Shown in pieces: positions 1 to 64,000 of a stretch of 64,000 bases of DNA (its first letter is position 1; each line of letters begins with the position of its first letter). The DNA is from Coptis chinensis (Eukaryota; Streptophyta; Magnoliopsida; Ranunculales; Ranunculaceae). The position numbers were made by a program, and so were the translations under genes. Where the stretch lies: NCBI GenBank assembly GCA_015680905.1, contig CM027377.1:3186501-3250500 (forward strand). Reading direction: 5' to 3'. The notes below the pieces were generated by a model. That model saw only the letters and a program-made list of their open reading frames with translations. It searched no databases and was not told the DNA's origin.

Positions 1-1885
1 AAAACTCCTTAAACACTACCCATAAACCACGATCCGAGAATCACCTGGACTCACCCTACTTTAACGAACCAAATGCTCGATGCAAATGTCATTACACCTT
101 AATTTCATTGAGTCGGAAAAACGATATTTGTTCCCCGACTCTTCGATCTCAGGGTGACGCGACTTCTCCACTTCCAAAAGCCCATAAACGGTTTAAAATA
201 TCGCGGATAATTAAAACCAATAAAAATTTTAACTTAAACAAAGTCCTCTTCATTATAAAACAATTTACAAATGAAAATGTAAATAATATTATCTCAATGA
301 AAATCTATATCACCTCGAGGAAAACAAAACACAACACGAGATCTGATCTTAACGCTTAAACCACAAAGACGAACCAATCTTCTTCATCACTAAACCAATC
401 AAAACTTATCAACTATGTTCATTGAATGAACACACCGAGATAAACAAACATGCAAATCGGTCAACATTATAAAAATCTTTGGTGTGAGTAACCCTAAAAT
501 ACAAATATACTTATACATATATATACATAATCCATAAGGCCAGTTAGTTCCTCCACCGGGCCTTTAACTTTTAACGACTAATATAACATCCCTAAGTTGA
601 TAATAATCTAGGCGGGTGGTTCCTCCATTTGAAACCTTAACTTCCCACTTAACCACCACAACAAACTATACACATCATAAATAAATAAGCATGTAGTTCC
701 TCCATCGGTGCGCTTTTAGTTCTTAACTAAACAAATAACCACCAACCATATACAAATCATCTATCTAGAGATATATCATTTACCAACATATTACCATAAT
801 TAGATTATTTCGGGCTTTCTTTGTGTGTCCCTAAAATCCGCGTCGTATCTATGCCTTTACCTAGTTTCCCCGGCTACCACAATCGCAAAACCCGGCGCCG
901 AACATGTACATCCACATGCCTCCGCACATAATGAGCCACTCAGGTGCGTAACCACCACCCCGCGGGGGATGCGCGCGACACCGTAAATCCTCACATGGAA
1001 GCCAAGTCTATGTAAAGCCTTTGCCACTATTATTCATAAAAATATTAGCGTCATCGTTCTATTTTGCGAACGGAATAATCAAGCCAATTATTCGGCTCTT
1101 CGCCCGGGAGCCGCGGGCCGATTCGACTCAAGCGAAGCGCCCGGAAGAGCCCCGAAAGGCCATTCGGCTAAGCGAAGCGCCCGGAAGGCCAATCACATGA
1201 GTTGTGGTAGTCGGGGTTAGGATTTTCGTTATGTAATTTATTCGGTGTCATAAACATTAATGACTCGTAAACATTTCTACTATATCGCGTCTTGGTCGAT
1301 TCGCCTTATTATCATTTTAAGCGTAATATCTAAACATCTCAATTATATCCCATAGTCACTTTCGTTCTTTCACGTCTTGATATATTATTATTGTGCCAAC
1401 GCCACAGGTGGGCAAATATTCACCGGATCTTTATCTTAGCATCTCACATATAAAATAATGGGTGTATATACATTTCTCCAGATATTGCGTCGAAATATAT
1501 TATAACGTGTTATTATATCGTTAATAGGTAATCTTTCTTGGCGTCGCGTACATTATTTATTATAGCGTGACAGGAATATAATGTCTCCTAACGTCTCCGA
1601 TATCGTCGCGTGTCAAAAATCTGTGGCATCGAGGTCGAATCTTTCTTGAGGCGGTGATGAACCAAATTATCTGGTTTCCATACCATTTTATTTTATGGCT
1701 TGTCCATATAATATACAACATAAAACGTAGCGCGATTAGGCGGTCGAAAAGTCTACAATCAAAGCCCAATATTTATATCTTTCTGGCACACTACTCACGT
1801 CGAATCTAAATTAGATAATGACCAACCAAGTTATCTGATCTCCGACAATATTTTATTCTTATATTATCCATATAAACAAAAGTGT

Positions 1886-2260
1886 GTGAAAACCTGGAAA
1901 AGTCAACGGTCAAAGTCAATCGGCCAATGGTCAAATGTCAACACCTCACCTCGTGGTGAGGTCAAACTCAACATGTCATGGTCAAAGTCAAACTGTCATC
2001 GCGTCAAAGTCAAAGTGAAAAGTCAACCGTTCATGGTCAATGGTCAAAGTCAACCGTCAAAGTCATCGGTCGATGGTCAAAGTCAAACCTGTCTCCAAAT
2101 CAAAGTCAAACCGTCCAAGTCAAAATCAAACTCAAACCGTTTTTTCGCTGTTCGACAGTTTTCGTGGTCAAATAGTGGTCAACGAATTTAAGGGCAAAAG
2201 TCGTAATCGTGGGCTCATGACCCCTGGTCCCCTAACCTAACCTGGTCAAAGTCAAACCTT
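1886..2260. repeat. GTCAAAGTCAA-type short tandem repeat tract
   Basis: The words GGTCAAAGTCAA, GTCAAAGTCAAAC and close variants recur about every 10-20 bases through this tract. They create several overlapping Lys/Ser/Gln-rich open frames that are repeat artefacts and not genes. The tract lies inside the LTR-like remnant. Confidence 0.7.
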
Positions 2261-4486
2261 AGAACCCGAAGTCTAAAAGTCCACTTATTTATTTTACCCG
2301 ACCGATTAGATCGTATTTTATTTTAAGTCAATTCGATGGTTAAATTAATTAATTAAAGCGGCCCAAAAACTTATAATCGAACCGCCCAAAACAGTTAAGT
2401 GGATTCGGTCCAAAAATACAAATGAAACGGGCCATAGACTAATATTAGAACTGGTCCCAAAACTTAAGTTAAACTGGTCCAAAAACTTAATTAACTTGGG
2501 CCCAAACAAAACAAAGAGAACTGGCCCAACATAACTAATGTGGTCCGAAAATTAACTGAAATTTCGGCCCAAACTACCACTGAAATTTCGGCCTAGCCAC
2601 CCTTGAAATTTCGGCCAAACAACTTAAAATCCAACGGGCCCAACCAAAACATAACATTTCGGCCCAAAGCAAAAACTTAAGGTTTTGGCCCAAGGCCCAA
2701 AACCGAAATCCAACACTGTTCATCATCCCCTCCACCAACAGCCACCAAAATCCGGCCACCACAACCTCCAATCGGCCATCCAATTCAACCCATCGGTTTT
2801 GCTCCTCATAGAAACCCCAACAACATTAATGAACACGAAATGCCCAAACCGTCAAGTCCCAACCTCACCAAAACTAGATCTAATAAAAATCGACCTCCAT
2901 TAAAGCTTCCCCAAGCTTTAACAGCTGCCATCAACCCTCCACAATCAATACTCATAATCCCCACCAACAACCCATTCAAAATCGACCAAAAACAGCCCCC
3001 CACCACCGAATCGGCCACCGCCATTAACGAAGCTTCGACAGCTCCCATTACAACCCACACACACACACTACAATCACTATGAACCCATCGATTTTTGTAT
3101 CTAGATGAAAGCACTATAGTTTAAATTAAACTAAAACAACCTAACTGAGTTTTCCCACAACTCAAACTCAAAATGGACGCCTTCTTCCACCTGCAACAGC
3201 ACCCGCCTACACACCCCTTCAGCATACCCAACACCCAATCGACCCAACCTTCACCCTTAATCAACTAACACCACAATATAAATAACAAACGCCGCCATTG
3301 CCGCTCTCTTGAGTTCAACAGTTTAATTACAGAAAACGAAATTTAACAAAGTGGAATAATACCAAAACACGAAGTCCAACACAACAATATAACGAACAGT
3401 ATTAATAGGCCGAAACCTTAGTCGGTATACTCCGATACAGGGAAAACCATAAATCCGGTGAAATAGCTAAATAGCTACTTTCACCTGCATGAACAACTCT
3501 ATGAATCCTCCAGAGTCATTGTATTTCCAACGCTCCCAACGCTCAAAGAAACCAAACTTTTTTTCTCTGCCTTCCATTTTCATTTTTTATTATTTCTCCG
3601 GAACCCTATTTTCTAAAAAATGTGTTTATATCTTGGGTCCTAAACCCAAGCGAATTCCGACTTCGCCCAAAAACCAGCCCACGTATCCCGAGTCCAATCA
3701 GGCCGAATTTTGAAAATAAATAAATAATTAATTAATTAATAAAATAGAAAAATCGTTTTAAAAATACGGGCTTTCGGTATCTATATTCTTAAAAAAGAAT
3801 CTCGTCCCAGATTGAAATAAAACTATACAAACAAAAACGTTGGTTATTAACTTCGAACCTATACAAAAATGTACAAAGATGAAACTTAAACAAGGTAACA
3901 TTGGTATTAATTATTATTAAATAATACCCGAATATATATCTTCATGCCATTACAAAACCTATTCCAGTTTAGCTGTCTATATTAAAACACATTATTATTA
4001 TCACTTAAACGCAAGATAAATACATCATTTCTTATTAGCATGCAATTTCTTGACAAGTAGCAAACTCTACGAAAAAATATTCTACTTAAATTAATCACTA
4101 ATATGGGGTAAGTTCATCCCTGCCTAAAATATTATGGAGTTTTCATTATCATGCATAAAAGAAAAATTTGTGTCCTAGCACACTTAAAACAAAAGTCACT
4201 CATGTCATTGATACTACAATAAACTTTATATTACTTTAGTCATGCTCTCAGAAATATTAAATTTAAAACAACCCTTGAATCCTAATTCATGCTTGCAACT
4301 GGATCAAATATAGCACGTATCCAAAAATAATTTTTCATATCCATGTATCAAAATCATATAGTCTGAAACAAAACACTTAAGAATAAATACTTGAATATGA
4401 AAAAAAAAATCATGTGAAACTAATTTAACGATATTAATCAATCATATACGCACGGTAATAGTTCACCTATATACAATAATATAAAA

Positions 4487-4640
4487 ACGTGTATACGCAA
4501 GTATACACATCTCAAAAAGAACACATGTGTATCGCCAAGATATACATCTCTCAAAATACTGCGTGTATACGCAGGTATACACATCTCAAAAAGAATACAC
4601 GTGTATACGCAAGCATACACGTCTCAAAAAGAATACACAT
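4487..4640. repeat. Tandem repeat, about four copies of a ~39-bp unit
   Basis: Each copy carries a near-palindromic core like GTATACGCAAGTATAC followed by ATCTCAAAAAGAA. The four copies differ by a few bases, so the repeat is not recent. Overlapping open frames on both strands here are produced by the repeat. Confidence 0.75.
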
Positions 4641-5174
4641 ATATTTTATTTATTATTCTTTCTATCTATAATTAATCACCTATAACAAATTAATCTCTTA
4701 TGCTTCAAAATACTATTCATCCATTAAAGTGTACGAGTGAGGCGAGAGAGTTCCTCCAACACCGAGGCAATTAGTTCCTTACTCAGTACGTTACAACGCC
4801 ATCAGATAATACAACTCATTCAATATAGATTAAAAATATCTCATTATTTCTTGAATAATATCATACCACTCAAATACAAAGTTCACAGACATGTGGTCAT
4901 ACTTAATCCATACTCCACGTGAAAATGAACACAAACAATAAAACAAGATTATAACAGCACACATCATTTTGATCAAATCCATTAATATTTAACATATTAC
5001 AAATATAACCACTCCTCATATGATAAGGAAAAATAAAAGCATCTCATATGCACTCCATAAATATACACATTACACATACCATCCAATCAAGAAAAATATT
5101 GACTCTCTTTGTTTCTATATCTCTTTCATTTTATTTGTAAAAATAAAACAACTAGCGGAAATAGTTTTGAAAAT

Positions 5175-5204
5175 AAAACTCCTTAAACACTACCCATAAA
5201 CCAC
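5175..5204. repeat. Exact 30-bp copy of the first 30 bases of the window
   Basis: Bases 1-30 and 5175-5204 are identical, then diverge at once: the first copy continues into the retroelement-like sequence, the second into the poly-A start of the LINE-unit array. The divergence point marks the likely insertion boundary of the array. Confidence 0.85.
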
Positions 5205-5419
5205 AAAAAAAAAAAAAAACAACAACAACAACATTTTCTTTTACTCAAAGTATATATACAAAAAAAAAAAACACACACACACACACACACACACAAAACA
5301 AAAACCAAACCAACAACATTTTCATTTTTTTTTAAGAGTATATACTATAAAAACAACTATAAAAAAAAAAAAAAACAACATTTTTTATTTTTTTGAAGAG
5401 TATATACTACAAAAAAAAC

Positions 5420-6718
5420 CATTAAAAATAGAACAAATAAAAAAACTCACAAAAACTAAGCTAACTGAACTTATTCTTCTAAAATACAGTCGTGTGCACT
5501 TCTCTATAAGCTCCAAACAGCTTCTGCTATTGAAGTTTGCGCCATCAATTCAGAATATACGTGTTGGTCTAACTACTTTGTAATGCATTCTTCCATATGT
5601 TCTACCTCATTACAAAGCCACAATCTTCGTCTAAGAAATATAACTTTAAAAGACCCATCTTGAAAAAATTAACTTTTCACGTACATACCATGTAAGAGTG
5701 TTCAGACCAAAACACATGTCCCATTTGGTGTGCTATCTCTTTCCTATTGTGTGATATCTGTTTGTTTTCTTGGATTGGTGTGATATTTTCAACTTCCTTT
5801 TGACATGTTGCATATTGTGTTAGACTCACTTTTTGCCGCAGTGTTAGCTGAATTTTTGCTCAATCTTCACAGGTATTTTCTATCTTCATCTCTTGACACT
5901 TTGAGGACAAAACATTCTTCTGTTCGGGTGTGGAAACAACATGTAGCAAAATTTAGGAAGTTTTTAGGTTGTATAGAGCTTCTTTATGAATAAGTTTACT
6001 TAGTGACAAATTCTTGTTTCCTTTTCTATGATGAAAATTGTCTAGAAATCTCACACTAGTATTCGAATTAGGAGTTGTTCTTAGAAATTTAATATAATAT
6101 GTACGTAATAGTTTTTACAACTTTTCATGAACATTAATGCACGAAGTATCATTGACAGCACATTGTATACATTTTGCAGGTTTCAAATACTAACATGATC
6201 ATGTCAGGGATATTGTATGTGATGCATATTGGAGGGATGGAATACAAGTGAAAAAGGAGGCCCCCGTGAATTTTTCACTTTTCCGACTGTGGGAAGATCG
6301 ACACTTCGGCCTACGGATGTAATGGTCTACAGTTTGTTTGAGGGGATGCATGCGTGTGTTGATGTAACTTGAGCCTCTTTGTCGGTAGGGCTTTGGAATG
6401 GAATCTTTGAGGTGGGAGAAGCAGCTTATAGAGTAGCGGCAGGGAAGATTGGGAAACACATGGAAGCTTGTAGAGCTAACCAGCATTGTTTCATTCCGTT
6501 CAGTTTCAACACTTTTGGTTTCTTGGCACAATAATCTGTTAAGCTCCTTAAGTGATTGTAGAAAGTTATGGACTGCAACATCATGATAGCTGTTTCTAAC
6601 GAGTTTATATTTAGGAGGAGAGGATTTGCCGTTCAGAAAGGACTTGCGGCACAGCTTCTTGCACGCTTGTCATAATTATTTGTAAAACTCGTTATCATTA
6701 TCAATAATATTTCCACTT
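5420..6718 (+). mobile_element. Chimeric LINE-tailed unit 1 (5' type A)
   Basis: The 5' ~750 bp (to 6179) is the non-LINE module, with the type A start GTGTGCACTTCTC. The 3' part from 6180 (after TTTTGCAG) matches the 3' end of the parent LINE from about 17383 onward: the endonuclease domain and 3' UTR. The LINE-derived frame is broken in this copy. Its 3' end is the GTAGCGG subtype, shared with units 5 and 7. Confidence 0.75.
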
Positions 6719-6889
6719 AAAAAAAAACAACAACAACAACATTTTCTTTTATTTGAAGATTATATACTACAAAAATAAATAAATAAATAAATAAATAACT
6801 CATTGTCTTTTATTTGAAGAGTGTATTCTAAAAGAAAAAAAAAACAACAATAACAACAACATTTTCTTTTACTCGAAGAGTATATACTA

Positions 6890-6922
<33 letters not shown>

Positions 6923-6978
6923 AACAACATTTTCATTTTTTTTTGAGAGTATATACTACAAAAACAACTAAAAAAACC

Positions 6979-7009
<31 letters not shown>

Positions 7010-7064
7010 AATTTTTATTTTTTTGAAGAGTATATACTACAAAAAAAAATAAAAAATAAAAAAA

Positions 7065-8339
7065 ATAAAAAAAAACTCACAAAAACTAAGCTAACTGAAC
7101 ATATTCTACTAAAATACGGTAGTGTCTGCGCTTTTTCTATCGCCTTACAAACGACTTCCGCTATTGAAGTTTGCGCCATCAATTCAGAATATACGTGTTA
7201 GTCTAACTACTTTGTAACGCATTCTTCCATATGTTCTACATCATTACAAAGCCACAATCTTCGTCTAGGAAATCTAACGTTAAAAAACCCATCTTGAAAA
7301 AATTAACTTTTCACGTACATACTGTAAGAGTGTTCAGACAAAAACATATGTCCCATTTAGTGTGCTATCTCTTTCCAATTGTGTGATATCTATTTGTTTT
7401 CTTTGATTGGTGTGATATTTTCAACTTCCTTTTGACATGTTGCACATTGTGCTGGACTCACTTTTTGCCGCAGTGTTAGCTGAATTTTTGCTCAAGTTTC
7501 ACAGGTATTTTATTTCTTTATCTCTTGACACTTCAAGGACAAAAAATTCTTCTGTTCGGACGTGGAAACAACCTGTAGAAAAATTTAGGCAGTTTTCAGG
7601 TTGTATAGAGCTTCTTTATGAATAAATTTACTTAGTGACAAATTCTTGTTTCATTTTCTATGATGAAAATTGTCTAGAAATCTCACACAAGTATTCGAAT
7701 TAGGATTTGTTCTTAGAAATTTAACATATTATGTACGCAATAGTTTTTACATCTTTTCATGAACATTCATGCACGGAGTATCATTGACAGCACATTGTAT
7801 ACATTTTGCAGGTTTCAAATACTGACATGATCATGTCAAGGATATTTTATGTGATTCATTTTGGAGGGCTGGAGTACAAGTGAAGAAGGAGGCTCCCGTG
7901 AATATTTTCACTGATCCGGATGAGGGAAGATCAACACTTCGGCCTGCGGATGTATTGGTTTGTGGGGACGTATGCGTGTGCTGATGTAACTGGAGCCTCT
8001 CCGTTAGTAGGGCTTGGGAATGGAGTCTATGAGGTGGGAGAAGCAGCTAATAGAGCAGTGGCAGGTTAGATTGGAAAACACGAGGAGGCTTGTAGAGCTA
8101 ACCATCATTGTTTCATTCCGTTCAGTTTCGACACTTTTGGTTTCTTGCCACAACAATCTGTTAAGCTCCTTAAGTGATTGCAGAAAGTTATGGACTGCAA
8201 CGTAATGACAGCTGGTTCTAACAAGTTTGTATTTAGGAGGAGAGGATTTGCCGTTCAGAAAGGACTTGCGGCACCGCTTGTTGCCCAATTTTCCTAAATG
8301 TTTGTAAAACTCGTTATCATTATCAATAAAATTTCTACC
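7065..8339 (+). mobile_element. Chimeric LINE-tailed unit 2 (5' type A)
   Basis: This unit has the same organisation as its neighbours, with the module/LINE junction at TTTTGCAG ending near 7811. The LINE-derived part includes a small deletion that removes part of the conserved LVYSWFEGRHAC stretch. The 3' end is the GCAGTGG subtype. Confidence 0.75.
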
Positions 8340-8465
8340 AAAAAAAAACAACAACAACAACAACATTTTCATTTACTCGAAAAGTAAATACTACAAAAAA
8401 AAATGTAAAAAAAAAAACGCAAAAACATTTTTATTTTTTTGGAGAGTATATACTACAAAAAAAAA

Positions 8466-9764
8466 CCATTAAAAACAAAACAAATCAAAAACTGACAAAA
8501 GCGAAGCTAACTGAATCATTATGCAAAAATACAGTCACATGCACTACTATATAAACTCCAAACAGCTTCCACTATTGAAGTTTGCGCCATCAATTCAGAA
8601 TATACGTGTTGGTCTAACTACTTTGTGAAGCATTCTTCCACATGTTCTACCTCTTTATAAAGCCATGATATTCGTCTAGAAAAATCTAACGTTAAAAGTC
8701 TCATCTTTAAAAAATTAACTTTTCACGTACATACCACGTAAGAGTGTTCCGACAAAAGCACATGTCTCATTTGGTGTGCTATCTCTTTCCTATTGTGTGA
8801 TATATCTTTGTTTTCTTTGATTAGTGTGATATTTTCAACTTCCTTTTGACATGTTGCGTATTGTGCTTGACTCACTTTTTGCAGCAGTGTTTGTTGAATT
8901 TTTTCTAAAGCTTCACAGGTATTTTCTTTCTTCATCTCTTGACACTTTGAGGACAAAACATTCTTCTATTCGGTCGTGGAAACAACCTGTAGCAAAATTT
9001 AGGCAGTTTTTAAGATATATAGAGCTTCTTTATGAATAAGTTTAGTTAGTGACAAAGTCTTGTTTCCTTTTCTACGATGAAAATTGTCTAGAAATCTCAC
9101 ACTAGTATTCGAATTAGGATTTGTTCTTGGAAATTTAATATAATTTGTATGCAATAGTTTTTACATCTTTTCATGAAAATTCATGCACGGAGTATCATTG
9201 ACAGCACATTGTATACATTTTGTAGGTTTCAAATACTGACATGATCATGTCAGGGATATTTTATGTAGTGCATTTTTTAGAGCTGGAGTACAAGTGAAAA
9301 AGAAGGCTCCCGTGAATTTTTTCACTGATCCGAATGAGGGAAGATCAAAACTTCAGCCTGCGGATGTATTGGTCTACAGTTGGTTTGAGGGGAGGCATAC
9401 GTGTGTTGATGTAACTGGAGCCTCTCCATTAGTAGGGCTTGGGAATGGAGTCTGTGAGGTGGGAGAAGCAGCTAATAGAGCAGTGGCAGGGAAGATTGGG
9501 AAACAGGAGGAGGCTTGTTGAGCTAACCATGATTGTTTCATTCCGTTCTGTTTCGACACTTTTGGTTTCTTGCCACAACAATCTGTTAAGCTCCTTAAGT
9601 GATTGCAGAAAGTTATGGACTGCAACGTAATGATAATTGGTCCAAACGAGTTTGTATTTAGGGGGAGAAGATTTGCCATTCAGAAAGGACTTGCGCCACA
9701 GCTTGTTGCACGTTTTTCCTATTTATTTGTAAAACTCGTTATTATTATCAATAAAATTTACACC
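8466..9764 (+). mobile_element. Chimeric LINE-tailed unit 3 (5' type B)
   Basis: The 5' module is type B (ACATGCACTACTAT near its start). The LINE-derived 3' end keeps an open endonuclease frame over 9294-9521, including RPADVLVYSW-like and VDVTGASPLVG motifs, with a lysine change (KLQPADVLVYSW) at the usual RPAD. The 3' subtype is GCAGTGG. Confidence 0.75.
8735..8986 (-). pseudogene. Exon-like antisense block inside the unit module (unit 3 copy)
   Basis: On the minus strand an 84-codon block is bounded by an acceptor-like TTTTGCTACAG and a donor-like GTATGT. It reads through residues such as KCQEMKKENTCEAL and AQYATCQKEVENI, with one stop near its start in this copy. The same block recurs in the other units, for example 24688-24939 in unit 7, where the frame is open for 115 codons. 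It looks like one exon of a host gene caught in reverse orientation to the LINE tail. I do not recognise the gene. Confidence 0.45.
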
Positions 9765-9898
9765 CAAAAAAAAAAAAAAACAACAACAACAACAACATTT
9801 TCTTTTACTCGAAGAGTATATACTACAAAAAAAAACTATATAAAAACAAAAACCAACAACATTTTCATTTTTTGAAGAGTATATAGTACGAAAAAAAA

Positions 9899-11194
9899 CC
9901 ATTAAAAATAAAACAAATAAAAAACTCACAAAAACTAAGCTAACTGAACTCATTCTACTAAAATACAGTCGTGTACACTTCTCTATAAGCTCCAAACAAC
10001 TTCCACTATTGAATTTTATGCAATCTATTCAGAATATACATGTTGGTCTAACTACTTTATAATGCATTCTTCCGTATGTTCTACCTCATTACAAAGCCAC
10101 GATCTTCATCTAGGAAATCAAACATTAAAAGACCCATCTTGAAAAAATTAATTTTTCACGTACATACCTCGTAAGAGTGTCCAGACAAAAACACATGTCC
10201 CATTTGGTGTGATATCTCTTTCTATTGTGTGATATATGTTTGTTTTCTTTGATTGGTGTGATATTTTCAACTTCCGTTTGACATGTTGCATATTGTGTTG
10301 TACTCACTTTTTGCCGCAGTGTTAACTGAATTTTGTTCAAGCTTCACATGTATTTTCTTTCTTCATCTTTTGACACTTTGAGGACAAAACATTCTTCTGT
10401 TCGGGCGTGGGAAGAACCTGTAGCAAAATTTAGGCAGTTTTTAGGTTGTATAGAGCTTCTTTATGAATAAGTTTACTTAGTGACAAAGTCTTGTTTCTTT
10501 TTCTATGATGAAAATTGTCTAGAAATCTCACACTAGTATTCGAATTTCGATTTGTTCTTAGAAATTTAATATAATATGTACGCAATAGTTTTTACATCTT
10601 TTCATTAACATTCATGCACGGAGTATCATTGACAGCACATTGTATAAATTTTGCTAGTTTCAAATACTGACATGATCATGTCAGGGTTATTTTATGTGAT
10701 GCATTTTGGAGGGTTGGAGTACAAGTGAAGAAGGAACCTTCCATGAATTTTTTCACTGATCCGAATGAGGGAAGATCAACCCTTCGTCCTACGGATGTAT
10801 TGGTCTACAGTTGGTTTGAGGGGAGGCATGCGTGTGTTGATGTAACTGGAGCCTCTCCGTTGGTAGGGCTTGGGAATAGAGTCTTTGAGGTGGGAGAAGC
10901 AGCTAATAGAGCAGTGGTAGGGAAAATTGGGAAACACGAGGAGGCTTGTAGAGCTAACCAGCATTGTTTCATTCCGTTCAGTTTCGACACTTTTAGTTTA
11001 TTGCCACAACAATCTGTTAAGCTCTTTAAGTGATTCCAGAAAGTTATGGACTGCAACGTAATGACAGCTGGTTCTAACGAGTTTGTATTTAGGAGGAGAG
11101 GATTTTCCGTTCAGAAAGGACTTGCGGCACAGCTTGTTGCACGCTTTTCCTAATTATTTGTAAAACTTATTATCATTATCAATAAAATTTCCAC
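9899..11194 (+). mobile_element. Chimeric LINE-tailed unit 4 (5' type A)
   Basis: A full unit with type A module and GCAGTGG 3' end. The LINE-derived endonuclease frame is open over 10725-11033 (about 102 codons) and ends in a stop after KLFK. Together with unit 5 it forms an A-B pair that recurs as units 6 and 7. Confidence 0.75.
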
Positions 11195-11464
11195 AAAAAA
11201 AAAAAAAAAAAAAACAACAACAACAACAACAACAACAACATTTTCTTTTATTCGAAGAGTATATCCTACAAAAAAAAAAAAAAAACCATTTTCTTTTATT
11301 CGAAGAGTGTATACTAAAAAAAAAACAAACAAACAAACACAACAACAACAACATTTTCTTTTACTCGAAGAGTATATACTACAAAAAAAAGGCTATAAAA
11401 AAAAAAAAAAAAAAACTGCAACAACATTTTTAATTTTTTAAAGGGTATATACTACAAAAAAAAA

Positions 11465-12769
11465 CCTTATTAAAAACAAAACAAATCAAAAACTCACATA
11501 AGCGAAGCTAACAAAATTATTCTGCTAAAATACAGTCGCATGCACTACTCTATAAGCTCCAAATAGCTTTCACTATTGAAGTTTGCACCATCAATTCAGA
11601 ATATACGTGTTGGTCTAACTACTTTGTGAAGCATTCTTCCATATGTTCTACCTCATTACAAAGCCACGATATTCGTCTAAGAAATATAACGTTAAAAGTG
11701 TCATCTTGAAAAAATTAACTTTTCATGTACATACCACGTAAGAGTGTTCCAACAAAAGCAAATGTCCCATTTGGTGTGCTATCTCTTTACTATTGTGTGA
11801 TATTTCTTTGTTTTCTTTGATTGGTGTGATATTTTCAACTTCCTTTTGACATGTTACGTATTGTGCTCGACTCACTTTTTGCCGCAGTGTTAGCTAAATT
11901 TTTGCTAAAGCTTCACAGGTATTTTCTTTCTTCATCTCTTGATACTTTGAGGACAAAGCATCCATCTGTACGGGCGTGGTAAGAACCTGTAGCAAAATTT
12001 ATGCAGTTTTTAGGTTGTATAAAGCTTTTGTATAAATAAGTGTACTTAGTGACAAAGTCTTGTTTCCTTTTCTATGATGAAAATTGTCTTGAAATCTCAC
12101 ACTTGTATTCGAATTAGGATTTGTTCTTAAAAACTTAATATAATATGTACGCAATAGTTGTTACATCTTTTCCTGAACATTCATGCATGGAGTATCATTG
12201 ACAACACATTGTATAGATTTTGCAGGTTTCAAATACTGACATGATCATGTCAATGATATTTTATGTGATGCATTTTGGAGGGCTGGAGTACAAGTGAAGA
12301 AGGAGGTTCCCATGAATTTTTTCACTATCCGAATGAGGGAAGATCAACACTTCGGCCTGCGGATGTATTAATTAGTCTACAGTTGGTTTGAGTTGAGGCA
12401 TGCGTCTGTTGATGTAACTGGAGCCTCTCCGTTGGTAGGGCTTAGGAATGGAGTCTTTGAGGTGGGAGAAGCAGCTTATAGAGTAGCGGTAGGGAAGATT
12501 GGGAAACACAAGGAAGCTTGTAGAGCTAAGCAGCATTGTTTCATTCCTTCTCATTTTCAACACTTTTGGTTTCTTGGCACAACAATCTGTTAAGCTCCTT
12601 AAGTGATTGTAGAAAGTTATGGACTGCAATGTTATGACAGCTGGTTCTAACGAGTTTATATTTAGGAGGAGAGGATTTACTGTTCATAAAGGACTTGCGG
12701 CACAGTTTATTGCACGTTTGTCCTAATTATTTTTAAAACTCGTTATCATTATCAATAAAATTTCCACTT
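11465..12769 (+). mobile_element. Chimeric LINE-tailed unit 5 (5' type B)
   Basis: Type B module with the GTAGCGG 3' subtype, followed by a linker beginning with the TTTGAAGATTATATAC variant that also follows units 1 and 7. The LINE-derived frame has a one-base deletion in the DPNEGR region. Confidence 0.75.
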
Positions 12770-12962
12770 AAAAAAAACAACAACAACAATATTTTCTTTT
12801 ATTTGAAGATTATATACTATAAAAAAAACAAAAAAAAATAAATAAATAAAAAAAAAAAATAAATAAAAAAAAAAACAACAATAACAACAACAAAAACAAT
12901 AACAACAACATTTTCTTTTACTCGAAGAGTATATACAAAAAAAAATAAAATAAAATAAATAA

Positions 12963-13000
<38 letters not shown>

Positions 13001-13110
13001 AAGAACATTTTCACTTTTTTGAAGTGTATATACTTCGAAAATAAAAAAAATAAAAATAAAAAATAAAAAAAAAAAATAAAAAATAAAAATAAAATAAAAA
13101 TAAAAAGTAT
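12770..13110. repeat. A-rich linker with AAC, AAT and poly-A runs
   Basis: This low-complexity stretch links unit 5 to the next LINE fragment. It contains two or three degenerate copies of the GAAGAGTATATACTAC motif. Open frames here are homopolymer artefacts. Confidence 0.7.
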
Positions 13111-13776
13111 ACTGTCTTATGATTCCTCTGTACTCTGACGGGGGTCTTTGTCCTGTATGCTAAAAAAGTAGATTAGATGCCTTTAGGGACCATGCAGCAC
13201 ATTGTAGTCATTTTCCTGGTTTTAAATACATATATGATCATGTTAGGGACATTTTGTGTGATGCATTTTGGAGGGTTGGGGTACAAGTGAAGAAAAAGGC
13301 TCCTGTTAACTTTCTCACTGATCCGAATGAGGGCAGATCGACACTTCGGCCTGCGGATGTATTGATATACAGTTGGTCTGAGGGGAGACATGTATGTGTT
13401 GATGTAACTGGCGCCTCTCCATTGGTAGGGCTTGGGAATGGAGTCTTTGAGGTAGGAGAAGCAGCTAAGAGAGCAGCAACAAGGAAGATGGAGAAGCATA
13501 AGGAAGCTTGCACGGCTAACCAGCATTGTTTCATTCCGTTTAGTTTCGACACTTTCAGTTTCTTGGAACAACAGGTTGTTGAGCTTTTCAAGAGACTTCA
13601 GAGAGTTATGGACAGTAACGTTATGGTAGCTGGTTCTAACGAGTTTGTTTTTAGAAGAATAGGATTTGCTATTCAGAAAGGACTTGCGGTGTAGCTTGTT
13701 GCACGCTTGTCCTAATTATTTGTAAAATTCCTCATCAGTATCAATAAAATTTCCACTTAAAAAAAAAAAAAAAACC
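13111..13776 (+). mobile_element. 5'-truncated copy of the parent LINE (3' end only)
   Basis: This copy begins further 5' than the chimeric units do, at the sequence equivalent to about 17279 of the parent LINE, and lacks the non-LINE module. It is therefore a direct 5'-truncated LINE copy. It keeps the longest open endonuclease frame of the array (13254-13694, 146 codons), with LRPADVLIYSW, CVDVTGASPLVGLGNG and FSFDTFSFLEQQVVELFKR. A poly-A tail ends it at about 13775. Confidence 0.75.
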
Positions 13777-16700
13777 TCTCTCTCTCTCCCGACTTGCGGC
13801 ACCGCCATGTCTTTATCGCTCCACCAACCACTGCCTCCACCATCAAACCTCCTAAAAACCCAACACTTCTTCTCCCTTGCACCTGCGCCACTTGCATCGA
13901 ATCGGAAAACCCATAACCAGATCTGACTTTGCAGCACCACTCGCGTTGCACCACCACCGTCCACCACCTGGAGTCACCACCATCTTTAAACACAATCCCC
14001 ACCCATGACCAACACCTACGTACTTACCACTGCCACCGCCTCCACCATCTTCACCAATTCTCACCACCAGTAACACCATCTCCACCAATCCTCACTGCTA
14101 CTGCCACGCACCATTTCCCACGCACCATCTCCATCAATCCTTACCGCCAGTAACACCTCCACCAATCCTCACTCGCCCTTCACTAATCCTCACTGCCACT
14201 GCTACCATCTTCACCAACGCTCACTCGCGCTTCACCAATCAGCTCCGCAACTGCTACTGCCACCATCTTCACCCATCCCCACCATCTGGGTTATTCCACT
14301 ACAACCTCAAATATCCAATAGACCATTCCCCAAGCCCAGGCCACCAACCACTGCCCCAATCCCTTCCCCCTCTGTATATTAGCCAAAAAAAAAGTCAGGA
14401 TGGCTTGTTTTTATTTCCTTGCTGTTTTTGTAGCCTTTGTTTGGTTAATTGATTAGCTAGGTATGGTTGTTTGTTGGTTTTGATGGAGTTGGGTTTGCTT
14501 CGAGGCTAGGTTTGTTGTTTGTTGGTTTTGATAGAGTTAGGTTTGCTTCAATGCTAGGTTTGTTGTTTGGGTTCGTTTTATGGCAGTGCTCCTGTTTGTT
14601 ATGGGTTAGTTTTGGTTTCATCTGTTTTTAGGTTTATTAGAACATAGGGTGTCGTCATCATGCTCTCTCAGAAAAAGCATGTGCATTGCCCTTTTCGTGA
14701 GTTTGACAAGTGCAAAGACGGGGCCAGTGGTGGTGGTGGTGGTGGTGGTGGGTTTGCGATTTCGTATATCGAGACTCACATTAGGAAGCAACACTTGAGT
14801 GCCCAGGGAGATACAGATAGACTGCGGGATAAAATTAAGGAGGACATAAGTTTATATTTATCCCTTCTTAACTTTTTGAAAATGGTGAACAAATGGATAT
14901 GTGGCCACTGTCTCAGCATGCATGCCTTAACCATACCATGTCGTCATTCAGGAAGCATCACAAAACCACCGAAATGATTGATAATGGGGAGTTGGGATGT
15001 CTTATTATCGGTATACCAGAACCACCACCCATCCCTATGACTATGCAACCTGCACTCTCATCACAATGAGATGCTAGTGTTATCCTAAGGCCTCTGGGTG
15101 TTGTTCCCTCTCTTGATGAGACGTTACTTGATAGTGCATTCCGTATACCCTTTTGCACTGTGAAAAGTATACCACGTGCTTGTCGTTTGGCCTTTGTTGG
15201 TGCATTCAAGTCTGCTCTCTGGGATATTATGGTTGATTCTAGTTCAGTCATGTCATGGGTTCGTCTTCCCCTTCTTTAGATCTTTGCACTCTCACGGGTT
15301 TTCAGCCCGTAATCGTCGAGGAACGCGTCGGTCTGGTAATAGGAAAAACCTTCAGCAGAAACAGATTCTCCATAATTTGTCGATATGGAATGAGCGTGGT
15401 GGATTGTTTCGCCTCTTAGAGTCTGCAGTAGAGCCTCCTTCAATCCAGCCACCCCAGAGATCTGTTTCCACTCAGAATGTGCGTCGATGCTTACAGAAAG
15501 TTGCCGATGGACATTTTACTGCAGCGGTAAAAGTGTTGTCATCATCAGGGGTTGCCTCTAACTCGGTGGAGACTATTCAAGCATTAGAGGAGAAACACCC
15601 AATGCGACAACCACCTATGAGACCAACTATTCCTTTTGCTGAGCCCCCTTTATTGGTAGAGCAAGACACCCTATTGTCATTGTCATGCATTAAGTCGTTT
15701 TCGAAAGGTACTTCTTGTGGTCGTGATGGTTTTCGAGCTCAGCACTTGTTGGATGCCATGAGTGGTGCTGCAGCAGCTATATCGTCTGATTTGCTTGATG
15801 CATTGACCCCTGTAGGTGAATCTTTGGTTACAAGGACTATGTCCACAGTCATTAGCAGAATTCATAGCGAGTGCTCCGCTTACTCCACTTCTTAAGCCGG
15901 ATAATAGTATTCGTCCTATAGCTGTGGGTATAGTTTGGCATCGTCTAGTCTCCAAGATTGCAATGAAAGGCGTTTCCAAAGATGTGGTAGGGTACTTACA
16001 AGATTTTCAGTATGGGGTTGGTGTTTCTGGTGGAGCAGAAGCGATTCTGCATGTTGTGACTCATATAGTGTATGCTAATAGGGACAGTACCTCTCTTTCG
16101 ATGCTGCTTGTAGATTTTCAGAATGCTTTTAACATGGTTGATCGGACTACCATGTTGAGAGAGGTTCGTATCCGTTGCCCAGCTATTGCCCCTTGGGTCG
16201 AGTACTTGTATTGTCAACCTGCGAGGTTATATTTTGGTGATGGCTACATATGGTCTGCGCTCTTGATGCGACAAAGGCGACCCGCGGGTCCCTTCTCTTT
16301 TTCGGTGTTGCATCCCCCGATTCTATCGATCCAAATTATTGTTATTGCTACATGCTTGGTACCTAGATGATGGGACTCGACGGAGATACGAGCAATTGGC
16401 GAAAGTTTTGGGTATGATTCAAGAAGAAGGACCTTCTTACAGTGGTTCTTAATGTGGCTAAAAGCCGAGATATTTTGGCCATCATTGGATCCACGCCGCT
16501 CCACTCCCGGTCTCTTTCCTTCCGGCTTTGTCACATCCTCGCCAGGGGGGTTGCTTGGAGGTATGCGGTCGAGACTGATTCATCTTTTGTCATGGGCCTT
16601 GCTCGCAAGCGTGTTGAAAAGGTTATGACTTTGATGGACCATTTAGCTACATTGGATGATCCACAGTGTGAGTTAGCGCTCTTACGCGTGCTTGTGCAGG

Positions 16701-17966
16701 GCTCTCTAAGTTGGTCTTTGCGATTCGTACTTGTCCACCATCCCTGTTTAGAGAGGCAGCTAAAACTTTTGATCAACATCTCCACAGTCTTCTCCAAGGT
16801 ATTGTGGTTTATGATGGTCCTGACTTCGGTGATTTGTAGTGGCGTTTATCGACACTCCCATTACGTCTTGGTGGGTTAGGTGTTTATTGTGCCACTGATG
16901 TCTTTACTTTTGCTTTTGTGGCCTCCCACTGTCAGACTTCTGAGCTTCAGAACCACATTCTTTGGAGTTGTGGCACAGTACCTTTGGATGAGATTCTTGA
17001 TGTTGCTAGTAGTGCATTGAGTCTCTGTCTACCCGATTTTGACCTCAGTTCTATTGCTGTGAATGCTACCGTCCCCTCAAAACCACAAAGAGTTTTGGCG
17101 GAAGCATTCTATGGTAAGATTGTTGTTGGTCTTGAGAGGGAGTTTGTGTTATCTGCTCGTCAGAAAGCAGTCATTGGATGCTTGTAGTCAAAACATGCAA
17201 AGGATTTCCTACTTGCTATTCCGATGGAGGGACTTGGACAGCGTATGTCGCCGGTAGAGTAACGTTCTATTCTCCGGTACCGTCTTAAGATTCCTTTGTC
17301 CTCTGATGGTGGTATATGCCCTGTTTGCAAAAAGAGTAGACTAGATGCTTTTGGGGATCATGCAGCACATTGTAGATATTTCCCAGGTTTCAAATACCGA
17401 CATGATCATGTCAGAGATATTTTATGTGATGTATTTTGGAGGGCTGGGGTACAAGTGAAGAAGGAGGCTCCTGTGAATTTTCTCACTTATCCGAATGAGG
17501 GGAGATCGATGCCCGGCCTCATGGGATGTATTGATCTACAGTTAGTCCGAGGGAGGCATCGTGTGTTGATGTACACGGAGCCTCTCCATTGGTAGGGCTT
17601 GGGAATGGAGTCTTTGAGGTGGGAGAAGCGACTAATAATAGAAGCGATGGCGGGGAAAATTGAAAAACACGAGGAGGCTTGTAGAGCTAACCAAAGATTG
17701 TTTCATTCCTTTTAGGTTTAACACTTTTGGTTTCTTAGCACAACAATGATCTGTTGAGCTCCTTAAGAGATTGCGAGAAAATTATGGACTGCAACGTAAT
17801 GACGATTAGTTCTAACGAGTTTGTTTTAGGAGGATAGGATGTGTCATTCGAGGAAAGGACTTGGCGGCAAGCGGCTTGTTGCACTTTTGCCCTAATTATT
17901 TGTAAAAACTTCGTTATCATTATTAATAAAATTTCCACTTAAAAAAAAAAAAAAAAAAAAAAAAAA
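13776..17966 (+). mobile_element. Nearly full-length RLE-type LINE (zinc fingers, RT, restriction-like endonuclease)
   Basis: This is the parent of the 3' ends in the array. Order along the element: a CACCA-rich 5' leader (13790-14370), a ~47-bp duplicated segment (about 14473-14565), an ORF with N-terminal zinc fingers, RT, a CCHC knuckle, an endonuclease domain, a short 3' UTR ending TTATTAATAAAATTTCCACTT, and a poly-A tail (17941-17966). The combination of N-terminal fingers and a C-terminal RPxD...D endonuclease is that of RLE-type LINEs (R2-like families), not of L1 or RTE, which use an N-terminal APE endonuclease. No target-site duplication could be identified in the A-rich flanks. Confidence 0.75.
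14660..17885 (+). pseudogene. RLE-type LINE polyprotein, degenerate
   Basis: The ORF starts at an ATG reading MLSQKKHVHCPF. Seen in order: a C2H2-like finger (CPFREFDKC ... THIRKQH, interrupted by a run of about eight glycines), a second cysteine/histidine cluster (WICGHC ... CRH), a linker (VPSLDETLLDSAFRIPF), then RT: KGTSCGRDGFRAQHLLDAMSG, LTPLLKPDNSIRPIAVG, motif A LLVDFQNAFNMVD, and motif C WYLDDGT near 16355-16375. After RT come LDDPQCELALLRV, a knuckle CPVC...GDHAAHC (about 17319-17370), and the endonuclease start (RHDHVRDILCDVFWRAGVQV). Several frameshifts and stops break it: two before RT, one between motifs B and C, more in the thumb, and small indels in the endonuclease. The catalytic YLDD is intact but sits in another frame from motif A. 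Confidence 0.75.
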
Positions 17967-18011
17967 CATTTTCATTTTTTTTTTTGAAGAGTATATACTA
18001 CAAAAAAAACC

Positions 18012-18050
18012 ATTAAAAATAAAACAAATAAAAAACTCACAAAAACTAAG
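18012..18050 (+). mobile_element. Left fragment of chimeric unit 6
   Basis: The start of a type A unit (ACTCACAAAAACTAAGC) is interrupted by the L1-type LINE. The rest resumes at 22942. About 11 bp of unit sequence expected between the two pieces is missing, which implies a small deletion at the L1 target. Confidence 0.75.
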
Positions 18051-18097
18051 CTTTTTTTTTTCCCACAACTAGGAGTTAAGGAGACCCCAACCTTTTA

Positions 18098-21000
18098 TTA
18101 ATGACAAAATCTCAAGTACAACTTTCCTTCTTTATCCCCCTTGATCAATTCACTAAGCTTTTGATCCATGGGGGGGAGAAAGTACATACATTGGTTACTA
18201 CATTCTCCATTATGAGTACTGCAATTACTACTAACTCTTGACAGGTAATCCGCAACTTGATTTCCTTCTCTTAACACATGTTGGAATTTAACCTCTGCAA
18301 ATCTTGCTTTTGCACACCCAATCTGAGCCACCGGGTTCTTCCAATACCAAGGTGGAGCTTCCCTCTTTTCCAAGATCTGTATCACCCTCAGTGAGTCAAA
18401 CTGCACTACCACCTCCTTTATGTTCATTTTTTCCACTCCTTCAATGCCTTTTTGGATCCCAAGTAGCTCCTGATGTAAGACTGACTGTCTTGTGGAGTTT
18501 CCGTAGAATGCCATTAGAACCTCTCCATTTCGATCCCTTAAAACCCCTCTATAGCCTGCTTTACCCTGCTGCAATGATCCATTCGTGTTAAGGACAAGAA
18601 TGTCAGTTTCAGGTTTCGTCCATTTAACCCACTGGTCCTCCCTTCGCGTGTACATAACACCAATTCCTAGCCTAGTCAAAACAGTTAAGATCGCGACATC
18701 ATCCTTCATTTTTCCGGCGATTTCCCGGATACAATTTCATATTGTTCAAAGCCTTCATGCTCACTGAATCAAGATCGAGGAACCGCGCCTCTTGAGGCTC
18801 CAATTCCTCTCATTCCATATAGTTTGCACCGCGGCCGCGGGTTAAGCTCTCAACACTTCGGAGGCTATGGATTTTGGTCCGCAAATACGCATGATGTAAT
18901 ACCATTCTCGCATGGGAATTCGAACTCTTCCCGGTAACCCCATCGCCTCTTTAAAACTCCTCCACACCCAGTTTGAATAAGAACACTTTCGAAGAACAAA
19001 TGAGCGAACTTTCCTCATGTAAATCCGCAGAGGCGACATCGCCAAATACCCAATCACTTTCTTCGCCATGAGTCCGTTGCGGGTTGGTAGCGATCCGAAA
19101 AAAAAATTCTGCCATCACGATGAATGAATGCTTCGGCACCGACAGCTTTCCCCATATAATCTTGTACCATTTCACTTTACTTCTAACATTCTTCAAGATC
19201 GCATAGGCAGAGGACACAAAAAACAGCCCTGAACTCGATGGTGTCCAAATGACTTGGTCCTCCAGGTGCACGAGTTAATCTCTGTGTTCATGATCAACCT
19301 CTTCACCTCACATTCAGGTAGATCAATGATACTCCTTGCCCACTCTCCATTTATAATCACCGAACTGACCAGCGCATCCATTGGAACTACATTAGCCATA
19401 AGTTCCCTTGCATCAGGGTCCAAGATGAGTGGGCCTACACACCATGGGTCGTGCCAAAAACTTGTCCCATTACCATTCGTTATGCTGTATCTGACATACT
19501 TCCAGGCATTCTCTCTGTTCTTTAGGATCCCTCGCCACACCCATGAGCAGTCCTGCGGAACTTTCATGGTCCAAAAATGGTTTTTCTTTATGTGGTTCTC
19601 CCAAGCCCACTTAACCCATACACAATCAGTTTTTTGGGCCAATTTCACCACTAATCCACAATATGCAGTTTGATTCCAAACCCATGGATCCACCAAACCA
19701 AGTCCGCCTTGCTCTTTGTCAAGTCTGAGAGTAGCATGGCTCGCATGGTGCATTTTTTTTGCCATACTCGGTCCTGCCCAGATGAATCATTTACCGCGTT
19801 TAGCTACTTTATCCAAAGATCGCTTGCTCGAGAACAAATGTTGTTGCCCAATAATTACGAAAGGATGAAAGCACCGACTTCACAAGTTGCACTTTGCCGT
19901 TTTGGTTCAACTCCTTGTTTTTCCAGTTGAGATTCTTCCGGTAATCTTCTCTATGAGTGGCAAGCATTCTTTTACCCCTAATCTTGTAGCCGTGAGTGGC
20001 AGCCCTAAGTAAGTGACTGGTAGGGTTACAAGAGAGATGTTCATGGCTTCTGCTAATGCTAGCCCTTCCACTTCAGTCATACTTCCAGTTAGAAGAGTTG
20101 TCTTTGCATTACTGAGCTTTAGTCCTGTAGCTTCAGCGAAATAATGCAAGATATCCTTAACAACCATAATAGAGTCCATGTTACCTTTATAGAACAAGAG
20201 CACGTCATCAGCAAAACATAAGTGAGATATCTCCAGCTTTTTGCACTTTGAGTGGGCTGAAATTTTCCAAGACTGCAGCCCTTGAAGGAGTAGCGCACCT
20301 AGAATCTCCATGACTAGCACGAACAGATAAGGAGACATAGGGTCTCCCTATCTTAAGCCTCGCTTCCCTTGAAAATAACCTTCAGGAGACCCATTTACCA
20401 TCACCGAGAAGTACGGCGAAGTATAGCACATCTGAAGCCATTCTATGAATAAGGGTGGGAACTTGAACTTGTGTAGAATTGCTTCTATTGCTACCCAAGA
20501 GATAGAGTCATAAGCTTTCTGAATGTCCAGCTTTATTGCACATCTTTTCTGCCCATTCTTCTTTGAGTACCCACGCAGCAGTTCATGGGCCATCAAAAGA
20601 TTGTCCTGAATTGATCGTCCAGGAATAAAAGCAGATTGGGGACTTGATACCAAAGATGAAATGCAACCTTTCATTCTGTTAGTTAACACTTTTGATACAC
20701 ATTTATAAATAATGTTGCAACATGCGATAGGTTGAAAGGAAGCAATATGCGAGGCATTTTTCATCTTCGGGATAAGACACAGAAAAGTAGAGTTTATACC
20801 TCCTGGGATCTGCTTATGGCTGAAAATATGCTGAAAATATCCCAGCTTTTTTTTAAAAAGCAAGCGCTGAAACCATCCGGACCTGGTGCCTTGTTGTCTC
20901 CCATCGCAAACAGTGCGTCTTTGATCTCCAGGTCACTAATAGGGGAAACTAATAGCTGACGTGTACCATGTTCTACCTCAGTAACATGGACACCATTCAG

Positions 21001-22262
21001 AAACTCGGTGTCACAATAAGCTATTGACGACACCCCAAGTAACTCTTTATAGTACTTCAGAAAAGCTTTAGCCACTGGTTCTTTACCTTCCCTTCTGGTT
21101 CCTTGTGCATCTGTGATACTCCACACCCTATTCCTGATCTGTTTTTCCTTCAAAGCATTGAAGAAAAATGTATTACATTTATCCCCGAAGCTTAACCAAT
21201 CAATATCTATTTTATAGTACCACTCAGCTTCCTCCAGCTTGAGTAAGTGACACAGCTTCTCCCTCATAGCAAACTCTTGTGCACTAAGAATAAGGTCGAG
21301 CTGCTTCTTGTTCGGTTTTTCTTGAATCGCCTTCACTTCACTTCTTGTTTTGACCCTTTTCTCGAAAGTATCATTCCTGACCGATCGTGCCCACCCTTTC
21401 AACACACCTTTTAAAGTTTTGAGTTTACTTGTTAGCATGAATGGCGGACTCCCATGATCATCGATTTCCCAACAAGCTCTAACAGTAGGCACAAAATCCT
21501 GACTCATTGTCCACACATTACTGAATCGGAAAGGAGTGTTTCTTCTAAAAGTTTCCAAAAAACTCAGAATCAACGGGCAATGATCAAAGAGCCCTTGGGT
21601 TAATATCTCCACCTTTGTTGCTACTGGAATGGATGTCCAAGGCGCATTAATAAGACACCGATCAATCTTTGACCACTTCCTTATTTTATCCCCACCGCTG
21701 TTCCATGTGCAAAAGCATCCGGTTCTACAGTGATCAAACGACCTAACTCACCAGATAGACAATTCGCAAAAGGGAGAGTCTCTCTTGGGTGAACAGCCCT
21801 ATCTCCCACTCTTTCGTGTGAAAATAGTACATTGTTAAAGTCTCCCATCACACACCACGCACCTTGAGTTCCGACACTTATCATCTTCAGCTCATCCCAC
21901 AAAATGAGCCTCTCATGACTCCTATTACTACCATAAACAATGGTAAGGAAAAAGGAGAACCCATGATGTAGGCTCTGGACCTTGCAGTGTAAGAACTGGG
22001 CCCCTTCCACCTCTCTATGTACATCCAAACTGCTCGTATCCCATGCAATCCATATACGGCCATGTTCATCACTCGCATAATTATGTATGCGTTCCCATGA
22101 GGGGCAAACCATATCGGCAATAGTGAGGTGTTTTTCCATCTTCACTTTTGTTTCTAACAAACCCATGCAACTAATCTTCTTCTCCACAATAAACTTATTT
22201 AAGTTTTTCGCTTTCATGTGATCATTCAACCCTCTTATATTCCAACTACACACCCTAATCAC
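18098..22262 (-). pseudogene. L1-type ORF2 (APE endonuclease, RT, zf-RVT, RNase H), degenerate
   Basis: The start reads MIRVCSWNIRGLND with the APE residues N, E (LLETKVK), Y (VYGSN) and D/N (VMGDFNN), then SKIDRCL and FDHCPL after a frameshift near 21710. RT follows with FLCLIPKM, IKLDIQKAYDSISW (motif A) and SHLCFADDVLLFY (motif C, about 20220). A TAG replaces the expected glutamine codon in GLRQGDPMSPYLF at about 20350. The zf-RVT stretch reads VIWTPSSSGLFFVSSAY. The RNase H domain (18098-18709) has LNTNGS where the family has LNTDGS, so the first catalytic aspartate is asparagine, while the E (HQELLGIQ), D (VQFDSLRV) and terminal D (NQVADYLS) remain. Confidence 0.8.
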
Positions 22263-22544
22263 TGATGAGGAATTGGTTTAGTGTCCCCACGCCCTTTCGG
22301 CCGTCCCTTTCCTCTCTTCCCCGATGTTGTCTGCTGTTCTGAGTTTCGTTTTTTCTGGGCTCTTGTTTGGACTGCACTATTCTCTGGTGCTACTCTCACC
22401 GACGGATGGATGTGGTAATCACCAAGTCATCTTGAGCGGCTCGGTTCAAGATCCGAGGTCGTCCTCCTCCATATCAGCAAGTTCCTCAAAGATGTTCCTC
22501 TCAGCAGTAAACACTCTAGTTTCAAGATGTATAGGTCTGCCTTG

Positions 22545-22916
22545 CTATTGAGGGGATTGCACTACCGTCAACATTAGCTCATCAGCAGCATCCTCTTGCC
22601 CTTGAAAGGTACATTCAACTCTACCAGGAGATACTAGTTGAATACTGTTTTGAGTACCTTGCTGACCTTCCTCATTTGGACACTGATAGCTTGAATCACA
22701 CTGTTCCTGTTCACCACTGCTCAATCTCGGTGCATCAGTTTGCCTTTCAACGTTTCCAGCAACCACAAGGACAAGAAATGCTTCTCCTTCTGCCAGCTGC
22801 TCACCCCGATTTACTCCCTCTTGTTCCCTATATTCATCCCTCTCTGATGCCATCTGTCGACTTTCTTCTCTGTGTTCACTTATTCCGCTCTGTCCATTCT
22901 GCCTTGGTATCCACAC
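22545..22916 (-). pseudogene. L1 ORF1 C-terminal remnant
   Basis: A 123-codon frame directly upstream of ORF2 is Glu/Gln/Gly-rich and has no recognisable RRM or zinc knuckle. Position alone suggests the tail of an ORF1/gag-like gene, cut at the 5' end of the LINE insertion near 22941. Confidence 0.35.
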
Positions 22917-22941
22917 CCTACTTGTCCCTCCACCATCATTC

Positions 22942-24173
22942 TACTAAAATACAGTCGTGTGCACTTCTTTATAAGCTCCAAACAGCTTCCACTATTGAAG
23001 TTTGCGCCATCAATTCAAAATATATGTGTTGGTCTAACTACTTTGTAATGCATTCTTCCATATGTTCTACAAAGCCACGATCTTCGTCTAGGAAATCTAA
23101 CGTTAAAATACCCATCTTGAAAAAATTAACTTTTCACCTACATACCACATAAGAGTTTTCAGACAAAAACACATGTCCCATTTGGTGTGCTATCTCTTTC
23201 CTATTGTGTGATATCTGTTTGTTTTCTTTGATTAGTGTGATATTTTCAACTTCCTTTTGACATATTGCATATTATGTTGGACTCACTTTTTGCCGCAGTG
23301 TAAGCTGAATTTTTGCTCAAGCTTCACAGGTATTTTCTTTATTAATCTCTTGACACTTTGAGGACAAAACATTCTTCTGTTCGGGCAGGGTAAGAACCTG
23401 GAGCAAAATTTAGGCAGTTTTTAGGTTTTATAGAGCTTCTTTATGAATAAGTTTACTTAGTGACAAAGTCTTGTTTCCTTTTCTATGATGAAAATTGTCT
23501 AGAAATCTCACACTAGTATTCGAATTAGGATTTGTTCTTAGAAATATAATATAATTTGTACGCAATAGTTTTTACATCTTTTCATGAACATTCATGCGCG
23601 GAGTATCATTGACTGCACATTGTATACATTTTGCAGGTTTCAAATACTGACATGATCATGTCAGGGATATTTTATGTGATGCATTTTGGAGGGATGGAGT
23701 ACAAGTGAAGAAGGAGGCTCCCGTGAATTTTTTCACTAATCCGAATGAGGGAAGATTAACACTTCGGCCTGCGGACGTATTGGTCTACAGTTGGTTTGAG
23801 GGGAGGCATGCGTGTGTTGATGTAACTGGAGCCTCTCCGTTGGTAGGGATTGGGAATGGAGTCTTTGAGGTGGGAGAAGTAGCTAATAGAGCAGTGGCAG
23901 GGAAGATTGTGAAACACGAAGAGGCTTGTAGAGCTAACCAGCATTGTTTCATTCTGTTCAGTTTCGACACTTTTGGTTTTTTGACACAACAATCTATTAA
24001 ACTACTTAAGTGATTGCAGAAAATTATGGACTGCAACGTAATGACAGCTGGTTCTAACGAGTTTGTATTTAGGAGGAGAGGATTTGCCTTTCAGAAAGGA
24101 CTTGCGGCACATCTTGTTGTACGCTTTTCCTAATTATTTGTAAAACTCGTTATCATTATCAATAAAATTTCAC
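22942..24173 (+). mobile_element. Chimeric LINE-tailed unit 6, right part (5' type A)
   Basis: The unit resumes after the L1 insertion at ATTCTACTAAAATACAGTCG. Its LINE-derived endonuclease frame is open over 23705-24013 with LRPADVLVYSWFEGRHAC and VDVTGASPLVG. The 3' subtype is GCAGTGG, so with unit 7 it repeats the unit 4-5 pattern. Confidence 0.8.
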
Positions 24174-24429
24174 CCAAAATAAAACAACAACAACAACAAC
24201 AAAATTTTTTTTATTCGAAGAGTATATACTACCAAAAAAAAAAAAAAAAAAAAAATACCATTATCTTTTATTCGAAGAGTATATACTAAAAAAAAACAAC
24301 AACAATAACATTTTATTTTACTCGAAGAGTACATATTACAAAAAAAAAACTAAAAAACAAAAAAAAAAAAAAACAAAACAAAAACAAAAAACAAAACAAA
24401 AAAAAAAAAAAAAACAAAACAAATCAAAA

Positions 24430-25712
24430 CAAAACAAATCAAAAACTCACAAAAGCAAAGCTAACTGAATTATTCTGCTAAAATACAGTCGCATGCACTA
24501 CTCTATAAGCTCCGAACAGCTTCCACTATTGAAGTTTGCGCCATCAATTCAGAATATAGGTGTTGGTCTAACTACTTTGTAAAGCATTCTTCCATATGTT
24601 CTACCTCATTACAAAGACACGATATTCGTCTAGGAAATCTAACGTTAAAAGTCCCATCTTGAAAAAATTAACTTTTAATGTACATACCACGTAAGAGTGT
24701 TCCGACAAAAGCACATGTCCCATTTGGTGTGCTATCTCTTTCCTATTGTGTGATTTTTCTTTGTTTTCTTTGATTGGTGTGACATTTTCAACTTCCTTTT
24801 GACATGTTGCGTATTGTGCTCGACTCACTTTTTGTCGCAGTGTTAGCTGAATGTTTGCTAAAGTTTCACAGGTATTTTCTTTCTTCATATCTTGACACTT
24901 TGAGGACAAAGCATCCTTCTGTTCGGGCGTGGTAAGAACATGTAGCAAAATTTAGGCAGTTTTTAGGTTGTATAGAGCTTCTTTATGAATAAGTGTACTT
25001 AGTGACAAAGTCTTGTTTCCTTTTCTATGATGAAAATTGTCTAGAAATCTCACACTTGTATTCGAATTAGGATTTGTTCTTAAAAACTTAATATAATATG
25101 TATGCAATAGTTTTTACATCTTTTCATGAATATTCATGCACGGAGTATCATTGACAGCACATTGTATACATTTTGCAAGTTTCAAATACTGACATGATCA
25201 TGTCAGGGATATTTTATGTGATGCATTTTGGAGGGCTGGAGTACAAGTGAAAAAGGAGGTTCCCGTGAATTTTTTCACTGATCCGAATGAGGGAAGATCA
25301 ACACTTCGGCCTGCGAATTTATTGGTCTACAGTTGGTTTGAGTTGAGGCATGCGTGTGTTGATCTGGAGCCTCTCCATTGGTAGGGTTTGGGAATGGAGT
25401 CTTTGAGGTGGGAGAACCAGCTTATAGAGTAGCGGTAGGGAAGATTGGGAAACACAAGGAAGCTTGTAGAGCTAACCAGCATTGTTTCATTCCGTTCAGT
25501 TTCAACATTTTTGGTTTCTTGGCACAACAATTTGTTAAGCTCTTTAAGTGATTGTAGAAAGTTATGGACTGCAACGTTATAACCGCTGTTTCTAACGAGT
25601 TTATATTTAGGAGGAGAGGATTTGCCGTTCAGAAAGGACTTGCGGCACAGCTTGTTGCACGCTTGTCCTAATTATTTGTAAAACTCGTTATCATTATCAA
25701 TAAAATTTCTAC
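24430..25712 (+). mobile_element. Chimeric LINE-tailed unit 7 (5' type B)
   Basis: Type B module with the GTAGCGG 3' subtype, as in unit 5. Its antisense exon-like block is the most open of all copies (minus strand 24601-24948). The LINE-derived part has a short deletion after CVD. Confidence 0.75.
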
Positions 25713-25908
25713 TTTAAAAAAAAAACAACAACATTTTCAATTACAACATTTTCTATTATTTGAATATTATATACTAAAAAAAAAAAAAAAAACAACATTT
25801 TTTTCTTTTTACTTTGAAGAGTATATACTACAAAAAAAAACAATTAAAAAAAAAAAACCCCCAATATCATTTTCATTTTTTTGAAGAGTATAAACTACAA
25901 AAATAAAA

Positions 25909-27212
25909 CCATTAAAAATAAAACAAATAAAAAACTCACAAAAACTAAACTAACTGAACTAACTGAACTTATTCTACTAAAATACAATCGTGTGCACTTC
26001 TCTATAAGCTCCAAACAACTTCAACTATTGAAGTTTGCGCCATCAATTCAGAATATACATGTTGGTCTAACTACTTTGTAATGAATTCTTCCATATGTTC
26101 TACCTCATTACAAAGCCACGATCTTCGTCAAGGAAATCTAACGTTAAAAGACCCATCTTGAAAAAATTAAGGTTTCACGTACGTACCACATAAGAGTGTT
26201 CAGACAAAAGCACATGTCCCATTTGGTGTGCTATCTCTTTCCTATTGTGTGATATCTGTTTGTTTTCTTTGATTGGTATGATATTTTCAACTTCCTTTTG
26301 ACATGTTGCATATTGTGTTGGATTCACTTTTTGCTGCAGTTTTAGCTGAATTTTTGCTCAAGCTTCACAGGTACTTTCTTTCTTCATCTTTTGACACTTT
26401 GAGGACAAAACATTCTTCTGTTTGGGCGTGGTAAGAACTTGTAGCAAAATTTAGGCAGTTTTTAGGTTGTATAGAGCTTCTTTATGAATAAGTTTACTTA
26501 GTGACAAAGTCTTGTTTCCTTTTCTATGATGAAAATTGTCTAGAAATCTCACACTAGTATTCGAATTAGGATTTGTTCTTAGAAATTTAATATAATATGT
26601 ACACAATAGTTTCTACATCTTTTCATGAACATTCATGAAAAGATGTAGAAACTTAATATAATATCATTGACAGCACATTGTATACATTTTGCAAGTTTCA
26701 AATACTGACATGATCATGTCAGGGATATTTTATGTGATGCATTTTGGAGGGTTGGAGTACAAGTGAAGAAGGAGGCTCTCGTGAATTTTTTCACTGATCC
26801 GAATGAGGGAAGATCAACACTTCGGCCTACGGATGTATTGGTCTACAATGGTATGATGAGGGAGGTGTGTGTGTTGATGTAATCGAGCCTCTCCGTTGGT
26901 AGGGGCTTGGGAATGGAGTCTTTGGAGTCTTTGAAGCGTTGGGAGGAAGATTGGGAAACACGAGGAGGCTTGTAGGCTAACCAAGATTGTTTCATTCCGC
27001 TGGACTACTTTTGGTTTCTTGCTACAACAATCTGTTAAACTCCTTAAGTGATTGCAGAAAGTTATGGACTACAATGTAATGACAGCTGGTTCTAACGAGT
27101 TTGTATTTAGGAGAAGAATATTTGTCGTTCAAAAAGGACTTGCGGCACAGCTTGTTGCACGCTTTTCCTAATTATTTGTAAAACTCGTTATCATTATCAA
27201 TAAAATTTTCAC
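25909..27212 (+). mobile_element. Chimeric LINE-tailed unit 8 (5' type A)
   Basis: Type A module. A short segment near 26620-26660 (AACATTCATGAAAAGATGTAG) forms a local inverted duplication not seen in other units. The LINE-derived 3' end is the most eroded of the array, with several small deletions between 26850 and 27010. Confidence 0.7.
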
Positions 27213-27358
27213 CCAAAAAAAAACAACAACAACAACATTTTCTTTTATTCGAAGAGTATATACTAAAAAAAAAAAAAAAAAAAAATTATCTTTTATTCGA
27301 AGAGTATATACTAAAAAAAAACAAACAACAACAACAACAACAATAACATTTTATTTTC

Positions 27359-27798
27359 ACTGATCCGTATGAGGGAAGATCGACACTTCGGCCTTCGGAT
27401 GTATTGGTCTACAGTTGGTTTGAGGGGAGGCATGCGTGTGTTGATGTAACTGGAGCCTCTCCGTTGGTAAGGCTTGAGAATGGAGTCTTTGAGGTGGAAG
27501 AAGCAACTAATAGAGCAGTGGCAAGGAAGATCGGGAAACACGAGGAGGCTTGTAGAACTAACTTGCATTGTTTCATTCCGTTCAGTTTCGACACTTTTGG
27601 TTTCTTAGCACAACAATCTGTTAAGCTCCTTAAGTGATTCAGAAAGTTATGGACTGCAACGTAATGACAGCTGGTTCTAACGAGTTTGTATTTAGGAGGA
27701 GAGGATTTACCGTTCAGAAAGGACTCGCGGCACAGTTTGTTGCACGCTTGTCCTAATTATTTGTAAAACGCGTTATCATTATCAATCAAATTTCCACT
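27359..27798 (+). mobile_element. 5'-truncated LINE 3'-end fragment
   Basis: It starts at TTCACTGATCCG directly after an A-rich linker and keeps an open endonuclease frame (27404-27637). It has no module and no upstream LINE sequence. Confidence 0.7.
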
Positions 27799-27890
27799 AA
27801 AAAAAACAATAACAACAACATTTTCAAAAACTGCAACAACATTTTCATTTTTTTGAAGAGTATATACTACAAAAAAAAAAAAAAAAAAAA

Positions 27891-28241
27891 CCATTAAAAA
27901 AAACAATTAAAAAACTCACAAAAGCGAAGCTAACTGAATTATTCTGCTAAAATACAGTCGCATGCACTACTCTATAAGCTCCAAACAAATATTGAACTAT
28001 CAAGCTTTACCATCAATTCAGAATATACATGTTGGTCTAACTACTTTGTAAAGCATTCTTTTATATGTTCTACCTCATTACAAAACACGATTTTCGTCTA
28101 GGAAATCTAACGTTAAAAGTCCCATTTTGACAAAATTAACTTTTCACGTACATACCACGTAAGAGTGTTCCGACAAAAGCACATGTCCCATTTGGTGTGC
28201 TATATCTTTCCTATTGTGTGATATTTCTTTGTTTTCTTTGA
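27891..28241 (+). mobile_element. 3'-truncated chimeric unit 9 (5' type B), end of array
   Basis: The type B module runs normally to GTTTTCTTTGACC and then stops at unrelated sequence, so the LINE tail is lost. This is the right edge of the array. A unit truncated at its 3' end cannot come from ordinary 5'-truncating LINE insertion and implies a deletion or recombination breakpoint. Confidence 0.7.
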
Positions 28242-29499
28242 CCTTCTAGGATTTCTAGTTGAGAAGGCAACAAGTTGTTGCTGCAAATAAAGTGTATTTC
28301 TTTAGACTTTAGCCATGAAGATGACAATTGTGTCGACAAAGACATAACCGAGTAACCATACACTTTAGCCATGAATGTAGATATGATAAGAACATCAACC
28401 ACCCATTGTTGGAAGTCGACAAAAAATATAATAACCGAAAAACCATACACAGAAGCGAGTTTTGGACAATTTCTATTGAGATAAAAAGGACAAACAGGGT
28501 GTAGGATTTTTCAGATATATTATGAATTCCAAAAACATCTGAACCACCCCAAAGGTCTTGTTTGTTTTTGCCTCAGTGTGTAGAAGCTTCTAAAGTCTTT
28601 TCTTAAACAACTTCAAATTCATGCTTCTTTCTCACGAGAGTCACATCCCATCACACCACACCCTCATTTTGTATAGAGAACGGCAACTATAGAGAACTAC
28701 ATTTTGTAGTCTGTATAGAGATTATTCATTTTTTATTTTTTTTATATAGAAAAAAAAAAATATTACACTGCACCTCCCAAAACGAAAATCAGAGATGGCA
28801 GCAAACACTTCTTGGAACCAAACAGAAGCAGATTAAAAGCATATTTACTACGCCAGGATTTACACAACATGAAAGATAAATGAGAAAACACTCCATTTGT
28901 ATATTTTTAAGCTCAGAAACACAAACATCAGTTTTTCCATCTTCAAATCCATTAAATTAAAATGAACAGTTTCCAATCTATATATATATAATGCAACAAA
29001 CCGCTTCGAATACCTTTGTCTATCCCTATAGATGAATCCCAAATTCCTACCCCTTAAGAGAATGTAGATGCATTCAATTGCTTGTGATTGACACTTGTAG
29101 CAAATTTTAAGTGCGCAATCAATTGAGAACAAATTTGCCCATCCAAGGAGTCAAGGGTGCCCCTATCAAGTACCGCACACAATATTCAAAAGACACCATT
29201 CCTCCACAACCAAAAATACAGCATAGGAAAACATGTACTGCCAAATAAACTAGATAAAAGAATAGGAACACACCCAATAGGCCATATAAAATTATGGTTT
29301 TAATATCCTGGCTACTACACCAACAAAGCCTCTAAACAGCTATAATAGAGATAGATTCAAAAACACAATCCTTCTGTGTTCATATATTGACCAAATGATT
29401 AAGACAATAAACTTATAAATAACTGACACAGTGCAGCTTGTAAATAATCGCCTCAAAAGGAGATGAATAAAGCCCCCGTCAAAATTCATCACTTCATCC
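28242..29499. other. Intergenic DNA and nucleolin 3' UTR region
   Basis: There is no supported coding sequence. A short duplicated phrase (AACCATACAC) occurs twice between 28355 and 28450. The part adjoining 29500 must hold the 3' UTR of the nucleolin gene on the minus strand. I could not fix its polyadenylation site. Confidence 0.5.
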
Positions 29500-32400
29500 C
29501 TAGTCATCAAAGGTGGTCTTCTTCCCTGAAAAAAATCACAGGAAAAAAACTCAGTTAGACAAGTCAATCTTGGACAGTCAAACAGAGATGTTCCGTCAGT
29601 GAATTATTTAGAATCACTGACTGGGGAAAAGATTCCAACTCTACAACTAATTAAATGCATACTAAAATTAATAGTGATTCAAGTCACAAGATGTTTTTAA
29701 AAAGCATAGTTAAAAATAATTATTAAACCAAAAAAGTGGCACAAGTCTAACCTGATGCAGTGAAGCTTGGCCTGGAGTTCGAACGGCCCCTATTGCCTCC
29801 AAATCGACCTCTATCACTGCCCCTCCTACCTCCTCTACCTCCTCTATCACCTCTACCTCGACCTCTGTCACTTCTACCACCAGAACCTCTCCCACCCCAA
29901 CTACCACCACCATCTCTACTTTCTCTTGGTCTTGCCTCCTCAACTGACAATGGATAATCTCCAGATCCATCAAGTTCAACAGCCTTTGACAAACTAGCAC
30001 GATCAGCAAATTCAACGTAGGCAAACCTGTGGAACAGACATGAATCTTTACGCGTATGAATGAAATATACAGCTACCCTAAAAGATGTACCCACAAAGAA
30101 TAATTCAACCAAGATAATTGAGTGAATCATCCATGACGAGTATTTTCATCACTCCATTTTTCACTACTGGTGTGTAGTGGGATTTAAAACTACAAGGATT
30201 ATTATTATGCCTCAAGTGAAGACTAAGAAGTTATCTAGAACAGAATAATGTTAAGTGAAGTGAGTAGCATCCACTCAACAGTGAACCTAGGGGTAAGGCC
30301 AACGACAATATGAATGCTTTGTATCTTTCCTAGATTTAATTACACGCGGCAGCGAACATTGGAAGTGTAGATTGTAGTAAAAATAAAATCTTATAACAAG
30401 AAAATCACAAGGAAAAATTTTACATACCCCTTCAAAGCACCGGATTCGTAATCCTTTGGGAGAGACACCCTTGAGATCTCCCCACAGGACGCAAAGTGCT
30501 CCTGCAATGTGCTCTCAACCTGCCACCAAAGGATAGGTGAGAATAGTATCCAATTATATGATTTTAGTAGATATTAACAATGTTCAACAAAACTCTACCT
30601 CGTGAGGCTTCCCTGATGTGTCAAAACCTCGAACAAAAACCGTAAAACTTTGGCCTCCCTTCTGATACGAGTTTGTCTTTCTGCATTGGCATAATGAGAA
30701 TTAGCAGTGAGAAGACCAAATAAAACAATTAAAAACGCATGTAATATCAGCAGTACCCAGATTGCGGGGTATTAAATGAACCCCTTGGTTTCGAATAATC
30801 AAGCCTCAGCTCCCGGCCATATAACTCCTGACCATTCAATTCCATGGCCTAATATAGAAAGACAGCAAATAAAAAATATATATTAGGAAGGGATTAACAC
30901 CGCAAAAAACTATAGACTCCTGTCCTACTTGAGCGCCACTTTTTAAGGATCCTGATGATATAGACAATCCACAAAAGAGCCAATGCGCTTAACTTTCTTC
31001 CAATTGGGTATTTGGAAAAAATTATCCCATACAGTTTCAATGAGGACTGCTACTGATGGGCATAGATACAAAAAATCACCTAATTATTGTGTGTAAGCTG
31101 AGATTATTTAAATCCAGTCTCTGTAAAAACCTTGTCGAGTTTCCTCAGTACATTCACATAGTTTTGTCAAAAGTTATCAAAATAAAATGTTAAGCCAGTG
31201 GGCATGCCATCAATTCAACTGATACAACTTCACTTGACTTGAGGAGCGACAAATTATTTAGAGATGGGATGGACAAAAAGACTTACTTTTTGTGCATCTT
31301 CTTCAGACGCAAACTCAGCATGGGCATATCCCTTGGGTCTTCCTTCCTCATTTAATGTGAAACGCACATCTACAACTTCACCAGCATCTTTGAAGAATGC
31401 TTCCCTATAACACAAATGAATATCCATGAGAAGAGCACCAAGGAGAATGCCAAAGTCACAGGAATTATTAACAGCTTACACATCCTCTTTTTGAGCAGAA
31501 AATGGAAGGTTCCCCACAAACAGGGTATTTGTTACATTGGATGGAACTTGAGGTGTGGCGGGGGTTTTATTGTCCAACTTGGCTTGCTTGTTATTTGTCT
31601 TTGGCGACTGAGCATCCTTCATTTCCACATCTGTGTCCTGCTTAAACATTCCAAATTAGAACAAACCGCATTTTTCAGTATTGAAATATATCAAAGGAAC
31701 GTTCCAACTACATTTCAAATGCTGCAAGCTTCTCAGTCATTTCCCCTGAAAAGGACTGTTATATTGCAAACAATAGATTTCTTTTTTACAATGACGCTAG
31801 TCTCCATTCTGATATCCATTGGAATCACTAAAAAAATATGTAATAAATAAACTTCTGACTAAAAATTTAAAGAATAACATGCAAACCTATCCACCAAGAA
31901 CCTTGATACAGCAAATAGTACATTTTACAAGTCTAAAACAATTAACCAGCTAACCAAGTACTTGACATAATGGGGTTAAACTTTTATTTAAGAGCGCAAT
32001 TTAAATAGAAATTCCACTCTAAACCTAAAGAGAACCGAGAAGGGAAATTTCCAAGTTCAGATCACAACAGAAAAATGAGAAAACCACTCGTGAATATCCA
32101 AAGTGGTATCCCGGAAGAAATATTTCAGAGGTGAAGTTCACACTATAAACGCATTACACAATGAGATTTACTGTGCAACTTAAAGAAGTAACCAAGGGAT
32201 GCACGTACACACACACAACAAAGAGTAACATACCAGACATTTCACAAAAATATTTCATCTTACATTTTTCTTCAAAGTCTTGGCAGGCTGTTCATCCTCG
32301 TCCTCATCAGATGAATCATCCTCAGAACTGCTGCTGTCCTTGGTGACTTCGCTAGGCTGCCAGAGGATTGCACAGTTAGAGATGAAGACTAGTCAAAGGC

Positions 32401-35326
32401 AGTACCAAATACAATATCAGCAATTGCTCACAACTTTAAGAATGACAATATGTTATGATTGAAATTGAGGTACCTTCTTTGATAGTTGTGCCTTTGAAGG
32501 CTCATCATCAGAGCTATCTGCCTCGTCACTGCTGTCGTCACTGCCGCTATCTTTTTTTACGTCCTTTGGCACAGACTTGGTAGCATTTCCAGAAACAGTT
32601 GCCTACATAGTGATGTATGTCAGCTATTACTCATGATCCCTACAGAAAAACCCTTCTGACAAACCAATGTAATTGGCGAGATAAAATATATTGTGGTTCT
32701 ATATCCAAAAAATCGAATGCTTTCCAATATTCAGGGTGAGGTTGTTTGAATTAATTCATATTTCAAAGAATGACAAGTTCAATGAGAAAACCCACTGGAA
32801 CTTTGAGCTTTTTCGGCTGAGGCTCCTCATCACTTTCATCCGAACTTCCTTCTTCCTGAATTTTTCAAAAAGAAAATTAGACAGCTTATTAGCACAATCA
32901 ACAATTAAGTATCTATTATTGCAAATTATCACAATCTGATATGTAAGCATCTCGCTAATTTGGTGAACAAAAAACTACTAAAAAAATCTTGAAATAAAGT
33001 CAAAAGATGATAGGTCAACAGCTTGTGAATATAAAAAGGCTGATAGTTTCTTCATGAATATAAAAAACCAATTACCAACAGAAGATTTATTTAAGCAGTG
33101 ATGAATCGGTGAGAAAAAAACTTGTGGGAATTGACAAAATGGTGAAACAGAACCACATAAGATAACTAAAATAACACTGAGAGGAGAGAGAGATAGAGAT
33201 GAGTTTGGGAGAAGAGATGAGAGATTAGAGAATACAGAGTCGGACAAATGGGAGTCAAGAGACATTCTGGACCCCACACCCCTATGCCTAAAAAGTTCGC
33301 TCCGCTCACTCGATAACCAAATAATTTAGACACTTTTCTGCCCATTACTTTTGTATTCCACCTACGGGATTAAAATGTCTTGCATTGACACATTCATCTT
33401 CACTAAAAGCCAATAGCTTATCTTCAACACAAGAATTCACAAATCGAGATCCTCTTAGAGGACATTATATTTGATGTAGCTGTTTTACTATTTAGAAAAA
33501 AGAAAAACACAAACTAAAAAACAGGGATGGGAAAAGAGGTCAAAACACATTTTAACTAAAAGATGCTCCTAAGAGTTGCAAACAGTAATCTTAGCATTTA
33601 ATGTTGCTAGCAGTAAAAAAATGAATAGAAATCACTCAAGGAAGATGATTTAAGAAAATAACTCACATCTGAATCACTTGAATCAGCCTTCTTTGAGGGA
33701 ACAACTTTGGAGGGAGCTTTAGCAGCAGGTTTCTTTATATCCTAAAGAAACAACAAAGAATGAGGGCCAAGTGATAAGCATATATCATATATATAATAAA
33801 TTGTACAGCTAAAGTACAATAAATTCCTGAAACCCAGTTCCAGTTACCATGAAACAAAGGGTCAACTTTTGGAGAATTTATCCCAAACTTACCTCTTCCT
33901 CAGAATCACTTTCGGAGCTATCACTTGATTCAGTTTGTTTCTTGGAGGCCTCTGTTGGAACTTTCTTAGCTTGAGAGGTAACCTTTGCAGGTGCTTCCTG
34001 TGAAAATATTGTAACTGTTTAGAAATCAAAACATATTGATATATTGTAACTAACTACTAAGAAGTACTGCTTATCGCTTACCTAAAAAGTATGTTCTACA
34101 CAAATTATAAAATACTTGTAAGATAATATAAAATATATACACACACAAGTCAAGTAAAATTCAGTTCACTTCTTAATAAAAAAAGAGGTATAAATATCTA
34201 AAACCAACATAACACATGATTGGCTTACCTCTTCATCATCACTTGATTCCTCGCTTGACTCCTCTTTCTTCTTAGGAGCCACAACTGGACCATTCTTAGA
34301 AACAACCTTTGTTGGCTTTTTCTGCAATGGTTCAAGAACATTCAGTATCAACCACAAAAAATTCATAACAATTCGAACAATCACAGCTAACAACAAATTG
34401 AGCATTCGTCTCAAAACAACTAACACAAACACAAACAAGAACAAACCTCTTCTTCATCAGAGCTATCGGTATCGTCATCAGAATCATCACTTGATTCCTC
34501 TTTCTTCTTAGAGGCCCCATTCGTAGCTACTGGAACCGCTGGCTTTTTAGCTGGTGCTACAGCCTTGGATTTAGCCGGTGTTTCCTAAACAAACAAAACA
34601 CAATGCACTCATATAACAAACTGTGTCACAAAAGTCACGCAATTAAACTATTAATCATAATTCCACTGCACTCACTTCCTCAGATTCAGAACCTTCACTA
34701 TCAGATTCTTCAGAGCTACTAGAAACTGGCTTCCCTTTCTTAGCCGGTACAGCAGCAGGTTTAGCTGAACCATTCTTACCAGCTACTGGTTTCTTAGCAA
34801 CAACAGGTTCCTAAAACAAATCAAACAAACTTATTACACAAACAATAAATAAAAAGAACATATTTTTAAACTTTGAAAACATAAATAACAACACTTACAT
34901 CATCAGAAGAAGATTCCTCCTCAGAACTACTTGAAGATTCTGCTTGTTTCTTCTTTAAAGCAACCTTTTCATCAATCTTTTGTTTCTTAATTACCTCTTT
35001 CTTACTAATAACATTATCAGCAGTCCTCTTACTTCCTATTAATTAAATTAACCAATCAAAATGTCACAATCATATCATTATCTTAACTAATCAAATCAAA
35101 TCAAATCAAATCAAATCAAATCAAATCAAAGTTAATAATAAACATGTTTTATAAAGTACCTTTCTTTGATAAAGGAACAACAGGTGCAGCAGCAGGAACA
35201 ACCTGCTTTCCACAAAACACAAAACAATTAACAAAAACACAAAACAATGACGTGGTTAAAGAGAATGAGATGATTGATGATGAGTTTTTTTACCTGAGTG
35301 TTGGATTTCTTACTAGATTTACCCAT
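29500..35326 (-). CDS. NUC-L1: Nucleolin-like protein (two RRMs, GAR tail), 18 exons
   Basis: Nucleolin acts in the nucleolus in rDNA chromatin control and pre-rRNA processing. Exons on the minus strand: 35294-35326, 35160-35202, 34899-35035, 34676-34810, 34447-34584, 34229-34321, 33893-33997, 33667-33741, 32796-32855, 32474-32602, 32264-32356, 31480-31637, 31287-31404, 30757-30848, 30599-30680, 30428-30519, 29752-30026, 29500-29525. All introns are GT-AG and the phases join to 627 codons plus TAG. It begins MGKSSKKSNTQ. Residues 1 to about 380 alternate basic Lys/Ala/Pro and acidic Ser/Asp/Glu tracts. RRM1 has RNP2 LFVGNL (386-391) and RNP1 KGYAHAEF (424-431). RRM2 has VFVRGF (484-489) and KGFAYVEF (about 527-534). 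A Gly/Arg-rich tail spans about 565-612, and the protein ends in GKKTTFDD, typical of plant nucleolins. At 627 residues it is longer than the ~560 of Arabidopsis. No break was found. Confidence 0.93.
35093..35131. repeat. (TCAAA)n microsatellite in nucleolin intron 2
   Basis: About seven or eight copies of the pentamer TCAAA lie between the second and third coding exons. Confidence 0.85.
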
Positions 35327-35399
35327 TTGAGATAGAGAGAAAGAGAGAGATTGAGAATGAAGAAAAAGGAGGAAGAGAAATAGATAAACCCTTAAAAGT

Positions 35400-35673
35400 T
35401 TAGGGTTTAAGGAGAGAGTGAGAGAAATGGAACACGAGCCTTGTTTATATACACGCCACGTATTAGGGTTTTGACAAATTTGGGTCTTTTTTGCGACTGC
35501 GGTGCGGATCCATTGACATGGGTCGGTGTTAGGCTTCCGTTTTTAAATTAGGGCTGGAGTAGAATTGGGTTGGGTAATTGGGTTGGGCAAATAAAAGTCC
35601 AAACAGTTTTTTCATAAACGAACCTGGCGGCCCAGCATTGGAGAAGCTTTGCATTTGGACTTTATGTAGCCCA
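35400..35673 (-). promoter_or_regulatory. Nucleolin promoter: TATA box, telo-boxes, site II motifs
   Basis: Read on the minus strand, a TATA-like TATATAAAC lies at about 35442-35450, some 120 bp upstream of the ATG. Telo-box words (AAACCCTAA) lie at 35400-35408, in the probable 5' UTR, and at 35463-35471, just upstream of TATA. Site II words TGGGCC (35629-35634) and TGGGCT (35668-35673) lie further upstream. In plants telo-box plus site II combinations mark ribosomal-protein and nucleolar genes that are growth-regulated and bound by TCP-type factors. That regulation is inferred here from motif content. Confidence 0.6.
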
Positions 35674-35679
35674 TACGCA

Positions 35680-36597
35680 TAAATTCCTTACAAATTTTCG
35701 AAAATTGCTAAGAATGGAAACGAGTCAAAATTCGGTTGGTTGTTTTTTTTTTTTTCTGATCATGCGGGCATTATCAAAAAAAAAAGCCCGCAAGCCACAA
35801 GTAGTCAAATCTAAGAGAGCTTTGAATGACTTGTTTCGTTAGAAGAATCTTGATGATATGATCCGGAAAGGTGATGATAGTTCTAAGAGAAGGTCATTGT
35901 AGAAAATGAAGTGCACATAATTTACAAAAATAAATTTTCTTTGTGAAAGAGTTTGGGCGACTATTATATGTAGAAATAATTATGTTTTTAAAATCAATTC
36001 TAATATACAAAGAGGGTATTCGATACAAATTTGAAAATAACATACAGAAGACGATCTAAAGCCAGATCCGTTGTGAAAATTTGGAATTCCCTAGTCAAAG
36101 TGCAATGGCACATGCCTCCCATTATGCCTTAATTCAAGGGCGCCCACCCACACTACCTTTCTCAATCACGAGCATAAGCAAATAATTTCTGTCCTTTTTC
36201 AGCGATCAAATCGAACAAAAAAATTGAATTCCTTCTCTGACATCCAAACCAATCAAACCACATAACCCACCATCCATCCATACATCCAATACCACTTAAT
36301 TACCACCTCATGTTTTCTATTCCACAGAAACACAACGGGAGAAAGAGACCAACACTTCACAATTTCTACCGAATCCCGTATTATCTCTCACTAGTTTCAC
36401 CGAATTAGAACTTTCTAATTAAAATAAAAAACCAAATACCCTAATTAAACCAAAGGATATAAAAGCTTTATAGACATAAGGAAAAACGGGGAATCTTTGG
36501 AGGCATAGACTTGGAGCAGAAAATTAAACCGAAGGATTGGAGCTAGCAAACTCGATCAATCGTACTACACACGTTGACTATGAGTTTTTCTTTTCAT
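35680..36597. other. Intergenic DNA without a supported gene
   Basis: This stretch upstream of the nucleolin promoter carries poly-T/poly-A runs near 35740 and 35780, which bracket GCGGGC and GCCCGC words. No coding frame or known repeat could be supported. Confidence 0.5.
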
Positions 36598-36824
36598 GGG
36601 TTAACTAGTATTATCCCCCACTAGATGACCCAATTATGACCCCCTCATTTCTAACTTTTCAAAAGTTAAGAACCTAAAATGACACAAATGTCCTCATTGT
36701 TTTCAAAAATAAAATATTCAATTTTACTTAGGTGGGGATAGTTGTATCAATTTCAGTTATTTGACCTAAAAGTTAACAGTCATACCATGTTGACCGTGTT
36801 GGGGGAGGGGATACTAGTTAACCC
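36598..36824. mobile_element. MITE-like element, 227 bp, inverted ends GGGTTAACTAGTA
   Basis: The left end GGGTTAACTAGTATTATCC matches the complement of the right end near 36805-36824 (ATACTAGTTAACCC) with one or two differences. There is no coding capacity, as expected of a MITE. No convincing target-site duplication was seen, so the superfamily is not assigned. Confidence 0.6.
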
Positions 36825-37196
36825 TTATTTTACCTACTTTGGTTTTAGATTTCATGTATTTGTATAACTAAATTTGAAGTTAGGGCTTAGATGAAGCCCT
36901 AGACTTGTGTACGTGTTAGATGTTGAATTAGTTTACTATTATCTAATTGGATTTTAATTAAGGAATAACAATTGATTGATTTCCCTGATATTATTAGAAT
37001 TACTTTCATTGATTATATCTCGCATGTTATCTCATGTCTTGACTAGTCGATAGTTAGATGTATACTCTTTTAATATTGAAGCACCGCTTATAATGTTAAA
37101 TTTGCTTATAATGTTAAATTAAATATGTGAAAAGTTTTGCCTTAAACACAATTTTTGCTAGGGGTTTATATTTATTTGCCGATAATTAATTCAAAC

Positions 37197-37198
<2 letters not shown>
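36825..37198. other. AT-rich sequence, possibly decayed LTR debris
   Basis: No coding sequence. With 39244-39680, on the other side of the fold-back element, it may form one older repeat that the fold-back entered. The link rests on position and composition only. Confidence 0.25.

Positions 37199-37242
<44 letters not shown>
37199..37242. repeat. (TA)n microsatellite, target of the fold-back element
   Basis: About 22 TA dinucleotides directly abut the left end of the fold-back element. A shorter TA run follows its right end at 39244-39257. Confidence 0.95.
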
Positions 37243-37246
<4 letters not shown>

Positions 37247-39243
37247 TAGGCTAGAGTGCCACTCTTATTGTGCCACTCTTATCTCACACTTCTCCTGAAC
37301 CGTCTGATCTCTTCTCAAAATCTGATGATCTAATTCACTCAAAAACTCTTAAATTTCAAATTTTCGTAATATTTCAAAATCGAAAAAACGAAATAAGGGA
37401 AAAAACAAAATTGGAGGAGAACTCTCTCTCTCTCTCTCGGTTTTCTTCTCCTCCACTCCAGCAACCAAGCTTCTGGAACTCTCTCTCTCTCTCTCTTCAA
37501 TTATCGGTTATCAATTGTTTAATTAAGGTATCAAGCACTTTCATTATTTAATTTGTTTGATTTTCGATTATCAGTTTGGGTTTTGTTTAATTCGTTTGAT
37601 TTTTTATTATCAATTTGACTTAGCACTCAACCCAAACTCTCCTGAACTTGAGCCAGTTCTAGTTCCAACTCATGGTAGTTGGTTACTCCTCAAAGCCACT
37701 TCCGATCCAACTCAAGTTTTTAACTGTGGTTGGTTGAATTAATTATGATACTCAGGTTATATACTCAGGTTGAATTAATTGATTTAAGAATTAAGATGGA
37801 ATGAAATCCCCGAATCCCAGCTATCGTCATTGTGGGGGTGTCGAGGTTCTGCATTAGGTAGTATTTGTAAATGTGAAGCATAAGCTGCAAAGAGTTTAAA
37901 ATTTTTTCAAGGTGAACAAAGAATAGTTAACACCTCTTGTCACACTTTAGTGAACTCTGTCAGAGTTTTGAACTAACATATTCAGTGAACTCTATCATAG
38001 TTTTGAACTAGCATATTCGGTGAACTCTGTCAAAGTTTTGAACTCTATCGAATTATTAATACTGGTGAAACTAAGCTTCGTGAACTCTGTTTTGAACTAG
38101 CATATTCGGTGAACTCTGTCAGAGTTTTGAACTCTATCAGAGTTTTGAACTAGAATATTCGGTGAACTCTGTCAGAGTTTTGAACTATCATATTCAGTAA
38201 ACTCTGTCAGAGTTTTGAACTAGCATATTCGGTGAACTAGATAGTACTTCAACTCCACCAAGTTTTGTCAAGTCTTTTCAACTTGTTAGATCATTTGAAC
38301 CATGCATCCACAAAACCATTAATGTTCACAGAATAATTAAGTAGGTGGATAAATACGTAAATCCCCAAATAGAACATAAAAAAGGCTATATCTGACATTA
38401 CCTTTCCACTATTAGCAAGTTCGCCGAATATGCTAGTTCAAAACTCTGACAGAGTTCACCGAATATTATAGTTCAAAACTCTGACAGAGTTCACCGAATA
38501 TGCTAGTTCAAAACTCTGACAGAGTTCACCAAAGTGTGACAAGAGATGTTAACTATTCTTTGTTCACCTTGAAAAAATTTCAACTATTTGCAGCTTATGC
38601 TTCACATTTACAGAGACTACCTAATGCAGAACCTCGACACCACCACAATGACGATAGATAAAATTTCGGGATTTCTTCCCCATCTTATTTCTTAAATCAA
38701 TTAATTCAACCTGAGTATATAACCTGAGTATCCTAATTAATTCAACCAACAACAGTTAAAAACTCGAGTTGGAAGTGGCTTTGAGGAGTAACCAACTACC
38801 ATGGGTTGGAACTAGAACTAGCTCAAGTTCAGGAGAGTTTAGGTTTAGTGCTAAGTCAAATTGATAATCGAAAATCAAACGAATTAAACAAAACCCAAAC
38901 TGATAATCGAAAATCAAACGAATTAAACAAATTAAATAATGAAAGTGCTTGATACCTTAATTAAACAATTGATAATTGATAATTGAAGAGAGAGAGAGAG
39001 AGAGAGTTCCAGAAGCTTGGTTGCTGGAGTGGAGAAGAAGAAGACAGAGAGAGAGAGAGAGGGAGTTTTTCTCCAATTTCGTTTTTTCCCTTATTTCGTT
39101 TTTTCAATTTTGAAATATTACGAAAATTTGAAATTTCAAAGTTTTTGAGTGAATTAGATCATCAGATTTTGAGAAGAGATCGGATAGTTCAGAGAAGTGT
39201 GAAATAAGAGTGGCACAATAAGAGTGGCACTCTAGCCTAACCG
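37243..39243. mobile_element. 2.0-kb fold-back (long inverted repeat) DNA element
   Basis: The outermost 40 bases are perfect inverted repeats starting CGGTTAGGCTAGAGTGCC. Inverted similarity continues inwards through almost the whole element: 37243 to about 38240 pairs with about 38420 to 39243, leaving a ~180-bp loop. The arms contain CT/GA runs, a GTGCCACTCTTATT doublet at each end, and a tandem minisatellite near the loop. No coding capacity is visible. Insertion into TA sequence suggests a TA target, as in Tc1/mariner-like or related elements, but no transposase remains to assign a superfamily. Confidence 0.85.
37945..38235. repeat. Minisatellite of GTGAACTCTGTCAGAG units in the fold-back left arm
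   Basis: Units of about 30-55 bp carry the small palindrome CTCTGTCAGAG and the words TTTTGAACTAGCATATTCG. About six to eight units occur in the left arm. Only about three, in inverse orientation, occur in the right arm (38425-38530), so the arms differ in copy number. Confidence 0.75.
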
Positions 39244-39680
39244 TATATATATATATAAAGAGCTTTACGATCACATCTTTGAGCAAGCAAATGCTACTAT
39301 TCCCTCGTGCTACTCGTAATAATAATAGAACTTTAAATTTATTAAACTAAGATAATCTACAACGGTCTATGGTGGATTCGAATGTCTTTGTGTGTTTATC
39401 CATTGATAGTTAATCAAAATTGTATTGCTTTCGTAGTTTAATTAGATAGTTTTAATTCAAAACTCCATAAACAAATCTTGTTCGGATTAGGTTAAATAGA
39501 ATTATATTATAACACTCAATTGTCCCTAACGTGCATTCTCTATGGGATCAATCTCGTATTTGCATACCTACTATAATAAAACTTGTGCCGTTGCGAGTAT
39601 TACAATAGGGTTAAATTAGCATATTAATTTAGGATGGTTAAATTCCTATCAATCATGAAATAGTGAAATACTACAAAATT
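39244..39680 (+). mobile_element. Possible LTR 3'-end fragment
   Basis: A stretch near 39530-39620 (CTATGGGATCAATCTCGTATTTG and a following CTTGTGCCGTTGCGAG) has the feel of the 3' end of a plant Ty3/gypsy LTR. No coding parts are present. It is old and fragmentary, and the call is weak. Confidence 0.25.
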
Positions 39681-41837
39681 TTAGTTATTCTTAGAATCCA
39701 AATTCCAGGGATCGAGCATCCTACCTATATTAATATCTGTTTCTCCCAATATGCTCATAGAGAGCCACGTCAGCATTATTTTTAAAAAAAAAAACCCGTA
39801 CTTAAAGAATAATTACTATATTATTACCAAATTAGCCTTATTATTGGTGTGTTTAGCAATTTATAAAAAACATTTTTGGTATTTTCATATGATTAGGAAA
39901 TAAAAAACCAAATACACGCCCTTATTTGAGTTAGACGTCAGGGGTAATTCAGTAGTTAACTACCGAAAATAGAAACAATCTTTCCAAACGCTCCAAACTA
40001 AAAAATGAACATAGCGGCCACATCTCTCAAATCTCTATCTCCAATCTTTATGAAGAAGGAGAAAAAGAAGAAGAAATTGCTTCAAGACCCATTGTTTTCT
40101 GTGAATACCTATCCTTATGTTTTTTATATTTGATTCCTTCCCTCTGATTACTTTGTTATTCTTCAATCATATGATTTCCTTGAGGGATTAGTAGTTTGTT
40201 GTGTTCGTGAACAAATATTCAATTATGTTGGGTTTGTAATTTTGTATTATCGTTTTCTTATTCCTTAATACTGTCTTCCATAGTGGTGGTGCACCAATTG
40301 CTTCAAGTACCGAACATGTATTGGAAAATTTGTCAGCTTCGTATTTAAAAGCTATTGAGAATTTAGTGGCATCAAATTCTTATGTCGTTGGGTCTGGAGC
40401 ACGCGGCACTCCTTCAGAGGCTTCAACTATGAATACATCATCTCTTGCAAGTATTGGTATATGTCTCTTGAGTCTTAAATGATGACCATTTTAACTTCTA
40501 ACAAGACTGTGACTAGATTTATATCCGTTATTACAATCATTAAGTGTGAATGTGTGATTGCCCTATGAATATGCTTTAGTTTACTTGAAAATGGGGAAAA
40601 AAACGTTCATTTGCGTTTTTTTTTTCTTTTTTTTTTTTTTGTGAAAGATTTTTTTTTTTATATATGAATACAGATTAAGAACCTAAACTCGATTACCTGA
40701 AATCATCGTCTCCCTCAATTCATCCATCTTCTCAAATTATCTACCTTTATCGGATTCGAAAATGGTCATTTTTGGCGGGTGTTTTTCAAGTGAGATTTAT
40801 CGCTCTTTTACAGATTTCAAGTAATTATTGTCGAATTCCTCGAGTATTATTGTTCTATTACTGAGTTCTTAGCTTTCTCTATTTTCCACCATTTGCATAG
40901 CATCTTTGCATAGCCCCCTGTTGCTAATTGCTCATTGCATTCGGCATATGTTTCGTTCTATAGATTTTAAACTTACCATGTATCGTTTGAGTGAATTAAG
41001 ATGGCAGGCTCACCACCATAAACAATGATAGAGACTTGGAAAGTATATCCAAACACTTTTTCTTATAACACCTACATGTACAGATTAATTGAGTTTCCCT
41101 TGGATTTCAATTTCTTTTTAGTTAACTTAGATGTACTTTGGCAATGGTTTCAATGGAAAATAGTGCACTAGCATCCACTCCAAAATTTCTTAACATTTTG
41201 TAGTTGTCACTCTATGCTTTTTCTGACTTTGATTGCTCTTTCATTTTTTTTTTAATATCTCATTAATTTGTATGAAGGATCTATGAAAATTCTCTAAATA
41301 TTGAATGTTGTATTTGGATTTGGTTTCGAAGACTGTGTGGATTAGAAGGGTACATTCTAATATGCCTTCACAGTTACATCATTTGTACTTACCCAAAAAA
41401 AAAATGTTGATATTTAAGTCAATCTCATGTTTTTGTATGTTTAATCTCTATTGATGAACTACTATTAAGTTGTTCTCGATCGCGTTGTTCTGATTTCAAT
41501 GTTTGTTCCTTGGTAGTGGTATGACCTCCTGAATCGAGATGCTATACGAAGATGGGGTCAGATACATTTAGTGATAGTCATATGTATGCCGCGGTTTTAG
41601 TATGCTAGCACCTATCTTGCTCTTAGCTTTCATTACAATCTGACTACATGTTTGTATTCATTTAAAGCTATTTTCCCCATTAAATTTTGAGTAAATAAGA
41701 AATCAAGTGATGGTGCTAGACTTGCACTCACAACTATTATTGGAGTTTTCTTTGTATTTATTGATGGTATTTCATTCTCATCTCTTTTAGTTATACCAAG
41801 GTAATCTAATGTGAATTTCTTTATATCCTCATCTTTT
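39681..41837. other. Intergenic DNA with possible exon-like fragments
   Basis: Most of this stretch shows nothing recognisable. A block at 40282-40455 reads open on the plus strand (PIASSTEHVLENLSASYLKA) and ends near SLASIG before sequence without a clear donor. I do not recognise it. Poly-T runs at 40618-40660 are unremarkable. Confidence 0.3.
41211..41321. repeat. 111-bp segment repeated exactly at 63890-64000
   Basis: Bases 41211-41321 and 63890-64000 are identical, including a run of ten T. The right copy starts at the base after the CACTA terminus (TAGTG) and runs to the window edge, so the repeat may be longer than seen. Confidence 0.9.
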
Positions 41838-41839
41838 AT

Positions 41840-41930
41840 ATCAAGGATATATGGAAGGTGATGTTATAGGATGTTTGTCTGATGGGGATTTGTATTCGCT
41901 AAAAGTGCCAGATATGGGGAGGTATAAGGG
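41840..41930 (+). pseudogene. Possible SPRY-domain fragment (ASH2/TRAUCO-like)
   Basis: The plus strand reads YMEGDVIGCLSDGDLYSLKV then PDMGRYKGQ. This resembles the GDVIGFYI...DG...PKPP...YKGQ core of the SPRY domain of plant ASH2-like (TRAUCO) proteins. The match is short and made from memory. The fragment stops where CACTA subterminal repeats begin, so the transposon may have broken or captured it. Confidence 0.3.
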
Positions 41931-42490
41931 GCAAAAATCACCCTATAAGTGATGTCAAAAATATACGACGTCAAAAATATAAGTGATGTCAAAAATATAC
42001 GTGATTGAAAGAAATATAAGTGATGTCAAAAATATACTACAACAGAAAAGACATTTAAAATCACCCTATAAGTGATGTCAAAAATATACGACGTCACTTT
42101 TGCAAGTGATGTAACTGGTGGCGACGTGAAAAGTCGGGGTTTTTCCACATCACTTTTAAACGATGTCCACAAGTGATGTTACTTTTACATCACTTTTAAT
42201 TGATGTCCATAAGTGATGTTATAACTTTGCATCACTTTTAATCGATGTCCACAAGTGATGTTATAACTTTGCATCACTTTTTAATCGGCGTCCACAAGTG
42301 ATGTTATAATTTTGCATCACTTTTAATCGATGTCCACAAGTGATTTTATAACGTTTAACATCACTTTTTAAAGTGAAATCAATAAGGCCGATTAACATCA
42401 CTTCGAAAGTGACATTTCATTCAGATTCCAAATTACTTGTAAAGTGATGTGAAATAACTCTATAAATCACTTTAAAAGTGATGTCCCATT
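41930..42490. repeat. CACTA left subterminal repeats (AAGTGATGT words)
   Basis: AAGTGATGT, its complement ACATCACTT and close variants recur about every 20-40 bases in both orientations. Such arrays bind the TNPA/TNP1-type protein in En/Spm elements. The phrase ATCACCCTATAAGTGATGTC occurs at about 41937 and again at about 42059, so the extreme left end has been locally duplicated or rearranged. Confidence 0.8.
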
Positions 42491-43627
42491 TATCAAAATA
42501 ATAAAAAAAATAATTAAAAAAACAAAATTGCCAATATCATCCCAATATAATACCATTTTGTAGTCATTTATCATCAAATAAAGATGAAATGTATCTTAAA
42601 ATCACATTTATCACACAAATATCATCTCCAATTACAAATATTACACTATATACAAAAAATTGTAACGAGCCAACATATACCAACAAAAATCTAATCTGCG
42701 ATCGAAAATGAGCCAAAGAGAACCACAATCACCCAACCAAGAACCTACCACGGCTGGCTTAATGCAATCAATTTAATCCAAGAACATATCACAGCCTAAC
42801 AAATCACTCTTTTTTCTTTTTGCATTATGAAACATTGTACTAGAAAATCAATGCAAATTTTATAAAGGAAAATAAAAGCGCATTGAACATCCGCCATAAT
42901 ATAGTACACGAATGACAAAGGAAGTTCTACAAAAGACAATTACTTGTTTTCAATATTACCTTGAAATTCATTATTATATTCAGATCCTCAATGGCCTTAG
43001 CGACCAAATCTTTAGTCCTAAAGGTAACAAACGATAACCCTTATTCTCTCATGAGTCTTTTGCTTTCATCATCCCGGCGTGCAATAGCAAAAATAAAAAT
43101 ACAATCTTTAGTTGGCCCTTGTGATCGCGTGAACTCAAGTTCTTTCCACACATGAGATTACTCGCAAACAAAAATACAAACTAACTAAAAATATTTATAA
43201 AGAAAAGAACGACCATAATCATAAACAACTTTGCCAAAAATACAAACAGGGCAACTAAAAATATTTTGGGAATAAGCGCCATAATCATAACACCTTGAAT
43301 ATTACACATTGAGAATATAGAATCGAGAAAACCTATAAAACCGGTGCGAATATCGGACATTATCGGTAAAAGTCCAAAGAAAACAGATTATCTTGGTCGG
43401 CACCACAAACTCTTGTGCATTTTAAGAAGTAAAGTTTAATTTCTTCATTTTTTTGTAGGAAAAAATGCATGCATAGCCCCACCTAGACAACTTAAGTACC
43501 CTTCCACAATCACTTAGCACTTTTCATAACACCGATGCTAAATAAGAAATAAGTTTTAAAAAAAATAATGCTTTTAGTCTTGGTGAAATAGTTTTGTTTA
43601 AAACTCATTCTTACCGAGCATGCATTG
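42491..43627. other. CACTA interior, noncoding
   Basis: No supported gene. The stretch lies between the left subterminal repeats and the first captured fragment. A short plus-strand open frame at 42961-43155 has no recognisable content. Confidence 0.5.
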
Positions 43628-43738
43628 CCCTGCTTTCTTATGGTGATCAAAGCCTGGTTTTTTCTCACGAGAAACATACACCAGACGAGGTAACTCATTT
43701 CCTTCAACATCACAGACGCTATCTTGACCAAGGAAAAC
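43628..43738 (-). pseudogene. Captured cellulose synthase exon (out of order)
   Basis: The minus strand reads [19 protein letters not shown] followed by [18 protein letters not shown], a signature of plant CESA catalytic domains. It starts after an acceptor (CTACAG). In an intact CESA this exon directly follows the exon now at 46771-46858 and precedes the one at 45251-45474, but here it lies last in the minus-strand order, so the captured pieces are shuffled. Confidence 0.85.
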
Positions 43739-43826
43739 CTGTAGTTCCAACAATCAAAAAATATAAGAGGGAGCTGAAAGATTTGATCAAGTAGAACTAC
43801 CATTCCATAAGAGATCGCATGATGAG

Positions 43827-44739
43827 AACTCCGAACTAGAATCAGATGAACTATCTGACTCAGAACTAGAATATCTTCGTCTTTTCCTCCTCCTTCCTCT
43901 TGAAGGCTTCTTAGATTTTCCTTCTCTACGCACAGCACCTAAAAACATTCAGTTGTAACTCATAAGAAAATCTATTATACCACAAATTATCTAGAAACTG
44001 AAAAGCTCTATATCTTTAGTGATAAACAATAAAGCTCTATCAGCCAAGCTGACTGACTCCCTCTCCAAAGCAGCTACTGCGCGTATCTTACCTTCAAGAA
44101 GTTCACCACAATTGACAATTTTCACAAAAAACGCAGGTTCCCCCTGCTTGGAACCTGCGCTTTCAATCTTTTTCAATGTCCGACGGCCTTGCACAAGCTT
44201 CCCAAAGACAACATGCAACCTGTTGAAATCAAAAGGGAAACAAAAAAAAAATGCACATATGAGCAACAAACAATACACACATATAGGATGGGATCTATAC
44301 AGAAAGGGTTTCGTACAACGGGCACCTACAAGATAAACTGCAGGCAGATATTTGGAACAAATCATTATCAGCTCATCTGGACAGTTCTAACCTTTTAAAA
44401 GTTGTCTATACCTTAAACAACTTTTGAAAGTATATGAGGAGCCAGTATTTCTCAAAATAGGATCCTCTTTTGACAAGGTTAGAAATGTCCGAATGAATTG
44501 AAAGCTTATGGGGACATCTCTACGATGAGGAGACCATATCCACCAACTCACACTTTGTACAAAACCATATGCATATACATCACGTCCCAGTATATATATA
44601 GAGTGGGGTACTAAAACTAACCCATCAAGATGGTGTACAGCTCTGAAGGTAATGAAGAACTGAGAGTTATTGCTGTTGGGACCAGTATTTGACATAGACG
44701 GATAGCCACGGCCATCATGTTTCAAAGTGAAGGACTCAT
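43827..44739 (-). pseudogene. Captured fragment of an SR-type cyclophilin (CYP63/CYP95-like)
   Basis: Three exons (44632-44739, 44092-44219, about 43827-43938) join in phase across GT-AG introns. The first reads [19 protein letters not shown] and [20 protein letters not shown], the core of the peptidyl-prolyl isomerase domain. The second reads LHVVFGKLVQGRRTLKKIES and continues to NCGELLEG. The third starts the Arg/Ser-rich tail (GRRRKRRRYSSSESDSSSD). The N-terminal third of the isomerase domain and most of the tail are absent, so no functional enzyme can be made. Retained introns show capture from genomic DNA. Confidence 0.85.
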
Positions 44740-44923
44740 CTGGAAGAATGTCAAAGCAACCACTTGTTAACAAGAAGATAAATATACTGAAAAACCCAGT
44801 AGCCTGTTAGAGACTTAAGAGTAACATATGAAAGACGCACACCAGGTGCAGTCACCTAGCCAATTAAGGAAGTGAGCATCCACATATCAATACACCGTCT
44901 GATACGGAAGTGACAGGTTTGAA

Positions 44924-45474
44924 TCATATAGACCCAACAAGGAGCATTTTCCTGCTCTCCTTCTTTGGTGACATTTTCCTGTTCTTCTTTCTAGAACTAC
45001 AACACAGGCAGCAGCACCATTTTGGCCAACAGTTGCAGGTCTTTGCAGGGGTTTCTTCTTGGTGGGGAATCAAATCCATACAAAGCTTGCCTTCTGAAAA
45101 CACAACCTGTTCCAACATAAATAGGTCCCTATATGCCATCAAGCCCTTTCATGTTGATCTGCGTACAGTAAAAAACAAGTTATCCATTCTACAAGATCAG
45201 GAGAAAAACAAAAACACCAAAATGTGGATGAAGAAAGCAGCATTACGCACATCAAAGAATACAATGTTACGATTTGAATATCTACCATTACGATCAATTC
45301 CATCAAACCTTTGAGGGAATTGCACGTAGTAGATCTTCTTCCCCTGAAATTGGGTCCATCATACAGCACATGGCCTCTCTGAGTGCCTTAGCTTACTGTT
45401 GTTTATATAATGATCACAGTCTACATTCAGAAATTATGGAGCATTGGAGATGATTGCTGAGACTCTCACCTTGA
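44924..45474 (-). pseudogene. Captured cellulose synthase exons (D-C-DHYINNSK to cysteine-rich loop)
   Basis: The upper exon (45251-45474) contains [25 protein letters not shown] and [20 protein letters not shown], including the CESA DxD aspartates. The next exon (44924-45158) reads INMKGLDGI, then a TAG where CESA has CAG, then [20 protein letters not shown], and after a frameshift [20 protein letters not shown]. Small indels also break the upper exon. The sequence is closest in feel to primary-wall CESA3-like proteins. It lies 3' of the exon at 46771-46858 on the same strand. Confidence 0.85.
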
Positions 45475-45476
45475 GC

Positions 45477-45523
45477 TGATAATATCCATTAAAGACCTAT
45501 TCTTCAATGCCAAAGTTCAAGAG
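45477..45523. repeat. 47-bp perfect inverted repeat, left copy
   Basis: This segment is the exact reverse complement of 46407-46453. The two copies enclose ~880 bp that contain a LINE fragment and the captured unrecognised gene piece. Confidence 0.9.
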
Positions 45524-45713
45524 ATTTCCAAGTAACTCGGAGCATTTCCAAAAGATTTCCAGCAGAAACTTTTTCCTTAATGTGCTGCTGAATTGTTTCA
45601 AAATGCTTGGTAAACAGGGCTACCGCAAGTTCAACGAGCTGTTTTTCTGATTCAGGAGATATTACTCGATAAGCACGTACAGCCTCCACGAAATTACTTA
45701 ACGGAAGCCTAAG
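45504..45713 (-). pseudogene. Captured fragment of an unrecognised host gene
   Basis: An open block of about 70 codons reads LPLSNFVEAVRAYRVISPES and continues VELAVALFTKHFETIQQHIK to MLRVTWKSLELW. It is alpha-helical in character and faintly recalls Vps51-type vesicle tethering subunits, but I cannot assign it. Its distal 20 bp fall inside the 47-bp inverted repeat at 45477-45523. Confidence 0.4.
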
Positions 45714-46221
45714 TGATTTTTAAAAACACTATGGTTCATCAGGCTGATCAATATAATATTTAACTATGTGAAATTATAAGGTGGCAGCAAGCATAATCAC
45801 AAAATAGCCATCGAGCGTAAAGGAGTTATCTGCGACCCATAATAAGATATATATCAAGAAACCTTTTGAATACCGAGCAAAAAATTGGCATCCTAGAGTC
45901 GTTATCATTCCCTATCAATGCTATAAACAGGAAAAGATTTAGCAAACTATTCTTCATGCAATTGAGGAAGAAACTATTTGCTCATGCAACTGAGAAAGAT
46001 TGAAGGTTCTCGAACAAAATGTAGCAATGTTACCTATTTAATAATTTAATTGTATGGAAACCAGAGAAGTACCAATACAAGTCAACAAAAGTAGAAGCAG
46101 AAAGCACCAATAGTCCATTAGCCATATCAAATACAGGGGAGATATTTATCGAAAAATAATAATAATAATAATAATAATACAGGGGAGAGGCGTGCATAGA
46201 TCGCAAAATCTCTAAGATGCA

Positions 46222-46300
46222 TAATTGCTGATGGTGCAAGTATTAATTTTTGGCACGATAAATGGTCTTATGGTAAAATCTTTATGGCTAGTGCCTGCAG
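46222..46300 (+). mobile_element. Short L1-type LINE fragment
   Basis: The plus strand reads ADGASINFWHDKWSYG, matching the GDGxSxxFWHDxW motif found between RT and zf-RVT in plant L1 elements. Only ~80 bp can be supported. Confidence 0.6.
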
Positions 46301-46406
46301 CTAGAGCTATCCTGCAATTCCCTGAGCTATCCGAAAGATAAAAGCCTCAAGTCAAAGTGTCTTTCCATCTACATACAAAGGGCTAAAATGGAATGCTACT
46401 AGTTTC

Positions 46407-46453
46407 CTCTTGAACTTTGGCATTGAAGAATAGGTCTTTAATGGATATTATCA
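46407..46453. repeat. 47-bp perfect inverted repeat, right copy
   Basis: This is the exact reverse complement of 45477-45523. Perfect identity suggests a recent inverted duplication made during assembly of the captured region. Confidence 0.9.
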
Positions 46454-46770
46454 CTTGGAAACAAACAAAACTTGGGAAAAAATACAATAAATAGACAAAA
46501 CACCAGCTGAACTAGTGTACTACTTAACAGACCACACTACACATTGCCCATCAAATGCAAGCTTTTTTAGTTTGACATAATTAGTCTTCATAGTTTGTTA
46601 TTTGCTTTACCTCGCATCATCTTTTATATCGATCAGTCTATAGTCTCCTACCAAAAGATAAAAGATAGAGAGGGAAACGGGCATATTGCATAACATTGAT
46701 AAAGCGGATGATGCAAGGACTAAGGTTTTAAGAATAGTAGGAAACACTGATAATATACATGACGAATTAC

Positions 46771-46858
46771 CTGTATCATTCCAGGATGATCTCGGACATT
46801 GTTCCCAGGCCATGGTGTTCCATCTTGCATTGTCCAACCCTCTTTGGGAACCTTCTTT
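46771..46858 (-). pseudogene. Captured cellulose synthase exon ([13 protein letters not shown])
   Basis: The minus strand reads [19 protein letters not shown] then RDHPGMIQ, ending at a donor GTAATT. This is a diagnostic CESA stretch. The abutting sequence at its 5' side is an aminopeptidase exon, so the junction at about 46860 joins two unrelated genes on the same strand. Confidence 0.9.
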
Positions 46859-46867
46859 ACCCCTGCG

Positions 46868-47063
46868 TCATCGCTGCTTTGAGTGAATACATGGCATGAC
46901 CTGTTTTTGGCAGATCTTGTGCAGGTGTCCAGATCCTCAGGGAAACCTTCCGACCTGAGTGAGTGACAAATGTTTCATCTGTGCTTTCCAGCTTTCCAGC
47001 AACTAACGCAAACAAGTAGCAAGGTTTCTTGAATGGGTCCTCCCAGAGAACATAATGTCTACC
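46868..47063 (-). pseudogene. Captured M1-family aminopeptidase exon
   Basis: The minus strand reads [40 protein letters not shown] and [20 protein letters not shown], then LKAAM. This matches the N-terminal beta-domain region of plant puromycin-sensitive-type (M1) aminopeptidases, upstream of the HExxH site, which is absent. The fragment is open throughout. Confidence 0.85.
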
Positions 47064-48299
47064 ACCCTTCAACAGAATGAGACAACAAAATACTTGATCA
47101 AAGATGAAGAACACAAGCACTTTTCTGGAAAGGCATCTGAACTTGCAACGCAAGTAGAGCTATTCCAACAAAAAACATCACTCCTTGAAGCTGAATTGCT
47201 AGCAACAAATGAGAAGGAAAAGGAACTTACAGAGTCCTTGAATGTAACCATTGAAGAAAAGAAAAAGTTTGAAGATGTGTCAAACAGTTCAAGCGAAAAG
47301 CTTGCAGAGGTTGAGAATTTGCTGGTGGTCTTGCAGAATGAACTGAAACAAAGCCAAGACATATTAGAGAGCGTCGAAGAAGAACTCAAGGTGTCTGGTG
47401 TCAGAGAAAGTGAGATATTGAAGAAATTTGAGATTGCCAATACTCAGGTAGGGGGACAAGGTAAAATAATTGAGGAGGCCACTGCAAGAATCTCTGAGCT
47501 GGAATCCTTACATGAATCTGTGTTAAAGGATTCAGAGCTAAAGCTGCAAGAAGCAACAGTTAATTTCTCCAACAGGGACACTGAGGCTAACTCCTTGTCT
47601 GAGAAACTGAAGATTCATTAAGATCAAAAGAAAGTTTATGAAGTGCAAGTGGCAGAAGCAGATGAAAGAGCAGCTTCTCTGAAGCTTGAATATGATGAAG
47701 CTTCCATGAAACTATTAGCTCAGGAAAGCATCATTAAAGAAATCAAAGGCAAAGTTTTGGAAGCGGAAAAGACAGCTGGACAGTCTCTTTCCGATAACGA
47801 AATGTTGGCTGAGACAAACATTCAGCTCAAAAGCAAGATTGATGAGCTTCAGGAACTTCTGAGTTCTGTCCATGTTGAAAAAGAAGCTACTTCTCAACAA
47901 TTCACTCACCACATGAATGCTTTGGCCGACTTAACAGACCAGCATACAAGAGCATTCGAAGTTCAGTCTTCAACGGAATCTCGTATCAAGGAAGCTGAAT
48001 TGCAATTACAAGAAGCCATTGAGAGATTCAGTCATAAGGATTTGGAAGCTAAGGACTTGACTGAAAAGCTGAATGCACTTGAATCTCAGATAAGAATTTA
48101 TGAGGAAACAACTAAAGAAGCATCTGCTGTTGCTCAAAGCCAAAAGTCTGAGCTAGAAGAGGCTCTCTCGAAAATAAAACACCTTGAAAGTGTTGTCCAT
48201 GATCTTCAGGTTATGGTTTCTCAGTTTGAAAAGGAAAGTGAAGGACTAGCTGTGACAAACTTGAAGCTTAATGAGGAACTGGTAGTGCATCAATCCAAG
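47064..48299 (+). pseudogene. Captured coiled-coil protein fragment (PICC/At2g32240-like)
   Basis: This is a ~1.2-kb open stretch on the strand opposite to the other captured pieces, with one TAA near 47619 (SEKLKIH then stop, DQKKVYEVQVAEADERAAS). Heptad-rich sequence includes EEKKKFEDVSNSSSEKLAEV, ARISELESLHESVLKDSELK and SHKDLEAKDLTEKLNALESQ. Plant PICC-type long coiled-coil proteins share such HKDxEAxxLxEKL and ARISELE repeats. The fragment has no N-terminus and no C-terminal anchor. Confidence 0.75.
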
Positions 48300-48396
48300 G
48301 TGATCCATTTACTTTTCAGGCTTACTTCAAACAGATGGATGCTAGGTCTCAGAAATTAGAATTGCCTACAGGATTCACAACACAAGGAAGACTCAC

Positions 48397-48720
48397 CCGA
48401 GAATGTACATGTCTGCAGGTTCTTCCAAAGAAAGCCAGCCATCAATCTCAAGATTCTGACCCGGAGGTCGTCCAGCAACATTCCACGTACCTATCATTAC
48501 CCTATGGACCACCAAAATCACCGATTTCATAAAAGACTTAGTAAGGCCATCTTATTATATCAAATCAATGGTTCAAATATTTCACCAATAGAAAGAATGG
48601 AAGCCTAGTAACACATATTGGCATTAAGACCTCACATCCTTTGTGTCTATGTACTGAACGCGCAGAGTTTCAGAATTTCTTCTTTTTTTTCTTAACAGAT
48701 GTCCCTTTAGTGATATCCCT
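48397..48720 (-). pseudogene. Captured inositol polyphosphate 5-phosphatase exons
   Basis: The lower exon (48397-48501) reads VMIGTWNVAGRPPGQNLEID then GWLSLEEPADMYIL, the GTWNV start of the plant type I 5-phosphatase catalytic domain. The upstream exon (48631 to about 48720) reads RNSETLRVQYIDTKDV and joins it in phase across a GT-AG intron to give DVRVMIGTW. The catalytic GDxNYR and later motifs are absent. Confidence 0.85.
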
Positions 48721-49860
48721 GAATAGATCAAGTACAAAAGTTATTAACATGACTTTGAGTACATAAACAGTCCAATTTAGTGTATAAAAAAAGTAACCCG
48801 TCTCAGTTGGATACTTTAAAGATTAACGGCAGTAATAAGACTATTTGGATATTATCAATGAAATATATGGGAAAAAGGAAATTATGGTAACCAAAAGGTT
48901 ATTTGGTCTCTTTCTAATACTAGCATGCAAGTCTTTTTGAGACGACAACTGTAGAGTAGAAAGGCAAAACACTAAAGTTTTATAGATGTGAGGCTGCTTT
49001 AAGCACCAACTCCGCTTATAAGATGGACATGATTCTAAAATGAAAAAATAAAGGGGCGGAGGGTGGGTAGAACTGTCTCTCCTGTGGAGCAAACATGGCT
49101 GACTACAAGTATGCCATATAAAGAGGTCTACTTTCACATATCCGTCATCGCTTTCTATTTATCAGCTTCAATTCGACAACTATATGTTGCCATGATATCA
49201 GGGAGATCCTAACAAGACAAATTGCATACCTTGATATATTTAGAATAGATCAACAATACTAGCAATCGGAACCATAGAATTAGTTTGAATGATAGAAGAA
49301 ACCTGATAAAATGTGATTTTCTGGAAACTCTCTGCTTCACATTCCGAATAAAAGTAGTTAGAACTAATGAGTAACAGTATTTGGTTCTGACATAAAAGGA
49401 AATACAAAAAAAGGTGAAATAAATACCGTGTTACAGCAGTAGATCATCTGCTTCACTCCCAAACTTTGATATATTTTAAAAAGAATTTTAATTGCAATAC
49501 CCTATACTCTTCCCTTTACCCTCCTCCTTTATCCGGGCTTGGGACCGGCATTGTAAAGCTAGCGACAACTTTACAAAGGCGGAGTTAAAAAGTGTTGGCC
49601 TGCAAGAAGCAATAGAGAACAATCAGTATGGATATATGAATAAATGATCAGTTCTAAAGCCTGCAAATGTATCAATAACAAAGCTAAGAATAACAAAGAA
49701 AACAGATACATGTAGCACCAAGTGGAAGAATTTAAACCATTCACCATTCATTGAGTCCAATTCCAACTAACACAACTGCCCAAACACGCATAATTAAAAG
49801 GTCTTCAAAATTTAAGTGTTTTCAAACAACAAAAGACTAGCTCTTAAAATTGAGTGCACA
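48721..49860. other. CACTA interior, noncoding
   Basis: No supported coding sequence. A stretch near 49530-49590 reads TTATCCGGGCTTGGGACCGG, then TTGTAAAG and CTTTACAA in inverted arrangement, like a short dispersed repeat, but it is too small to classify. The rest may be intron or flank sequence of captured genes. Confidence 0.45.
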
Positions 49861-50207
49861 TCACAACTTAATTAAGGAATTGGTTGGCCAAGCCACAAAA
49901 CTAGAGACAGCATCTTCTATCGTCTTCAAAGCGTTATTCCCCCTAACAAGTAGTGCATCCTTTTGAATTGCAACTTCAACAGAAACCTTTGAATAACCGG
50001 GGCCTAAAGGCTTAGTATGCACTGTAGCTGCTGGATCATCAGTATACCACAATCCTTCTGCCACGACATCTTCAGGAACAAGTCTAAACAACTTGCACTT
50101 CACAACTTTGGATTTAGTACCCTGTATGAAAACAAAAAGATATACATACATGACTCTAGAAATTCACATGTTAAATGAAATAGCATTTAGCAAGGATAAC
50201 ATCACGA

Positions 50208-50307
50208 AATCGATTTTGATTGCTTTGGGCGGATGGACTTTGATGGTCACGTTGAGCCCGATGAGTAGGTCTTTGCGTGGGATACAACTTTGGATTTAGC
50301 CCCACCC
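50208..50307 (-). repeat. Repeated TNP1 exon, copy 3 of 3
   Basis: Three similar ~100-bp exon-like blocks lie in the TNP1 gene: here, at about 50398-50436 continued at 55997-56050 on the far side of the copia element, and at about 56155-56230. Shared words on the plus strand are GATTGCTTTGGG, GGACTTTG and TTTAG. Exon duplication probably expanded a linker between the central and C-terminal domains. Confidence 0.6.
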
Positions 50308-50436
50308 CTGCATGCGAAAACATGAAAGGGAAAATATAAAAAGCAATGAAAATTTCAAATTTAATGAAATAGGTTTTAACATGGAAAACTTCTTGAATTT
50401 TGATTGCTTGGGGCGATAGACTTTGGTGGTCACGTC

Positions 50437-53400
50437 GTTGGAGTTATCCCTCACAGGAGAGAAAAACCGAGACTTAAACGGCGATCGGCATCGCGACGGC
50501 GAGAGAAGCCGAGCTCTCGATAGAGCGCCGACTTCGCTCGAGTTCCATAACATAGGCGACCATTCTTCAAAGTGGCAGCCAGCTTCGGCTTCAGTCTTGG
50601 GCCTGACTTCAGCGCAGTGGCCAGCCAGCCAGTCTAATTTCGTGGGCCACTTACTACGATTCCCGCGAATTTGGTTTTTGGAGATAAAACCAAAAATCAA
50701 GGTTTTGGAAAACCTAACCTAACAGAACCAAAACAAGTCAGAAGGATTGGAATCCAGACTAAAAGAGAGAGAACCTTTACAGAGATACAACCCTGTAAAG
50801 AGATAAGAGTGATCTAGTAAGGTGAGAGACTGTAAGGAGAGATTGTAATCTTCCTTCCCATTTTATTAAGAACTGGCTCTTGTGGAAGTAGGCATCATTG
50901 GCCGAACCACGGTAAATCTTTGTCTTGTGGTTTGTTGTTTAACTGCTTTACATTATTATTTGTTGTTGATAGTTGTTTAGCGAGTTGGGCATGTTAGTAT
51001 AGGTAGTTTGTGATATTTAGATTTTGTCCGGAGTTGAATTGTGTTCATACAAGTTATCTGTGTAGTGGGGGAACCGATTGGTATTGGTGTAATCCCCAAC
51101 AAGTGGTATCAGAGCCTTGGTTAGAATAGCTTTAGGGTGTTATCCGAATCTTGGTCGGAAGGTGTTTGGCCAAAATTCACGAGAGAAGATTTGAGGTTAA
51201 ATAACTTGTAGAGATGGACCATTCCGTGAACACTTTCGTATGATGAGTCCGAATAGGAAGAACTACACCATCATGGAAAGCCAAGATGGAAGACTTGCTA
51301 TAATCGAGGACTTGGCACTTCCCATTGAGAATGAGGGAGTAAAACCGAAAAAGGCGATGAGGTTGAATGGAAAAAGCTTGTGAGAAAAGCTATTGGGTAC
51401 ATTCGACAATGGATGAGCGGCGGTGTCTTTCACCATGTGGCCCAAGAGACTACGACCTTCCGGTCATGGAAGAAACTTCGAAGACCTTTATGAAAGGAAG
51501 TCGGTGGAAACAAAGTACTAGTTGTTAAGAAGTTTGCGGAACCACGAAGTACCGGGAAGGTTCTTCAATGTCCGAAACATCTTAATGAAGTCTGAGAATA
51601 TCATCAATCGATGCATTTGATGAAGATCAATTTGGGAGACGAAGTTGAGGCTTTGTTTCTATTAGGCTCTCTACCCGAAAGTTGGGAGACATTAGCGGTT
51701 TCTACATGGAGCAGCCAAGGATGGAATTGTTACCATGGAGATGGCTACCACGTCTTTGTTGAATGAGGGAGACTAGAAGGAGTGCAAGAAGCGGCTTCTA
51801 ACTTCGCAGGTCCTTTTCACGAGAAAACGGGGAGAGGTCAAGCAGAAAAACCATCTCGCTCTAGAGGTGATGACAGTAAATCTAGGGGTGAAGCTAGAAC
51901 TCCTAAGGCGTAGAGGCAATGTTACTATTGGCCACCAAAGGCCACTTCGGATATGAGTCTGCGAGAACAAGAGGGATGAGAAGAATAACGTGTACATGAA
52001 GACATGGTGCGAGGGAACGGAAACACAGCGAGAGATACTACCGCGACTAGTCGATGACCTGAGTGGAATTGTGTCGTCGATTGTGGTGTGTCTTTGTCCC
52101 GAGTACCTTCATGTCGGATACTGAGTGGGTGATAGATACTGAGGGAGCATCCTATCACGTCACACCCGCGAGGGATTCTTCACTACCTACCCGTGGTGAA
52201 TATGGTGAAGTGAGGATGGAACAGTACTGATGGAGTCTCAAGATTATAGGCATTGGAGATGTTCATATAGAAACCAATGTCGGCTACACCTTGACACTCA
52301 AGGATGTAAGACATGTCCCGACATACGGTTAAGCCTAATTTCGGTGGGAAATTAGATGGCGATGGCTTTGTAAACTCGTTTGGTAACGGGGTATGGAAAC
52401 CCGACCCGGAGGGTTCCATTGTAGCGACCGGAGGAAAGAAAACTTGCTCTCTTTACAAAACACAGGCTAGTTTGTGTAAAAAAGCGAATCGTGGCCAAGA
52501 AGCTTCATCCTAACCGCGGCACAAAAGAGGCGTGTCACATGGGCATAAAAGGGATGGAAGTTCTTGCTAAGCAAAAGGCCATGCCCGGACATTAAAGGTA
52601 CACATTTAAGTACATGTACTCACTGTTTGGTAGGAAAGCAACCGCGGGTGTCTTTCCAAAGATTCCCGCCTCTCCTGAGAAGGACATTGTCCTTGAACTA
52701 GTGCAATACGCACTTATGTGGTCCTATGAGAGTGAAGTCCCACCAGGGAGCTTAGTACTTCTTGACATTCATTGATGATCGCCAAAAGAAAGATATGGGC
52801 CTATATAGTAGAAGACCAAGGATGAAGTACTTGGCGTGTTTGAGAAATTCCACGACATGGTGGAAAGAGAGACCGGGAAGTTGTTGAAGTGTATTCGCCG
52901 ATAATGGGGGTGAGTACATTGGGCCATTTGAAGAGTATTGCCGAGTCATGGGATTAGTCATGAGCGGACCGTTCCCAAGACACCGCAATGAATGGAATAG
53001 CGAGAGAATGAACCGTACCATTGTAGAGAGGATAAGATGCATGCTATCTCACTCTAAGCTACCTAGAAGCTCTTGGGTAGAAGCAATGCGTGACCCCGTG
53101 CATGTGATCAACTTGTCACCGAAAAAGCCTCCGAATAGTGATTATCCGGAGAGAGTATGGTCAGCGAGAGATGTTGATTATGGATACTTGAGGGTATTTG
53201 GGTGCGGGGCATTTGTGCATATTCCGGGATGAGATTCAAGCTTGATGACAAAGCCAAGCGGTGCATTTTTCGGGTTATGGAGATGAAAAGTTTGGTTACA
53301 AACTCTATGATCCGATTAACAAGAAGGTAATCCGTCGTCGAGATGTTGTGTTCTTAGAAGACCAAACCATAGCAGACTTTGAGGAGGGTGAAAAATACTG

Positions 53401-55991
53401 GGCTTTCACCAATGATCTTGTTGATTCAACCGAAGTTCCTCTTGTGGAGCGTCGTGCGTAAAGGCATTGAGAATCTGAGAACCATGAGTTTGAAGCTCAT
53501 GATGAGAATCTATTGCTCATGATGGGATAGAACCTATTGGCATAGAAGATGCGGATGAGATGCATGAACCACCACCGAGCAAGCGAAGTGCAACCTCCCC
53601 GAGGCACCGGCCAGATGGGGCAAGGAGGTCCGACAGAGGAGAATAGCTTCAACCAGTATCCACCACATACGTCACGTCTTTACTATCGGATGGTGGAGAG
53701 AACCTATGTACTATCAAGAGGCACTTGAAGGTACGAGACAAAGAAAAGTGGTTGAAGGCCATGCATGGCGAGATGGATTCTTTGCATAAGAATCACACTT
53801 ATGAGTTAGTTGAAACCCACAAAGGGAGAAAAGTTCTCAAGAATAAGTGGATATACAAAGTCAAGCATGAGGAGAACAATCTCACCCAAGGCACAAAGCT
53901 CGCCTTGTTGTGAAGGGATTCGGTCAAAGGAAAGGGATTGACTTTGATGAGATTTTCTCTCTCTCAGAGTGAAGATGACTTCTATCCGGGTGGTATTGGG
54001 TATGGCCGCAAGTATGAACCTAGAGGTTGAAAGCAGCCTAGATGTTAAAGACGACTTTTCTTCATGGAGACCTTGAAGAAGATGTCTACATGGACCAACC
54101 GAGGGTTTTGAGGTCAAAGGCAAGGAGCACCTAGTATGCAAGGTGATAAAAGAGCTTGTATGGGTTGAAGCAAGCACCGAGACGGTGACAAATACATAAA
54201 GTTTGACTCCTTTATGGTGAAGCAAAGGATACAAGAAGTCCGCTAGATCATTGTCGCGTTTGTTCGAGGATTTCCGGATAGGGATTTCATAGTTTATTTT
54301 GCTGTATGTGGATGATATGTTGATAGTTGGCCCAAACATCAACAAGATATCCAAGCTGAAGAAAGACTTGAGTAAGTCCTTTGAGATGAAGGATTTGGGT
54401 CAAGCAAAGCGGATACTGGGATCGCGGATCACTCGTGTGAAAAAGAGTGGAAAGTTGTGGCTTTCTCAAGAAAGCTACATTGAGAAGGTGTTGAAGAGAT
54501 TCAACATGGATCAAAGCGAAGCCGGTCGGTTAAAGCGGTGGCCAGTTCAATGACCAAAGAGATGTGTCCTAAGGGTGAGCATGAGCGCGATCGATGGAAA
54601 AAGATTCCTTATGCATCCGCAGATGGCGCGTTTGATGTATGCCATGGTGTGTACTAGACCAGGACATTGCTTTTCGCCGTTGGGGGTGGTAAGCGATTTC
54701 ACATCAAATCGGGTAAAGAGCATTGGGAAGGTGTTAAGTGGATATTGAGATATCTCAAAGGCACTTCCAAATCATGTTTGTGCTTTGGTGGAAGTAAGCC
54801 CTTACTTGAAGGCTACACCGATGCGCATATGGCGGTGATGTTGACTTCGATGAAGTCCACCTCCGGTTATCCGGTTACTTTTGCGGGGAGCGGTTTCTTG
54901 GCAATCTAAGTTGCAAAAGTGTGTTGCCCTCTCCACTTCTGAAGCGAGTATATTGCAGCCACCGAAAGTGTTGCAAAGAGTTGCTATGGATGAAGAGGTT
55001 CTTCGGCCGAACCGGGCTAAAAAGCGAAAACGGTTTGTAGTTCTATGTGACGGTCGAGGCGCCATCCACTTGAGCAAGAATCCGAAGTTTTCATTCTAGA
55101 TCCAAGCACATACATGCGTTATCGATCATTGATTAGAGAAGTACTTTCGAAGACAAGCATTTGTGTATCGAGAAGATCCATACCGACAAGAACGGGTCGG
55201 ATATGATGACCAAAGTCTTACCGAAGGTAAGTTTGATGTTTGTTGGCTATTGGGAATGGCGACACCTCCCCGTTGATTTGGCAATTGCATGGTATCCCCC
55301 CCCTCGCCTTAGGAGGGGAGATTGTTGAGTTATCCCTCACATGAGGAGAGAAACCGAGCCGACGGAAACGGGCTTAATTCGCATCGAGATAAGTCGAGCC
55401 CGCTCTGATAGAAGCGACTTCGCGTCGAGTTCCGAAGAACATAGAGGCGACCAGCTCAAAGTGGCCCAGCGCCAAACTTCGAGTCTTGGTGCGACTTCGG
55501 CTCAGAGTGAAGCAGCGCCAGCAGTCTAATTTCGTGGGCCCTTGCTTCAAGATTCCCCGAATTTGGTTTTGGAGATAAAACCAAAAATCAAGGTTTTGGA
55601 AAACCTAACCTAACGTAACCAAAACAAGTCGGAAGGATTGGAATCCGGACTAAAAGAGAGAGAACCTTTACACGAGATACAACCCTCAGAAAGAGATAAA
55701 GAGTGATCTAGTAAGGTGAGAGACGTAAGGAGAGATTGTAATCTTCCTTCCCATTTTATTAAGAACCTCTTGTGGAAGTAGGCATCATTGGCGAACCACG
55801 GTAAATCTTTGTCTTGTGGGTTGTTGTTTAACCGCTTTTACATTATTATTTGTTGTTGATAGTTGTTTAGCGAGTTGGGCATGTTAGTATAGGTAGTTTG
55901 TGATATTTAGATTTTGTCCGGAGTTGAATTGTGTTCATACAAGTTATCTGTGTAGTGGGGGAACCGATTGGTATTGGTGTAATCCCCAACA
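50437..55991 (+). mobile_element. Ty1/copia LTR retrotransposon, degraded, nested in the CACTA
   Basis: The LTRs are 50437-51101 and 55323-55991. A 5-bp target duplication ACGTC flanks them at 50432-50436 and 55992-55996. A primer-binding site TGGTATCAGAGCC follows the left LTR and a purine tract AGGAGGGGAGA precedes the right LTR. The interior shows, in order, gag-like, integrase, reverse transcriptase (with a YVDDMLIVG core) and RNase H regions, the copia order. The wording resembles the Tork/Tnt1 group. It looks broken, with many breaks, on the order of ten or more. The LTRs differ mostly in their first ~250 bp and are nearly identical after that, suggesting moderate age. It is younger than the CACTA that hosts it. 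Confidence 0.88.
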
Positions 55992-58900
55992 ACGTCGACC
56001 CTCAAGAGATCTTTCAGTAGACACATCTTTCGATTTAGTCCGTCCCTGTACGAAAACATATAAGGAAACAATAATATAAATGTAAATCTAGGAATTTGAA
56101 ATTAAAAAAAAAAAAAAAAAAAGAATCCAACATTGTATACATACGAGAATTCAGATTGTGATTGCTTTGGGAAGATGGACTTTGAGGGTTCATTGCCACC
56201 TCTCACGGAGAAGGTTGAACAGATCTAATGGTTTGGCTGAAAATAATTTTGATGTTAGTAAATCAAAACAAAAGTATATATGGAATCCCCAAACAAATTG
56301 GAATACCTCTTCACTATTCAATAGTTTGGCAACAAGTTTCTTGATAGAAGACATTTCTTCCAATACATCATCATATTTCTCCCACGCAATTCACTCATCC
56401 TCCCATTGCATTGTTGGATACCATACAAAGTAGACGGAGTAACTCCATATCCCACTCCACGCCAAGCCCCATTAGGATCGGGACCTAAAACTTGTGAGAG
56501 GGCATCTCCTCTTCCACATTCTATATCACAGTCTATTTCATTCAACTTATCCTATAACAGCAACAACAACAACAAGAATAAATAATATAACTAGAGTCGC
56601 ATGGAAATCGAATAAGCATGCCTTTTATCTTAGAAAATATTTTATGAACAAGTGAATCGACATACTATTTTCTCTTTAGCAAACTCATTTACTGGTTCTC
56701 CATTTTTCCTCTTGTGGCCTGCAACCCATACAGTACCTCTTGTAACAGGTTTACCAATCTTACCCTTTTTACGCCTCTACAAAACAAGTAAATAAAACAT
56801 TTCACATATATATATTAAGTACTCTTAAGGGGAAAAATCTTCACAAGTCAAAATAGATCATTCAATTACCAACTCATCTTCCAATCTTGCATAACCTTCT
56901 GACTACAAGTATGGGGCATCTTGTGGTATTGAACCCTTCTTCCCATTTTCCCTTAGTTTCTACAAAAAAAAATATATATGAGTCTTGATATGCAAAATGG
57001 ATTTTATAACCCATATAATGTATGATGAATACCTTGTATCCTTCACGTGAACAATTTGCAACAAATGCTTTCCAATCGGTAGTTTTACATCGGTTGGGCA
57101 ATGTGCAATTCTAGCTTGGTCAAAGATCATATGCATCATAAATTCTTGATCTCAATTTTGTTTTGAACCCACGCCAGCTTCCCAATAGACTTAAAAGTCT
57201 GTTTTCTAGCACGTTACGGTGCTACAAAATGTTCTTTGTAAAAAGATGCATAAACAAATATTACTATATTTCTTTAATAATATATAACTTGCCATGTAAA
57301 TAAAGAAATTTACCTTTAAAACAGTCCACATTTTGTCCTTAATCTCGGGTGTTACTTTATGCCAAGTAGGATAGCCAATTGGAGCTGATCCCTTGCTACT
57401 TTGCCCAAGTAAGCTAACTTGTATAAGTTCAATTAGGACCTATAGGTAGACCTTTTTCATTAAAGTCAAGCACAAGTTTTTTGAGCTTTTGGATCCAATT
57501 GATTCAGTTTGTCGGCCCCCTCGGTATTGGTTGGTGAAGATCATTCGAACCTTCGATGCATTACCTTCTCCTTCAGTAATCATTTTCATAGTGGTTTTCC
57601 AACCATTCATCATCTTCCATTTCCAGTCATGATTTCCATTTTGTTGCTCACTTGGTAGCTTTTCCATATCCCTTGGCAACATTTCCACTTCTTGAACTTT
57701 CTTACCATAAACTTTATTTGGACTTTTGGAACCTTGTACATGACAAAATAAATTGGTTTAATATACTTACAACCACACCTTAATGACACAATCACAACCA
57801 AGCATAATTATTTTTCTTAGTGGAAATTAACAATATACACAAACCTGAATGTGCACGTCCACTTTTCTTAGATGCTTCTACAAGTGCTCTTTTAAACTTT
57901 TGAACCTTAGCTCTTGCCGCTTTTTGGTACTAGAAAATCAAAACAAACAGAAGAAAACAAAATTAAAATACTACAAATACAAAGACGAATAAAAAAATTG
58001 AGAGAGAATCAAAATATCTTACCGGGGTTAGTTCTCTAGCCTTTTCCTTTGCCATTCTTCACATGCATTGAAAAGATTAGAAAATACGTACAGCAAAAAA
58101 CAAAACAATCATATACATGGCACTTAGGTAAAATAAAGTACATAATTTGATCATGACCATAACACAACATGCCTTGCACCATTATAAGAAGCACTCACAA
58201 AACATAATAAAGTTAATAACTAAATAAACAAAAACAAAAACCACATAATAATCAGTCTAAATGGACAAAATGAAAACAAAACGGACCCAATTACACTCTA
58301 TTTCTTTTTTTTTGTAGCACCCAAGTTCCCTCACAATCTTGACGGCTTATAGACTTAGCCTTCTACATCACCTTCGATGTCATTAACTAGCTCCACACTT
58401 GCAAAAGGTGGTGGTGCGAGGCACATTGCTAAGGTCCTCCTCCGTGTACATTTCAAAATCACGGAATCCATGAGAAGGTGCTTTCAAAACCACAAACCAA
58501 CTGCTGTCATGTGATTCTCGTGAGTAGAAAAACTGTTCACTTGGGATGCAAGGATAAAAGGGTCTTGCTTGTGTGTTAAACTTTGATGCAGATTAACTAA
58601 TGTGAATCCCTCTTCTACTTTGATCCCACTTCCCTACGTTTGCCCAATCACAATTAAATAATGGGTACTGAAAAACACCATAATCTAGCAAAATTATCCT
58701 GTTTTATCACACCATAATATGTCACATCTTCCTCGATTTGTGCGGTGTCTTTAGCACTTGCCCTACACAAGCTACTAGTCGACAATGACACTCCAGAGTT
58801 TTGAGTTCCTTTTTCTCCATCCTTTATGTGGAAGCGGTAGCCATTTATCAAATAACCTTTATAGCTCCAAGCATCGCAACAAGGTCCATCCGAGAGCCAA

Positions 58901-59153
58901 TCCAACATATCAGATACATGTTTGGTTTTTTTCTCATTTTCAATCTAAAGACAAACAAAAATTGAAAGTCAAAATCTTACATCGATTAAAACTTCTATAA
59001 ATTTAGATAACAAAACCTGCTTCTTCACCTCAAGCTTAAACCACTCATTGAACGTTTCAGCATGCTTTGCTCCTAAAGCACCTTCATTTCTTCCTAAGCG
59101 AGGTTCCTTTATGGATGAGCATTTTTTGTGTCTTACGTTTAAAAAGGTGTTCA

Positions 59154-59156
<3 letters not shown>

Positions 59157-59219
<63 letters not shown>
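59157..59219. repeat. (TA)n microsatellite in the TNP2 gene
   Basis: About 31 TA dinucleotides lie between the DUF4218 and DUF4216 coding blocks, most likely in an intron. Tyr/Ile repeat frames over it are artefacts. Confidence 0.95.
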
Positions 59220-59221
<2 letters not shown>

Positions 59222-60344
59222 TTTTCACATTAAACATATTAACTTACTCAATGTACGGCTGAACTTCCTCGAAATTGAACAAAATGCAACGATGTGCTGC
59301 TTCAACCATGTCTCTTGTTAATGTAATAATTGTCCCCTTCAATAGTGGCTTACCTTCAAGAATACTGGATTTTGTGGACTCATCATTATAGTCTTCATTT
59401 CTACTTGGTTGGTCATTATTAATATCAACTCGCTTCATATGCTCGGAAAAAAATGTTACACTCTCTTCAGCCAAGTTACATTCTGCCATGCACCCCTCGG
59501 GCCTTGCATGATTCCTTACACTTGCTTTCAAATCCTTCATATACCTATACTCGATGAATAATCAAATGTTTAGAATGCAACACTCTACAAACCAAAAGGT
59601 GTATCTTTTAGCTAAAATATATTGTAGTAATAACAGGGAAATATAAAAAAAATAATACCTTTCAAAGGGATACATCCAACGAAATTGCACCGGTCCTCCA
59701 AGGCACACCTCCCGCACAAGATGAAGCGTCAAGTGTACCATAATGTCAAAAAGAAAGATGGAGGAAAATATCTTTCTAGTAAGCACATTGTCACTACAAC
59801 TTCATCCTCCATTTGTTCCATTTTTTTCCTTATCAATAGTCCTTTGACATAGTTCATTAAAGAATGAACAGAGTCGGAAAATTGCATTCCTAGGCCCTTT
59901 TGGTAAGAGATTCCATAGGCCAAAGGCAACAGTTGTTGCATTAATACATGGTAATCATGAGACTTCAAGTCATATATAGCATAGTCGGACAAAAGGAAAC
60001 ACGGTATGATATATTGGAACTATACCCATCGAGCAACTTCAGTTTTCAACCTTTCACAAAAATTTGCTTCTCACTCTTTAACAAGGTGCATTGTGATGCG
60101 GGAAGTAAAGTTCTACTCCCATTCTCAGTATAGGGTGTAAGTCGGTCTTAATCCCATTTCTTCCAAGTCTTTCCTAGATTTAAGGTTATCCTTTGATTTT
60201 TTTTTTTTCAGATTCAACAAAGTTCGAGCAAACTTTCACAAATGTTTTTCTCTATATGCATAACATCTAGATTATGAGTTAACAAAAGAAATCTCCAAAT
60301 GGCAAATAAAAAAATCTGATTGTTTCTTCCACAATTTTGCACCT

Positions 60345-61427
60345 CTAGTTTTTTTGCTTACCTTGTATGCCCTTTCCACGTTTTCTTTTTTTCTTTCCTA
60401 TAGGTTTTCCCCAATCATCTCTCAAATTCTTTTCCGGATCTTTCCCCCAATCATTTTCTATAGATTTTACCTGAGTAAAAATCTCATCAGACTTCAAAGG
60501 AACTGGCTTAGCCCCGTGTTCTTGCTTCCCATTAAACCAACTTTTCTTCAAACGATATGGATGATCATCTGGAAGGAACCTACGACTTCCCATGTAAGAG
60601 AATTTCCTGCTATGCTTTAGCCAATCTGCACATGTATTAACGCCACACCTAGGACATGCTAATCTACCCTTCGTTGCACATCCAGCTAGGTTTCCAAATG
60701 CTGGAAAATCATTAATGGTCCACATTAAAACAGACCTTAATGTGAAGGTGGATTTTCGGTATGCGTCATACGTTTCCACACCATCTGTCCACAAAAGTAG
60801 CAGGTCATCAATCAGTGGCTTTAAATAAACATCTATGTCATTACCTGGCTGGCTAGGACCGGGGATTATCAATGTCAACATCAAATACTTCTTTCGCATG
60901 CACATCCAAGGAGGTAAGTTATATATTGCCAAAATGACTGGCCAACAACTATACCTCGAGCTAAGAGTGCGATGAGGATTGACACACCGTCGGCCGGACA
61001 ACGCCGGTCCGACAAGATTTCGTGCTTCATCACCAAAAGAGGGCCAACTTCTATCAATATGTTTCCATGCAGGACTATCAACCGGATGACGCATGTTTCC
61101 ATCAGTACTCTCATTGGATGCATGCCATGTCAACTGTTTTGCCATTTCGACAGACTGAAACATCCTCTTGAACCTTGGAATAATAGGAAAGTACCTCAAA
61201 ACCTTTGCTGGAACCTTCTCGTGTACTTTTTTAGTATGAGGATCAGTTTTCCATCGTGTAGTCTTGCACTTTCGACAGCTCACATCATTTTTAAAATCAC
61301 CAGTGTATAACATGCAATCATTTACACATGCGTCGATTTGCTTATAATCCAAGTCAAACTTCCTTAATGGCCTTTGCTGAATTATTTGACTTTGGAATAA
61401 CATTACCCTCGGAAACATATCCTTCAA
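60345..61427 (-). CDS. TNP2 transposase catalytic region, 360-codon open block
   Basis: This is the best-preserved part of the CACTA transposase. It reads FDLDYKQIDACVNDCMLYTG, CRKCKTTRWKTDPHTKKVHE, VLRYFPIIPRFKRMFQS, RHPVDSPAWKHIDRSWPSFG and DEARNLVGPALSG. The highly conserved NLPPWMCMRKKYLMLTLIIP, GPSQPGNDIDVYLKPLIDDL and MWTINDFPAFGNLAGCATKG follow, then the CPRCG knuckle. These are hallmarks of the Transposase_21 family (En/Spm TNPD/TNP2). The block ends in a lysine-rich tail (GKKKRKRGKGIQGKQKN) and stop, probably intron read-through. It likely needs upstream exons for function. Confidence 0.88.
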   Translation of the reverse strand: MKDMFPRVMLFQSQIIQQRPLRKFDLDYKQIDACVNDCMLYTGDFKNDVSCRKCKTTRWKTDPHTKKVHEKVPAKVLRYFPIIPRFKRMFQSVEMAKQLTWHASNESTDGNMRHPVDSPAWKHIDRSWPSFGDEARNLVGPALSGRRCVNPHRTLSSRYSCWPVILAIYNLPPWMCMRKKYLMLTLIIPGPSQPGNDIDVYLKPLIDDLLLLWTDGVETYDAYRKSTFTLRSVLMWTINDFPAFGNLAGCATKGRLACPRCGVNTCADWLKHSRKFSYMGSRRFLPDDHPYRLKKSWFNGKQEHGAKPVPLKSDEIFTQVKSIENDWGKDPEKNLRDDWGKPIGKKKRKRGKGIQGKQKN

Positions 61428-62024
61428 ACGCCTCTAAAAACTCAGAAAAAACCTCTATTAGACAAACCATGTTTAGCTTTTATACTATATAAGCGTAACA
61501 AATGCTTCTAACCATTATACTTGCTACAACCTTCATACAATGGCCTTTCGGACTCCTCAACCGCCTTTTGAATTTGGCTTCTTTTTTGGATCACCGAAAA
61601 CTCTTCTTTCTTATTACTCTCATTTGTCGCTTTAAGCATCTCATAAGTCTCGGTGAGGTTAAAGTCCTGTAGTTTCAACTCTTTCATCTACTACATGCAC
61701 TTGCCCTTCTTCTCCATGCAAAACAAAAGGATCATAAGTCATATCAATACCCTCAATGATCAAATGGTCTTTTTACAATGTTGGGACTCAAATGGTTAAA
61801 GTTTTTGCAACTAATGCACGGACATCTAATGCTTGTTTTATCCATCAAAGGAGCCATAGCGAATTCAATGAATTCATCAACAAAGATCTTAGGTACTCAT
61901 CACTAGCTCGGAAAATTTCAAGATAGTTAATGATATATGTACATAGTAATAAGCACTTGTTTCAAATAAAGTAATTTAAGTATAAACTATTTAACCTGTT
62001 TAAAGTTCTCCAAGTCTTGTCCAT

Positions 62025-63490
62025 AACGCGAAACATATTGAACCTACTATATCGAAGAGTAGCACCTAGATGTATAAGAATCGAACAACATTACCATTTA
62101 ATCTTGGGCGGTTTTAATGGCAAAAATTGTGCCTCGACAATTTCTTATTATTGTAGAGTTGTTCGAACTTATATACATATACAATTCATACATAGAGGTA
62201 GGTCAGAAATATATTAATCATTATAAGTCATTTATTCAAATTATTTCTATTTAAGTTTTCCAATAGTGAAAATAACTTAAACACTTAAATCAATTCAAGT
62301 TTACCACCGAAATTTAGAAAGTAACTTTAAGTTCTTTGTTACCAAAAATCAAGAAAGGTAACTTCATCATTGAAACCGTAAACTTAAAGTTAATTGATTT
62401 CATTGTCGACATTTCAAATCCCCATTAGTTAAATAATATAACACGTCTTTACATGTATCCCTTTTATTCCGTGTCGGACATTCTTGTTGCCCATGAATGA
62501 AGTAACAATTTTAAAAAGAACAATGAAGTAACTTACCTCGCTCTTTGGCCCCCAAAAATTATCCTTACTGATAATTATCTTGATAACAATACAAACAATG
62601 ACAATAGTCACGAATTGCGTCCTTTAGTAGTACAAGTTGTAGAGCAAGATTGTTTTTTTCTTTTTCTTGGCGGGTTATTGGTGTATGCCTTTACAGTACA
62701 TTTTAATGATTCGCACAGAGCAGATATGAGTAAAAGCAGAGCGAGAAGTCCACTAAGTAGTATATGATCTGATGAAGACGAAAGTACGAGATGATTTAGT
62801 TAATGATGGTGATATGGAAACTTCCCCATCTTCAAAGAACATACTGAGAAAAACAACCAATTGAAAAACACTAAAAAATTTATCACACCACCGGACAAAC
62901 ACAAATATATTTGAATAAAAATATCGGGAAATCGAGTATGGAGAGGGGGCAAGAAAAAAGAATGAACCTGTTTGCGTTCTTCCTTCGCTCACGTGTAAGA
63001 TCTACTGAAAAAGATGATTCTTTTTTTGAAGAAATCGTGAAAACAAAGTATGAATTAGTTAATGTATATGAGAATAAAATCAATAGGAGAGGAAGAGAGG
63101 AAGAAAGGAAGAAGAAACAAACCTGATTCGCAATAATTTTCAGCCGACTTTCTAGCTTTTCCCATACCAGTTTGCCGTAATAACTTATACCAAGTTCTCT
63201 CAGCGGGAAACCAAAATTTTCGGTATCAAATTCGGGCGGTTTTTTATTTCTAATTTTTGTTTAATGCTAGTCGAGCAAACCAATGGCTATTTAATTTATA
63301 TTTCTAATTTTTTGATGATTTTTCGATTCTAATTTGGGAAGCCAAAATATATTTACTAGAAAAAATCGTGGGCTTTTATTTTTTATTTCTCGTTTATGGG
63401 CGAACCAATCACGTCGCCTGTTTTATTTCTATTTAACCTAATTTATTTTTAGATAGTTTTTTCTAACTAATTAACTTAATAATTAATAGG
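62025..63490. other. CACTA 5' region upstream of TNP2, mostly noncoding
   Basis: On the minus strand a small exon candidate at 63123-63165 reads MGKARKSAENYCES and ends at a donor GTTTGT. It could be a leader exon of the element's transcript, as CACTA genes can share a first exon. The rest shows no supported coding sequence. Confidence 0.4.
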
Positions 63491-63889
63491 TATATTAATA
63501 ATAACACTTCTGGAAGTGATTTCCAAAACTTGACAAAGTCACTTTTAAAGTGATGTTGAATACATAGATATTACATCACTTTATAAGTGACACTGATGAA
63601 ATGATAACACTTTTAAATTGATGTTGAATACATAGATATTACATCACCTTTTAAGTGACATGGCGGTGGCGTAAAAAAAAATGTTACTATATCACTATCA
63701 ATGACATCACTTATTAAAATGATGTTGTATAACTCTACTATATCAGTCTTTCAAATAAGTGATGTTAAAAAAATTGTGATAATTATTACATCACATCTTG
63801 AGAAAAGTGATGTCATAGTTTTCATATGACATCACTTAGCTGAAAGTGATCTAAAATTAGTGATGTCATATGTCATATTTGTTGTAGTG
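63490..63889. repeat. CACTA right subterminal repeats and terminus
   Basis: AAGTGATGT and its complement recur at least a dozen times in both orientations. The element ends at 63889 with TGTTGTAGTG, the complement of CACTACAACA. Confidence 0.85.
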
Positions 63890-64000
63890 TCTATGCTTTT
63901 TCTGACTTTGATTGCTCTTTCATTTTTTTTTTAATATCTCATTAATTTGTATGAAGGATCTATGAAAATTCTCTAAATATTGAATGTTGTATTTGGATTT
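63890..64000. repeat. Right flank of the CACTA, exact copy of 41211-41321
   Basis: The first base after the CACTA terminus begins a sequence identical to the one ~0.8 kb left of the element's left end. It is cut by the window edge. Confidence 0.9.

Follow-up and report, generated by a model that had tools for sequence, protein, structure and literature searches.

Anatomy of the element

The window, a 64,000-nucleotide stretch of the Coptis chinensis genome, contains at positions 42035-63889 a CACTA (En/Spm) element with tnp2 and TNP1 domains, a nested Copia-type element and, between TNP1 and the left end, pieces of host genes (Table 1). Both ends carry the subterminal repeat arrays of CACTA elements: with at most one mismatch, AAGTGATGT occurs 61 times against 24 expected, a count reached in 0 of 100 shuffles. 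Exact matches are confined to 41947-42484 and 63548-63837, a motif search of the element interior finding none between 42485 and 63547. Terminal inverted repeats beginning CACTA (CACTACAACAG and CACTACAACAAATATG) are present in copy B, a full-length relative spanning 16.3 kb that was read at both ends and across its cargo, leaving out C9:38157001-38161097; it is enclosed by both termini and by a 3-bp target site duplication, ACA. In the window copy the duplication is unreadable because the left flank is rearranged. Its left end reads TACTA, as does that of copy E, which lies in a different flank, and the notion that the window end had lost a base was accordingly dropped. Helitrons have 5'-TC and CTRR-3' ends and lack inverted repeats or target duplications; the inverted repeats and ACA duplication of copy B do not fit that class.

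Transposase_21 and Transposase_23 matches identify a tnp2-type transposase and a second gene of the TNP1/TNPA type. The tnp2 domain is nearly complete, and the TNP1 region is split by the Copia-type element, which is missing from copy B at the corresponding place. As DUF4218 occupies two frames, the window element may be non-autonomous. Host coding-gene fragments enclosed by CACTA ends are a feature that it shares with Pack-CACTA (Pack-TYPE) elements; the latter are defined as having no transposase match inside, whereas here there is one to Transposase_21 (60348-61433).

Table 1. Features of the element and its left flank in window coordinates
Positions	Strand	Feature	Evidence or remark
41211-41936	+	Exact copy of right-hand flank (63890 onward), 726 bp	100% to C1:3250390-3251115
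41937-42034	.	98-bp filler	Resembles the element's own left subterminal sequence
42035-42484	+	Left terminus and subterminal AAGTGATGT repeats	Starts TACTACAACAGAAAAG at 42035
43094-43110	.	Site of ~950 bp with AMSH-like piece in copies C-F	Absent from window copy
43595-43840	-	CESA piece	Source L042 3802-4080, 96-97%; two copies of piece in copies H and J
43838-44946	-	SR-type cyclophilin piece with introns	C3:65290263-65291398, 97.6% and 98.5%
44949-45476	-	CESA piece	96.4% to source locus
45477-45523	+	Fold-back	47-nt inverted copy of far end of VPS51-like piece
45538-46456	-	Putative VPS51-like gene piece	C3:65272133-65274493, 96.8-98.6%
46458-46858	-	CESA piece	96.5% to source locus
46868-47088	-	M1 aminopeptidase piece, part 1	Locus match and solved-structure match
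47077-48313	+	Coiled-coil piece (putatively PICC-like)	C9:84.522 Mb, 98.3%
48311-49143	-	IP5P piece	C1:60747344-60748177, 98.2%
49142-49156	-	PP2C gene scrap, 15 nt	Identical to L053 936-950
49158-49355	-	M1 aminopeptidase piece, part 2	99.0% to source-like locus
49861-50163	-	TNP1, Transposase_23 domain	Pfam, E 6e-7
50437-55992	.	Nested Copia-type retrotransposon	RVT_2 2.5e-16; direct repeats 50437-51102 and 55324-55992
55993-57757	-	TNP1 region, upstream part	Extent by similarity to other copies
59247-60019	-	DUF4218 pieces downstream of tnp2, two frames	One of two matches under Pfam cut-off
60348-61433	-	tnp2 transposase, Transposase_21	Pfam, E 8.4e-87, profile 1-212 of 213
63548-63889	-	Right terminus and subterminal repeats	Minus-strand read CACTACAACAAATATG, end at 63889

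Captured host pieces and their sources

The cargo extends from about 43595 to 49355 and derives from six host loci, namely CESA, an SR-type cyclophilin, a VPS51-like gene, an M1 aminopeptidase, a coiled-coil gene and an inositol-polyphosphate 5-phosphatase (IP5P), plus the PP2C scrap. CESA (2.5e-13) and the cyclophilin (1.3e-9 and 2.3e-4) were identified by Pfam, M1 by a match to a solved aminopeptidase N (1e-17), and IP5P through its source locus (Exo_endo_phos2, 1.2e-9). The coiled-coil piece we take to be PICC-like, that at 45538-46456 VPS51-like, and the gene in the ~950-bp insert of other copies AMSH-like; none of the three names came out of the libraries searched, the VPS51-like and AMSH-like exons having no Pfam match and the VPS51-like exon no match to a solved structure. 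The coiled-coil piece runs antisense to the element's own genes; across the family seven of eight pieces run with the transposase genes, a number too small to lean on.

For five pieces the source gene was located in the same genome at 96-98.6% identity, with CESA on chromosome C6, the cyclophilin and VPS51-like genes on C3, the coiled-coil gene on C9 and IP5P on C1. For M1, a near-identical locus lies at C6:85.61 Mb; as it has an apparent frame break, it could be a sibling of the source instead. There are three CESA pieces and two of M1, and each set is collinear in its source or source-like locus. Four of the five sourced pieces (cyclophilin, CESA, IP5P, VPS51-like) retain non-exonic DNA, and the coiled-coil piece corresponds, in its source, to one open coding stretch. 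C1:60.747-60.750 Mb matches the IP5P piece up to the observed junctions; another candidate, C1:60.496 Mb (87%), was rejected as a paralog that does not match 48311-49143. Likewise, 49144-49157 is not random filler, since 49142-49156 is the PP2C scrap. The scrap meets M1 at the point where the two are also joined in the C6:62.93 Mb copy and, on that comparison, evidently marks the border of an earlier insertion into M1.

These results bear out the initial annotation in its central claim, a CACTA element carrying pieces of at least five host genes, through the termini, subterminal repeats, both transposase domains and source loci. Its CESA, SR-cyclophilin, M1 and IP5P labels were recovered, and the donor loci that it suggested seeking in the same genome were found as described. 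The coiled-coil fragment is indeed a gene piece with a source, the name PICC being tentative; the fragment that it could not recognise (45477-46457) is of host origin, and is now matched to the VPS51-like locus on C3. The extent given, 43628-48720, was too short, as IP5P reaches 49143 and a second M1 piece follows. A locus with the same fragment order outside any CACTA, which it named as grounds for refutation, did not turn up in the genome searches for the individual pieces, one of which scored the best 40 of 1023 candidates.

Related copies preserve earlier stages

Genome searches scored the best 40 of 1023, 40 of 42 and 40 of 67 candidates, so that derived counts are lower bounds. The presence matrix retained 17 of the 40 cyclophilin rows, 18 of 28 for CESA, 27 of 27 for M1, 9 of 18 for VPS51-like, 14 of 20 for IP5P and 19 of 43 for AMSH, together with 55 positions covering TNP1 and the first block of IP5P. 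Excluded were weak paralogs, sub-pieces, short partial hits and repeats that other transposons also contain. Matches to 46458-46861 were also excluded, so that the CESA column represents 44880-45476 only; the coiled-coil column is incomplete, and TNP1 and IP5P block boundaries in composite copies were estimated from longer matches.

The composite mosaic is common to at least eight loci, each with TNP1 DNA beside the fragments, and these coincide exactly with the left ends reading CACC (8 of 90). Flanks differ among the copies read. Simpler elements survive as well: M1 is uninterrupted at C5:31.2 Mb and contains PP2C without IP5P at C6:62.9 Mb, CESA occurs without cyclophilin at C9:22.99 and C9:41.94 Mb, and cyclophilin without the VPS51-like piece at no fewer than six loci in the presence matrix. 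The coiled-coil piece is carried in unbroken matches by copies B, C and D and is missing from four of the eight composite copies; among the matches listed, it and the VPS51-like piece are confined to composite copies and source loci. The CESA stretch 46458-46861 is matched at C7:15.40, C6:17.09, C1:62.94 and C5:57.67 Mb among the best 40 of 1023 candidates.

Later pieces sit within earlier ones: PP2C lies inside M1 and IP5P inside PP2C, while cyclophilin lies between CESA pieces and the VPS51-like piece inside CESA. Together with the simpler elements, this nesting suggests that the M1 cargo passed from M1 alone to PP2C inside M1 and then IP5P inside PP2C, and that CESA was followed by cyclophilin, then by the composite with the VPS51-like piece and then by the coiled coil.

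Junctions and a scar at the left end

The cargo junctions join host DNA to host DNA, with 0-5 bp shared or 1-14 nt of filler, in addition to the 47-nt fold-back, and no CACTA end remnants were seen at them. At the left end of the window element, the 726-bp copy of the right flank is the sequence that runs through the empty insertion site; a relative at C4:94.276 Mb (87%) is collinear across that site. The adjoining filler resembles subterminal DNA (41934-41989 versus 42057-42112, 89%; repeat family D5). As its sequence reads, the left end thus carries a repair-type scar composed of the flank copy and a self-templated filler.

Divergence is not a clock for this cargo

Dating each capture by synonymous divergence, as had been proposed, would mislead and was rejected, because differences from the sources concentrate at CAG/CTG in most copies examined. 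In a comparison of 13 copies against the source genes, CAG/CTG was altered at 58-64% of sites in copies C, D, G, H and J, 46-56% in L030, L031, L033 and L040, 22% in F and 6-11% in the window copy, E and B. Control motifs in the same copies gave 5-15% for CAA/TTG, 0-22% for GAC/GTC and 0-31% for AGC/GCT, and, on small numbers, 12-67% for CCG/CGG and 0-82% for ACG/CGT; the alteration is therefore strongest at CAG/CTG and not confined there. Most often CAG has become CGG and CTG has become CCG, and small indels occur as well, a pattern that simple deamination does not yield. With CHG windows set aside, divergence from the sources is 1.3-2.9% in all 13 copies. Such motif-specific differences are a warning for divergence dating of comparable cargo.

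How the mosaic may have been built

Based on these observations we propose that the cargo was probably built by template-switching break repair, that separate cargo kinds were also joined, and that the composite spread to eight loci. Repeated copying of genomic DNA would have lengthened the stretch inside the element that separates TNP1 from the left subterminal repeats: in one copy, repair synthesis at a break or excision gap would jump to ectopic host templates and back, and short microhomology or filler would seal the switches, with the effect of patching new pieces into older cargo. Two cargo kinds, CESA with cyclophilin and M1 with PP2C and IP5P, would also have been united in one element that subsequently spread. 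We infer the repair pathway, the broken strand and the timing, the pathway being read from its end products.

How cut-and-paste transposons acquire genes is still debated between such repair and the fusion of tandem insertions. The latter, proposed from Arabidopsis Pack-CACTA elements (PMC13317346, PMC8903248), has two elements inserted close together shed their inner ends and afterwards transpose as a unit, taking along the host DNA trapped between them. It could account for the first piece of each cargo kind, at which internal CACTA ends may have vanished entirely, a point against the repair model. As a general explanation it appears improbable to us: pieces from C1, C3, C6 and C9 are nested in one another with host-to-host junctions, no exact subterminal repeat lies within 42485-63547, and every nested piece would demand a new tandem pair and complete loss of the inner ends. 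For PP2C in M1 (L030 versus L025) and the VPS51-like piece in CESA it is refuted, the older element being uninterrupted there. Template-switching repair is thus favoured by the nesting, by the microhomology or filler at junctions and by their freedom from CACTA end remnants. A copying route through RNA, by retro-copied exons, would suit the open coding stretch of the coiled-coil piece; it is contradicted for cyclophilin, CESA, IP5P and the VPS51-like piece, which are collinear with their genomic sources including non-exonic stretches, and we give it almost no credence.

It is also conceivable, if unlikely, that the mosaic arose mainly by recombination between cargo-bearing elements and that the lineage of the window element captured little that was new. 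CESA-type and M1/IP5P-type elements do exist apart and are united in the eight copies with CACC left ends. At C7:15.40 Mb the kinds are joined in another order, M1, PP2C and IP5P lying left of a piece of the element's left arm (43348-43465) and CESA adjoining TNP1, which also argues against a simple joining. Against this reading, the restriction of the VPS51-like and coiled-coil pieces, among the matches listed, to composites and sources implies at least two captures with or after the joining. Nothing was found to suggest that the transposon merely landed in a mosaic already present in the genome, or in a misassembled one, and with the composite beside TNP1 at eight loci, dispersed sources, and the termini and duplication of copy B, the chances of this are negligible. 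Template-switching repair itself faces the observation that source divergence does not track the inferred capture order: outside CHG windows the coiled coil, the newest piece, differs from its source by 1.67% and the older cyclophilin by 1.01%.

A rather doubtful possibility is that captured pieces served as homology handles steering later captures and that they shield the cargo from silencing. The cyclophilin and VPS51-like sources lie only 15.8 kb apart on C3, yet their pieces were captured at different stages; by pairing through a cyclophilin piece that it already carried, an element copy may have entered the donor locus and gone on to copy a neighbour. No remnant of this element was found between the two sources in the 24 kb searched. 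Gene-derived cargo shows hardly any of the CAG/CTG anomaly in the window copy, B and E, unlike most other copies examined, and TNP1 parts of the same elements are affected variably; should the anomaly be an artefact that CHG methylation leaves in base calling, the cargo in these three copies would be escaping silencing.

Comparison with known systems

Because source loci, intermediate elements and a fresh-looking repair scar on the same element are all preserved in one genome, the order, size, junctions and template choice of captures become directly readable. Gene-capturing CACTA elements are known, as had been noted at the outset, from soybean Tgm-Express1 (PMC1947982) and the Tpn1 family (PMC5105172). 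Between its ends Tgm-Express1 carries fragments of five unrelated host genes, introns and exons included (PMC1947982), so that five fragments are no record. The likeness lies in several unrelated host fragments between CACTA ends. Tgm-Express1 is 5.7 kb and is listed beside non-autonomous members (PMC2613891), whereas the window element has tnp2 and TNP1 domains, copy B is 16.3 kb long and the genome still retains earlier stages. Tpn1 of morning glory is a large CACTA family with internal sequences replaced by captured host genic DNA, and the cargo carriers described are non-autonomous (PMC5105172); the Coptis chinensis cargo sits beside transposase domains.

Pack-CACTA elements of Arabidopsis, rice and maize carry multi-locus host DNA inside CACTA ends, and related elements with and without given pieces occur, as here (PMC8903248, PMC13317346). 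Pack-TYPE elements are by definition without a transposase match (PMC8903248); the window element has one, and its nesting does not fit tandem insertion with inner-end loss. Jozin CACTA elements of Chenopodium bear transposase and captured host gene fragments, in the cases described one gene per element in the 5' region (PMC8978399), as against six host loci in the window element. Maize Ds elements belong to the hAT superfamily and are mostly small, unlike the window CACTA element; they share with it filler and intron-bearing gene fragments, for which repair of excision breaks is cited as a suggested cause (PMC3260210).

Host-derived cargo and its source loci

The window occupies C1:3186501-3250500. 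A search of the same genome for donor loci, which the initial annotation had proposed, traced the cargo between TNP1 and the left end of the CACTA element to matches on chromosomes C1, C3, C6 and C9 at 96-99.5% identity (table).

Features of the window element and sources of its cargo
Feature	Position	Strand	Source or remark
CACTA element	42035-63889		bounded by termini; subterminal AAGTGATGT arrays at left and right
CESA, three pieces	43595-43840, 44949-45476, 46458-46858		CESA gene C6:1.708-1.710 Mb, 96-97%
SR-type cyclophilin piece	43838-44946		C3:65290263-65291398, 97.6% and 98.5%
VPS51-like piece	45477-46457		C3:65272133-65274493, 96.8-98.6%
M1 aminopeptidase, two pieces	46868-47088, 49158-49355		C6:85.61 Mb, 99.5% and 99.0%
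Coiled-coil piece	47077-48313		C9:84.522 Mb, 98.3%
IP5P piece	48311-49143		C1:60747344-60748177, 98.2%; source gene with Exo_endo_phos2 match
PP2C scrap, 15 nt	49142-49156		identical to PP2C gene C3:89.11 Mb (PP2C 1.6e-34)
TNP1 domain	49861-50163	minus	Transposase_23
Copia-type element in TNP1 region	direct repeats 50437-51102, 55324-55992		RVT_2
tnp2 domain	60348-61433	minus	Transposase_21

The piece previously left unrecognised now has a located source, and we take it to be VPS51-like. By sequence comparison the three CESA pieces are collinear within a single 1.29-kb stretch of their source gene (L042), to which a second CESA gene at C6:0.78 Mb (L043) is 98.7% identical; the two genes are inverted relative to each other at a distance of 0.9 Mb. 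The near-identical M1 locus at C6:85.61 Mb, a possible source, has additional M1-like exons, yet its frame is broken in the present reading. A further piece, presumably AMSH-like (source C5:69.107 Mb), is found in relatives and is missing from the window element and copy B (copy comparison and the best 40 of 67 matches). Elsewhere, blocks of up to 5 kb at 75-94% identity recur many times in the window's left part and the preceding 9 kb (window 100-28300 and L010), and window 37243-39243 is an imperfect large inverted repeat with arms of about 1 kb and 35-bp tandem units within.

Copies sharing the mosaic

The genome contains 90 matches to the 31-base left end at up to 2 mismatches (reversed control, 0). 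Left ends in CACC number 8 of the 90, exactly the eight composite loci that join CESA-cyclophilin with M1-PP2C-IP5P cargo: the window, C9:38.17, C2:19.77, C2:59.30, C2:61.73, C6:10.69, C8:59.82 and C9:43.59 Mb. Five of these copies (B-F), read at the left flank, differ from one another there. Copy B (C9:38154658-38170997; 16.3 kb, including 4.1 kb unread) has both termini, an ACA target duplication and no Copia-type insertion at the window element's site. The coiled coil is present in four of the eight composite copies, the window, B, C and D (best 40 of 1023 candidates, plus copy comparison). Cyclophilin pieces occur at no fewer than 14 loci besides the source, and the CESA stretch 44880-45476 occurs without cyclophilin at at least two loci (C9:22.99 and C9:41.94 Mb), the two CESA genes aside. 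At C5:6.51 Mb (L037 2588-4088) lies a different cargo stretch, apparently M1 aminopeptidase coding sequence, after which the element resumes at the very position where it resumes after CESA in L020 and L036.

Nested captures

The CESA piece of copies H and J is collinear with its source; the window version has the VPS51-like piece within, and the cyclophilin piece has a duplicated CESA stretch on one side and the main CESA piece on the other. The VPS51-like source is represented by 2.1 kb in copies E and F, of which the window lacks 1.28 kb between 7-bp repeats. On the M1 side the nesting is three levels deep: at C5:31.2 Mb (L030) M1 runs unbroken for 1.34 kb, at C6:62.9 Mb (L025) it is split by 1.09 kb of PP2C, and elsewhere, for example at C7:15.40 Mb (L059) and in L040, IP5P sits within PP2C. 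Copies E and F have M1, then 167 bp identical (100%) to the PP2C locus, then 1.33 kb of IP5P, whereas the window has M1, the coiled coil and 0.83 kb of IP5P; the coiled coil has therefore replaced older cargo. In L059 the order is M1, PP2C and IP5P, next a left-arm bit (43348-43465), next 3.6 kb of untraced origin and finally CESA adjoining TNP1. Therefore the two cargo kinds met at least twice or were later rearranged, which complicates a simple tree of cargo gains, and we claim none.

Divergence and CAG/CTG changes

The proposed dating of captures by synonymous divergence is unreliable here: outside CHG windows the window pieces differ from their sources by 0.0-2.7%, values that do not track the inferred order, so that the captures cannot be ordered by them. 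In 9 of 13 copies compared with source loci (L012-L040), 46-64% of CAG/CTG motifs are altered, most commonly CAG to CGG, CTG to CCG or by small indels, more than for the controls CAA/TTG and GAC/GTC. Such changes are nearly absent from the cargo of the window, B and E. Within window 48311-50437 and 55993-57480, IP5P cargo has 1/19 altered in each of these three and 5-14/19 in the other 16 copies; in two TNP1 stretches, counted with a majority sequence, the three have 3-8 of 20-23 altered (B 11/23 in one stretch), but certain copies whose cargo is altered show few changes in one of the TNP1 stretches (2/23 in L024). We suspect that the changes may be base-calling errors at CHG-methylated sites. 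The Copia-type element's repeats are 88% identical; 15/19 CAG/CTG motifs of the left copy are changed in the right copy, and 5/9 in the reverse comparison.

Junctions, left-end scar and capture route

Shared bases mark the junctions CESA/cyclophilin (3), M1/coiled coil (5; the BLAST matches overlap by 12), coiled coil/IP5P (3) and IP5P/PP2C scrap (2 bp). The junction of CESA with a 47-nt fold-back is blunt, and filler occurs at VPS51-like/CESA and cyclophilin/CESA (1-2 nt), CESA/M1 (about 9 nt) and between fold-back and VPS51-like piece (about 14 nt). The right flank from 63890 (L009 390-1115) has an exact 726-bp duplicate before the left end, at 41211-41936; this duplicate looks like empty-site sequence, because a relative at C4:94.276 Mb (87%) is collinear through the insertion site. 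This copy is separated from the left end by 98 bp composed of the subterminal motif of the element itself, with entry at a common AAAA. A cut at the left end may thus have been repaired by copying from an empty homologous site, with a template switch to the element's own end before joining.

Fusion of tandem insertions, proposed as a cargo source in PMC13317346 and PMC8903248, is less favoured here. Exact AAGTGATGT was sought across the element interior and none was found within 42485-63547; this, together with the nesting, the host-host junctions and the left-end scar, favours template-switching break repair as the probable capture route, one suggested for other cut-and-paste elements in PMC3260210. 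Recombination between cargo-bearing elements is improbable as the main builder of the mosaic, its standing being slightly raised by the different cargo order of L059. On C3, 15.8 kb separates the cyclophilin source from the VPS51-like one (chance of any pair that close about 0.001 by our own arithmetic, for 8 sources, 28 pairs and a 936-Mb genome), and despite this cyclophilin occurs without VPS51-like sequence at at least six loci.

What is added here is the surviving series of capture stages together with their sources, and the nested junctions. That CACTAs carry genes was known, as the initial annotation had noted and the description of Tgm-Express1 (PMC1947982) bears out. Both transposase-gene domains accompany the cargo, as that annotation had stressed; the number of fragments is less unusual than it held, since Tgm-Express1, as described there, already has five host fragments.
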